A stretch of DNA of 64,000 nt from Bryum argenteum (taxonomy: Eukaryota > Streptophyta > Bryopsida > Bryales > Bryaceae). Location of the stretch: positions 16,737,001 to 16,801,000 of the forward strand of contig CM073321.1 of assembly GCA_037043015.1 (NCBI GenBank). Reading direction: 5' to 3'. A program made the position numbers and the translations under genes. This document shows positions 1-64,000 of the stretch, piece after piece. Position 1 is the first letter of the stretch; every line of letters starts with the position of its first letter. The notes beneath the pieces are model-generated. The model worked only from the letters and a program-made list of their open reading frames with translations. It had not been told where the DNA came from and searched no databases.

Positions 1-112
1 CCTCTTCACCTGAGGCGGCGGCTGTCTTACCGGTTCGGACTCCACTACCAGAATCGGTTCCGGTTCCTGCATTGGAATTGGATCCGTGCTTGGTGCCCGC
101 TCTACCTCCGTA
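1..112 (-). mobile_element. Left part of a GC-rich retroelement-like fossil
   Basis: This short GC-rich piece is the left flank of the CACTA-like insertion at 113-3551 and is continuous in character with the sequence resuming at 3552. On the minus strand it reads as a low-complexity, Ser/Gly/Thr-rich stretch. I treat it as part of the same fossil as 3552-4860. Its family is not certain. Confidence 0.3.
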
Positions 113-1542
113 CACTATAAGAAAACCCTGTTTTTTGTGATGTCTTGTGTAATGTCTAATGTATTTTGTGATGTCTTATTGTCTTAAAAGATGTCTTCGA
201 AGACAGGAAGATGTCTGTACGTCTAACGGGCACATTTTGGATTGGAGGGGCATGAAGACATCACCAAACAAAAAGATGTTGGTGAAGACATGGATGTCTT
301 TGAAGACATCCTGATAGACATCAAACTGCCACGTTGGCAAGGGATTTTGGACCAGCAAGGTAAAAACGACCAAAATTTACCGTAGGATAGGGTAAAAAGC
401 ATTTCTAATCTTAAAAGAGTAGCTGAATGGGCAGCGGTTTTCAAAAGTAGAAAAAAAACATCACACTTTTGTAATTTTTTTTTTTTTTTTTTTTAAATAT
501 GTTAAATTATTATGTGACATGGCAATATTGAAAATACTAATTTCAGGCTATTCTCACTATTTTTTCATTGGTCTATTTTTTAATAATATTAAAATAAAAA
601 ATCATATTCCAATAAAAAATATATTTTGTACATTTTTATTATATTAAAATAAACTGAAATATTAGAATTCTATAATTTTTTATGATTTAAAAATATTTAA
701 TATTTAAAAAAAATATTATATAAAAAATATTATATCTGTAAAATAACAATGGTGGCGAAAAATAGAATTTCGAAGTAAAAGTAATTTCGTGGATATTTAA
801 TCCTCAAAAAAAGTGTGGACATAGATTAAAAAAGTTATTTACAACGCTTTATCTACATGGCAACAAAATCTCCACGTCGGATTAGTTGACAAGTCATGCA
901 ACATCTAGTCGGATGTCTAACACGATGTCAACTTACCATAACTACGGTCAAGCATGAATGTCCGCATAGACATCTATTGGGATGTCTATGAAGATGTTTT
1001 GCACGACATCCTCCTAGACGTCATTTACCAAAAAGCGGCAGTACTTAAGGGTCTCTTAAGAATAATGTCAACTTCTTCTCTTACTGCTTGTCCTCCATTG
1101 GCGCGGGTCTCTGATTAGGCTCTGTCTCTAATAACCCTTAATCCTCGAATACTTAAAAAAAATATAAAAAGAAAATAAAAACAATAAACAATATTTTTTG
1201 GCTTACTTCAAGAAGGAACTAAATATTATTGATTACTTATAGATTAGATTATTATAGTCCAATGGCAAGTTTATACATTACTCTATCATCAACTACCAAT
1301 ATTATACAAATTGAAGCAAATTTACAAGAGATATGAATTTATGAAAGTAGCTATTTAATATAGTTTAGGAGTCAATTCTAGAATAGAATTAGTATTAGGA
1401 AAGTTAGTTGGAAAGTTAGTTAGGGCAGAAATAAAAGGTAGTTAAGAGTTGAAAGGAGAGCCTATCACCATGGGAGACTATAAATAGTCTCATAATTGTG
1501 ATTCCACACTTTTCTATCAATAAAGATTATTTGATTTGTTCT

Positions 1543-1656
1543 GGAAGAAACTCTATGTCTTACAATACGTGCTTTGTTGTGGAAGAAACTCTATGTTTTA
1601 CAATACGTGCTTTGTTGTGGAAGAAACTCTATGTTTTACAATACGTGCTTTGTTGT
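1543..1656. repeat. 38-bp tandem repeat, three units
   Basis: Three consecutive units start at 1543, 1581 and 1619, each beginning GGAAGAAACTCTATGT and ending TGCTTTGTTGT. A partial, altered unit follows at 1657. They lie inside the CACTA-like element. The opposite-orientation copy near 44450-44580 has only diverged traces, so the expansion looks specific to copy 1. Confidence 0.85.
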
Positions 1657-3124
1657 GGAAAGAACTTTAAAGCATCTGGTATTTGATTTGTTGTGGAAGA
1701 AAACAAAAAACCTTTTATGAATAACGTGTTGTAGTTGAAACTCTGAAGATGTCATCAGATGTCTTTGATAATATCTGCAGGGATGTCTAAGATGACGTTC
1801 ATGAAAATGTTTAACATGATGTCTATGAAGATGTCGAAGATGACATCTACGACATCATCCATAATCATCTACAGGGATGATTTTCATCGATTTCAGTGGA
1901 TGAACAGAGGCGGCTAGGGTTCGCTGCCGCCGCCATAGTTAGGTCATGAGACCTTTAAGTAGAACTAGAGGCCGCATAAAGCTCATTTGTGCCTTCATTT
2001 TTTCAAGGAGTTAGTGTTTAGAGTGTAGAGGCTAAGGTTTAAGAGGAACTGGATTTCAAAAGCATCATGTACAAGAAACCCTAGTACTTGTAGTATTTGA
2101 TTTGTTGTAGAAGATGTCTATGATGATGTCTGCAAGATGTCTTACAATATGTCTATGAAGATGTCTAATTGTGTTGATGGAATTTCTCTTTTGGAGGGTG
2201 GGACATGAGGGTGGGGCAGCGAAATACAATGTGAGGCCGCGAAGAAAAAATGAAGCGACATACGTGCTTGTAGGTGAGTGAAACAGATGTATGCATAGAT
2301 GTCTATAACGTTGTTTTTAATGATGTCTAGAAGGATGTCTGAAGAAATGTCTAAACAGATGTTTGCAAGAATGTCTAACTGTGTCGATATCTTGAGGTTA
2401 GGAAGTAAACCATCTCAACCTAGGTAGTGCAATTAAATGGAATTAAATCAGAATTTTTTTACCTTTACAAACCCTTCTTAAAATGCAGCTGATATTGGCT
2501 TATTGAACATGTGTAGCGGCGGGACATGCACATGACCATACAGGTATCGACAGCAAGCGATGGTAGTGGAGGGGCTTCCGGAGTTCAAATTGTGGGTGCG
2601 TAGTATATCGTAGTTGTTGACAGACGTATTAGTTAATAGTCTAGTTTTGTGTTATCTGAGGTTTTAATGACTTAAGCGAAATATGTTTGACTCAAACTTT
2701 TTGATGTGACAGTATTTACAGTTTATGTTATGTGAGACCTCTGTGGATTACGAATCTGATTACAATATAAATATTTAAAAATGTCATCATAGATGTCCTT
2801 TAATATGCCCAGAAAACATTAATAGTAACAATGTTGCAAACATTATGTTTAACACAAAACGTTTACATCGATGTCCTACGGGATGTCGCTACAAACATCC
2901 GAGCAAACATCACAAATTTAAGAAGGACATCAACCTAAACATCATTCTACGCACTGGAGACATCTTATAAGACATACAAAATGTCTTTTAAGATATCTTG
3001 TAAGACATTGCATACGTCTTGCAAGACATCTTGTACGACATTTAAAATGTTTTGTAAGACATTTAAGTCGTCTTAACTGATGTCTAAAACTATCATGATA
3101 GAAGCATAAAACCTCCAAAACATG

Positions 3125-3240
3125 CTGACGTGGCATGCCACGTCATTTTCCCGCATCCACGTCAATTTTTCCCGCATGCCACATCGGATTTTCCCGCGTG
3201 CTACGTTGGATTTTCCCGGGTCCACGTAGGATTCTGGCGC
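3125..3240. repeat. Minisatellite of about 20 bp in the CACTA-like element
   Basis: A run of diverged units built on CCACGT followed by GGATTTTCCCG is repeated about five times. The homologous stretch of copy 2 (about 42630-42770, opposite strand) has more regular units with the core GACGTGGCACCCGGGAAAA. Unit sequence and number differ between copies. Confidence 0.7.
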
Positions 3241-3551
3241 CGCCATGTCATCTTTCGTGGGACCATGTAAAATTCCACATCATGATGAATTTCATCCCCA
3301 TGTGGCACTGCCCGTTGAATTCAAGCTGATGTGTCATCTACGTGGCACCTACGTGGCACACTTTTTACCCTTCCAAAATTACCTTAAGACATCTTCGATC
3401 TTTAAGACATCTTCCTGTCTATTTAGATGTCTGCATAGACATCTGAGCTGTCTAGAATGTCTTATCGTCTATAAGACATCCGAATTAATGTCTACGTTGT
3501 CTTTACAGACATCATTTACAACATCACTAAAAACGCAGGTTTCTTATAGTG

Positions 3552-4860
3552 GTGACTCGAGTAGCCACCTCTGGACTGGCCGATCTCTTCCTCTTCGTGG
3601 CCTTGAATTTGAGGTTAGGCAACCTCCCTTCTGGAGGTCCCTGTTCAGTTGGTGGAGCTACCGGCGCAAATCCGGTAGAAACAGCAAGCCTAGCACCTGA
3701 GAAAGATGCCCCCTACGTTGTTGGGAGGGACCGGATGGGAGAACGCCTCCTACCGTACCCGGTAGTGTTCTTCCTTCTCACTCCTCCCCTTCCGGGTTGG
3801 CGTGTCCTTCTTGCTCTTCGGCTTCCTCCTCCTCGTCATCCCCATAGGGCATGAATAATGATGGCACCGCCGAGGTACCCCTCCCTAACCAAGTAGCAGG
3901 TCCCCAATTCACCTCCGTCCTCACGGTGGTCGTCTAGAGTGCGCTGCTGAGCCCAGCTTGGCTCTGCTCTGTCTGCTTCTTATTCTGCCCACCAGCCGGC
4001 TCCGGTGATCCCTCTAGGTCGCTCGGCCGCACTCATGTTTCCTCATCTTCGGACTCCAACGAAATGTCCTCATGTGGGTCTCTGGATAGCATCGGCTAGA
4101 TGTTGTTCCATTAGAACACCTCCCGGTCGGTGAGAAGGCCGAATCGGGCGTAGAAATGGAAAAAGAAGGGGGTCAAGGGACACCCCTTCCGGTTGCCAAT
4201 CTTGGCGACCTCTCGCTGGACTACATCGTTGATGATGTGATGCCACCCAACCACCTGCTTACCATCGTAACTCCACAGAATGGACTTCATGAGCTTGATG
4301 GTGCACGTCGTCGGCTTATCGGGGCTGAAGATGGGCACCGGAAACCGGAGCAGCCGCATCTCCCGGTCACTCTTGCAATCCTCGATCGTGAAGTCGTTCT
4401 TCGTGTCCGGTGACTTCCGGAACCGGCTCCGTAGCCCTTTTTCTCGTCATCGCGCTGATGCTACTTCTCTTCCGGCGTTTGGAATCGCGCGCCAAACCCT
4501 GCGTTCCCGGACTCCCTCCGGTGGAAACCCTATCTCCCTTAACCCTAACTGGACTCGCTGATAAACACTCTCCTCCGACTTGCTGAGCGCGCGGCGATGT
4601 CTGAGAACTGAGAATGCGTGAATCGAAACTGGAATCACCAAGTATGGTGGCGGCAGCGCTTAAAAGCCTTAATCCGGAAACCTCCTCCCGAGACATCATT
4701 ACTCCGGCCTTGAGAAGTACACCGGTCCTTCTTCTGAGCACAAGTGAGCCGCCGGTGATACTAGCGGGCGCGCGCGAAGTTTCCAGCCATTCATCGGGTC
4801 TACCGGTCGCCCCGGTAACCACCCGGTAGAAAAACCGGGTCACCCATAATTACTAGGGGA
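3552..4860 (-). mobile_element. GC-rich retroelement-like fossil (gag-region type, family uncertain)
   Basis: Minus-strand coding-like sequence resumes here after the CACTA-like insertion. The best-preserved stretch is 4111-4359. It reads as a compact globular segment with Trp/His/Tyr/Phe-rich motifs such as VVGWHHIINDV and FFFHFYARFGLLTDREVF, followed by an acidic Ser/Glu-rich tail. This resembles the gag-like N-terminal region of degraded plant retroelement polyproteins, though I do not recognise the family. It is broken in several places. It predates the CACTA-like insertion that splits it from 1-112. Confidence 0.35.
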
Positions 4861-5215
4861 AACCGGATGGGGAATCAAAACGCTCCTGTTAGCTCTAGAA
4901 TCTACTAAGGCCAACCGGATGACCCACACAACTAGAATGCTATCTACGGACCGGTTTTAACTACCCGGTCTTTATTCCCAAACGCTAAAACTAACATTTT
5001 AACTCTAAACACGCAATAAAATTTAAAATATTGGAGAACAGGGTTTGACATAGGGGTTAAAGAAAGTTTGAAATGTGCCCTTGTACTAAAAAATGACTAG
5101 AATTGCAATCCGTGAAAGGTGTTGGAACCACATTGGCATGTTTTTTAATATGATTGCAATTATCAATAATGGAATATAAATTTGCTTCCAATTTTAAGCA
5201 CTCTTTCTTAGAACC
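4861..5215. other. No gene seen
   Basis: The left part repeats short CCGGT-type strings (about 4800-4980) and may be the end of the adjoining fossil. The rest is AT-rich. I see no reading frame, RNA gene or clear element boundary. Confidence 0.5.
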
Positions 5216-5218
5216 TAA

Positions 5219-5520
5219 GAGCATCTCCACCCATACTCGCTAAAGGTGACTCGCTGAAAATGCTCATCTATATTTGAAGACCTCTTGAAATCGCACTCCC
5301 CCACCCTTAAAGGCCCCTCAAGCATCAAAAGTGCATGTGAAATAGTCAATGCACCAATCGCAAGTAGAATGTCACATTTAGTCATCTAAACTAAGATTTG
5401 GAGGGCCATTTCTTGAAGCGCCAAAGTAGAGAGCCAAGAGGCATTATTAAAGAGCATTTAGCATTTCTCATCCACTTATTGCGTGTGTCAGACACTTGGC
5501 GAGCATGGGTGCAGTTGCTC
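5219..5520. mobile_element. PIF/Harbinger-type MITE (302 bp)
   Basis: The ends are inverted repeats: GAGCATCTCCACCCATACTC on the left against GAGCAACTGCACCCATGCTC from the right end, with the match continuing a few bases further. The element is flanked by TAA at 5216-5218 and 5521-5523, the TWA duplication typical of PIF/Harbinger (Tourist-like) elements, and the GAGCATCTCCA start is typical of that group in plants. It has no coding capacity. Confidence 0.85.
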
Positions 5521-5523
5521 TAA

Positions 5524-7217
5524 GCTCTATAACTACTATCCACTCATGGGATGGACAGAGTAACACCTTTTGAAATCAAAATGATTGCAATACTGGCTTA
5601 TCCAGACATGTCATTCACCCCCCTATCTCAACCTAAAAGCGCTTAACTTCAGAGTTGTAAAGGGACCTGATATAGTAGGCGCATCATTGTAAATGCTCTC
5701 AAGGAACCCTTAACCCCAAAAATTGAAAAGAGCCCGAATCAGGTTGTTTGGGGTCTGGTGAGCCTCATACTTACTATATTTAGCTCGTACGAAATTGTAA
5801 CGTTTTGCAGGTTGAAGAGTTTTTCCATAGCTTTCCGAGAAGTCATTTCATGTTACTAAATTCCTCATACTTTATGAGATATGTACGGTCAAAGGTTTGA
5901 AAACACTATCTGAAATCTGCCCAAAACTGCCCAAACTATAGTATATGCTAGTTAACCCCTAACTTTCCTTAAAACCCAAAACGAGTTTTAGCTCTTTTGG
6001 GCAGCGTAAGTGAAGTAGTAAAAATTGATATTTTTTGCTAATTTTTTTATTGGAGGTGGGCATTTTCATGATGAAGATGTTGTAAAAATCTTGGTGTAAA
6101 ATTCCCATTTTCACGACTTCTATGGCATTATTTTGTTTTGGAGTCGAGAAGGGGCAGGACGGGCGGGGCTTTAAGCCAATGGGGGTTGCTGTCAGAAACA
6201 GGGCAGTCGCGCGGTTTGAGAGAAGAAATATGACATGGGCAGGGGGTTAAGAAGGGGGTTATGGCTAACCCATGATCTGCAAATGGGGGTTGCTCACATG
6301 CCATACTAAATGCTCCCCCCCCCCTAGCACTAATCTCAATGTAATTTCAATGTATTCCGCATAGGTGGCACTATCCACGACTGAATTTTACTTACACATG
6401 CCATGAATGTAAGTCAACTTTGACCAATTTAGGCCATTGCATTTATAACAACAAGATCTACTTTGATATTTTTATGAATGCATGTAAAGAGTGTAGTGGG
6501 GCTAATAAGGGGTCCACCTTTGTAAGGCTGCCCCTTTCTTATTTTTCTGATTTTCTTACTGTAAATCTTAAAAAATTCATAACAAATTGAGATTGTAAAA
6601 TTTTTGAACACAAGTTGTGCCCAAAATTCACAATCCTATGAGTGCACCCTCTCATCGTTCACTTTTTCAAAATTCAAAACTCTATAGATACCACCAAGTT
6701 TTTTCATATTTCAACTCTAATGGGAGATTTTAGACCCTAAGTTGGAAAACATTTTTAGTGAAGGTTCTAAAAGTGGAATCTGTTTCCAAGTTTTTGCATG
6801 AGCATGAAGAACCCATAAACCTACATGAAAAAAAATGTGATCAAAATGTTTGAGGTAATCATTATCAATTCGCCCTTCGCACCATTGACATTTTGTCTCA
6901 CGGGCAATACCCAAAAAAACATTTGTCGTAACTTTGAACGTTATGATCTCACAAATGCCAGACATCCAACGGATGAAATTTAGATCAGTTTTTTCAATTA
7001 GGGTTTTGGACAAGATCTTACAGTTAGAAGTCAAAATAAAGTAAAAAAATCTGACTCGTACCACTGGGAGTACATAGTGGTAGAAAATGGCCGTTTTGAG
7101 GTTTCACGGTTCCAAAAACAACAAAGAAATTTAGGGGTTAATTCTCAAAATCAGCCCAAAATAAATACGATCACAGGAACTTCAAAAATTCACCAAAATT
7201 TGAGATTTTACTTTTTT

Positions 7218-7267
<50 letters not shown>

Positions 7268-8368
7268 TACTTGGAAATACTACGTTTGGATCATTCATCC
7301 GATCATTATTCACATGCCATTATTACCAAAGAGGAGCCTTTGAAGTTGAATTTCAACATACCTCCATGTGAAAGTTTAAGCATTTCATTAAGTTTTATAG
7401 GTCGCATGAGGGTAAAAATTACATAGGCATGTTCCCAACTCACTTAGGAACAATAACTTGAATAGCCTCAGTTCAATTTACTCTTGAAATTGGTTTGTTG
7501 GTAAGAAATTTGAATCTAAGTTTTGGTACACTTATACATGGACAAGTTAGGGATAAGATCTTACGGTTATATACTTGAGAATCCGTCAGAACTGACAGAA
7601 ACTAAGGGCTTTCGACTTTAGGGGTTAACTTGGCCGAATGAAAATCGAATTTTGGATGTCTCCAACAACTTTGGAGAGCTATGACTTCAATATGCGGAGT
7701 CCGTTGTGGATGAAATTACTTGGGTTGCATATTAAATCAAGTCTAGATAAAACTGCAAAATGTACAGAACAAATAGAATGGAGTATAAATAAATGACATA
7801 TATTTTAGCGAAGGCAGCTCTTATTTTTGAGTTTTCAAAGATGGGCCATGTATTGCCATCGGGAGGCAATTATAGGAATAATTTTCATGAATTTGTTTTA
7901 CATAGTCATGATCTTAAGATGAAGGCTAAGAACTTTCTCGTAAGAACATTCTTGATCCTAATATTTCTACTATAGGATTTGCAACGATATCTCTATCTTA
8001 AAAAATAGTGATTTTTGAGGAGTTATAAATCCATCCACCTTTGGATTTTGACTTTATTTTTTGGATTGGATTCCAATTAGAGTTTAGTTTTTGTGATAAA
8101 AACCTTGGCAGAAACGAAGTTATATTTGAGATAAGGCATAGCTCTGAGTGCAAAGGGTTAAGTTTTGGACTATTTTTCTTTTTAGATGTTTTGGCAATTT
8201 TCACTATCTGTCTCATGGCTTTTTCTGTTCAAGGATGTTATTAATATGAAGGTAAACATTCTTGTAGTTGGAGGTTTTTTGATTGCAATAAGTATATTCA
8301 TAACATCTTCACTTCAAAGTGGACTGTTTGAGACTTTGTGATGTTTTATGCACTCATACGTTATGATG
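5524..8368. other. AT-rich intergenic region
   Basis: No convincing gene. Short open frames (for example around 6717-7064 and 7998-8244) lack recognisable domains, and several cross low-complexity DNA. It may contain old decayed repeats (several TTAGGGGTTAA-like strings occur), but I cannot define an element boundary. Confidence 0.5.
7222..7266. repeat. Poly-T tract, 45 bp
   Basis: An uninterrupted run of 45 T. It could be the poly-A tail of a retroposed sequence on the minus strand extending to the right, but no body is recognisable. The phenylalanine-rich frame across it is an artefact. Confidence 0.8.
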
Positions 8369-8370
8369 TA

Positions 8371-9312
8371 CAGTCCCCTCCAGATGCTTTACGAATTCAG
8401 CATTCAAGGACAATTTTCCTATCAACTTTGAACATTGCTTGTGCACTCAAAAATGATCCGATTTCAAAACCGTAAAGTGCGTTGCAACCACAATGAAGAC
8501 TACTACATCTTTGACATGATTGCACACATTCGACAATGAAAGGAATATAAACGATTAGAAATACTTCATACACTATCGACAAATAAGTGTTACCATTCTT
8601 TGCTTCAATTTGAATGGTCATTCAAGCTTGCAAATTTGAATTGAGCTTGCAAGTTTGGCCTTAGATAGTGTAGCTCATTCGTAATGCATGATTTGTATCA
8701 CTTCTACTTCATACTACAATCAGGAGCGGAGTCTTATATATTCTTGATATTTAAAGAATTTCTGTCAAAGCTTGTAAAAGCCCTTCCCACTTCTCAACAA
8801 TGTTGCACTAGAAAGTAAAGGGTGGTGCATGAGACATTGAGTGATATTTCTCATGAATTGATTACTAAGCTTAGATATGTTTGTTATTCTTGCCGATTTT
8901 AAGGAATGTCTTATCAATCTACTATAAATACTATATAATACCTTTACAAAAATTGCTCCACACCACAACACAAGAGGAAGAGATACAAATCATGCATTAC
9001 GAATGAGCTACACTATCTAAAGAACAAACTTGCAAGCTCATTTCAAATTTGCAAGCTTGAATGACCATTCAAATTGAAGCAAAGAATGGTAACACTTATT
9101 TGTCGATAGTGTATGAAGTATTTCTAATCGTTTATATTCCTTTCATTGTCGAATGTGTGCAATCATGTCAAAGATGTAGTAGTCTTCATTGTGGTTGCAA
9201 CGCACTTTACGGTTTTGAAATCGGATCATTTTTGAGTGCACAAGCAATGTTCAAAGTTGATAGGAAAATTGTCCTTGAATGCTGAATTCGTAAATCATCT
9301 GGAGGGGACTGT
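8371..9312. mobile_element. Tc1/mariner-like foldback element with arms of about 330 bp
   Basis: The left arm (8371-8703) and right arm (about 8978-9312) are near-perfect inverted copies separated by a loop of about 270 bp. The ends read CAGTCCCCTCCAGATG and its complement, and each is bordered by TA (8369-8370 and 9313-9314), as expected for Tc1/mariner insertion at TA. A stretch of 225 bp (8397-8621 and 9061-9285) translates identically in both arms, so the arms are very similar. No transposase is visible. A transcript crossing it would form a long hairpin. A diverged half copy is at 19017-19895. Confidence 0.8.
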
Positions 9313-9566
9313 ACAATATATATGCTACAATATTGTACTCTTGAAATCTAAATAACTTACCTTTGTTTTTATATAGGACATTTGGTTAAGAATGTGTTAT
9401 TCTTTTTACAAATGAGTCAAACCAATTAGGGGTTAAAAGTAAGTCGTCTCAAAACAACTAAAAACCTTAAAAACTACCATGTTTAATGCAAGATGCAAAT
9501 TTTTAAATTTCGACAAGTTTTGAAACTCGTAACTATACAATCCGGATTCAAAGATGATTCGAAAAC

Positions 9567-9640
9567 CTCACCATTTCCATGTTGTATATTGAGAAAGTAA
9601 TGTACCATTTCCATGTTGTATATTGAGAAAGTAATGTTAT
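9567..9640. repeat. Tandem duplication of about 37 bp
   Basis: The stretch ACCATTTCCATGTTGTATAT plus the following GAGAAAGTAATGT occurs twice in direct succession, essentially unchanged. It is a recent local duplication in intergenic DNA. Confidence 0.7.
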
Positions 9641-9749
9641 GGGGCCCGAACAACCAATTTTGGTAGAAAATTTGATATGCAACTTTTCTTATTTATGTTC
9701 CTACGTGAATAAGGAACATGTCTGTGCAGACTTTTCCATCATTTGACCT

Positions 9750-9905
9750 ACAGACCCCACAGAAATAGCTTAATTACTCACATGGAGGGATGCTGATATT
9801 CAATAGCTGAGAACCCACAGAAATGACTTAATTACTCACATGGAGGTATCCCACAGAAATGGCTTAATTACTACCATGGAGGTATGCTGAAATTCAATTG
9901 CCGAG
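9750..9905. repeat. Three diverged tandem units of about 50-65 bp
   Basis: Three units share CCACAGAAAT, CTTAATTACT and CATGGAGG, and two of them continue with ATGCTGA and ATTCAAT. Unit lengths differ because the middle one is shortened. No function is evident. Confidence 0.65.
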
Positions 9906-10147
9906 GCATATAAAAATCTTTTGGATTAATTACCCGACCCATACAATCATGCCTTACATCTGTTTCCCACTTTCGGTGAACTTGAATCAATTTGGGGCAG
10001 GTTTGGAGAATAACATAGAATATATCTTAGAGTTGGGCAATTTCAGACAAATTTCAGTACTGTTTCCAACTCTTGATCGTGAATATCACCTAAAGTGAGG
10101 GACTTCTAAAGCATGAAATTACAACACCCCAGCTCGAGTGTAGCGTG

Positions 10148-13100
10148 TCACTCCAGGTGTCCTTGTGAGATGTACGCAGACAATGTATCCACTACTGCAC
10201 TCTCCCTCGGAAGCTTGTGGCAATCTGGCGTTAGATCTGAAAAGTCACAGGACTCAAACGTGATGTTCGAAAATCTAACCTGTAATTTCGGAGCCCAACC
10301 AAGCACGCTTTTGAAAATCAAGGAACTGTAACGGGACTGACATGCTGTAAGAAAATAGGGTCCTGTGAGTTTTTTGAAAGTATCTAGACACATGTTCCAA
10401 AATTGTGTGTACTGGTCCATGATATTGTTAGAACTGAACTTCCCGACCGAGAAAGGCGTTCCCTGCTCTCCAATAAAACCTTCCGAAATGGACTCAGGCG
10501 ATGGTTCCAAAGTGAGGTGTGAATGACTTTCCGACCTCTGAACAGAAACGAGTTCACTTGACGGGTATGTACTTCATTTGCGATTTTGCGGTTGCCATTA
10601 TGGACAAGTCGGTGCTCTCTAAACAGTCATTGGGGTAATTCGCTTCCCAAGCATACAGGTCCCAGTAAATTTCATTAGGCGTATTGTTGTGCAGATCGTC
10701 AACAGCTGCCACAATCGAGCCCACGTATCTTGCATAAGTTCTCCATAATAAAATCAGTACCGCCTTCGACGGTGAGAAAAAAAAGAACTCGGAAGATATG
10801 ATAAGTGCTGACCTGCTCATCGGTCATCCGACTGAAGCCGAACTTATTGATCCATATTAACTCAGTATCCTCAGAGGTAGGAAGAACCAAGCGGCCGACA
10901 CTAAGCACACCAAGTAGTCTCTCAATTGTTGTCAGCAGTGCTCTACAATAACCCTGCGAACCAGAATCAGCCATTAACAGTATCAGTAATAGAAAACACC
11001 CAAACCAGATGTACATTGTGAGAAATTCAGGTTCTGATTCCGAACTCTGATTCTAGAAGGTCTTTTTAGTGTATTTCACCAGTGAAAGCTACAGACACAA
11101 GACCAGGTTCCATCTCCAACATCAACCCTGTTGAAAAATAACTCAGCCAACTGATCGCCTCACCTGGCCTACGTTCAGGAGGGACTGTAAGTAAAACTTG
11201 ACAAGTTTTCTACTGTCATTAATCTCTATAAGAAAAATGAAGTATTCTACTAATTTTCAGTCTTAATCTACAATTTCCTGCCTCGAAGATTCCTGAGAGA
11301 CTACAAGCAGTAATTAGCAAATTGCTAAAAACAAATGTGGCTCTGAACTATGCACATCTTTTTGAACGTCTTTACAAAATCTCAAGGCAGCATGTGTTAA
11401 AGTAACGTATGGAGTATTCTCTGTCATCGAAAACCTCTACAGCATAAACTGACGTTGATCAGTCTACAGACTTCAAAAGTTTTAACAATCGATTGAGCTT
11501 TCTACTCTACATCAGATGAGGCGAATAGGGGCAATCCTAACCTGGCCCTGATGTGGAAGGCTAGTTGCCACCAGAGGAACTTCCGCAACTTCCCGACCAA
11601 AAATTTGCAGTAGTGCAGCTGAGACCACCTTATCACTGCGAAACCAGACTCAATCAGGATCAAGCATGCCGATACTTAACTCGAGGTTGACAGATATAGT
11701 GAACCATGCCTAATACAACACAGGGGACCTTATTTGAGTTTCTTATAACAAGATCATGAACATCTTTCAGGCATCATGCGCTTTCCTACGACGAGATCAA
11801 AGACATCAAATTCAACCCCAATCTACTTATTTCGAGTTAAGTTGATCAAGTAATAGGTCGTACTTCCGTTTCAAGACAACACAGAAGACGCCCTCAAAAT
11901 CGAATTCTTTCGACCTTCTACTGCAATCGACAAAAAACCACAATCAATGTCAGACTTCGTGAAATACAGAAGTTACAACATCACTATCAGTAGCTTGACC
12001 TTCAACCCATAACAAGTAACAGTATTGCTTATATCACATTCAGCAATGTTGCCAAATTCGCTTATTCCACTGCATGACCACTTCGTCCGCTAAATAATAC
12101 TGCGTGTCTTAACATATTCGAAGTCATATCATGGACTGAGTAAGTATGAACGTGTAGCACACAACGTAAACGTACCTGTGTACCATGGCAGGTATTAAAT
12201 TTCGTCCACTTCTAGCGTCCCTGATTGGATCCGAGCACTCCTGTAAAGACATCATTGCCAGGATCTATGAATTTGGATAAACTTCACCATAATGAGCACT
12301 ACCACAGGAGAACAATTTCAAGTCAGAGACCATAATCAGAGTGTATTCACGTCGGATGTATTTAACAAGTAAACGAAGGGACTCTACAGAATGCACGTAC
12401 TGAGAAGATGTTTGCAGCTTCTCCGAGAGTCTGAACATTTGCACTGTCACAACCGCGACCGCAGAGAATTTGCCACCCAAAACTTGGGCTTGAAGACTCG
12501 GCATTTCCATCCCCGCCGATCTGATGCTGCCGACTTTCCAACAGTTGACTTATGATGCTGTCAGACAGAGACTCCGACCCATTGGCTACCAACTGTGCTA
12601 ATATTTCATCTATAACCTTGCAGTCTTTCTGACAGAACCATTCCCCTTCAGGTAGCTCCTGTCAGGTGCATAACAGCAGCAGATATATTGATGAAAGTGG
12701 CCTGACAAAGCAATTAGCACCCAGAAGCAGGTGCTGAAGGTTGATATAGCAAAGATATTGATGTGGTTTCAATATAGATCGCCAAGATTCATAAAATTCT
12801 GAAAGGGTTCGGGCAAAACTTATGAACTGATCGCAGAAAATTTAAGCACCACAATATATCTAAAAATCGGTAAAACTCTCCAGGCGCTACCTGGACATCA
12901 AATTGAGGGAACGAATATAACTCAACATTTTTCCATACGACATGAGAAAGTTAGGAACGGTACTCACATTGAGGTCATGCATGCCTTCATCTTTCAAGCA
13001 GGTAACATGATATTCTCGTCCACACTGCCAGAGAAAATACAAGTTGAGAAACCGAAAGCATGCAACAAGAGTATTGAAGCTTCCGTCATAGCAAATGGTA

Positions 13101-16100
13101 TTATAGATCCAAACATAGAAAAGCCTACGATACAGAACACTATTTGGCTGCAGTATCCGTACTTGATCACAAACTAGCATTGTCATGCCAATTACAAAGC
13201 CTGACTTGCTCGAATTCCACTTCCTGCCAATCAAGAAAAATAATTCAGTGAATGATAAGCAATGCAACGAGACTTTTGTATCAGAACATTCAGAAGCTGG
13301 GAAACCATTTTACACCATTTGCGAAATTTCCACATATCGACAGTGTCATCACCACATTCAGCAAGGCATCTGTTCATGATAGAAATTCTTCTACAACGTA
13401 CTTGCAGATTGCACAGCCCCCAGCGGAAAGCGGTGCTTGTAGGAGACGAATAGAACGACCCCGTTCATCCTTTTCGGTCAGTTCCTCAACGTGTTTGCCT
13501 GTAGCGTTCTGTCCATTCTTTTCTTCCTTCATCGGATCGCAAAATTGACAGTGCCACTTTCCGTCGATATCTCGCTCCACTCCTGTCAAATCGGTTCGCA
13601 CATATTGCAAGGAATCATCAGTCAAAAAGCCAAGGACGAAATTATCGCATTGTTGGCAGTACGAAACTATATCAATACAGTACTGTGCTAAAATATAACG
13701 ATGAAACAGAAATAAACAGAATAATCAAATCCAGCATGAAATGAAGCAGACCGCATGTCTACACATGTGATAATTCACATACAGATGAGGAATCTATCCC
13801 ACCTTGATGTCGAGCTCCTTTAGCACAATCACTACACCATGTTTGACCACAGTCATTGCACTTCAAATCTCCATTGTATCCACATCCAAAGCAGGAAGAA
13901 ACCTCTTCCTCTTGTGCAACACGTTTCGCCTTTTCACCCAGCTTATTCTGATGCGATAACCCCTTGGAAATCTCTTTCAAAGAACGACCATCGGCAACCA
14001 ACAAGATATTTCCATATCTGTCAAATCAATGACTCGTCACAGAACATCCACCAAATTGAAACGAAGCATCAGAAAAGAGAACACCACTACCAATTGCGTT
14101 TGAAGAGATAATTATACAGAAACTGAGAACTAAGCACATAGACGATCAGATTTCACCAGAGTATTGATCCCCTTGTCGGAGACGATACCATCAATACTAC
14201 AACCAAGAAAAGCCTGGAGACTAAAAAAAATCGTTGAAACCGAAGCTTCGTATTAGTGGCGCATATCATTTACATATGCCACCTCCAAAAGTACCAGGTT
14301 GTACACACAGGAGCAAAATGTTGTACACCACTTCCAATAGTACATTTAATATATTAAATTCCAATATATCTTATTTAATGATACACAACCTAAATCAAGA
14401 GGTAAAACTTACGGGTTTCGGCGAGCCTCGAACCCCGCGTGTTGTTCAAACGAAGGGCAGCTCATCTGCACGAAACTATGAGTTACTTATGAACTAAATG
14501 ATCTCATGAAGTAAGTCAAAGATAAATCTAACGGACCAGATAATTAGTGTAAACCATACCTCTTTGTTGCAACAATCGCAGCATATGCCTTCCCCTCGCT
14601 TCACACCTTTCATCTTGATCTATTAAGCCAAAACAAATTCTTCAAAACAGACGTTCTCTCAAGATCTTGAAGACCATTCGTCTTCCAGCAGCAGGCAACA
14701 AGATCAACAACAAAAACAGAGGTATCTGGTAAATGAGCCTCCAAGCTTGCTAAAAGACGTCTTCAGAGGCGTTCAGCGCACTAACTAAGCTATAGTGGAA
14801 GTGACTGCCTAAAAACTTGCAATCTGAAGGAAGACCTGAGAATTCAAATAGTAGCCAAGCTCGGTGCCATCTTCCAGACCACCCGGCAGGAACAGGGATT
14901 TGTACAAATTCTCATCTCGGGCCACTTTTGCAAACGCTGTTTTGCCCCTCTCTCTGCAGAATCCTCCATATGCACTGCTGAGTATTGATAGTTATTGTTG
15001 AGTGTCGATTATGTCGGTATCAAGAAGCGGATCAGTTACCAAGAAAACATCGACTGTAATTATTGCAGGATATCAAATATGCTGTCAGTCCCGAAGGCAA
15101 ATTAACCATGTACTTTACTAACTCAGAATGCAAACTGAGCGCAAGGAAAGGTCCAAGACTTGAGCCATTTCTACTCGTTTGAGGTAACTCCGCCAAAATT
15201 TTAACACCAAGAGAACATAGGGACCTGAAAGACCATGAGACTGGGATAGTAATCGACGACTACTGTGTTTTACTTTAATCAATCCACAGTGAGAAGAGGA
15301 ACATTAAGCTTTATGACTAGAATGATGAAGAAACTTCAGAATCTCTGTGATGAGCGGTGAGCATTTTCATCACTAACCTAGACAAGGACGTGCCGTATGA
15401 CCCAGGACTTTAATGAACTAACGCTGAATGGAGCGCACTGAATACAGCCTCACCTTCCTCTCACATCTTCCTCAGCTCCAGCGCAAAAAGGTCTTTTAGC
15501 TTTTACGACACCCCTGGGCTTCTTCCTATTCTCACACTTCGGACAAAACCAATCTCCAAGTTGTAAATTCGCAACTCCAGTGCAACCTGAGCATTGACAA
15601 CAAAGGATCCGTAAGAAATTAACCTACTTGCATTAAAAAATGTCTTCACAAACCGTAGTTGCAGCTCCCATATAATCACTTCAGACATGTGCGTGATTGA
15701 AGTAGGACCTCCCAAATTTCCAAGCAATCCCAAACCATGTGAAGTAAACAATTATGATCTAAAATGAACACCTTGAGTGGTAATTCAGTAAACATTGATA
15801 CAGATGTAACCAATCAGCTCAGTAACAAACATTACATGTGCTAAACAAAATACAAGATATCATAGACCAAAAGAAATCCATAATTGAGAACCTAAAAAGT
15901 GCTGGACAAAGGTGAGGTAGTGTCGGAGTTAAATACCTGAATGGAAAACTAACGGGCATCTCGGTCCATTGCAGGGGATCAGATCACCCTCTTCTGAATT
16001 GCCACACTTGGCACACGCAATAGTCCTCTTTCCCACGCCTTTAATATCTCCTATGACCATCTTGAGAGCCCTCAATATATTATCCCCACAATCGGCTGCT

Positions 16101-18168
16101 TCTTGACCAGCACTGAGGATGTCACGGAGATTCTTCCCGTTCTCAAGGTAAATGTTGTCACTTGGATGATGGGAAGTACTTCCTGAATGTGCCTCAAATG
16201 CAGAAATCGAAACGATCTGTGGAATCATCCCCCAATAACCACCAACAAAACAACAGGACACGGGGGAAATAATTTTCTTTAGATATATAAAAGTTAACAA
16301 TGACTTGAGGATTCAATAATCCAGAAAAGCAAGAAGAGTAGAAAATTCTCTCGATGACAAAGTTTTGAGGGTCGATTGACAACGTACCACCGAACCCCTG
16401 CAATTTCGACAGTCACACCGCACACCCATGTCTTTCAGCATTCCCGTGAGCTGTTGAAAGAAACCAGAATGCATCCATTACATAGCAAGCTTAACAACTT
16501 CCAAGTACAGCATCAACATTAAATAACACAAGATACCCCACGGTACATTTAACATCTGTAGTCACCGCTTCTGAGCTTGAGTTTGAATGCTCATAGTGTT
16601 GCGATAATGAGAGCTTCGCAATCGAACTAACTCTCTTCGAAAATAATGAACTCCCAGAATATAGGACAACCTTAAATTCACGTGCATCATAGGTGTAAAA
16701 TACTCCCATATGTAAGATACTTGACTTGGAGAACACTGATCTCGGTGTTCTGAATGGTTGACTTTCGTAAAAACATAAATACCTAAGAAACTAACCTCAC
16801 AATATCTTAACTCGTGTGACAATTATAGGAAACGATACACATACGTCGCAAAAATCACTTCTACGACAATTAAGGTCAAACAAGGAGCTGGAGTACACAC
16901 ATGTATGCCACGACACTGGCACCGGACAAAATGTCCCTCCAAAAGTCGGGTAGCCATCAACTCCTTGGCGTTTCTCGGAGCCTTCAGTAACTTGTCTCCG
17001 ACTGGTAACATCGACTTCAGCTGCTTCTCAGCAATCAACACAAACATACTGTTACGCGAGGAGAAGAGCTTCGTGTCCTGATCATGGACAAGCACATACA
17101 ATTTACCTAGACTAAGATTCATGTGCTTTCTACGAACCAAAGCACTGTACGCGGTAAAGATTGACGAGATCTAAAATGCCCAGACGAAGCCAAAGTGCGA
17201 AAACCTGGCAACTTTGGAGCCACCATCCGCTAAGAATATGTCATGCAAGTCGAGGAAATAGACGTCAGAAGTATTTTGACAAGACCACATCATACATCAT
17301 AGGCATTGTAAAGCATCACGAAGACAGAAGATTGCAAATCTCCTAAAGACGGTTGGTACAAAAAGAAACAGCTGCTAAGACTAGTTGCAAAGAAGTGCGC
17401 AGAGAAGTTGAATCTAAGTGCATCAAGGAACGGAATGCAGTAAGGAATTATGGATCTGTTCATTTCGAACATTGTAAGAAAAGAGAGAGAGAACGGAAAA
17501 GACGGGCTTTCGCGTGGAACGAGACCCACCTTGGTAGCTGCTGCACGGGGGCCTTGGCTTACGCCGCGCACGAGCACATCGTCAGCCTCATCAAGGCTTT
17601 CTTGGCCGTCGGAGCCTCCATCGCTGTCCCCTGCAGGAACCGCGCCGGGTGCCCTGGAATCCATATGAGGGATTGCATTCTTCCGCTTGCGTGAGCCACT
17701 ATTTCTCGACGCCGTGGTCATAGACATAAATCGCTCTCGCTCGGGTTGCGAACAGTTGGGTACAACGCTAAACCCGCCGCTAAAGTCTCTAACCGGACTC
17801 AATATCAAATCCTCCACCTGCGACGCCACGTCCGGTTCACCCAACTTCGACGCCCTCGCTAACTCAATACTGTTGATGATTTTCTTGGACGCATCACCAA
17901 CATCTCCATTCTTGGTCATTACTGGAGCACATTCCATTAGCACACCCCCAGCCATGGTCGAAACGTCCACTTCGTCCGCATGATACTCTGAAACACTGAT
18001 CCCAACCGCACAAGTGGACGACGAAATGGGATCGTCGACGTTGGACATTATGATGTCAACGATATTCGCTGCTCTACCTGGAAGACCTCCTTCTCCGGGG
18101 CTGATGTCTACTAAGTTGTCGACGTCCTCCGTCACACTCTTCTTCTGAGCCCCCATAATCCCTTCCAC
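10148..18168 (-). CDS. TDBD-PHD-GNAT nuclear protein (IDM1/ROS4-like family), intron-rich
   Basis: Host gene. Exons placed by splice signals and family resemblance: 18168-17530, about 17075-16905, 16450-16388, 16216-15937, 15586-15454, 14955-14836, about 14624-14560, 14017-13803, 13687-13402, 13223-13163, 13024-12968, 12658-12401, 12240-12176, 11635-11542, 10953-10813, and a probable last exon 10411-10148. Order of domains: an acidic N-terminal region; a Tify-binding-type domain (PRNAKELMATRLLEG, then CDCRNC and FEAHSGSTSHHPSDNIYLE); a PHD finger (CAKC ... GDWFCPKC); a second Tify-binding-type domain (LFLPGGLEDGTELGYYLNS, then ICCDCC); two further PHD-type zinc modules (CFGC ... CQQC, and CAIC ... 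CGREYHVTCLKDEGMHDL, ELPEGEWFC); and a GNAT acetyltransferase fold (IFGREVAEVPLVATS; GYCRALLTTIERLLG; WINKFGFSRMTDEQ). Family members read chromatin marks, and some acetylate histones to oppose DNA methylation. That role here is inferred. Two family segments (between 14560 and 14017, and between 12176 and 11635) were not located. The start is the first Met of the long first exon. Confidence 0.85.
14234..14500 (-). repeat. Possible tRNA-related SINE fragment in an intron
   Basis: Within an intron of the TDBD-PHD-GNAT gene, the minus strand carries GGGTTCGAGGC, close to a pol III B box (GGTTCGANNC). AT-rich sequence follows. I do not see a clear A box, poly-A tail or target duplication, so this is only a hint of a retroposed tRNA-like sequence. 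Confidence 0.2.
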
Positions 18169-19016
18169 AGCCGAACTGGATCACAACACAATCATCACTA
18201 CAAACTTGTCGCAAACTTTGGACACTTGAGGGGAAAATCACCGCCAAGACAAGCTATGATGCTGTACTCCGCGGAAATGGTAGCCGAAACTGGGAACGAA
18301 AACCCTCGATATTTGTGGTGAATGAGACAAGCGAGAGAGAAAGAGCGCGCTGAAATGAGACGTAAGGATAGAGTGTGAGGATGGAAGGGCGTTTGTCCGT
18401 CCGGCACATCCGATCTAACCACGACACCTGCTCACACGTAACGCACCAGCATTGGGCTACAGCCACTACGACTACTACAGCAGAGCAAGCGAGCGCGACT
18501 CGTGGCCCAGACCTTCGCCCCGCACCCGCGAGTCGTACCCCAAGAAAGGGCCGGGCAGTACATCATAGCCTGCAATAAAAGCAGAACGAGCAGCCCCAAA
18601 CGCCTAACAGCGACCGGGTAGCACTGATGAGTAGTACCCTGTCAGTTGTTGTAGAGGTCGCCTGTCGCTCTCAATCTTTCTCCGGGTCTGTTGAATGCCC
18701 GTCCGGACACCCACTCCCATTACCTGACTCCCCCCATGCATCATCAGCACCACCCAAGCCCCAACAAATCTCGCGTGGACCTAGATTGGCACCATCCGAA
18801 GCCCGTCGAAATAGGGGGAGCGTCCTAAGCCCGCACTCTAGCCCCTGGTTCACAAACGAAACGTCCATTGCCTCAACTGGCCCTGAACGTTGTTCAAAGT
18901 CTTGGAACAAACCTAACCTGGCGAGGTTACGTAAAGTCCTCATTTCTTCTCTCATCTCCTGTCCGGTCAGCTTCTCCTGCCCACCTGTTTACTATTTGGG
19001 CCTTGCAATCATGATA
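18169..19016 (-). promoter_or_regulatory. Upstream region of the TDBD-PHD-GNAT gene
   Basis: This moderately GC-rich stretch lies directly upstream of the start codon and should hold the 5' leader and promoter. I cannot point to a firm TATA box or transcription start. Open frames on both strands (for example 18627-19031) have low-complexity Pro/Ser-rich translations without domains, and I do not call them genes. The region ends where a mariner-like fragment starts. Confidence 0.4.
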
Positions 19017-19895
19017 TACAGTTCTGTCTAGATGATTGACGAATTCAGCACTGAGGGACAGTTTTCCGTATAGGGTTAAGCTCTGGCCTGAGTGCATCAC
19101 GCGCTATTACATGCCCGGAGCGAAGCCCGAGAGCGTGTAATAGCACGTGACGCGCGAGGGTTGGGGCTTAATCCGGCGTTAACTAAGCAGTGCGTTAACG
19201 GTGCAACGTACCATTAAAAAATATAACAATGCAATGCACGATTAAATCTGCGGGTGGAGGGCCCCACGAATTTTGTGGTTGATTAAATGCATTGATTTGG
19301 TAAGGGAAAAAGCCTGGCAGTGCTTAACGAATCATTGTAAATCAGTGCGACGAGCGTTTGTGGGGCAAGGGAGGGGAGGAATAAAGAGCCCCTTATTTTT
19401 TATGTATATGCTTAAAATGCCAAGGTGTAGGCACATAGAGTAATCTGAGGACGCAATCCTCATTTCTAAATGCAAAATCATCAAAAACGGACGTCGAGGG
19501 GTCCATGTAAAAAAATTACACGGATTATGAAGAAAAAATCCCTTTCGCTGATGGGGCTCTTAGAAATAGTCGTAGCAGTGGTTGACGGGCTCCCCAGTTT
19601 TCCCAGGAACTTTGAACATTGCCTATGCACTCAAAATTGATCCGATTTCAAAACTTCAAAGTACGTCGCAATCACAATGAAGACTACTACATCTATAATA
19701 GAATAGTACACATTCATCAATGAATAAAAAATGAACAATTACGAATATTTAATACATTATGCACTAATAAGTATTTCCAATCTTTATTTTAATTTGAATG
19801 ATCATTCTAGCTTGCAAATTTGAAATAAGGTCACAGATTTGCTCTTTAGACACTATAGCTGAATCTTAATGCATGATTTATATGGCTCATTTTCA
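19017..19895. mobile_element. Diverged half copy of the mariner-like foldback element, split by an insertion
   Basis: The left end TACAGTTCTGTCTAGATGAT and following GAATTCAGCACTGAGGGACA match the left arm of the 8371-9312 element. The match resumes after 19594 (TTTGAACATTGC, then GATCCGATTTCAAAAC) and runs to the equivalent of the arm tip near 19895. The opposite arm is absent. It is clearly more diverged than the 8371 copy, so older. Confidence 0.75.
19068..19594. mobile_element. 527-bp insertion with 9-bp target duplication
   Basis: The host mariner-like fragment is interrupted. CAGTTTTCC occurs at 19059-19067 and again at 19595-19603, and removing the 527 bp between restores alignment with the 8371 element. 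A 9-bp duplication is the usual size for MULEs. The ends do not show an obvious terminal inverted repeat. Near 19098-19155 there is an inverted pair (GCTATTACA and TGTAATAGC) in a GC-rich hairpin. I see no reading frame. Family unproven. Confidence 0.65.
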
Positions 19896-19983
19896 AACAA
19901 TTATGAACAAGTAATAATAGATATTTCTACTGCAATAATGAATGCTTAAAAGCTTAATGTAGCAACAAATGTTAGATCGAGGT

Positions 19984-20505
19984 TTACAAAAAACAACAAA
20001 CACTGTACAATATGATATAATTAAGCATAATACTTAAAAAACTTTTGAAGTGGTACAAGCCATCTACCAACACATCATCGTACTCCAACCACTTCATCAA
20101 CTCTTCTATGCCCTTCTTCTTGGTACTCGAGCATTTCAAGATGCCTTTCACTTTGAACTCTAGGTAATTACCAACTAGTTCAGGTGGAGGTCGCAACACT
20201 TGCTTGAGTTCCACCTTCACCTTATCTTTGTTATATGGCTTGAGCAATGACACATAGAAGGTGAGATGAACCCTAGTCTTTGATGAAAAGTCCAACTTAA
20301 TCACATCCTCAAACTATCGTTTTACAATGACATACAGACCTACATCCTTTGCGATAAAATTTGGAAGTCATGCCATCCGGTAGAATAAAATTATTCACAT
20401 TCAACGACATCTTTTGGCCCTCCTAATACTTCTCATGGCGCCGCCCTTTGTTAGCTTCTTCTACATACCTCTTTTCGCCCTATCTAAATACTACATAGTC
20501 TTCAC
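19984..20505 (-). mobile_element. Ty3/gypsy chromovirus fossil: integrase C-terminal and chromodomain region
   Basis: The minus strand reads VHLTFYVSLLKPYNKDKV, then RPPPELV, then ELMKWLEYDDV. This is the end of a chromovirus integrase (FHVSLLKPY type), its linker and a chromodomain (LVKWKGY type). Upstream, up to about 20460, there are further integrase-tail-like residues. Only this piece is present and it is broken. It is older than the CACTA end that abuts it at 20510. No LTRs were seen. Confidence 0.75.
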
Positions 20506-20509
20506 AAGT

Positions 20510-22062
20510 CACTACAAGAAAATGGGTGCCAATATGACTAATAGTTGACAAAAAATGTCTCTATTAACATATACAACATCCCCCACTTCAGTTTTTGTCA
20601 TTTTGGATCTTATATACATTTTGCACAAAAAAATTGTAAACTTCTTTTTAAGTTTTCCAGCTTGGATTTACTCAAACGAGGTCATTTTAATACCTTTTTA
20701 TATATACATGCTGCTTTTACTTAGAGAAAGGTATGTTGACCATTATGTGTTTATCATTTTTAACACATCATGGAATGATTTATTATTTTCCTCTAAAAGC
20801 TCAGAAGTCATAAATGGTTGCCATAAGCAAACATTGATTTGTGAGGAGGAGCTACATTAAATGGACCTTTTGTTGTTCTAGTACTCTCGGATCGACAATA
20901 GTTCCAACTTGTTGATCACGTCTGACTTCCTCCAATGCCAATTGTTCAAAATCACAAATTCTTAAGAGTTTTCGGGGTATGCAAACTCCATTCTTCTCCC
21001 TTTTCGACGTTTTTAACGATTTAATTCCTCATCTCTCAATGTCATAGCTTCAACATGTCTCCTGCAAAGCAACATCGTTGTGTTTAGTAATCACATATAC
21101 TAAAGTATAGAAGATCAACTCCCCATAAATACTTTCTATATGGACAAAACATTGAGCCTATTACATTTTGTAACCATGACTTTTTAGAATATTGCACATT
21201 CCACTAGAAGTTAAGATATTTTTATAAACCATTTTCTTGGTACACTTTGATTTGCAATAAGTTCAAAAAATCCCCTCTTGAAAGTAATAGTTATTTACAT
21301 CACTTCTCGTACTTACAGACGTTTGGTTTTTGGAATCATGACTAAAACCACAAAATTCAACTCGTCCAAATGAAACATTAGATTTCCTATGCACCATACA
21401 TTTTCTAGACTCTCGTGCAATTCAAGCAATGAGCAAATAAATTTACTTCTATACATAGATTAAATTTCTTGTTCACCTTCTATATGACTTTTCGAACACA
21501 AATTCATGGATCAATTTTCAAAAATGTGTTGTCCCTAACATGTCACAGTTGGCACTTTCTAAAATCTCGATATACATTGATGGTTCTTTTCGATAATCCT
21601 ATGCCCGCTTTGTTGTTGGAGTATGTTTCAAATATAATTCATTCAAAAATCCAATTGACTCTTCCTTCATGTACCTTCAGGTTTAGCCTTGTTATTTTAT
21701 TAGACTTTTAACCCTTTCGTATAATTGTTGAATGGGTACATCTAACGTGTGTGCAGTGGACAACATATAAACAATTCTTTGACCAAATGTATCAGCATGT
21801 GCATCAACGTAACTACTAATGATGGTGACAACTCTTTTTCTAAAGTGCAAACTCTTTCACCAACCTCTTCTAGTATTGAATCTTTTTTCTCTGCATCTAT
21901 CTTTGCACATATTTTTCGAAACAACCAATTAACACGTACGATTGTTGCAACTAATTTTGGATGACAAACATTCCTCAAAAACACAAGTATGTAGTACCTA
22001 TTAAAGAAAAATATGAAAATCATGAGTCTTCCACCCTCGTAATCCTGGATCCTCCAGCTCAA
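20510..22062 (-). mobile_element. CACTA (EnSpm) transposon fragment with TNP2/DUF4218 remnant
   Basis: A CACTACAAGAAAATGGGTGC end begins at 20510, the classic plant CACTA terminus. The minus strand at 21742-22062 encodes INWLFRK-like residues (VNWLFRKICAKIDAEKK) followed by CTLEKELSPSLVVTLMHMLIHL, matching the DUF4218 region of CACTA TNP2 transposases. Downstream, around 21600-21740, a decayed counterpart of the MYPFER / NKARPEG segment follows. The frame is interrupted by stop codons and only the C-terminal part of the transposase is recognisable. I could not find the other terminal repeat. The element appears inserted next to or in the gypsy fossil. Confidence 0.75.
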
Positions 22063-23795
22063 TGCACCTACGTTATTAGAGGTAGATTTTAATTCTCAAA
22101 GAGTAGAGAGAAGTTCTGTTTGATATTGTTTTGTCAAAACATGAGGTGTTTAAGGCTTAAAATTTGATCCGCCATCTATGCATTCTCTCTTCACTTAGCA
22201 CCTTTTTTTTCACCGAACATAGTACAAAACAAATTCGACAAACTTTCTTTTTGCAATGCATGTTGTCCAACGTACGACATGTTGAAGGCTTTTGTTGGAC
22301 ATTATTATAGCCACCATAAGTACATACGTTAAACCTTGTTCTCTCCTAGAATTTGTCACATCCCTTTCCAAAGGATGCCCGAACACCGTGGTGAGCCAAG
22401 AGAACTCCGGGAGTGACGCCCCGGGCTTGGCAAGAGAGACAAGGTGAGGTAACCAAGGAGAGTCCCGAGCAAACAGCACGCAATAGCGTCGTACTCGGGA
22501 CAAACTTGGTACAGTGCCTTACATAGTTGAAAACTTTGTTCAAGCACGCACTCAAGAGTCCAAAGAACGCGCAATTTGGAGTTGTAAGTCATGACAAATG
22601 GCTCTCCAAAGTCGGAGTGTTTCGGGATACTCCAGGACTCGGGAGTGTTGCCTTTCGGGAGTCAATTTGTCGTCCTTCATGGATGGCGGCCGGTTGCATG
22701 TCGTTGGAAAGTTTTGGACAAAAGCTTTCCAAAATGCTAAGGCTCGTGAGGAGCAAAGCAATGCTTTGGGAGATATGGCTCTCCAAAGCATCGAGACTTC
22801 GGGACTCCGGGACTGCTGCCTCCCGGGACTCCCGAATGTTTAGAGGAGCATAGCTCCCACATGGAAGCTTCAATTGGGACAAGTGAGGAGTCTATTGATA
22901 TCTACTCAAAGATTAGATGTAGAAAATGAGCTTGCACGGCCCATTTGGGTAATTGAGGTACAAGTTATCCCGAGTAAAAGTTACGGCGAACTTTTGAGGC
23001 TAAGGCAAAAACGGGTGGTCTTCCAAAGATGAAGTGTGTCATGGAAGGCCCCTCAACACAAGAGGGGGGGGTACCGAAGAATCCTGAGGGTACTATGAGG
23101 AGGGGTGGTCTCCCTCCTTACTAGCACATGGTGCGATGAGGAGCCAGGGTGGCTCCAACGGGTGAGGTTTGGGATGGAGCCTCACTCCTGCATCTTGGGG
23201 AAATTTGAGGGTGCTTTGGAGCATCTCTAAACATGGGGTTGGGAAGTGTCCGTCTCCAAGTTAGTCCCCGTGATAAGTAGTGCCGGTTCCCGGGAGTGAC
23301 CAGGAATGGCTCAAAAGGGTGAGGCATGGAAAAGAAGCCTCGCTCCCATACCTTGGGCATTGTGGGATGCTCTTGAGCATCCTGCAACATTGAGTTGGAA
23401 AGAGTCCTGCTCCAAACTAGTCCCCGGAAAAACTAGTGCCGGATCTCGGGAGGCTTTCCGGCAAAGTCCCGAATGGATTAAGAAACTAGAGTGGAAGGGG
23501 ACTAGTGGGAAGTTGGACAATGGATAAGGGCGGTTAGCTCCGGGGGTGATTAGTGCCACGTTTGGGAGCGTGGGCATTTGTGGAAGGCCGCCGCGTGCCA
23601 CCAACTGGCATGCCTATGTGTTGGTGGGAGTTCCGAGTTGGCATGCCCATGTGTTGGTAGGAGTTCCGGTTAATGAGTATCGGATAATGAGTTATGGACT
23701 CAAGGTGGGTTGGACACCTTGACTTGGAATGGTGCTAACATTGTCTGTGTGGGGCACATGGAAGTATTAGCTAAGTCGTGGCCGGTTGCTACCAA
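22063..23795. other. Unclassified GC-rich repetitive sequence
   Basis: The region contains a diverged tandem pair of about 180 bp (about 23117-23300 and 23300-23480, sharing GGGTGAGG, GCATCT/CCTTGGG and CTAGTCCC strings). There is also a 36-bp duplication near 23610-23670 (TTGGCATGCC...GTGTTGGT). Strings such as CTCCGGGA recur from 22400 to 22830. Open frames occur on both strands without recognisable domains. It may be a long terminal or untranslated part of a retroelement, but nothing shown here proves it. Confidence 0.45.
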
Positions 23796-24353
23796 CTAAG
23801 TGAACCAGGATCCCGCTATTAAATAAGGCTCACTAAGAAAAAAAGAGTTGAAGTAATTAAGGTCGTGACACACTTGCACTGACTTGATGTCAGGGGAATC
23901 TATGCTCTCTATAGTTTCACTTGCCACATACGGTATGCGTGCATTCACTCTCGACTCAGGAACAACATTGGCGTAAGGAATGATCTTCTTTGGAATAATC
24001 CCTACACTGTCACAGAATAGCTTGAGAACTCCACGGGGTAACCTCTGACACCAAGGTAATGGGGAATTCTGAGGATGTCCGAAATGAGCATATGCTCGTG
24101 TCCTAATAATGAGTGTGTCTTTCCTACAAAATACGCACACGCGAGTATTTGGCTTGTCGTTCGATTCCCTGGAATGTAGCCAATTGTCCCATTTGCGAGT
24201 TTCTCTTCTATTATTTGCTACACCGTTAGATTGTGAAGAATGGTCCATGTTCCGGAATGACACTCCAGCGGTACAATGAAATTGGTGATGGTCGCGCAGA
24301 CTACAAGGACTCAAGTTCCTCTTTGCACATAAAGACCGAGCAATGGGCTTCAC
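23796..24353 (-). CDS. Uncharacterised 185-residue frame with a BED-like zinc-binding pattern
   Basis: The frame contains RVCVFCRKD, then YAHFGH, then LPWCQRLPRGVLKLFC. The C-x2-C followed by His and Cys, and the Cys-x-x-(L/V)-P that follows, resemble the BED finger at the N-terminus of hAT-type transposases. A basic RRETRKWDNW stretch precedes it. The rest is Ser/Pro-rich without a domain I recognise. It lies just outside MULE copy A and could be a fragment of another transposon gene. I am not sure it is expressed or complete. Confidence 0.3.
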   Translation of the reverse strand: MKPIARSLCAKRNLSPCSLRDHHQFHCTAGVSFRNMDHSSQSNGVANNRRETRKWDNWLHSRESNDKPNTRVCVFCRKDTLIIRTRAYAHFGHPQNSPLPWCQRLPRGVLKLFCDSVGIIPKKIIPYANVVPESRVNARIPYVASETIESIDSPDIKSVQVCHDLNYFNSFFLSEPYLIAGSWFT

Positions 24354-24724
24354 AAGGAAGACCTAGGACAATGGGCAAAGCACAAAGGAAAGTGGTGTCA
24401 AGTTTCTGAAAGACTCCTTATATACTCCTTACTTCTGTAAGTCGGGGGCAAATGCGCATAGAAGGCGACTTGCGGTTTGGCGAGGTCGCTACAGCCAGAT
24501 CGCCGGTCGCCCTAACAACAACGCTGTTGCGCCATATGGACCGCCGGTCGCCCTGACCTTGACTTCATCGCGCGAGTTTTACCGTCGATCGCCCTAGCCC
24601 TGACTTCATCTCGCCAGTTGGATCGCCGGTCGCCCTAGCCAACACAGATTTTTTATTGTCATGGTCTTCTTCATTGAAGTTGAGTCCAGGTATTTGCTTA
24701 GACTCAACTATAATCGGGAAAACC
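24354..24724. repeat. Short tandem units with a GATCGCCGGTCGCCCT core
   Basis: Between about 24495 and 24645 the string CGCCGGTCGCCCT or a near variant recurs four times at spacings of roughly 40-55 bp, each followed by a GACTTCATC-like or AACAAC string. The minus strand stays open across part of it (24565-24813), but the translation shows no domain. The stretch ends at the left terminal repeat of MULE copy A. Confidence 0.5.
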
Positions 24725-24762
24725 ACCGGTGTGAGCGTTGAGCAGTGAGCGGTAAGCGGTAA
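24725..24762 (+). repeat. Left terminal inverted repeat of MULE copy A
   Basis: ACCGGTGTGAGCGTTGAGC is followed by AGTGAGCGGTAAGCGGTAA. The repeat is itself built of short GAGCGGT/TAAGCGGT units. It matches the reverse complement of 39000-39033 and, less exactly, of 49968-50009. Confidence 0.7.
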
Positions 24763-25555
24763 AGTTTGGGCGGTAAGAAAAAAAAAATTAAAAGTTAATG
24801 GCCCTATTACCACAAAATGGGTGGTTCTGAAATTTTGAAATGGTTATAAAAGGCATGAAAGTACCAAAAACCGTGGATATAGGTCCTTTATCCATTTCCT
24901 TTCATGGTATTGGGTCATACAATATTTCATAAATAATCCACATTTGCAAGTTTAAATAAAAGTTAATTAAAATAGGGCTGGCATCATCATTTGTAATTAA
25001 TGCAATCCAAATCATATATAAAATCTGAACCAAAATTTGGGATGGCCCTTTAGGGCATCAATAAGTTTATTTTACAGATTTTAAAATTTAGAGTATAATT
25101 AGGGCTGATGTTATCAATTACCTATTACATTTTTCAGATTTATATGTAAATGCTTCGGTTTATATAATCTGAAATTTATAACTACAAGTTGTCTTTCCGT
25201 GTCTCCTTGTAAGGTGTACTGAAAGACATTCACGTGGCATTGTAGTGTTCCAAGTTCGATTCTCCTCGGCCTTGTTTGAGCGTTGCACTGCGTCTTAAAG
25301 CAGCTATCCTGAGCTATACAAATATTGGACTAGAGCCCCTACCATCGTTGGCTCTAAAACTTTTAGTTTGCATTGAGTTTAAAACTTAAATATTTGGATG
25401 AATCAAGAAATTGTTAAACGTTCATGATTAATAGGTAAACTTCATGTATAGATATAAAAGTGTATAACAAAACCACATGTATAACCAATGCTGTAGGGCA
25501 ACTATAGATATATAACACTACGTAGTCTAAACCAAAACTAGGAAAATAAAATCAC
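24763..25555. other. Left subterminal non-coding region of MULE copy A
   Basis: AT-rich and without a gene. At about 25240-25265 the plus strand holds AAGTTCGATTCTCC, similar to a pol III B box, with a weak tRNA-like context from about 25178. That could be a SINE remnant but is not supported by an A box or tail. This region would serve as the 3' flank of ORF2. Confidence 0.4.
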
Positions 25556-28500
25556 CTAGAATGCTGATGGTGAACGACCATTAAAGTGTTGGTCACACTG
25601 AATAGCCTCATCGTCTATAAACGCAAGCACTCTCGAGCTAAAGCGTCGACGTCTACTACTGTCCGATAAGATGGGAGAAGAGGCAGCGACAAAAACTTGA
25701 GCTATCCGCTCCGCATAAGATGGTAGGGTGAATGTTTGCGGAGGACTGCTGTAGAGACTTCCGTCGCCAATCAAGTGTCGATTGGAACTTGCGATTCTAA
25801 AAGTACAGAAAAAGTCAATACCAATAAATCATTAGCAAGTGAAGGTGACAATAGAAGGGGAGAAAGTAAGAGATAATTACGCTCAAAATGTTGGACGTTG
25901 CTTCTTCGGAAGCGGTTCAGAACTATCACTGTCGTAGTCATAATCCGGAATCGTATCGCCGCTTTCTTCCTCAAAAGCGGTACCATGTACGTATGCGGAT
26001 AAAAGTCCGTCAAATATCTCTTCATCAGCTTCAACAACAATGAGATGACGGTTCGATCGCGCGCAGGCAATCACGAAAGCACCTACATATTAGCAATGTA
26101 CATCAAAATTACAATTTTGAATAAGTTGAATGAGAGTTGGTATTAGCAACAACTAACCTGTACTAGCGCTCCAGTCAAAGACGATTCCCTGCTCGACCAT
26201 GAGAGAATCAACAAAACATTGGATGAAGGATGGATCCTTCTCTCGTGAGCCACGCCACAAAGTACCATCTTCCTTCTTACGAATGGAGTCTTTGCTCGCG
26301 AAATTGAAAACATGGTCCTCCTCGTTAGGAGGAATGGGCACACCTGTATACTCTTTCGCAACCTGCTTGATGGTGAATCTGGTGGCAAAAGACTTTCGAA
26401 CAAAGACCTTAATGTGGAAGTTGCGAAATTCAATCCATGAGAGAGATTTAAAAAAGCGTTGTAAATAAGTGAAATTCACATGATTTGAATGCAGAATGAA
26501 GGCCATACCGTTTTCACGTGAGGGTTCGTCGAGGCCATTGGCATGGAATTATATCCCTACCAATCTTGCACCATTCGAAAATCAAAAGCATTTGACTCTG
26601 CATCCATAGCTTTCTCGACTCGACGGTCCTTGGGATGCATTACATGTATCGCACCCTTGTCTGTCAAGTTGTAGAAAGCATAAAAAAATACACTCTCGAA
26701 GTAGCTTTTCTCTCGCTTGTTCCATGAAGGGATTTCAATGGGCGACACGTCAGGCACGGGTAAGTTCTCAGGAACGTCTGCGTAGATGAGATCAATGCCG
26801 GGATGCGGGTTTTTCGTGCCCATCTCCTTACATGGGTACTTCCTGTCCTTGCCAATCTTTGGAAATCACAATAAGTTAGTCATGTTGTAAGCGATGTGTT
26901 CCAATCAAAATTTCAGACAGAAAATAATGTAATAAAAGATCTAAGAAATAATACCTTTCTAATGTGCTTGGTGAAGTTCATGACTTGCGTGTTCCAGTCT
27001 TTTGTTTCATCGGCTGCCTTCTGCACAGAAGCTCCAATATCCCCTTTTTCCAAGTACATTGGGAAATGTTTAGTAATCTGAGAAGACAAGCAATCTCCAA
27101 CGTGCTTCGGTTCAAGAAAACGGAGTAAAGCGAACTTCTTTCCGGAGTTGAGGTCAAAAGCGCTCGGAGGCGGTTGTGAGGAAATATTTGTAAGACCACC
27201 TGTCGAGACCCGAGTCGAATTTGCAGCGAAACTTCGACGATTCCCAACAGCTCCATGAGAATGCTAAATCAAATTTGGCTCACCAACACCTAAATCAGAG
27301 CCGTTCGCAGCAGTATTCTTGCGTTTCTTTCTCTTTGCCAGAGGTTGTGGAAGGGTTGCACCAGTCAAGATCAAGAAGTTGTTGTCGTCGTCCTCGATTA
27401 TAGCTTTGGTAGCAACCGCCGTAGAAGAATCTTGAATTGAATGCTTCTCTTCCCGATGGACAAAGTTGTCGTGACACTCGAGAAACCAACCTCCTATAAT
27501 CATTTGAGCATTAGTAAAACGGTTCTGCTGGTGAGCAGAAAACATTTTGTCTGAATCTTCCTCGACTACCACCTCTTTGAAGTCGGAGGGAATGCGCGCA
27601 GCGGCGAGGCTTCCCTTGAACACGAGCTCATGCTTGATGTACCTGCACGTGGAAGTAAACTTTTCAACGCTTGAAACCAAATGAAAATTAAAAATGCATG
27701 CGACGAAGGATTTGAAATAGAAACACACCTGAAAACCAATCGATTCCCAGTCTCTACACCACCCGCAATTTCTTTCAATTTGGAGCCTTTAAGGAACTTC
27801 GAGCTCGCATCGAGCCCGAGGTAGTTCTCCAGGGCCTTATCCCAAAGAATAAGCCTCCATTTCTCTACGTAGTCTAACGGCTTCAGAATGTTGTCATTCC
27901 AACTAATGACAAATTTTTTTTGTAATTCTTCAAGCTTTTCTTCCAAGTACTTGGCCAGCTGCAATTGGATAACAGACGTTAGAACATTAGTTTTAAATAC
28001 AATTTTGGATTTAATAACTTAAGGACGTTGATGTGGTTACCTGTGCCCATAGAGAGGCACAGTTGAGCCAGACACTTAGAGGTTTATTCAGGGCAGGCAC
28101 AGGGAAGTGGTTGGCCTCGCGAACCTCAAACGAGGAATTCCACCATCGAAGCCGTTGCGTCTTAAAATCCTTCTGGCAATTTGTCGTTGCTATCAGGTAC
28201 AACCGGTCGAGAGTGAATTCTGGGATGAGGTTTTTGCTGTAGTTTGAGTATATCTGCAAAGGCGGTAGACAATGAAAAATATTAAAAAAAATAAATAATT
28301 ATAATTGTGGATTTCAAATAAACTTGAATGGCTTACCTCTTTGGCCCATTTGCCCCCAAGGTCTTTGTTCGCAACGCCCAACATCTCATCTTTCGTGCAA
28401 ATTTTCCTTATTTCCAATTTTCTGGCAGTGTCTATGGCAGTCCAGACTCCCGATGCAGTGCGTTTGTCAATGGGAGTCTGGGCGTTGTATTTTGCTTCTG

Positions 28501-30100
28501 CCTCGTCTGATACCTTGGCAATTTTTCTCTACAACAAAAAGATATGATAAGTATGGGCAAAATATTAAACAATTTAAATACGATAAGAAAAATGTACGGA
28601 AGAATCAGAAATTTTACCGCGTATAGGAACTTCACGAACACGTCTATCGCGAGTAGGTACCATTTCTCCTTCTTTTGGAAATCTTGTAATCCTCTTTGTT
28701 GATTAGGTCTTTAAAATCTGTGAGCTTAAGTTTCCCGAATTTCCGCATGCGTTGGAGCTCGGAGCAAAAGTTATCTTCGACATGCTCATTCTCATTAGAC
28801 CTGTTTACAACATTGTTCAAAACATTGAGTAAGACCCAAATTGTATGTAGTGAAAGTGATAAAATAAAAATATGAAACTTCCAGAAGCTCACCAGTTAAT
28901 ATCGGCCATCGCATTTAGGAGGACATTTCTTTCTTGTCGACCGTCAAGAATGACGCAATCCACCGGAATGTACCATGGCCTTTCATCAGGATGGTACCGC
29001 TTAATGTGCCTCCTCTACGCCGCCTCTCGATGATTTCCTTCATATACGTAGAAGTACTTGTCGTTGAACTGGTGGAGGTCCGGATCAGCCATCAAGAACT
29101 CCTCAAACTCGTCACTAACCGCTTTCCAATGAGGATTTTCCAAGAAATCGTCAGTCGGTTTTACATGACACAGCTCCGCCTTGGTAGAGTAGAGAGAAAC
29201 GTACAGCACACGATCACCCTCTTGGTACCCCATATTAAACTCTTTCATGAGTTTATCATCGTCAACGTCAATGATCGGTCGGACCTTCGGGTGAGTTTTC
29301 AATCGACATAAAAGAATGTTGAAGCGTGATTTGTTTACCGGTTTGTTCAGAACCCGGTTGATAACATGGATGTGCTCGCCTTTGTGCAATTGTCTTATCT
29401 CTTCTCCAATCTATCCGGCGTCCTTGCCCTTAAGATGGTCCGGCATTTTGAAGCCCTCCATGTCATCTGAATCCGAGAGAGCAGCCCCATTACCACGTTC
29501 AACAATCGTATCTTCATTTCGTGAGCGATCTTGAGTTGGCACCTGAGACGAAAGAGGTTGAAAGAGCATTGTCTCAAATTCTTCGGAGTCATTGACACCA
29601 CTTGGAGTTTCTTGTGTCTCATCACTTGGAAGTATTTTCTCATTCTCGAGCGTGAGGAGAATTCGTGCAGTCGGCGATGGCGGTTTACGAGCGGCCTCTT
29701 CATTGAAATCAGAATCGTCCGGAACGCGCATCTGTTAATTTCAAATAGCGAATTGGGACAGAAGTATGAATTAAAAGTGGATCCGGCAAAATAGCATAAA
29801 ACAAATTATCACAATACATAATGTGATATTAAAGTACAATACTTATAGCAAGTGTGAATCAAGTTCAAACTAAGTAGACATAGACTTGAGTCTGATTGGA
29901 CGCTTAAGATACACTTTCGCAATCGCACCGACAAAGCAATAGTACTTAAATGAAGAGAAGAAAATGCCCTTCTAACACGCCTACCCACAACTACATTATG
30001 TACTCCAGCACACAAAGCTAAGATGTCAATTTCACAAACCGAATCCTCCTCAACGTTTCTCTTCTGCTCCATGCTTGTGATTTGCATAAACCTATAAGAA
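25556..30100 (-). pseudogene. MULE ORF2: ParB-like domain fused to beta-class DNA N6A/N4C methyltransferase-like domain (copy A)
   Basis: Multi-exon gene read right to left: an N-terminal piece near 30080-29890, a long exon 29731-28889, then exons near 28797-28645, 28530-28332, 28256-28043, 27965-27735, 27640-26955, 26858-26515, 26450-26158, 26074-25883 and possibly 25794-25556. The long exon holds VINRVLNKPVNKSRFNILLC, EFNMGYQEGDRVLYVS and then YFYVYEGNHREA, which fits a ParB/sulfiredoxin fold with its GNHR-type motif. It ends at a GT donor after MADINW, at the same place as in copy B. A coiled-coil-like middle (KYLEEKLEELQKKF) follows. The C-terminus has DLIYADVPEN (motif IV position), later FDWSASTG, and after an intron AFVIACARSNRHLIVVEADEE (motif I position). 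That order (IV before I) is the permuted beta class seen in bacterial and phage ParB-methyltransferase fusions. The canonical DPPY and DPFxGSG residues are altered. At least two in-frame stops lie in the long exon. I infer a modification or DNA-binding role in the nucleus; activity is doubtful. Confidence 0.65.
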
Positions 30101-30319
30101 GTCAATATACACAATTCACAAGGAGGTGAGGAACACGTGAATAGATAATTATATCACATAACAAAGTCGAGACATTTGAAGGAGAAAACCAAGGAAATGA
30201 CCAGCTGATTCTAAAAAATAAAATCAATTCGATGCCGAATGTTCCCCAACAGGGCAATGTTAAAATGCAATAAATCCCGACCAGCAGATTCGGATGCACA
30301 TTCCCTCGCCATCAAAAGG

Positions 30320-32600
30320 ACAAGCGGATCATAAAAAAAAAATTCTCAATTCGTCGCCGCAAGTGCCTTGACAGGGCAGCCTCACACGAGCTTCCCCCCA
30401 AGACCAAAAACGGATCCGTCAACATCAGAAAGAACGACAAGCACATCATAAAAAAAAAGTCATTTCGACGCCGCAAGTTCCAGGGAGGGTAGGCTTCAAA
30501 TGCCGAAAAGGACCGACGACAGATTCGCAAGCAGAGTCAGAGCGCAAGCTTCAATTCGACGAAAGAGGTTCCCCAAGGGGGCAACCTCACACGAGATTCT
30601 CCGCAGTACCAGCAACAAATCAGGAACGACAAGCAGATCATAAAAACAGTTTAGTCAACTCAACGCCGCAAGTCCCCGTAAGGGCAGACTTCAAGTACTG
30701 AAGCATACCAGCAGATTTGTGATATCAGTCAAAGCGCAAGCTTCAATGCGACGCCGCCAGATTCTCGATAGGGCAGCCTCACACGAGATTCCCTGCAGCC
30801 TCACACGAATCCGTCAGAATCAAAGGAAACGACAAGCAAATCATAGAGGATAGACAAGCAGATCCCTCGCTATCAGAAGGATGGACAAGCAGATCATCAA
30901 AAAAAATTCTCAATTCGACGCCACAAGTTCCCCGACACGGCAGCCTCACAAGAGATTCCCTGCAAGACCACATACTAATCCGTCAGCATGAGAAGGAACA
31001 ACAAGCATATCATAAAAAAATTGTCAATTCGACGCCACAAGTTCCCGAGAGGGCAGGCTTCAATAGGACTGACGAGAAGATTCGCAAGTTCGACACCCAA
31101 GTTCGACGCACAGAGACCAAATTCAACGCACAGTTGGACCGCAAGCTTCAATTCGACGCCGCAAGTTCCTCGAGAGGGTAGCCTCACTCTAAATTCCCCG
31201 CAGCCTCACACGAATCCGTAAGCATCAAAGGGAACGACAAGCAAATAATAAAAATGATGGACAAGCATACCCTCGCCATCAAAAGGATGGACAGGCAGTT
31301 CATAAGAAAAAATTCTCAATTTAACTCCGCAAGTTCGACGCACAAAGGCCTAATTCGACACACAGTCGGAGCGCAACCTCCAATTCGACGCCGCAAGTTC
31401 CCCTAGGGGGCTACCTCACACTAGATTCCCCGTAGCCTCACACGAATCCGTCAGCATCACAGGGAACGACAAGCAGATAATAAAAATGATGGACAAGCAG
31501 ATCCCTTCCCATCAAAAGGATAGACAAGCAGATCATAAAAAAAAATTCTCAATTCGATGTCGCAAGTTCGACGCACAAAGGCCTAATTCGACACACAGTC
31601 GGAGCGCAAGGTTCAATTCGACGCCGCAAGTTCCCCGACAGGGCAGCTTCACACGAGATTCCGTGCAGGACCACAAACGTATCCGTCAGCATCAGAAGGA
31701 ACGACAAGCAGATCATAAAAAAAATTGTCAATTCGACGCCGCAAGTTCCCTAGAGGGCAGGCTGCAAAAGGACCGACGAGAAGATTCGCAAGTTTGATGC
31801 CCAAGTTCGACGCACAGAGGCCAAATTCAACGCACAGTTGGAGCGTAACCTTCAATTCAACGCCGAAAGTTCTCCGAGGGGGCAGCCTCACACTAGATTC
31901 GCCGCAGCCTCACACGAATCCATAAGTATTAAAGGGAACGACAAGCAGATCATAAAAAGGATGGACAAGCAGATCCCTCGCCATAAAAAGGATGGACAAG
32001 CAGTTCATAAAAAATAATTCTCAATTTGACGCCGCAAGTTGTCCGACAGGGCAGCCTCACACGAGATTCCCCGCAGGACCACAAACTATTCCGTAAGCAT
32101 CAGAAGGAATGACAAGCAGATCATAATAACAAAAATAGTTCAATGCCCAAGTTCAACGCACTGAGGCCCAATTCAACGCACAGTCGGAGCGCAAGCTTCA
32201 AATCGACGCCGTAAGTTCCTCGAAATGGCAGGCTAACACTAGATTCCCCGCAGTTTCAGAAACAAATGCCTCGGCTCGGCATCAAAAGGAACGACTAACA
32301 GTTCATAACAAGAATATCCGCAAATTCGTTGAGAGGGCAGGCTTGAAGTGCCAAAACATACCAACCAGCAGATTCGCAATAGCAGTCAGAGCGCAAGCTT
32401 CAATTGGACGTTGCCAGATCCTCAACAGGGCAGCCTCACACAAGATTCGCCGCAGCCTCACACAATTCCCCCCAGCCGAAGACCCTAGGAACGACAAGCA
32501 GATCCTCTAGAGGGCAGCCTCACACGAGATTCACCACAGCCTCACACGATTCCCCGCAGTCTAAAACCCTAAACCACATTCGGAGCGCAAGCTTCACAGA
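30320..32600. repeat. Tandem array upstream of ORF2 in MULE copy A
   Basis: About 17 diverged repeats carry the core TTCGACGCCGCAAGTTCC, for example at 30467, 31028, 31153, 31385, 31617 and 31732. Between cores, GGGCAGCCTCACACGAGATT, ACGACAAGCAGATCATAAAA and CGCAAGCTTCAATTCGACG recur at intervals of about 110-170 bp with higher-order mixing of unit types. Short open frames in it are by-products of the repeats. The array lies in the position equivalent to the 371-bp array of copy B, between ORF2 and the ORF3/ORF1 side. Confidence 0.85.
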
Positions 32601-33530
32601 GGTGTTTCGACGCAGCTATAGGTCAGAGAATCATGTCCACCTTGACAAGAGGGTTCAACTAGTAACAAAACCCTTGACCGAAAAGGGAATGATCAGCAGC
32701 TTCGGAAAGGGAACTTACTGCTTTGAGCTCAACATAAAAACTTTGCGTGCCTCCCTCGAGGATGGTCATCTCTTCAGCATCCCTTCTCGCCATTTCTTCG
32801 TGTTCTCCGTTTGCAAATTCATCATGTGAAAACAAGAAGGAGTGTACAAACAGCTAATCTCACTAATAATAACCTCATTCCTTCAACCTAGTATTGGATT
32901 TGTCTAATTCCGGCTAATTCCATGTCCCCTTTTCCTACGATGTTGTTTAGGGTTTTCAGTGTCATTTGAATCGCCCGGCAGGGCTCTACCACCAACACGG
33001 CCCATCGGGCTCGGCGGGCAACAATTCACTAAAAATCTGCTTATTTATATCTAAAAATTAAACACAAAATACCTCTTTACTATTATTGATTACAAGCCAA
33101 ATTGCAAACATGGGACCTCTAAATGCAAACTAGGGACCGAAAGTACGAACTTGGGACCCGCAAGACCAAACTTGGGACCCGTAAGTGGAAATTAAACAAA
33201 TATAATTATTTGTTTCATTTCTTGCCAAAACTATACGTTTCTATCCTCTCTCCATCATAGAGTACAGTTATCCTCAAATGAAAGCTCCCAACCATGCAAT
33301 CGTGGAAAACGGTTTTAACATTCACATGGGGATCATAAGACACTCATTTATATTTTACAATGAAACCCTTACATTCACATCATTGTCTCCTACATTTCTA
33401 TATGGAATTTACCTATAATTCATACCACCATCAAAACTATGTTTGCAATATAAAATCACTATAAAATATATTACTCAGTCTTGGGCCCTTACATATCATG
33501 AAACCCTCTTAAATACATATTAAAAGTAAA
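32601..33530. other. Region between the array and ORF3 in MULE copy A
   Basis: At 32600-32830 there are open frames on both strands with no recognisable domain; the minus strand is charged and might be a remnant exon. From 32840 the sequence is AT-rich. It includes three short repeats of the type AACTTGGGACCCG (about 33140-33185). I call no gene here. Confidence 0.4.
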
Positions 33531-33532
33531 AA

Positions 33533-34290
33533 CTACATCAAATTGAAGAATGAATTCTCGTTGATTGTATACTTAACCAACCCGAGGTCCTCCCAGTAAA
33601 CTAGGAAGTAGGGTTTCTCATGTACCTCCTCTAATTCTTTAGCACTTGTTTCAAATCCATCCGTTCTATCATTCTGTGTTTCCTGATGAAAAGAGGCTTC
33701 TGCTCTCTCGCCCATATTAGTGACTCTTTTCTCCTCAACCGTTGCTGCTTCATCTTCTGATCGATCGTCTTCCTCTTCCAATCCTCTACGACCCTGAAGA
33801 CAACACATGTTGATATTAATCCATATACGGATTCGGGAATACTTTGACCTTTAATATCCACAAATTTGTATCATACATTACTTCATTACCTCATATTTAG
33901 AGTCCACACCTCCATCCTCATCCTCATACACGCAAACAGTCTCGCTAGACGTCCTGAATTGCCCTCTACTCCCTTCCTCCTCCCCTTCTTCAGCTTTGTC
34001 CGTTCCGACACACTCCGGGACACTATTGAGGTTGAGCGTTCGCATCTTTATAGTTCGCCTAAATGGCGGTAGCACATAATCGTCTATCAATATATCGTAC
34101 CCGTCTGGCTCCTGATCATCGCCGCTAGAGCTTCTCTCCGCAAAGCACTACGCTTCATTGCTTTAGAATTAGTGAACTTTGTATCAGTCCTCCGCTTCTT
34201 CTTTTTCTGACCAATTTCCTTTCTTCTCTCACTACAGCTAGCGGTTTCGTCTATGCTGCTTGCTTGGAGATAACTTATCACACGATCCAC
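33533..34290 (-). CDS. MULE ORF3: small basic/acidic accessory protein (copy A)
   Basis: Read right to left: an N-terminal part with a basic stretch (GQKKKKRRTDTKFTNSKAMK) that looks like a nuclear localisation signal, then LPPFRRTIKMRTLNLN, then a Glu/Asp-rich middle (KAEEGEEEG), and, probably after an intron between about 33880 and 33810, a C-terminus ending YFLVYWEDLGLVKYTINEN. Copy C has the same order (56290-55560): KKKRRGGIKFSGTKAIRRSA, FRHVKMRSLKLDAV, an acidic middle, and FMIYVHPNGYIQHWLIEN. Conservation of both ends between diverged copies argues that it is a real gene of the element. It faces away from ORF1 across a short intergenic region. The function is unknown; I recognise no family. 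Confidence 0.55.
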
Positions 34291-34770
34291 TTTACAAGTC
34301 CAAGAATTCTCACTGCAAATGAAGGAGTCGAACTACAGATAACAACACCATTATATGAGTTCCCATATGCGGCTAAGAAACCCTAATCCGCCAACGCGTA
34401 TTCCCTAACATCCCGCTATCACCGTGTCTGACAATCCACAATAAGCTAGTTTTTGAACGCATTATTATCCAACTATATCTCTGACAATGAGTGTCGCCGT
34501 CACTTTACCTTCTATACCTACTTATTTTATCGAGGGATCTAATATTTTTAATCGTGACTACTTAATGCAATTATGTCGGTCCAGATAATTTAAGTATTAT
34601 AAGTAATGTGCTTTCAAATTATCATGCTCACGATTAAGAGTATCGGGTACCTGTACGTTTCTTTATAAGAAATTATGTCTCATAAGTCTTCAATACGTAT
34701 GCAAACACCTTACACCAATTTCTCGTATTTGAACATTCGAAACGCACCTAAGACTCTCTTTCTCCGCGCA
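34291..34770. promoter_or_regulatory. Divergent intergenic region between ORF3 and ORF1 (copy A)
   Basis: About 480 bp separate the start of ORF3 (minus) from the start of ORF1 (plus). The sequence is AT-rich in its right half and contains several TATAA-like strings. By position it must carry both promoters, an arrangement repeated in copy C (about 56300-56860). No specific site can be proven. Confidence 0.45.
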
Positions 34771-34772
34771 CT

Positions 34773-37700
34773 TGTTGATGTTGTCTTCCTCGCCTGCGTC
34801 TATCATGGCATCCTCCGCTCCCCTGCCTCCCGCTCTAGACGTCATTGCCATTAGGTCTGAAGACTTAAGTCCTCCCATCTGCATTCCTCCGAGGGTAGAT
34901 GGAGTGGCAGAAGTCACTCCGTCTTGGCTAGCAATTCGTTTCAGGTTTGATGAGTCCTCTCTCTGGCTAGAGAATCAAGTCTTAGATCCAAACACTAATC
35001 TTGTCAAGTACTTTGTCCTTGTCAAACCAGTCGCCCTGGAGAGTAATTGTAAAATGTATAAGCTACGTCCCGGACAATATTGATTGTTCGGCTTGACAGA
35101 GTCCGTCATAAACGCCTCCACCATCCTCCTCACTCCTCGTAGTTCTTCTACCATCTCCACAGTTGTTCCGGTTCTGGCTCGTGTCATGGTTGAACCCCGA
35201 CTTGAAGTCCGAATTGATATCTCTGATTCATCCGACGATGAAAGAAAATTGTCCATCGAGTCCCGTCGACTATCATCGAACTTGCCTCCCCCCTCGTCTT
35301 CTTCTGAACACAGTCACAGAACCACCCCCTCTTCTCTTCCCGCATCCAATGTCGTAAAACCGAAAAGCATTCTTTCCTCGCTCCGTAGACTAGGAAGTAT
35401 GTCTCGCAACAAAACTGTATTCAAAAAAATAGTCTTCCATTCCATTTGTACTCACAGCGTCTCTTTCCTGCCTCCCACTTTCAACGGTGATGTCTTCTAC
35501 ATTCTCCCTCCTGTTCTACCAACTACTGCTGACAAGGTAGCCAAATCTATGGTGGGGATGGACAAAAGATACGACGGTCATGTGTGGACCAGGACAATGA
35601 CTACTAACATCAATAACAACCTCGGTTCGTCATTCCGCTACTCTAACTGTGTAGGTCATCTTCAATGCCACAATGAGAATTGCGGCTTCTTGCTACGACC
35701 TGACCGCAGAGCACAGGTGAATGAGGTGGAGTTCGAGGGCTTTACCAAGGACCCCTTCTCGGTCGGCCACGTGCCTCCTATTTCTTTAACACTGGTCTAT
35801 AAGATCTGCAAAGAACCTCCCGTTTGTGTTGCTCTATGCCCTTCTAAAATATTCTACGTATTCAGAGAGGAGAGTCAAGAGCGGGCGTGTGTGCATATCG
35901 GTACCCACGAACATCCTGTCAAAGTCGGAGACTACAGATGTGCACGTAAAATAATTGATAAGTTAATAGAGGAGCACGTAGAACGTAACCCACAAGCTAC
36001 CACGTCCAAAATAGTCATGGAGGCAAGCAAGGACTTACTCGGAAATTTACTTCTCCATGAAGAAGGTGACCCTGTAACCTCCAAGCTCACCCTCCAGAAG
36101 CTAGAACCTATCTTCGATCAGTGTAAAGAGCTAAACTCCCCCAGCGTCAGGAATCGTATTACGACTTTTAAGCACTTGCGCAGATACGGTGTTCTTGATG
36201 GGATCACCAAGCTTCGAGACCTCAACAACTGGGCTTACATCCAACGTAACCAGTTCCCGGGCCAAGGAGATGAAAGTGGCAAAGTTTTCATTTTCAAGAT
36301 GTCTGAGGTTGGCCCGGAAGCGATGTTGACCTTGTTCGCTTTATGCAGCCCCGAGGCGACCTGTCCCACACGTGGATGATGTTCGACCACGTCAAGCGTG
36401 TCAAGAACTGGACCACCATGGCATGCCACGTTTATGACTCAAAAATCTGCCGCATTTTAACTATTGCATGTTGTGATTTCCAATCTGAAAACGGAGAAGC
36501 TCAAATCGTCTTCTGGAAGAACCTCAACCACGTCATGGGCAGGAATGAAGTGGAAGCGCCGCAGTTTCAAGGGTTCATCGCCAACAGTGCGCAAGCCAAC
36601 TGGAACGCTGTGCGGATCATTTACGACTCCGGAAACCCTAAGGTGCCCATGGAAGGCCGCGAGCGGACTTGCTACTTCCATTGGACGCAATCCCTAGAGA
36701 AACACACCAAACAATGCATCGTGCACGAGCTGCAGGATCAACATCGACATCTTTGTAAGCAATACAAAGATGCAAGCACCATGGCTAAGACGGAGACAAG
36801 ATACTAGGCAATTCGAGCGTGGTGGGCGTCGGCGCAGGCCACCTCCGAAGTTGGATTAGCACACCTCGAACACTGGCTTGCATTTTGGCACTTTCGATAC
36901 AGGCAGTGGGGTGGCTCTATGGAAGTGGTGAGTCCGCAGTCTCTGTAGCAATAATGTACACGTGCTTTTATGTGTAGTAAATCCGTAAAATATATTTACT
37001 TTTTTACTAGAGAATCTTCTACTTTTTTGAAATTTTAAATCAACAAATTTTTAAATTAATTTTTAAAAAAAATATTTATTTTTAGATCAATCTTGCGGTG
37101 CGGCAAGTTAAATCCGCTCTAGATATTGTGATCAAATTTTTTTATTATTAAGTCAAATGTCTTTGTACCTTAAAGGAAAATAAATATTCTGGAGAGGAGC
37201 TGGCGGAGATGCCTTCATGTAACCTTGCGGAATCTATCCATAACAAATGGTTGCAAGCGTCCGGCAACAAGGGTGGGGACTTGTACGTTGCAGCTGTTGA
37301 TGATTATGTTCGTGCTTTCCTCCAAGTTGTGGGTTACCACGACTTCAACGGAGGTGGCAAGGGTGGTAATGGACCAACATCCGAAGAACTCTTACTTCGT
37401 CTTGCCCATAAAGCTCAACGAACCGGCGATCCTTCAGGCCTCACAAAGGCGGTTTCTGACTATCTAGGAGCTAAAAAGATTTGTACCCGCGACGCCCACC
37501 TTGAGGGGGCCGAGGTGTTCGGATCCAACACACATAATGGTGATGTTCCAATTGGAGCTGATGATGAAACCACAGACCTGACACCGTGAGCTACTCATGT
37601 CCCCGAATTGGGAGAAGGGTTACCCGAGCTAGTGCTGAAAATCTGAGTACTATCAATGAAGAGGATGAAGTTGAGGAGCCACCGACAGTACCATCCACTT

Positions 37701-38591
37701 TTGCTGGACGTGTGAACGCTGTTCATGATACTCAAGGAGACGAGAGGCTGTGACACATTGCCCATTTGAGGGAGAATTCGACCAAGACTTGTTGGGGTAT
37801 CATGCGAATGAGTAAAGATAGATGTGAGTCACGAATTATTCAAAAGGGAAAGGCGACCGCAGCTCCAACTTACAGTAGAGTATGGCAGCGCCCTCAAGAA
37901 GGTCAAAAAAAAACTGATCAGTTCTTTTTTTGTACGGATGATATACAGAGGTGTGTTATGGGTCATTGTCGCAAGTGGATTGAGCCATTTTCTCTAAGTT
38001 AGAGAAGATCCCTTATTCCTTCAATATCGCCTGTTAAGATAGAGACTAACCTTTCGCGTGATGAAATGGAGGCATTAGAGAATGCGGGCTTTCGACTACC
38101 ACAAAAACAACAGCTTCCTATGAACTGCACTTTCAGTAATGTTGCCCCACCAAGAGACTTGTCGCATATTCCAGTCCCGGACAAGCCGGATGTGTTCCTT
38201 AGGTCAAGATGATCGAAGAACATGAAACGCATTCCAGCTATGACTTCAAAGGACATGCAGAATATTGAGTCTGCAGGCCAGAATTCTGAAGGTGACCATG
38301 ATCCCGCAGCCTGGTTTTGGATGTATTGTAGACTTGGAGTCGGATTTGGATGCAGTTTACAGACTTTCAATTAGTAAATTCCCGGATTGCTCATGCCCAG
38401 CGTTCAAGAAAACAATTTCTGCGTTAGGACGGAGAGATCCATACCGACCGTGCAAGCACCTATACTTCATCACGGTATTGGTTTGCAAATTTGATCCGGA
38501 TGCTGACCTCTTCATCCACGTGGCTACTCTTAGTTTCAACGAGGTTAAGAAGATTCTGGAGGGAGGAATCCTAGACCATGCTACAGATTAG
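34773..38591 (+). pseudogene. MULE ORF1 transposase with WRKY-GCM1 and SWIM zinc fingers (copy A)
   Basis: The start is the ATG giving MLMLSSSPASIM or, by analogy with B and C, the later MASSAPLPP at about 34806. Order: an N-terminal domain (WLAIRFRFDESSLWLE; LFGLTESVINASTILLTP); a Ser/Pro linker; then DKRYDGHVWTRTMTTNI, CVGHLQCHNENC and ERACVHIGTHEHPVK, which matches the C..C..H-x-H plan of WRKY-GCM1 fingers fused to MULE transposases. The DDE core follows: IACCDFQSE (first Asp), GFIANSAQANWNAVR (Asp changed to Asn here), RTCYFHW (the C-x2-H motif) and, after an intron (about 36930-37207), MPSCNLAESIHNKW (Glu). Near the C-terminus FPDCSCPAF and PCKHLYF form a SWIM finger. Several stops and frame changes interrupt it. 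Cut-and-paste transposition in the nucleus is the family role. Confidence 0.85.
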
Positions 38592-38999
38592 AATGCCTGA
38601 AATCTCCTCATTTACATACGCCATATGTAAGTCCTATGATTGGGTGTATGTGATATTTTTTCACAACTTATTAACAATAATTATACCAGTACCTACACGT
38701 ACAACAAACCTTGCCAATTTGTCTAACTTGGAGTACTAATCACTTAGAAATATTACCTTAGAAACCTCTTGACATTTACAAATTGTGATTTACTGTCGAG
38801 TTTTGAAGCTCAAGTCCAATCAAATTCAGAGAATTTAAACCTTATTTCCACAGATTTGGGTCACGAAATCTACGGTAATAAGTCTGGAATATTCAAATAT
38901 TCTCGAGAATACTTGGGAATTATTCTCTAATAAAAAATATTAAACCATTTTTAGAAACGTTTCTACTAAAAATACAAACTCAGCCCTAAAAATTCAGAA

Positions 39000-39033
39000 A
39001 TCTTACCACTCACCGCTCAACGCTCACACGGTA
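39000..39033 (-). repeat. Right terminal inverted repeat of MULE copy A
   Basis: Read on the minus strand: ACCGTGTGAGCGTTGAGC, then GGTGAGTGGTAAGA. It pairs with 24725-24762 and lies about 400 bp beyond the ORF1 stop, as the copy B end does. Confidence 0.7.
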
Positions 39034-39124
39034 GCAATGTCCCCTGCAGAGCCGGATCCAACATGAGATACATTGAAGTTATACATAATACAAATAAATT
39101 GTTTCAGGAAAATATGACAATTAC

Positions 39125-40255
39125 TCACCAATTTATGTTGTTCATAGCGTCTAGAAGGAGGTTGCTCTCTCCTTGAGCATCAAGTACAATACAGTCTACG
39201 AAGATGTACCACGAAGGTTCCATCTTATGGTACCTCTCGATATGCCGCATCCACGCTGTTACACGATGGTTACCTTCGTACACGTAAAAGTACTTGTCAC
39301 TGAGGTGTTGAAGATCCGAATCAGACTGCAGCGTCTTCTCAAACTCCTCATTAGCAGATTTCCTGAGAGGATTCGTCCACACAGCATCTTCGGCATCCAC
39401 CATTTTTTTTTCTCCCTTTCTTACCAAAGGGAGAAACGTACATTATCCTATCGCCCTCGCGATAGCCTTTGTTAAACTCATTTTCCAATTTTCGGACATC
39501 TTGCTCCGAGATAGGTTGAACCTTAGGGTAACAAACGAGACGACACAATGGAATAAGCATCCGAGTCTTTTTGACAGGTTTGTACCGGAACCTGTTGATG
39601 ATTGCAATTGAATCACTTTCGTGGATCATTCTCATCTTGTTTGTACTCCAATCCGGATCTTTGTTCTGAAGATGGGTTGGCATGTGGACGATCCCAACGT
39701 TGACACTTCCAGGCAATGGAGTGTCTTCATCATCACAATGAGAATCGTCTTCATCATGATCTTGCATGGGTTGAGGGTGACAGTCAGTTTCCAATGGACT
39801 GTCTTCCGAAACTTTGTGTCTTCAGCACTTCTGCCACTATCATGTAAAAGTTCATCTTCATCCGAAGATCAAGTTGGTGGAGAATTAAGGAGAGGTGGTG
39901 TGGCTTCCTCATCTTGAACAATATGGACTTGAGCTATGTTGATCTGACAGTCCAGAAAACCAAATACAACACACCACAAAAAGAATAAGAAGGTATAAAA
40001 AGAACAATGAGATATAGAAAATACTACAAAACCTTTTTGACGAGATATAGAAAGTACTACAGAACTTTTTTGTCGAGCTTTGGCATCAACATTATATTTT
40101 CGCATATAAATCGCTCGTGCAGCCCGATCAACGTCATCACGTGAAGTGTGACGGACAGGTGACACAGGAGGCAGAGTTTCGGGAACCAAGGACATTGCTA
40201 TTACTAAACGACGGGATTCTACTACAACCATAATATGATCTCTCAGAGCAGACAA
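39125..40255 (-). pseudogene. MULE ORF2, ParB-like N-terminal part only (copy B)
   Basis: The first exon (about 40255-40065) reads SALRDHIMVVVESRRLVIAM and ends near YMRKYNVDAKARQ. The main exon (about 39940-39125) carries IAIINRFRYKPVKKTRMLI, EFNKGYREGDRIMYVSPFG and KYFYVYEGNHRVTAWMRHIE, then VDCIVLDA and a GT splice donor after NNINW. These are the same landmarks as in copy A, and Trp follows the GNHR motif where copy A has a stop. A frame change separates the GYREGDR block from the GNHR block. No methyltransferase part remains: the right end of copy A follows within about 90 bp, inside the intron. Function as for copy A is inferred from ParB/sulfiredoxin-fold resemblance only. Confidence 0.6.
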
Positions 40256-40468
40256 GTCGCTGTCAGCATCAGATTCCTCTTCACGAACAACTCAACAAAT
40301 CCTGCAATACAAGTCAAAACCACCAGCACACAAATTATCAGACACTATACAATGCCAAAGAACTTCACAAATGTAATATAACTTAAAGAAGCGACATTTG
40401 TTTTAAAAAGAAATCACATGCATTTGCACATGAGGGCACATCCCAAATATCACATAATTAAAAAATTG

Positions 40469-41877
40469 GAATCGAGCATCACCCTGCCGGACCTGCGTCG
40501 ACGCAAGTCTGGCAGGTATGTGAAAAATTTAGCGATAAAAAATGCCTTGTCCACCCCTACAACGGCAGAGTCATCAACGGTACACACATAGAACCAGGAG
40601 GACGACCAATTCAGAAAAATCAAGCTCCCTAACCTAGCCTCGGGCACGGCCCTCACCGGCATCGAGGACCATCTCATCAGGACGGAGCTGCTAAGGAGAT
40701 CGGCACACCACGAGGAGAGGATCAGCTTCCCCTCCTCAAACACAAGGAAGATCACCAGATCGACCCACCAACGCTAGAAAGATCGACAAAAAGTCAACAG
40801 TTTGTATTACATCTAAGATTGAAGTAAGCACAGAAAGAGGAATCAAGCATCACCTTGCCAGACGTGCGTCGACGCAAGTCTGGCAGGTAGGTGAAGAATT
40901 AAGCAAAAAAAAATGCCTTGTCTACCCCTCCAATGGCAGAGTCATCAACGGCACACTCTTACAACAAGGAAGACAACCAATTCGGTCAGAGCGAGCTCTT
41001 GAACTCAGCCTTGGGCAGGGCCCTTACCGGCATCCAGGGCCATGTCATTACGATGGAGCTGCTAAGGAGATCGGCACACCACGTGGAGTGGATCGGCTTA
41101 CCCTCCCCAAACACAAGGATGATCATCAGATTGACCCACCAACGCCAGGAAGATTGACAAAAAGTCAACAATTCGTGTTACATCTGTGATCAAAGCAAGC
41201 ATAGAAAGAGGAATCAAGCTTCACCCTGCTAGACTTGCGTCGACGCAAGTCTGGCAAGTAGGTGAAATATTAAGCCGAAAACACGACATTCGTCCACCCT
41301 TGTAACGGCAAAGTCATCAACGACACACTAAATGAACCAGGAGGATGACCTATTTGGCCAGAGCGAGCTCCTAAAATCAGCCTCGGGCAGGGCCCTCACC
41401 GGCACCAAAGGCCATCCCATCAGGACGGAGCTGCTAAAGAGATCGGCTGACCACGAGGAGTGGATCAACTTCCCCTCCCCAAACACAAGGAAAATCATCC
41501 GATCGACCCACCAATGCTAGGAAGATCGACAAAAAGTCAACAGTTTGTGTTACATCTGAGATCAAAGCACGCATAGAATGAGGAATCAAGCATCTCCCTG
41601 CCAGACGTGCGTCGACGCAAGTCTGGCAGGTAGGTGAAATATTTAGCGTAAAAAAATCCCTGGTTCACACTTGCAATGGCAGAGTCATCAACGGCACACT
41701 CTCACAACCAGGAGGACGACCAATTCGGCCAGAGCGAGCTCTTGAACCTAGCCTCGCGCAGGGTCCTCACCGGCATCCATGGCCATCTCATGAGGTGGAG
41801 CTGCTAAGGAGATCGACACACCACGAGCTGTGGATCAACTTCCCCTCTCCAAACACAAGTAAGATCATCAGATCCAC
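40469..41877 (+). repeat. 371-bp tandem array with a 32-bp palindrome in each unit
   Basis: Units start at 40469, 40840, 41211 and 41583 (period 371-372 bp); the last is partial. Each carries near its start a near-perfect palindrome of 32 bp centred on TGCGTCGACGCA with arms CTGCCAGAC/GTCTGGCAG (40484-40515 and at the same place in the next three units). Each unit also keeps a plus-strand frame of about 60 codons (FGQSELL, GRALTGI, LLRRSAHHEEW, SPNTRKII), probably a by-product of repeat conservation. The array lies upstream of ORF2, where copy A has its own different array. Confidence 0.9.
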
Positions 41878-41954
41878 CAAGCGATTGTATCGGACGAATT
41901 TGAATGATGGTGGGTTTTACGCATGTGCACAAGTGAGAGGCGAGAAGGTGATGA

Positions 41955-42306
41955 TCATCGTCGGGCTTTGTCGACCTTGCAGAACAATGTGCCTTTGACT
42001 ACCCAGGAGAGCACTGTGCGGGATTTACCTTCATTGATTTTGAGAATCTGCAAACATGTACCACACTAGTGCAATAAAGTACAAGTTTTATGGATGCTTC
42101 TTGCAAACCTTGATATCCTTCAGATACCAAGCTTCCAACTCCGCACGGGTCTTAATCGCCTCCCGTGGTTGATAGCGATGGCAGTTGTAAAACTCCGCGA
42201 ACAAGCTCGACTCTGATGATTGTGTACTCACATTCTGCAAATCCATCTCGACGTCCTTTTCTTCGCGTCGCATTGTCACTGCTGCTGCTTCGCCCAAGTT
42301 CGCCAT
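41955..42306 (-). CDS. Small two-exon frame of unknown function
   Basis: The first exon (42306 to about 42107) starts MANLGEAAAVTMRREEK and continues to KTRAELEAWYLKDIK, followed by a possible GT donor. A second exon after TTTGCAG (about 42040-41955) reads ILKINEGKSRTVLSWVVKG and ends at a stop soon after FCKVDKARR. The frame stays clean and the residue composition is protein-like. I do not recognise the family. It lies between the tandem array and the CACTA-like insertion in copy B and has no clear counterpart in copies A or C, so it may be captured host sequence or the edge of another gene cut by the insertion. Confidence 0.4.
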
Positions 42307-42313
42307 TGCATTT

Positions 42314-45300
42314 CACTATAAGAAACGTGCGTTTTTAATGATGTTGTAAATGATGTCTAAAAAGACATCGTAGACATTAATTCGGATGTCTTATAGACGA
42401 TAAGACATCCTAGACATGACAGATGTCTAAGCAGACGTCTAAAAAGACAGGAAAATGTTTTAAGATCGAAGATGTCTTAAGGTAATTTCGGAACGGTAAA
42501 CAATGTACCACGTGGGTGCCACGTAGATGACACATCAGCTTGAAGTGGACGGGCAGTGCCACATGGGGATGAAATTCATCATGATGTGGAATTTTACATG
42601 GTCCCACGAAAGATGACATGGCGGCGCCAGAATCCCACGTGGACCCGAGAAAATCCGACGTGGCACCCGGGAAAATCTGACGTGGCACCCGGGAAAATCC
42701 GACGTGGCACCCGGGAATATCCGACGTGGCATGCGGGAAAAGTTGACGTGGACTTGGGAATATGACATGGCATGCCACGTCAGCGTATTGCGGAGGTTTT
42801 ATGCTCCTATCATGATAGTTTTAGACATCAGTTAAGACGACTTAAATGTCTTGCAAGATTTCTTAGATGTTGTACAAGATGTCTCGCAAGACGTATGCAA
42901 TGTCTTACAAAATATCTTAGAAGACAATTTTTATGTCTTATAAGATGTTTCCAGTGCGTAGAATGATGTTTACGTTGATGTCCTTACTAAGTTTGTGATG
43001 TTTGCTCGGATGTTTGTAGCGACGTCCCCTCGGACATCGATGTGAACGTTTTGTGTTAAACATGATGTTTGCAATAGTGTTACTATTGATGTTTTTTGGG
43101 CATATGAAAGGACATCTAGGATGACATTTTTAGATGTTTATATAGTCATCAGATCCGTAATCCACAGACGTCTCACATAACATCAACTGTAAACATTGTC
43201 ACATCAAAAAGTATGAGTCAAACATATATTGCTTAGGTCATTAAAACCTCAGATAACACAAACTAGAGTATTTACAAATACGCCTGTCAACAACTACGAT
43301 ATACTACGCACCCACAATTTGAACTTCGTAAGTTCCTCCACTTCCATCGCTTGTTGTCGATACCCGTATGGTTATGTGCATGTCCCGCCGCTACACATAT
43401 TCAATAAGCCAATATCAACTGCATTTAAAGAAGGGTTTGTAAAGGTAAAAAAATTCTGATTTAATTCCATTTAATTGGACTACCTAGGTTGAGATGGTTT
43501 ACTTCCTAACCTTAAGATATCGACACAGTTAGACATTCTTGCAAACATCTGCTTAGACATTTCTTCAGACATCCTTCTAGACATCATTAAAAACAAAGTT
43601 ATAGACATCTATACATACATCTGTTCCACTCACCTACAAGCACGCATGTCGCTTCGCGGCCTCAGATCGAGCTCGCTGCCCCGACCCCTTATGTCCCACC
43701 TTCCAAAACAGAATTCCATCAACAAATTTAGACATCTTCATAGACATGCTCTAAGACATCTTGCAGACATCATCGTAGACATCTTCTACAACAAATCAAA
43801 TACTACAAGTACTAGGGTTTCCTTCACAACAAATCAAATTCTACAAGTCCTAGGGTTTCTTGTACAAGATGCTTTTAAAATCCAGTACCTCTTAAGTAGC
43901 AAATCTTAGCAACATGAAGAAGGAAACCTATTCTTGAGAGCTATTGGATTTCTACAAATACTATTCTCTTATTGTAGTTAACAATCATTCTGAAACTGAA
44001 TGGAAACAATTTCGAAATCCTCTATACTTTAAACACAAACTCTATGGAAAAATTAAGGCAAAAATGAGCTTTTGTAGTTCCATTTGAAGATCTCATGACC
44101 TAACTACGGCGGCGGCAACAAACCCTAGACACATGAAAAAGCAAACCTTAGCCTCTACACTCCAAACACTAACTCTTTGAAAAAATGAAGGCAAAAATGA
44201 GCTTCGTGCGGCCTCTTGTTCTACTTAAAGGTCTCATGACCTAACTATGGCGGCGGCAGGAAACCCTAGCCGCCTCTGTTCATCCATTGAAGTCAATGAA
44301 AATCATCCCTGTAGATGGTTCTGGATGCTGTCATAGATGTCATCTTCGACATCTTCATAGACATCATGTTAGACATTTTCATGAACGTCATCTTAGACAT
44401 CCCTGCAGACATTATCATAGACATCTGATGACATCTTCAGGGTTTCAATTACAACATATTAACTATAAAAGGTTTTTTGTTTTCCCTCACAACAAATCAG
44501 ATACCAGATGCTTTAAAGTTCTTTCCACAACAAAGCACATATTGTAAGTCTTAGAGTTTCTTCCACAACAAATCAAATAATCTTTATTGATAGAAAAAGT
44601 GTGGAATTACAATCATGAGACTATTTATAGTCTTCCGTGGTGATAGGCTCTCTTTTAAACAATCAACTACCTTTTATTTCTACCCTAACTAACTTGCCAT
44701 TAGACTATAATAATCTAATCTGTAAGTAATCGATAATATTTAATTCCTTCTTGAAGTAAGCCAAAAAACAATGTTTATTGTTTTTATTTTCTTTTTATAT
44801 TTTCTTTAAGTATTTGAGGATTACCCCAATCAGAGACCCGCGCCAATGGAGGACAAGCAGTAAGAGAAAAAGTTGATATTATTTTAAAATTACTCTTAAG
44901 TACTGCCGCTTTTTAGTAAATGACGTTTAGGAGGATGTCGTGCAAAACATCTTCATAGACATCCAAGTAGATGTCTATGCGGACATACATGCCTGACTGT
45001 AGTTAAGGTAAGTTGGACATCGTGTTAAATATCCGACTAGATGTTGAATGACTTGTCAACTGGTCTGACGTAGAGTTTTTGTTGCCATGTAGATAAAGCG
45101 CTGTAAATAAGTTTATTAATCTATGTCCACGTGTTTTTTGAGGATTAAATATCCACGAAATTACTTTTACTTTTTTTTGGCACCATTGTTATCTTATAGA
45201 TATTATATTTTATATATAATATTTTTTAAATGTTTAAATATTTTTAAATCATAAAAAATTACATAATTATAATATTCTAATTTATTTGAATATAATAAAA

Positions 45301-45437
45301 ATTTACAAAATATATTTTTTATTGAAATATAATTATATATTTTAATATCGTTAAAAAAAAAATAGACCTATAAAAAAATAGTGAGAATAGCCTGAAATTA
45401 GTATTTTCAGTATTGCCATGTCACATAACGATTTAGC

Positions 45438-45476
<39 letters not shown>

Positions 45477-45716
45477 GTGATGTTTTTTTTTCTACTTTTG
45501 AAAACCGCTGCCCATTCACCTACTCTTTTAACATTAGAAATGCTTTTTACCCTGTCCACCAGTAAATTTCGGTCGTTTTTACCTTGCTGGTCCAAAATCC
45601 CTTGCCAACGTGGCAATTTGATGTCTATCAAGATGTCTTCAAAAACATCCATGTCTTCACCAACATCTTTTTGTTTGGTGATGTCTTCATGCTCCCCCAA
45701 TCCAAAATGTGCCCGT
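42314..45716. mobile_element. Non-autonomous CACTA-like element, copy 2 (inverted relative to copy 1, one end missing)
   Basis: It starts CACTATAAGAAACGTGCG at 42314 and runs parallel to copy 1 read in reverse: the minisatellite, the dense GATGTC/GACATC subterminal repeats, the poly-A run at about 45440-45469 (poly-T in copy 1), and CCAAAATCCCTTGCCAACGT. Similarity stops after GTGCCCGT at about 45716, roughly 115 bp before the terminal repeat expected from copy 1. After that point the sequence is the 5' flank and ORF1 of MULE copy B. No coding capacity. Confidence 0.8.
42630..42770. repeat. Minisatellite with GACGTGGCACCCGGGAAAA units
   Basis: About six tandem units of 20-21 bp within CACTA-like copy 2. 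They are more uniform than the homologous units at 3125-3240, so they were probably re-expanded or homogenised after the copies separated. Confidence 0.75.
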
Positions 45717-45768
45717 GTACATTCTTTTCTAACATCCACTTTCAATGCTCGTTGGTTCTCTCGCGCAT

Positions 45769-48700
45769 CATGGCTCCCTTCTCCTCTGAACCCACTCCTG
45801 CAAACATTGTTGAGATTCTGTCAAAAGGTGCACTTGTTCCCATTTGCATGTCCGTAGGGCTTGAAGGTGTCCTAGAGGTCACTACATCATGGCTTGGAAT
45901 TTGATTCGGCTACAATGCATCTTCACTGTGGTTAGAGAGAGAAGGTCTAGAACCTGATACAAATCATGTTCAGTACTCCATGGTCGTAGATCCAATCATC
46001 CTAGAGAAATATACTACAATCTGGAAGCTTAGAGCTGGAAAGTATCGCCTCTACGGCTTGACGGAGTCTGTCATGAACGCGTCAACAGTTCTCCTGACCC
46101 CACATATTTTTTCTATTATTTCCACGGTTGCTCCAGCTCTTGCTCGTGTCAAAGTCGAACCAGGTCTAGAAGTCACCATTGACATATCGGATTCATTAGA
46201 AGACGAGAAGAAGTCTCCTCTGCAACCATGTCGTCTGTCGTCTGATATTCCATTGCCACCTCCTGTTAGGGATAACTATCTAAGAGCCACCCCTCCTTCT
46301 TTACTTTCCTCGCAAATTGTAAAACCCAAAAAATTTCTTCCATCCCTCTCGCAATCTCACTAGAATGCCCAATGCAAGACTCTCCTCAAAAAAATTGATT
46401 TCAAAACCATCCGCACTATCAACTTATCTTTCTTGCCTCCGTCATTCAATGGCAATGTACTCTTCATCTTTCCGCCTACTCTTCCTTCTACAACTCACAA
46501 GGTCGCGAAGTCCATGGAGGGGATGGATAAACGGTGCACGACGGTCATGTGTGGACTAGGACGATGATCACCAACATCGACAATACGCAAGGCTTGTCTT
46601 TCCAATACTCGAACTGTGTAGGTCATCTACAGTGCCACAACCCAAACTGCGACTTCTTGCAACGACCTCATCGAGTTGCTGGAGTGAACGATGTGGAGTT
46701 TGAAGGCATTACCAAAGACCCCTTCCCGATAGGCGGATCGCCCCCGCCCACCTCGGCGTTGGTCTATAAGCTTTGCAAAGAACCTCCTGTTTGTGTTGCG
46801 CCTTGTTCTGCGAAAATCTTTTACGTACTTGGAGAAGATTGTCAAGAGCGTGCATGTGTCCATATAGGAACACACCAACATCCTGTCAAAGTCGGAGATT
46901 AAAGATGTGTAAGAAAAAAAAATAGATGAGTTACTAGAAGAGCATGTTGACCGTAACCCTCAAGCAACCGTTTCCAAATTAGTTATGGAAACGAGCAAAG
47001 ACTTGTTAGGTAACTTACTTCTCCGTGACGAAGGTGACCCCAAAACTAGCAACCTTTCTCTCTAGCAGCTAGAACCTGTCTTTGAGCAATGCACAGAGTT
47101 AAACTCTCCGAGCATGCGGAATTGTATCTACACTTTCAAGTACTTGCGTAGGTATGGCATTCTCGATGGGATCACAAAGCTCAGAGGTCTCAGCAACTGG
47201 GCATATGTGCAACGCAACATGTTCCCTGGCCAAGGCGACGAATCAGAGAAAGTCTTCACCTTCAAGATGTCCGAGGTCGGCCCCGGTAGCGGTGTTCATC
47301 TAGTTCGCCGTATGCAGCCTGGAGGAAATTTCTCCCACGCATGAATGATGTTTGACCATGTCAAACGCGTTACGGATTGGACCACCATGGCCTGCCACGT
47401 GTACGACTTACGTTACCAACGCATTCTAACCATTGCATGCTGTGATTTTCAGTCAGAGGACAAAGATGCTCAACTCGTCTACTCGAAGAACCTCAATCAC
47501 GTCCTGGCAAGGAATGGAGTACCTAAGCCGCAGTTTCAGGGATTTATGGCTGATAGTGCACAAGCTAACTGGAACGCAGTGCGCATCATCTACGGCTCTG
47601 GAAACCCTACTGTCCCCATGGAAGGCCGCAAACGCACATGTTATTTCCATTGGAATCAGTCTCTTGGAAAACATACGAAACAATACATTGTGCCCGAATC
47701 GCAAGGCCAACACCAGATTCTCTGTAAGCAGTACAAGGATGCGCGCACCATGGAAGAGGCTGAGACCCGATATTGGGCTATTCGAGCGTGGTAGGCATCC
47801 TCGAAGGCCACCTCCAAAGTTGGTTTAGAACACTTAGGTCGTTGGCTTGCGTACTAGCACTTCAAATACAGACAATGGGGTGGATTTATGGAACTAGTAA
47901 GTATACAATTTCTTTGCGATATCTTTGCTCATTACATGCTCTACGGTAGCTTCTATCATGTTATGACAATTGCAAAGAAATTGACAGTTATTGTTTTAAT
48001 AATATATATTATTAGTTGATTTTTTATGTGGACATATATACTGTGAATCTGTATTAAGTACATATGAAGATTATGAATGAAGTTCTAATAAGTTTGTACA
48101 TTGCAGGAAAAAAAAATTCGGCAGAAGAACTCGCTGGATGCCTTCATGTAATCTTGCGGAGTCAATCCATAACAAATGGTTGGAAGCGTCTGGCAATAAG
48201 GGTAGGGATCTCTACGTTGCAGCTGTTGACGATTACGTTCGAGCCTTCCTCCAAGTCGTCGGTTACCATCAATTCAACAAAGGTGGAGCAAGTGGTTTTG
48301 GACCATCTGTAGACAAACTTCGTGAGTGTCTTAACGCCCAACGTCGAGCTAATCGATCAGGCAATCCATCTTGCCTCAACAAGGCAGTTATGGACGTCCC
48401 TGAAGCTGAAGTTTACTATACGCGTGACGCCCACTTGGAGGGGGCAGAGATTTTTGGTTCTAGGAAACGTAAGGCTGATGTTCCCATTGGTGCTGAAGAT
48501 GAAACTCATCGACCTGACACTGTGAGTTACTCACGTCCTCAAATAGGGAGAAGAGTCACACGAGCTCTTGCTGAGAATCCTAGTCCTATACACAAAGAAG
48601 ATGAAGTTCAGGAGCAACCGCTGGAACCCCCCGCTTCTCCAAGACCCAGTATTCAGCGCGTCACTGCTATCCAAGAGACGAGAGTGAATGAGCGTCTATG

Positions 48701-49530
48701 GCACATTGCTCGTTCGAAGGAATCCTCATCCAAGGCTTGTTGGAATATTATGGCTAAGACCAGGAAGAAATGCGAATCCCGCATTGTCCAAAACGGGAAG
48801 GCGACCGCAGCTCCAATTTACACCGGAGTATAGCAATGTCCTCAAGAAGGTCCAAAAAAAACTGATCAGTTCTTCTTTTGTCTTTACGATATTCAGCGCT
48901 ATGTGAAGGGTAGTCGTTGTAAATGAATTTAGCCATTCTCTCAGAAAAAAGGTCGACCGCCTATTCCCTCAGTTTGGTTCGTGAAGATTGGGACGAATCT
49001 GACACGTGACGAAATAGAGGTGTTGGAGAATGCGGGCTTCCGGCTCCCACAAAAGGAACGGCTCCCACTCAATTGCACATACGATACTGCTGCTATACCA
49101 AGAGACTTGTCACATATTCCACTGCCAAATAAGGCTGACGTGTACCCAAAATCACGAAAGTCTAAACTTCTTCGACGCATCAAGGCTGTGACTCTGAAGC
49201 ACATGAAGAACATTGATTCAGCTTGTGCCATGGAGGCAAAAATACTCGAGGTGACCATGATACCACAACCTGGTTTTGGATGTATCGTAGCTTTGAAGTC
49301 GGATTCAGAGTCTATCTATAAACTATCTCTAAGTGAGAACCCTGAGTGTTCTTGCCCAGTGTTCAAAAAAACCATAAATAAGTTAGGACGAAAAGACATT
49401 GTAAGCACCTATACTTCGTGTTGGTATTGGTATGCAAATTTGATATTGATAGAGACCTCTTCATCTATGCGCCCACCCTCAGTTTCAACGAGGTAAAAAA
49501 CATTCTAGAGAGGAGAATCCTAGACTAAGT
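45769..49530 (+). pseudogene. MULE ORF1 transposase with WRKY-GCM1 and SWIM zinc fingers (copy B)
   Basis: The start is MAPFSSEPTPANIVEIL. Order as in copy A: an N-terminal domain (LYGLTESVMNASTVLLTP), then HDGHVWTRTMITNI, CVGHLQCHNPNC and ERACVHIGTHQHPVK (WRKY-GCM1 finger), then IACCDFQSE and GFMADSAQANWNAVR (both catalytic Asp present), RTCYFHW (C-x2-H), an intron of about 240 bp (about 47898-48137), MPSCNLAESIHNKW (catalytic Glu), a long linker (AHLEGAEIFGSRKRKADVP), LENAGFRLP and PECSCPVF. The C-K-H half of the SWIM finger is disturbed by a frame change near 49400. Several in-frame stops are scattered through it. The promoter side is cut off by the CACTA-like element. Confidence 0.85.
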
Positions 49531-49967
49531 TAGAGAGTAGAATACCTCAAGGTCACATTACGTAAACCAACATCCACATCTACCCATTCTACATGTTATC
49601 CTTGTAATCTTGTGTTTTACACGTTATTTATCTTGATTTCAGCATTTTACAAAAGTCAATAAATATATCCCTATTTACATAAACCTTTCAATTGCTTTAA
49701 AACATCGACTTATGATTTCAGAGTTATAAAATACTAGTGTATTCTGTAAAATTCTTAAATGTCTCTTCACGTTTGCAGAAAGTGGTTTAAGTCCATCCAA
49801 GTTCAGAATTTTTAACCTCATATCCACGTGTTTAGGAATACTAAACCACGGTAATAAGTCAAGAATATTCGAATATTCTCTAGAATATTCCATAAAATAG
49901 TAAAAAACTATTTTTAGAAATTTTCTTACTAAAAATACCAATTAACCGCTCAAATTCCTGAAATTTG

Positions 49968-50009
49968 ATGGCTCAACGCTCACCACTCACCGCTCTCCGC
50001 TAATACGGT
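49968..50009 (-). repeat. Right terminal repeat of MULE copy B
   Basis: Read on the minus strand it begins TACCGTATTAGCGG and continues with GAGCGGTGAGTGGTGAGCG. It is diverged from the copy A end but has the same GAGCGGT-type internal repetition and lies at a similar distance from the ORF1 stop. Confidence 0.6.
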
Positions 50010-50029
50010 AGCTACGTCTCGACATCGGC

Positions 50030-52785
50030 CCCCCATCGCGTTTGTCGATGCCCAAACTCAACTATACGTCGGGCCTCCCCTTTCGACACCTCTCATTTGG
50101 CAGCCCGACACCTCTCCTTTGGCAGCCCGACACCTCTCGCGGTCTCACCTGACCCCCCACGCGGCCCGGGCCTCCCGGAAGCGCGCCCCTCCGGAGTCAT
50201 CGTCCTAGGCACGGAGCCAGCGCAAACGCCTCCTCGGGACAGGTAGCATATCCGGGCCTGAGCACACCGACATTGCCGACCCGACACTCGACGCTTTCGA
50301 CCCAACCCGCTCAACACTCACTACCCCCCTTCGACGGTCGGGTCCACTCGAACAGATCGGGCGAGGAGTAACTGGTCCTAGTGACGTCACTCGACCCATA
50401 CTCCTCGACTCCCTGCAAAACTCCCACTCGACAGGCACCGATGCGTTACCGGCTTTAGCGGATTCGGTCGACCCAGGCTCGATCCACCAATCATAGGTGG
50501 ACCGCCCGTTGTTCCGACAACCACCCCCCATTCAGGTATCAGTTCCTGCGAGCTCTCCTCCGCAACCTCCTCTTGTTTCTCTCTGCACCCCTCAGGTTCC
50601 CGACTCCCCCGAAGCCCGCGTGGTTGGCCCGTCGAACGCCCTCGTAGTCGTGAAGGACTGGCTGACATACATGGAGGAGATTTACAAGACAAACGGACAA
50701 GACGTTCTAGACTACCACGAACGCCGCGCCGTCTTTCAGACCCAAATCGACCAGGCAAATCAGGAGAAGGCCTTACTCACGCAAGACGACACCCAATACA
50801 AGAAGGCGGTCCAGACACACCTCGACACCATCCAGAGCCTCCAAACGTCGCTTGCCAACTCCAACACCCACCTCAAGTCCTTGAAGAAGATGCGGGATGA
50901 CCTCGTTCGCGAAGTCAATCAACACAACGCCGACCTCACGACCCTCCGAGCTCAAATCCAACAGCAGACGGAAAAGCTGTAGGACCACAAGCTCAGGATC
51001 GACACTCAGGTACAGACGATCCGCGACCTTCAAGCAACAGCCGACCAGGCCCAACAAACCATTGTCGACTAGAAGGCCGCGATCCAGCAAACAGGTGCCC
51101 GAGTTGCCCAGCTGATGAAGGAGCAGTCGGAATTGTCGTCCCTCGCCGCGACGCGTGCCACCCAGCACAATAAACTCCGTCGACGGAAGTTTAAAAACCG
51201 AGTGGCTGCCCGGCGGCGTATCGAGGACTTAAAGGCCCAACTTCGACAGGATCGCGGCCAAATGCTTCGCTACCAAAAGCAACTCGACTTCTGCAGGCCG
51301 AACACAACATAACAATCCCCGAGCTCGAGGAGGACAACGAGGATCTCGAGGTCGACCCCGACGCTGCGGATCCAACCTCTTGGGAACATCAATGCACTAG
51401 CGATGACGAGTACGAGGACACCTCTGACACCAGTGAAGAGGCCATCCCCACATTTCGCAGGACCACCCCAAAGAAGCCCGACCTCACGGACAATGATTCC
51501 GAGGATGAGGCCAACGACCCCGACACAAGAGGACCAGCCACATCACGTCGATTGGACGGTCCAAGAGGTCTCGGCAGCCAAGGCGGCACTGGAGGTTCCA
51601 GAGGCAGCACTTGCGGCGCAGGGAGTGCTAGGGGGCCGACGGGTACAGGTGGCTCGGACACAGCCCACGACACAGCAAGCTCCAGCAGCGCAGGCGAAGC
51701 CGGTCATCTGGTCGAGGCAACGGCCTCGGCAGCAACAGGTGGCCCTGCGGCAACTGACCCAGTTGCATCCAAGGATGTCATATCGGGTGTGTTGAGGTAA
51801 TCGGGCGGGCAAAACGGGCGTACGAGTTGTCCCCGTCGGACGGACTTGCCCGCCCACCTTGATTGTAGGGGGTGTGTAATTTTTCGTGGGTAACAAACTT
51901 TGCAGTAAAAAGCGTGTGTGGCGTTCCCCGCGGCCCGTACGCGGCGGCCAAGTGGCTTAGTTTTCACCTAAACCCTTGTCACTTCGTTGTTTTTTTACCT
52001 AAACTAAAAGTCAACAGCCGTTTGACCCTATCAAGCAAGCCACAACTCAATCGGACGGACAAGGCGGACGGACGCGTAGGCGGCGTGCCCGCCGGGTATG
52101 AAAACCTTGGCTGCATCTAAGCCTTCATCTCGTACGACATCGACACCCCACACCACGACCAGTCGACCCATCTTTGCCCGCTCCTCTACCGCGACATCTA
52201 CATACTCCGGCCCCCTGTCACCGCTCTCGACAAGGCCCTTCTTCCTACTGTCCCCCGAACCTCCTCGCCCATCCGACCTACAGGACAACTACCCGACAGT
52301 CAAAGACTTGATGGAGCTCTAGGACAACTTTCCATCCTTCAAGATCACCACCTTTCGACAGCAGGAGCCGCGGGCGTACTCGACGGACATGATCGACTTA
52401 TCTCCACCTCCCCAGGCTCACGTCCGCCCAAAGAATTTGGTCACGGTTTATACTACCCAGGCAATCCGAGTTCGACACCACATCTGTGTGTCGGATGCAA
52501 GGAGCCCAGCCCACGGTCGACTTTCCGAGTGCTTCATCCGACCATGGTCGACTTCCCCCTCCAGGAGACGACAAACCGTCGCGCCCACAGACCGGCGACA
52601 CCTTCCACAGGGAAGCTGAAGGCACCTCCAATGTCCCCCTCGACAGATTATCAGACCACCAGCTCCGACTCTCCCACTCCGACACGCGACTTCGCGGCTT
52701 TCCCAAACCGACCGATCGCAAGGCCGGTATCTGCTCTGACCCACCGCGAAGGTTATTAGTTTCGTCCACAGAAGTGTACTTGGCT
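50030..52785 (+). mobile_element. Degraded GC-rich internal region, probably gag-like, of an LTR element
   Basis: A long GC-rich stretch with coding character on the plus strand, very unlike its AT-rich neighbours. The clearest part (50497-51310) is a Pro/Ser-rich head followed by an extended heptad-type coiled coil (TIQSLQTSLANSNTHLKSLK) and a basic segment (RRRKFKNRVAARRRIEDLKA). An acidic segment, a Gly/Thr-rich stretch and a Pro/Thr-rich tail follow. Coiled-coil and basic regions fit a gag-like protein, and the purine-rich tract and LTR immediately downstream support an LTR element. I see no protease, reverse transcriptase or integrase. It is broken in several places, and no left LTR was found. 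Confidence 0.4.
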
Positions 52786-52799
52786 TAGAGGGAAGGCAA

Positions 52800-53396
52800 T
52801 GTTAACCGAACATTCACCAAATATTCCCTTAGGTTAACTTTGGCTAGGTCGACACCCAGTCGGTATTAGATACCCGGTTGATATCTGAGGTAAAGTTGGA
52901 AGAAATAAGCAGTCGATACCCGACCTAGGCAGCTGACCAGTCAGCCGACACTGCAGGTCGACTGACAGGGTCGACCCGACCAGATCAGGTAGACTAGGCC
53001 TAACAACCCCGTTAGACCTAGGACTATATGTTTCCCTTCCTCAAGTGGAAGGGGGTGGCTTTTTATTATAACTAATGTTTTGCTTTTTCTCCCAAGCAGC
53101 CGCCTCTTGTCTTTATACTTTGTTTTTTGCTTGTGATCAACTCGACTAGTCGAGTATGTCTAGTCCATTTGGTTGTTCTAGTAATCCGAGGTTATGAGAG
53201 TATCCAGAACTCGACTAAGAGTAAAGTCGACTTAGCGAGTCCTTGTTGATCAAAGTCCTACTTGTTGTGTGTTTCCAAGATATCTAGAGAGTAGATTTCT
53301 ACGTGGTAGAACAGTCGACCTGACTGGTTATCCCTGGTTTAGACGAGTTTCCAAGCTAAAACTGTTAGGTACCGCTTCTAGAAAGAGCCCCTAACA
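52800..53396 (+). mobile_element. LTR (597 bp) of a retroelement
   Basis: The LTR begins TGTTAACCGAACATTC and ends CCCTAACA, with TGTTA...TAACA inverted ends. It is preceded by the purine-rich AGAGGGAAGG and followed at 53400 by TGGTCTCAGAGGC, close to the initiator-Met primer-binding sequence (TGGTATCAGAGC). A TATA-like TTTTATTATAAC lies near 53061. With a purine tract on one side and a primer-site-like string on the other, it could be a 3' LTR of the upstream region or a leftover 5' LTR. A second LTR to compare for age was not found. Confidence 0.6.
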
Positions 53397-53399
53397 ACA

Positions 53400-54690
53400 T
53401 GGTCTCAGAGGCATGGGGTGGTATCGAAGTGGAGCACCTTGCGTTGGCGCAAGAAGGGGTGAGTTTGACAATATCTGGAGAGGAAAACCATTTCGAGCAG
53501 CTTGGACACTAACAAACTTGGCTCACACCCTGACAAAAATCGGCTCCTACTCCTCCAAAGTGCTCTATGAACGACATCAGATCACTACAGGAGCTCAGAG
53601 GCATGGGCTGGTGCCGACGTGGTGGTGATTGCGTTGGCTCAAGGAGGAGTGAGTTTGACAAGAGCAAGAAAGGGAAACCATTTCGAGCAGCTTGGACAGT
53701 GACAAACTCAGCTCACACCCTGACGAAATTAGCTCCCACCCCTCTGAGGTGCTCTATGAACAGCATTTGATCACTACATGAGTTCAGAGGCATGGGGTGG
53801 TGCCGTAGTGGTGGTCATTGCGCTGGCGCAAGGAGGGGTCATTTTGACAAGAGGAGGACAGGGAAACCATTTCGAGCAGCTTGGACACCGACAAACTTGG
53901 CTCATACCCTGCCAAAAATCGGCTCCGACCCCTCCGAGGTGCTCTATGAACAGCATCAGATCATTACATGAGCTCTGAGGCATGGGGTGGTGCGGTAGTG
54001 GTGGTCATTGCGCTGGCGCATGGAGGTGTGAGTTAGACAAGAGCAGGAGAGTGATACCATTTCAGCAGCTTGGACACTGACAAACTTGGCTCACACCTTG
54101 ACAAAATTGGCTCCCACCCCTCCGAGGTGCTCTATGAGGAGCATCTGATCACTACATGAGTTCAGAAGCTTGGATGTGGTGCAGAAGTGGTGGTCATTGC
54201 GGTGGGACAAGGAGGGGCCAGGTCGACTAGAGCAGGACAGAGAAGCAGTTCGAGTAGCATGAAGACTTACAACTTTGGCTCCCTTCCATCCGAGGTGCTC
54301 TATGATCAGCATGAGATCAGTACTTGAGTTTAGAGGCAAGGGGGAGGTGACGAAGTGGTGGTGTAAGCATCAACAAACTGACTTGGGAGATAAAGGTGCA
54401 AGGAGCTCTCTAAACGTGCTTGAGATTAGTTAAACGAGACAAGACAGAGTTCATAGATTCAACGGTACGGAGAGGTGCCGATTAGGGGGTCATTGCTCTG
54501 GCGCAAGGAAGGGCCCGATTGACCAAATAGAGAAGCAGATTCGGGCAGCATGAACACGTAAACACTGACTAATCTGGCTCCCATCCCTCCGAGCTGCTCT
54601 TTGAACCAGCATTAGATCAAATCATAAGATCACAGGCATGGGGGAGGTGCCAAATTGGTGGTCATTGCAACATGAGTACCAAGAAAAATT
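53400..54690 (+). repeat. Tandem array with a unit of about 190 bp
   Basis: Units begin CAGAGGCATGGGGTGGTG with starts (GCATGGG) at 53411, 53601, 53790, 53980, 54168 and 54335, then more broken units near 54470 and 54635. Each carries GGTCATTGCGCTGGCGCAAG, GAAACCATTTCGAGCAGCTT and CTCCGAGGTGCTCTATGAAC. Units become more diverged to the right. The first unit starts at the primer-site-like string next to the LTR, so the array seems to have grown from retroelement leader sequence. Confidence 0.85.
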
Positions 54691-55559
54691 GCCACTGACC
54701 AAGCTAAACATGAACGTGGTTCAACGTGAAATTTAGAAGTATCATTGAACTCGGTTACCGTAGGTTCCAGCGCGAGCGCCGGAAGCTTCGACATACTCCG
54801 GATTTCAACTAGAGAACACTGCGGAGAGCACTGTTTACCGTCAAGCTCAGCAACAGAGAAAACTTCTGCCCTAATCGGAATGCTGACCTAATCTCGGCCT
54901 TGTGATACCCTGGGCTCGAGATACCCTGGTTGACAATAATCTTGATACCCTAGTTTCCATCTGGATACCCTGGTTGACATCTCGATCCCCTGGCAGTTAT
55001 ATCCTACCCGGCCATTAATTCAATACTGGTTGTATAAAGACCAATATTAAATCCAAATAGATTTTATTTTTTATTAATATTTTTTGGACATACTTTCGAC
55101 AAAAGCTTACCAATGGTACAAATTTCAAAGCATTTTGAGAACTTATGAATTATATCAAAATTTGCTTCATGTTTTGTGAAGGCACCTATGTGGTAGAAGT
55201 ACCTAAAACCACCAGCACCCCCAATATCAAACTATAGGTCTCCCCATAACCGCACCTAGCCTCAACTAGCATTGTCAGAACACTCAATTCAACCCCTTTC
55301 ATGATTTGTTTAGATGCAAACAAAAGATTCACAAATATAAGAAAATACAGTGAGTAATAAGAAGTTTATTTTCCACTTCTAATCATGGACCACTTCGGTC
55401 TTTTATGAGAAATAATTATAATCCCCTTAAAATACAAAGGCAAGCTATATTTATTTATTCACGCCTATATATTTCAGATCTAACCGCATGCATGGATTGG
55501 ATACCTTCTATCGCTCTATACTAGGTTCGTTTCCATTTTCAACCACATTCTCACTATAA
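54691..55559. other. No gene; short GATACCCTGG repeats
   Basis: At about 54900-54990 the string GATACCCTGGTTGACA, or part of it, occurs five times. The remainder is AT-rich. Its right part should be the 3' flank of ORF3 of MULE copy C; no terminal repeat was recognised. Confidence 0.5.
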
Positions 55560-56290
55560 GGGTCACCCCATGGAATTGCGGGGTTCTCTATGAGCCAGTG
55601 TTGAATATACCCGTTTGGATGTACATATATCATGAACTACGGACGAATACTCCAATCTATCTTGTCCACATGATTCGGAATGAGTACAGGTACACCAAAC
55701 TCTCCTATTTCTTCTTGCCTCACTTGATGCACCCCGTCATCCACTTCTTGTTGTTTGTCCTCACTTCCAGATCCTTTCTACGTATCTTGCTGCCCAAAAA
55801 TATCACCAACTACTGTCTCAATTTTATTGAACTGTACAAACACATCGAGACAAGTAAGGCAAAAACTTTTGGTTAATACTACTAATAGAGTAGTTCATGT
55901 TTGGATCTTACATGTTTCTCTATCCCATCATCTTCACTATCATGCTCAGATCCCAACAACTCGCTCCTCGATAACGAACGCCTTACACCGTCTCCATCTT
56001 TGTTCACATCATGCTGCTCACTTCTGTCTTCGATGTCTTCACCCTCTCCGCTCTCAACAACAGCATCCAATTTCAACGACCGCATCTTCACATGTCTAAA
56101 CTTTCCTTGCAAAAACGTATCAACGTTCATATTTACTTCATCTCCTACTCAATCCTCATCACAAGAGCTCGACACATCCCTCTTTCGCATTGCACTTCGT
56201 CTGATTGCCTTAGTTCCGCTGAATTTTATGCCCCCTCTCCTTTTCTTCTTCCCCCGCCCTCCCTCTTTCCCTCTCATCGTTACGCTACTC
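55560..56290 (-). CDS. MULE ORF3: small basic/acidic accessory protein (copy C)
   Basis: Read right to left: KKKRRGGIKFSGTKAIRRSA (basic, nuclear-signal-like), FLQGKFRHVKMRSLKLDAV, an acidic Ser/Glu/Asp-rich middle (SGEGEDIEDRSEQ), probably an intron around 55880-55800, then a C-terminal part ending FMIYVHPNGYIQHWLIEN. The first and last blocks align with copy A ORF3. At least one stop interrupts the last part. The partner and function are unknown; position suggests co-expression with ORF1 from the shared intergenic region. Confidence 0.5.
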
Positions 56291-56867
56291 ACAACCTCCA
56301 TAACGAGCCTCAATAAATTCTAATCACAAAGTCGCAAAACGCTGAAGAAACTAGAGACCACACAGTTTCAAAGCTGCAAAAAGAGAGACCTAACCCTCCC
56401 ATTTCAATGCCCTATATCTCAATCTCCTCTCCTGCCCAACTCTAGAATTTTTATCCCGCATTAACTAAAACACGCGTTCTGAAATTTAGACCTCTGACGA
56501 AACCCTACCATCAGGTTCCTGACATGCTTTACTAATCTAATTTGAATTACTCACTACATTTAGGCATCCTACCTGACAATGACGGCCTTCGTAACTTTTT
56601 CATTCCTTTTCTATTTCATTTAATAGGACATGGTATACTTAGCTCCTATTATCTACTACCACTACCACTACCACAAACGTAAACGTACAATCCAATCAGA
56701 TTACCCCTATTTCCAATAAAAAATATAAACAATTGCTCACTAAGCATCTTGTATATGTCTCTCATAAACCTTTGTCTTAATCTACAACTTCCACGTATAT
56801 ATCCCTGAAATTCTACTACTTCTCTCTTTTGCAAATTCATACTTGCATATCAATCTTAATATTCGTG

Positions 56868-59800
56868 TCCATAGCTTCCTCTGCTCCTCAAGCTTTTCGC
56901 GTCGATGTCATAGAATTTGTGTCTCCTGGATCTATCATTCCTATACAAATCCCTCATGGCCCTGGTGGAACCGCGGATATCACTCCCAGTGGCTCTTGAT
57001 TCGTTATGGTTTTGATGCTGATAGCTTGTGTTTAGATACAGATGTTCATGATCCGGATAGTCGAAATATCCTCTACTCCCTCTACGTCCAGCTTGAAACG
57101 TTAGACAATAATTCTCGGATCTGAAAATTGAAACCCGGAAGGTATCGCGCTTATGGCTTGTCGAAGTCTGCCATGAATGCTTCTACAGTCCTGCTCACCC
57201 CTTGTAGTTCTTTCACGCTGTGCACTGAACCCCCCTTCCTATCTCGTGTCAAGATCGAACCGGATCAACATGTCACCATCAACTTGACAGATACCTCAAA
57301 TGACTGGGGGAGACCTTTTCTTCCACCTATCCGCCATAGAATTAATCGTCCAACTCCCTCTTCTTCTCAAGATTAACGTAGGACTACTCATTCATTTATG
57401 CCTTCATAATCTACAAAAGAAAAAAACATATTAATCTCCCTCCGTAGACTAGGTAGTATGCCTCGAAGCAAGTCAGCTCTTAAAAAGATGAATTACGATT
57501 TAATCCATACTGAGGACGTTGATTATCTGCCCCATTCGTTCAATGGGGATGTTGTCTTCATTTTACCTCCCACTCCTCCTTCTGCCCTCCAAAAGAATGC
57601 AAAATCTATGGAAGGTATGGACAAACGTTATGATGGCCATACGTGGACGAAGACTGTGACTACTAACATCAGTAATACACCGGGGTTGTCATTCCGGTCG
57701 TCATACTGTGTAGGTCATCTTCGATGTCACAATCCAAACCGTGGATATCTACACAGACCTGAACGTGTGGCAGGAGTGAATGAGGTCGAGTTTGAAGGTT
57801 CCCGCAAAGATGCTTTTCCTGTTGGAGATGCTCCACCTTCAACTATAGTCTGTAAGATCTGCAAAGAACGTCCTGTCTGTGTGGCATCTTGTGATGCGAA
57901 AATCTTCTATGTCTTCGGAGACGATACCCAAGAGCGTGCTTGCGTCCATGTAGGCAATCATAAACATCCTGTCAAAGTAGAAGTCCATAGGGGCAGACGG
58001 AAGATAATAGAGGACTTGATAGAACATGTGGACCGTAATCCGCAAGCTACCATTTCCAAGATAGTCTTAGAAACTAGCAAGGATGTCTTAGGTAACGTCT
58101 TGCTCCACGAAGAAGATGACCCCCCCACCTTGCTTACTCTGGAACAGCTGAAGCCTATCTTTGAATGCTGGAAGGAGCTCAACTCCTTTAGTTTAAAAAA
58201 TTGTGTCTATACTTTCAAGTATCTACGCAGATATGGCGTTCTTGACGGCATCACTAACCTAAGAGGGCTTAGCAACTGGGCCTACTTGCAACGCAGCATG
58301 TTTCCTGGATAAGGTGACAATTCCGACAAGGTATTCATCTTTAAGATGTCCGAGGTTGGACCTGGTAGTGGTGCTGACCTTGTCCGCCGAATGCAACCTA
58401 GCGGTGACCTCGAACACGCGTGGATGATGTTCGACCACGTCAAACGAGTTACCCACTGGACCACCATGGCATGCCACGTTTATGACACTAATTACCAAAG
58501 CGTACTCACCATTGCTTGCTGTGATTTCATGTCAGAGGCTGCAGATGCTCAAACTGTGTTCTGGAGGAACCTCAACCACCTCATGGCTAGACATGAAATA
58601 CCCAAGCCGCAGTTCAAAGGTTTCATGGTAGACAACGCTCAACCCATTTGGAACGCTGTGCGTATCATATACGGTTCTGGTCATCCAAAGATTCCTATGG
58701 AAGGCCAAGAGCATATGTGCTATTTTCATTGGGTGCAATCCCTTGAGAAACACACAAAAAGGTACATCGTGCACGAATTGCAAGATCAACACAAGAAATA
58801 GTGTAAGCAGTACAAAGATGCAAGCTCCGTGGCAGAAGCTAAAACACATTACCTCGCAATCAAGGCGTGGTGGACATCTTCGGACGCGGCCACTGAAGCA
58901 AACCTCTACCATTTGAACCTTTGGCTTGCGTTTTGGCATTTTTGTTACAGGCAATGGGGTGGATTCATGGAACTGGTAAACTTACAATCATCCTTTCAAT
59001 ATATTCTATTTGCTTGGGCTATCCCACCATGGGACCTCTTTGACCAATTCTGATTTGCAACAGTACTAAGTATCTCGACTTTCTGCTGGAGAAGAGATAT
59101 TCTCCAAACAAATTAGCAGGAAATGCCATCTTGCAACATCGCTGAGACCGTTCAAAACAAATGGATGCAAGCATCTGGTGAAAGGGGTGCTGATCTCTAC
59201 GTGGCAACCATCAACGATTATGTTCGAGCATTCCTTCAAGTGGTGGGCTATTATCAATACCCAGAAGGTGGAGAGGGAGGCTCTGAACCCACAAGAGAAG
59301 AACTTCGACTTCGAACTGAACTTCGGACAATCCAACATAGAGCTCAACGAACCGGGGATCCAACGCCCCTAAACGATGCCATCTTGAAGATGCTTGGAGC
59401 CCAAAATTTCAGTACACGTGACGCACACTTTGAAGGAGCTCAGGTATTTGGGTCAAGAAAACGGAAAGCAGATGTCCCCCTTCGCGCCGAAGAAGAAACT
59501 CATAGGCCAGACACCGTGAATTTCTCATAACCTCGTATGAGCCGTAGGGTGACACGTTCTTGTGCCCAAAATTTGGGTACCATCCAGGAGGAAGTGGAGG
59601 TGGAGGAACGCCCAGCACATCCTCCTGCCCCAAGTGGCATAGATTTTCAACGCGTGACAGCCGTGGAAGAGACTCCTGTAAACCAGAAGGTGTAGCACAT
59701 TGCCCGACTTAATAAGGTTTCTGCAAAATCTTGTTGGGCGCAGATGGCTGTCACTCGGAAGAAGTGCACATCCCGAGTTGTTCAGAATGGGAAGAGCACC

Positions 59801-60555
59801 CCTACTCCCACATATACAGGACTTTATAATCCGGCTTATAAAGGTAACCAGAAGGTGGTGGAACAGTTTTTTTTCTGTGCTAATGATATTGAGAGGTCTG
59901 TGAAGGGACATCGTCACCGATGGATAGAGCCATTCTCAGATTACATGGACCGACCACCCATTCCTACGGTTTGGCCCGTGACGATAGGAATAAATCTCAC
60001 ACGTTCCGAGATTGAGGCGTTGGAGAATGCGGGATTTCAACTTCTCCAAAAGCAAAGCGTACCTGTGAGCCGCATGTTCAGCAGTTCAGCCCTGCCACAA
60101 GATTTTTCACAGGTTCCAATACGAAATAATGCAAACATTCATCCAAACCAAGGAAGTCCAAGACCGTGCGCCGCAACATTACTTGTGCAAGTTCCAAACA
60201 CATGATGAACATTGACTCTCCTAGAGCCATGAAGGCAACTGTTCTGGAGGTAACAATGATACCTCAACCGGGTTTTGGATACATCGTCAATTTGCAGTCC
60301 AAACCAGCTCCAACGGAGTCAATTTATGATCTCATTATTAGTGCCCTCCCGGATTGCAATTGTCCGACGTTCAAGGAGACAATGCCTAAGTTCGGTAGAC
60401 GTGGGCAACCATTCCGACCTTGTAAGCATCTTTACTATGTCTATGTCTGCAAACTAGACGTCAACCATGACTTCTTCATGCATGCGCCTACCCTCATTTT
60501 TAATGAGGTGAAAACCATTCTTGAGGGTGGGATCTTAGCTCATGCTTTAGTTTAG
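56868..60555 (+). pseudogene. MULE ORF1 transposase with WRKY-GCM1 and SWIM zinc fingers (copy C)
   Basis: The start is MASSAPQAF near 56870. An N-terminal domain (WLLIRYGFDADSLCLD; AYGLSKSAMNASTVLLTP) is followed by DKRYDGHTWTKTVTTNI and CVGHLRCHNPNRGYL, where the Cys found in A and B is Arg, then ERACVHVGNHKHPVK. The DDE core reads IACCDFMSE, GFMVDNAQPIWNAVR, HMCYFHW (C-x2-H) and, after an intron of about 150 bp (58976-59122), MPSCNIAETVQNKW (Glu). The SWIM finger is intact: DCNCPTF ... PCKHLYYV. It has the best-preserved long frames of the three (57458-58312, 58346-58801, 59744-60205) yet still several stops and a frame change. Confidence 0.85.
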
Positions 60556-60653
60556 AGACATGAATTGTCATTATTAGTCTTCTACATACGTTCTTCTTCA
60601 TTCATGACAATGAAGTTCGCAACTCTACGTAAATTCACAATTCAAATGAATAC

Positions 60654-60659
<6 letters not shown>

Positions 60660-60727
<68 letters not shown>
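60660..60727. repeat. (TA)n microsatellite, about 68 bp
   Basis: A perfect TA dinucleotide run directly downstream of MULE copy C. It may reflect the element boundary or a later expansion, and likely varies in length between individuals. Confidence 0.95.
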
Positions 60728-60730
<3 letters not shown>

Positions 60731-60859
60731 TGGCTACGTTGAATTTTCCTAATTACTTATTATAAACCTTCATTTATGGTCCTTCCAAAAACATGTGGCC
60801 CTTTAATCCTCTTCAATGAAGTCTTCTATACCCTTTAACCCCTAAAAATCCAGGAAAAC

Positions 60860-63800
60860 TTGTCATGGGCCAAGGCCTCGTTGATAAGCTCGGATGTTCA
60901 CTCGCTATTAATTTTATAAATAGAACTTCGGCAGTAGAGCTAAAGTATAACCTCGGCAGTAGAGCTAAAGTATAGCCTCGGCAGTTGAGCCAAGAGGTTA
61001 GTATATAAGGGACTCTTATTCATTTTAAACCTAAGTCTTGGATCAATATATTTCTTTTGTAGTTTTTGCTTGTTTTGACAGCTAGAATCTTACATAATCC
61101 AAGACTTCTCTTGATTTTCTGAAGGGCTTCATCCTCCCTTGTTTTTTCAAACGACAAAAGTAGGACATTGATTAGATTGAGGAACTTATCCACCCTCGTG
61201 GTAGTGATTGAAGATAGCCACAAACCGGGACGCATTTGAAGGCTTTGCGAAGCCCAAGAGTTGATTGAGAGGTGTTGCTTTTTGAGATGGAGAACGCCCG
61301 GATGATCGATGATGAGATCTTGCAGCAGCAGCAGCGCAGCGCAAGGAGAAATTACGGCGGAAGACTATCAACGAGAGATCGTGAGGTTGCGCACACACTT
61401 CAAGCTTCTCGCCAGTCGAGAGTTGGCTATCGAGCGATTGGTTGCACAACGATCGCGCAGTGGCTCCAAATATTGGACAATTCACGAGTTTAGGAGTCCG
61501 TCTTCATCGCGAGATGATGCCGCAATCGATGCAGCAACAATATGGAGGAACTGCCGTCGCATTGCGCAAGCGATTGCCAGATATTTCAAAGTTTGACGGG
61601 AGTCGCAAGGGCTACCCGATATGGAAGGTCGAAGCAAATAACAAGCTTCGAATTGATGGAGTCAGACTTGGTACACCTCAAGATCAAGCCGCATACTTGT
61701 TTTCGAGGATGGACGCGAAGGCGCGGATGATGGTAGTATCTTTCTACCAAAATCAACGTGGTTGCAATGCGGCGACTTTTATTCAACATCTTGACAAATT
61801 TACATCGACCCGAATACAAAGAAAGACGGGCATTGAATCGGCTTCAAACAATGAAGCAGGGTAGGGAGTCATTCGCAACATTCTTGCCCAAGTTTGAGAA
61901 GGAGCTTGGTGAGAGTCAACTTACCATGGTTCCGGATATGGTGAAGATTGGATATCTTCGCGGTGCTCTCAACTCAGAGATGCAACGCGCGATGATTGGA
62001 CCCGACGTACATCGATTATGGTATGTTTGTCCAAGCTTTGTTGGCGGTCGGCTCTCAACTTGATTGCTTGCAATATCAGAAGGGTCGTGCAGCTCCGATC
62101 GCGACATCAAATCGCGTATGGCCAGATGGAGATGAGATGGATTGGATGCCTACAGTCCAAATAAGCAAGCCTCGGAGACGTCTGACTTTGGAGGAACAAC
62201 AACGGTGTCGCCAAGAGGGACGCTGTTTTTTATGTTTGAAGCAAGGCCACCGTGCAAATGACTGTTCATCCAAGCAAGGTGAAGGCAATGAGAAGAAGAA
62301 GAAAGAGAGCGCGGACAAAACTTCGATAATGCGCGCAGTGAGAAAGAAGAGCAATGTCAAGAATCTAGGAGACAGCTTAGACACGGGTGGTATGTATGTT
62401 GATGTTTTAATAAACTCAACTATATCTACTCGTGCTTTGTGTGATTCTGGATGCCAATGCTTTGCAACTGTGTCTGAGCAATTTGTTCGACGGAGAGGGT
62501 TGGATGCGTCATCTATTCAACCTAGATCTTTGGAGCAAGTTACGACAATGAAGAAGCGGCCTATGATTTGCCAAATTGCAAATTTTATGGCCGATATTGA
62601 TGGTATGGAGGAGAAGATTGTTGCCTATGTTATTCCAGGACAGATAGATGATATAATCTTGGGAAAAGGTTGGATGGAGCGACATGATGCAAGTTTTCGA
62701 CCTGCTAAAGAAGAGGTTTGCATTTGAAAACCTTTCAAGATGATTGTGAAGACTCGACCGATTACGTTGGAGCCAATGCAAGAGATACGTGCATCAGTAA
62801 TTCAAACTTTGCAGAGAAGCGGTGAACCAGTAGAGGTTTTTAGTGCCAGCTTAGTTGACATCCGTAAGCACACTACAAAAGGTGTATAGGGACCCGGCAC
62901 AACATGCTCCCCGATCGCTCATGCCAGTTATTGATGCTTTTAATCGACAAGATGCAAAGTCGTTGCCCCCGCATAGGAAAGGGGTTGATCACGAGATCAA
63001 TCTTATTGAAGGGAAGACTAATGATGACATCCCTGCCATGCCGCTGTATCAGATGTCCAAGGATCAATTATTAGTTTTGCGCAAGACCCTTACGGAGTTG
63101 TTGGATAATGGATTTATTCGCGTAAGTAATTCACCTGCAGCAGCTCCGGTCATATTTGTGAAGAAACCTGGCGGAGGATTGCAATTCAGTGTTGACTATC
63201 GGCGATTGAACGAGATAAGTCGGAAGGACAGCTATCCGATTCCGCGCATTGATGAGACGTTAAGATCTATTGTTGCAGCCAAATATATCTCCAAGGTTGA
63301 TGTAATCTCTGCATTTCATCGGATACGTGTGAAAGAAGGTGACGAGTGGAAGACGGCGTTCAAAACACGCTTTGGCTTATATGAGTGGTTGGTCACACCG
63401 TTTGGACTGACGGGCGCACCTGCAACTTTTCAGCGATATATCAATTGGATACTTCGCGACGAATTGGATATATCTTTCTCGCATATATTGATGACGTGGT
63501 GATCTATAGTGATACTCAAAAAGAACATCGTGATGCGCTTCTCGATCATCATCCGTAAGCTTGCTAACGCAGGCTTCAACTTGATTTTGATAAGAGCGAG
63601 TTTGAAGCGGCGCTATTAAGTATCTTGGATATTTGGTGAAGACCGGTTGGGGTTTGCGGTGATCCAAAGAAAACTTGAGGCAATTCGTCAATGGGAGCCG
63701 CCAACAAAAGTGAAAGGAGTTCGTGGATTTTTAGGTTTCTGCAATTATTATCGACAATTCATAGATGGATATTCTAACATTGCAGAACCTCTTACTCGAC

Positions 63801-64000
63801 TAACGCAGAAAGATCAATCTTTCCATTGGACATCGAAATGTCAACATGCCTTTGATCGATTGAAGGAGGCATTAATTCATGCGCCGGTGCTCGTTAAATG
63901 GACTCCAGGTTTGGAAACAACCATTGAATGTGATTCCTCTGGTTATGCTGTTGGTGGCACCTTAATGCAAAAAGTGGACGGACTTTGGCATGCGGTTGCT
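60860..64000 (+). mobile_element. Ty3/gypsy LTR element fossil, right side beyond the window
   Basis: Probable LTR from about 60860 to 61190, with AGTATATAAGGG as TATA box near 61000; its limits are uncertain. Then gag (from about 61287: FDGSRKGYPIWKVEAN, YLFSRMDAKARMM, FATFLPKFEKELGES), a CCHC zinc knuckle (CFLCLKQGHRANDC), a protease-like part (LCDSGCQCFATVS), reverse transcriptase (FIRVSNSPAAAPVIFVKKPG, VDYRRLNEISRKDSYPIPRI, VTPFGLTGAPATFQRYINW) and the start of RNase H (TIECDSSGYAVGG). Integrase would lie past the right edge. Gag and reverse transcriptase look most like those of fungal-type gypsy elements to me. Long parts of the frame survive with a few breaks, so it seems relatively young. 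Age cannot be set without the second LTR. Confidence 0.85.

Follow-up and report, generated by a model that had tools for sequence, protein, structure and literature searches.

Bacterial ParB partition proteins load at a cognate palindrome in a CTP-dependent manner. In Ectocarpus, the transposon Sola1-1_Ec32 encodes a ParB and methyltransferase accessory protein divergently from the Sola1 transposase; it was suggested that this protein binds and modifies the transposon that encodes it, and green and red algal relatives are cited (PMC12477816, citing Iyer 2011 and Petroll et al.). In the main text of that paper, words in “palindrom-” and the phrase “binding site” occur 0 times and no sites are reported, and among the open-licence PMC papers listed none was seen to give binding sites for transposon ParB-methyltransferase proteins. 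For the VANC protein, binding and loss of DNA methylation are described as shown experimentally (PMC5735166), as is DNA methyltransferase (DNMT) activity for retrotransposon enzymes (PMC5890265). Mutator-like elements (MULEs) are described as having target-site duplications of 8–11 bp, terminal inverted repeats of hundreds of bp being common (PMC6446971). A ParB and methyltransferase protein divergent from a transposase is already a known idea (Ectocarpus Sola1 and its algal relatives); the same architecture is found here hundreds of times over, together with defined candidate sites that go with the protein lineage, and this candidate binding-site system appears to be the new part.

A transposon with two divergent genes

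The features of the window, a stretch of 64,000 nucleotides from Bryum argenteum, are collected in Table 1. Copy A is one decayed member of a ~14–16-kb transposon with both genes inside: ParB/methyltransferase-like exons lie on the minus strand (29734–25559) and transposase exons on the plus strand (35366–38588), the ParB exon has two in-frame stops, and the transposase has a frameshift and a stop. Its ends were fixed at 24716 and 39042 by comparison with other copies, and the coordinates in an earlier note on this DNA were right to within ~10 bp. The facing terminal repeats described there were recovered as an inverted pair of 28 nt (24729–24756 and 39002–39029) with 93% complementarity, and the divergent layout was seen both here and in other copies, with exons on opposite strands. 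No target-site duplication was detected when the flanks of 24716 and 39042 were compared.

Table 1. Coordinates of features of copies A and B in the window
Feature	Position	Strand	Remark
Copy A, decayed transposon between its two termini	24716–39042	.	14.3 kb; aligned to copies on other contigs
Left terminus	24716–24756	+	13-nt tip followed by GTGTGAGCGTTGAGC inverted repeat and GGTGAGC-type heptamers
C-terminal tail exon	25562–25792	-	conserved; 53% identity to tail of another lineage
Methyltransferase-like exon past motif I	25886–26089	-	ACARSNRHLIVVEADEEIFDGLL
Methyltransferase-like exon, motif I equivalent	26156–26434	-	VFDWSASTG at its end
Methyltransferase-like exon, motif IV equivalent	26560–26865	-	DLIYADVPEN (D-x-P-E for DPP[YFW])
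Middle exons	27264–28895	-	~5 by eye, without recognised domain; parts conserved in other copies
ParB/Srx-fold exon	28892–29734	-	predicted fold; YEGNHR motif, two in-frame stops
Array of 14 A-type candidate sites	30350–32215	+	TTCGACGCCGCAAG, ≤2 mismatches, all plus strand; exact at 30464, 31152, 31384, 31617, 31732
Transposase exons	35366–38588	+	35366–36322, 36307–36804, 37152–37586, 38244–38588; C-x2-H and N-x-x-E-S motifs, weak SWIM
Right terminus	39002–39042	-	GTGTGAGCGTTGAGC inverted repeat as on left, other 13-nt tip
Copy B ParB exon	39128–39683	-	frameshift at ~39420
Copy B ~371-bp tandem array	40468–41885	.	palindromic sites with TGCGTCGACGCA core at four positions: 40493, 40864, 41235, 41607
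Copy B decayed transposase	46376–49525	+	pieces 55–77% identical to copy A transposase
Copy B right terminus	49971–50019	-	degenerate

E_L019 and E_L021, two elements from different contigs, aligned to copy A at both ends and across both genes, and carried exact 10-bp target-site duplications. Ten test elements were picked from termini only, as the first 10 end pairs <20 kb; seven had exact 10-bp duplications, one an exact 11-bp duplication and two duplications matching at 9/10 positions, and three further copies with 10-bp duplications were found outside this set of ten. Methyltransferase-like exons lay inside 10/10 of the pairs, and the last transposase exon was ≤1.2 kb from the right end in 7/10. 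Genome-wide counts at ≤3 mismatches were 266 for the left terminus and 299 for the right (reversed controls 0); the listed positions cover, for either end, the first 100 exact matches. On contigs C1–C3, at least 40 of 81 listed left ends faced a listed right end <25 kb away (random mean 1.06, max 5 of 500). For the 81 ParB genes scored on the same contigs, at least 27 gene–end pairs were arranged as expected (random mean 0.33, max 3), and 3 were arranged in any other way among the ends listed. Other copies with 10-bp duplications contain the same divergent pair of genes, so the ParB/methyltransferase-like gene belongs to the transposon as an integral component. Repeated linkage, which the earlier note had proposed to look for in plant and algal genomes, was found in this genome, gene–end pairing being far above random. 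Chance co-location of the two genes was ruled out by termini, duplications and random-placement controls, and a host gene merely beside the transposon by the exons inside all ten elements.

Assignment to the Mutator-like elements, also proposed before, stood in part. It agreed with duplications of MULE size (mostly 10 bp) at other copies, not at copy A, with the C-x2-H and N-x-x-E-S motifs of the transposase, which we take to be Mutator-like marks, and with two SWIM zinc finger matches, both under the cut-off (E 0.058 and 0.23); but a Pfam search of the transposase gave no MULE (PF10551) match. Terminal inverted repeats were present, yet short against the hundreds of bp called common for MULEs, and hhalign of the transposase against another MULE protein that this genome encodes gave a probability of ~0.3%, at very low alignment depth. 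Copy B, taken earlier as a second instance of the association, does have a ParB exon beside a related transposase, but the exon is frameshifted, the transposase is decayed, and no methyltransferase-like exons were found in the window besides those of copy A.

The ParB/methyltransferase-like gene

Judged from exon order, the ParB and methyltransferase-like parts appear to form one gene. A ParB/Srx fold was found in a structure model predicted from a 107-sequence alignment, in favour of which an earlier model from 5 sequences (pLDDT 36.8) was discarded; structure prediction, the check proposed for the ParB-like domain, thus agreed with it. Among curated profiles, phrog_1033 (ParB-like; E 0.07 and 0.35), DUF1015 (E 0.04–0.1) and DUF6551 (E 0.05–0.06) gave scores at or close to the [DE]GNHR motif. 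Searches of viral contigs, phages and plasmids for relatives of the ParB domain found none at the settings used. One of the 120 homologues listed was from the moss Ceratodon purpureus. The middle-exon stretch 27569–28528 had no significant Pfam match.

The exon order puts motif IV before motif I, as in permuted methyltransferases, and the exons matched PHROG methyltransferases (best E 4.8e-5) and, below the cut-off, PF01555 (19.0 bits against 26.7, E 0.0015), consistent with the permuted domain that the earlier note had read from motifs. The catalytic motif of beta-class N4/N6 DNA methyltransferases is [DNS]PP[YFW]. It was present in 0/18 copies of the motif-IV exon, which had D-x-P-E (14), H-A-P-E (two), D-V-P-K (one) or a broken motif (one), the aromatic residue being in none; the Asp was replaced in L041 and L047 of these copies and in P0007. 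Since motif IV is altered, ordinary catalysis is argued against, and the methyltransferase-like part is probably no ordinary methylase. Marking of the element by DNA methylation, one function suggested earlier, is less supported, with the aromatic residue missing in 18/18 copies. Both exons tested were under constraint, with dN well below dS.

Candidate sites and ParB lineages

Arrays of short sites, which varied by ParB lineage, were found between the two divergent genes; array units varied between elements, and the site core was common to them. A 16-bp palindrome was upstream of 18/19 genes in its lineage vs 0/131 other genes, and the A site upstream of 20/36 A-lineage genes vs 1/114 others, by Fisher tests in which the counted genes are related and hence not independent. 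The exact A site, found 91 times genome-wide (control 5), was missing upstream of 16/36 A genes, and 9/91 sites were upstream of a single non-A gene, on that gene's strand. Exact B sites were not upstream of a scored gene in 54/92 cases. Sites were palindromic or nearly so in 3/4 lineages studied (B, C and D); the A site is a weak palindrome at best, and no palindrome excess was found in A arrays. The C palindrome occurred in several lineages, and at least 7 of its first 50 places listed lay ≤8 kb upstream of a listed gene. Within single arrays, the site ranked first or second among recurring 12-mers in just 6/16 regions.

It was set beforehand that A sites were expected in L035, L043, L049 and L051, and none in the C-type L033, L037, L039 and L045, with their own motif instead. 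Among the A-type elements, L035 and L043 had exact A sites, L049 a variant only, and L051 the C palindrome in place of the A site. No A site (≤2 mismatches) was found in the three C-type elements read, L033, L037 and L039, and the C palindrome was present in L033 and L037 and missing in L039. The right ends of L037 (C palindrome), L035 and L043 (A site) were 91–92% identical; L037 differs from the other two in site despite near-identical right ends, and therefore the site follows the cargo half. Element halves showed discordant divergence, and it seems that transposase backbones of similar sequence have swapped cargo lineages.

A putative self-recognising module and known systems

The autonomous form would be a large MULE-like DNA transposon with two divergent genes, one for the transposase and the other, of many exons, for a predicted ParB/Srx-fold domain joined to a permuted N4/N6-methyltransferase-like domain. 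The ParB part would recognise the candidate sites of its own lineage and then load onto the element, like bacterial ParB at parS, and the tethered methyltransferase-like part may shield the control region from silencing or set the expression of both genes, like VANC in VANDAL. Own-element recognition is most likely the first step, because the sites are linked to lineage; for the protein's action we infer binding, loading or spreading, and an anti-silencing or regulatory effect. A self-recognising ParB/parS-like module acting like VANC of VANDAL elements is moderately probable. A wider scheme is less certain: the methyltransferase domain would be repurposed and perhaps non-catalytic, the ParB-fold protein bearing it would read palindromic arrays, specific to its lineage, in its own control region, the protein/site cassette would move between backbones, new pairs would arise repeatedly, and each lineage would thereby mark only its own copies against host silencing.

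Shared ancestry makes the upstream regions of one lineage alike without selection on sites; this speaks against self-recognition and is its main rival. Also against it are the A genes with no exact A site, the A sites at a non-A gene, the A-type elements L049 and L051, the B sites away from scored genes, the spread of the C palindrome over several lineages, the weak symmetry of the A site and the low rank of the sites in most single arrays. The sites could belong to promoters or enhancers, serving host transcription factors or the transposase, and be co-inherited with the upstream DNA of the lineage, the ParB-like protein binding elsewhere, e.g. at the terminal heptamers. The sites do lie between divergent genes, upstream DNA is inherited along with the gene, and other array words are equally recurrent within single elements; but a common core in varying units, a site tracking the cargo half in L037 vs L035 and L043, and (near-)palindromes in lineages B, C and D, fitting a dimeric binder, leave this account rather unlikely. 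The PF01555 and PHROG scores, constraint on both exons, and self-modification suggested for the same architecture in Ectocarpus (PMC12477816) would suit an active N4C or N6A methyltransferase that marks the element's DNA and is guided to it by the ParB domain, an idea made improbable by the altered motif IV (aromatic residue in 0/18 copies; Asp replaced in L041, L047 and P0007).

It is less probable again that the protein is a partition-like or copy-control device, pairing or positioning element copies or limiting the transposase: partition systems include a ParB fold and repeated palindromes, and one control region is common to both genes, but no ParA-like gene came to notice on inspection of the element and segregation is of no evident use to a chromosomal transposon. 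Although host-gene capture is known for MULEs (PMC6446971), a Pack-MULE-like passenger functionless for the element is scarcely credible, given exons in 10/10 termini-defined elements, several deep lineages, dN well below dS, and sites associated with gene lineage. As to the self-recognising module, some candidate sites are perfect 14–16-bp palindromes, so a simple binding assay could decide. If the pairs hold, the VANC strategy would have been invented a second time, independently and out of parts of bacterial type, and the pairs would supply new sequence-specific DNA binders.

As described in PMC12477816, where self-binding of the algal proteins is a suggestion, Sola1-1_Ec32 likewise joins a ParB-like domain to an N4/N6 methyltransferase domain in a single protein, transcribed opposite to the transposase of a large DNA transposon; it differs in being a Sola1 element, vs MULE-like with 10-bp duplications here, and in a predicted 4mC or 6mA maker, vs the altered motif IV here. 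VANC of VANDAL21, as described in PMC5735166, is likewise encoded in a Mutator-like element by a second gene, which is conserved less well than that for the transposase, with short motifs in non-coding tandem repeats that vary by subgroup; its domains are DUF1985/DUF287 in place of ParB and methyltransferase-like parts (neither matched in the scanned ParB, middle and methyltransferase-like stretches), and its binding was shown by experiment, whereas the sites here are candidates. Retrotransposons described in PMC5890265 also bear DNA methyltransferases, but these are cytosine-5 DNMTs or Dam-like enzymes (DIRS). Bacterial ParB/parS, Noc and KorB resemble the present system in the predicted fold of the N-terminal domain and in repeated 14–16-bp palindromes near the gene, and differ from it in that the carrier here is a eukaryotic transposon with several lineage-linked candidate sites.

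Element structure and linkage of the two genes

Copy A, one copy of a large MULE-like transposon, carries a transposase gene diverging from a ParB/methyltransferase-like gene (the cargo). Both ends contain GTGTGAGCGTTGAGC as an inverted repeat, with GGTGAGC-like heptamers after it, and their 13-nt tips differ. Across the 258.8-Mb genome, 266 matches to the left end and 299 to the right were found with ≤3 mismatches, and none to reversed controls. Two further copies, E_L019 (15.8 kb, target-site duplication GCCACATATG) and E_L021 (~14.9 kb, duplication GCTATCTAAG), could be aligned with copy A at each end and along the two divergent genes; duplication TGTCCTTGTG flanked a third, rearranged copy.

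The ParB exon of copy A contains two in-frame stops and its transposase one frameshift and one stop, and its ends lack a target-site duplication. Copy B, a partial copy that copy A adjoins just past the ParB exon, retains a frameshifted ParB exon, an array, a decayed transposase and a degenerate right end, confirming the earlier description of a ParB-like part beside a transposase. Within the 64-kb window no methyltransferase-like exons were found beyond those of copy A. Elsewhere in the genome, stop-free transposase frames of 738 residues were seen repeatedly among the candidates, suggesting that intact copies exist.

Features of the window (C1:16737001-16801000)
Feature	Position	Remarks
Copy A	24716-39042	decayed
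Copy B	39128-50019	partial; from ParB exon to degenerate right terminus
Third transposase	57425-60546	decayed
Long inverted segment pair	226-3551 / 42314-45716	78-95% complementary, 39-45 kb apart, flanking copy A; probably another repeat, present twice in opposite orientations
Inverted arms	8362-8662 / 9020-9320	301 nt, 98% complementary, 357 nt between; looks like a fold-back element
Third copy of the 301-nt arm	19595-19883	80%
Open frames	61385-63499	reverse-transcriptase-like stretch PFGLTGAPATFQR; probably a Ty3-type retrotransposon, judged by its motif

Ten elements were picked by termini alone, as the first 10 facing pairs <20 kb apart among the exact ends listed, all on contig C1. All had target-site duplications (seven exact 10-bp, one exact 11-bp, two with 9/10 matching) and methyltransferase-like exons inside the left end; in seven, the final transposase exon lay close to the right end, and in the other three the 1.2 kb read did not contain it. 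A first look genome-wide gave 1026 ParB exons and 1151 transposase cores as candidates, and 150 of each were scored. At least 38 of the 150 ParB exons had a divergent transposase core within 16 kb (random mean 0.9, maximum 5 of 500), and at least five pairs lay in any other arrangement, both counts being lower bounds because only these subsets were scored. The repeated linkage proposed in the earlier note is thus borne out.

C1 (44.1 Mb), which holds the window, carried 52 of the 81 exact left ends listed on C1-C3 and 23 of the 36 A-type ParB genes among the 150 scored; a Ceratodon homologue, whose tag contains V, lay on a 110.5-Mb contig. C1 may be a sex chromosome, or a chromosome rich in repeats. 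In E_L031 (C4:22458000-22477000), a B-type copy is broken off in its methyltransferase-like exon, where it meets DNA bearing a similar but distinct transposon end; transposon families thus seem to nest in one another.

The methyltransferase-like domain and apparently mosaic elements

The joined exons matched PF01555 at E 0.0015 and 0.0088, short of the cut-off, and PHROG methyltransferases at E down to 4.8e-5. Weak matches came from two PDB methyltransferases (E 0.7-0.9), one of which paired GIDLIFADVPENL with SIDLIVADPPYGL at motif IV, an alignment of no statistical weight. The motif-IV region precedes motif I, in the permuted order that had been proposed from the sequence. Motif IV read D-x-P-E in 14 of 18 copies of its exon (DVPE in cargo lineages A and B, DAPE in C, DLPE in D), the exceptions being L041 and L047 (HAPE), L032 (DVPK) and L033 (broken at the motif); the public protein P0007 has YAPE. 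After removal of saturated pairs and of those with dS ≤0.03, dN was lower than dS in every remaining pair, and the ratio of their sums in six exon/group sets ranged from 0.04 to 0.26; the pairs are non-independent.

Seven A-cargo elements and three C-cargo elements whose right half is of the usual kind were 66-73% identical over the left 2.4 kb but 82-93% over the right 1.2 kb, and identity of the left 2.4 kb inside one cargo group was 80-98%. We read this discordance as a probable exchange of cargo and backbone between elements. The comparison omitted C-cargo elements L039, L041 and L047, whose right 1.2 kb is for the most part unlike that of other elements. These three, all on C1, have left ends 98% identical and no final transposase exon close to the right end; they are a possible non-autonomous subfamily.

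Candidate binding sites upstream of the ParB genes

The tandem arrays between the genes vary in unit length and sequence from element to element. A candidate A site, TTCGACGCCGCAAG, was common to the six A-type elements read, with 8 to 22 sites each and 91 in total, all in the same orientation; it was absent from seven regions of other types, four of them B-type or copy B and three C-type (all ≤2 mismatches). Outside the arrays, three A elements had 0, 3 and 2 such sites. The A-site logo, biased by site selection, was not used as proof. Exact A sites also numbered 91 genome-wide (reversed control, 5), and 87 lay ≤10 kb upstream, none ≤10 kb downstream, of a ParB gene from the scored set of 150. 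At least one was upstream of 20/36 A-type genes versus 1/114 others; all 78 near A-type genes were on the strand opposite the gene, and the remaining nine, upstream of a single non-A gene, were on its own strand.

The candidate B site, GTTTCGTTGACGAAAC, occurred 323 times with ≤1 mismatch (control, 7), and upstream of 14/59 genes of the 55-59% class versus 0/55 and 0/36 other scored genes. Scored genes accounted for 38 of 92 exact B sites (random mean 0.5, maximum 11), and every one of the 38 lay on the strand opposite its gene. Eight gene-site pairs ≤10 kb were on the downstream side; five, those listed, had their site on the upstream side of another B-class gene nearby.

The D palindrome, GTCTCGGTACCGAGAC, was spotted in one element and searched genome-wide before the ParB gene search. 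It gave 48 sites (control, 0), lay 0.66-3.2 kb upstream of 18/19 D-type genes versus 0/131 others, and in 47 cases was accounted for by D-type genes. The C palindrome, TTGCGTCGACGCAA, gave 530 places (control, 0) and is contained in several lineages; among the first 50, 23 fell within one of the exact termini listed (random mean 1.2, maximum 5), but only seven were ≤8 kb upstream, none downstream, of the ParB genes listed. Perfect 12-base palindromes exceeded all 30 shuffles in 5/14 between-gene regions (B-type L029 and L031, copy B, D and C-type L054), in 0/6 A regions and in 1/11 control stretches.

Proposed site recognition and known systems

This pattern fits a protein that would recognise its own element via candidate sites diverging with the element. 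The main alternative is shared ancestry of the upstream DNA inside each lineage, from which a link between site and lineage would also follow. It is only weakened by array units that differ between elements, by variation in the sequence flanking many of the sites of a single element, and by sites that track the cargo half though the right ends are 91-92% identical (L037, with the C palindrome, against L035 and L043, with the A site).

The concept of a transposon-borne ParB-methyltransferase protein is already known, having been published for an Ectocarpus Sola1 element (PMC12477816). As far as the papers listed in searches of open-licence PMC show, the MULE-like carrier, the altered motif IV, the discordant halves and the lineage-linked candidate sites are new. 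VANC of VANDAL transposons is a close parallel to the ParB/site pattern: according to PMC5735166, VANC targets evolve as tandem repeats form, and the transposase is better conserved than VANC itself. Unlike VANC, the module here pairs a ParB fold with a methyltransferase-like domain.
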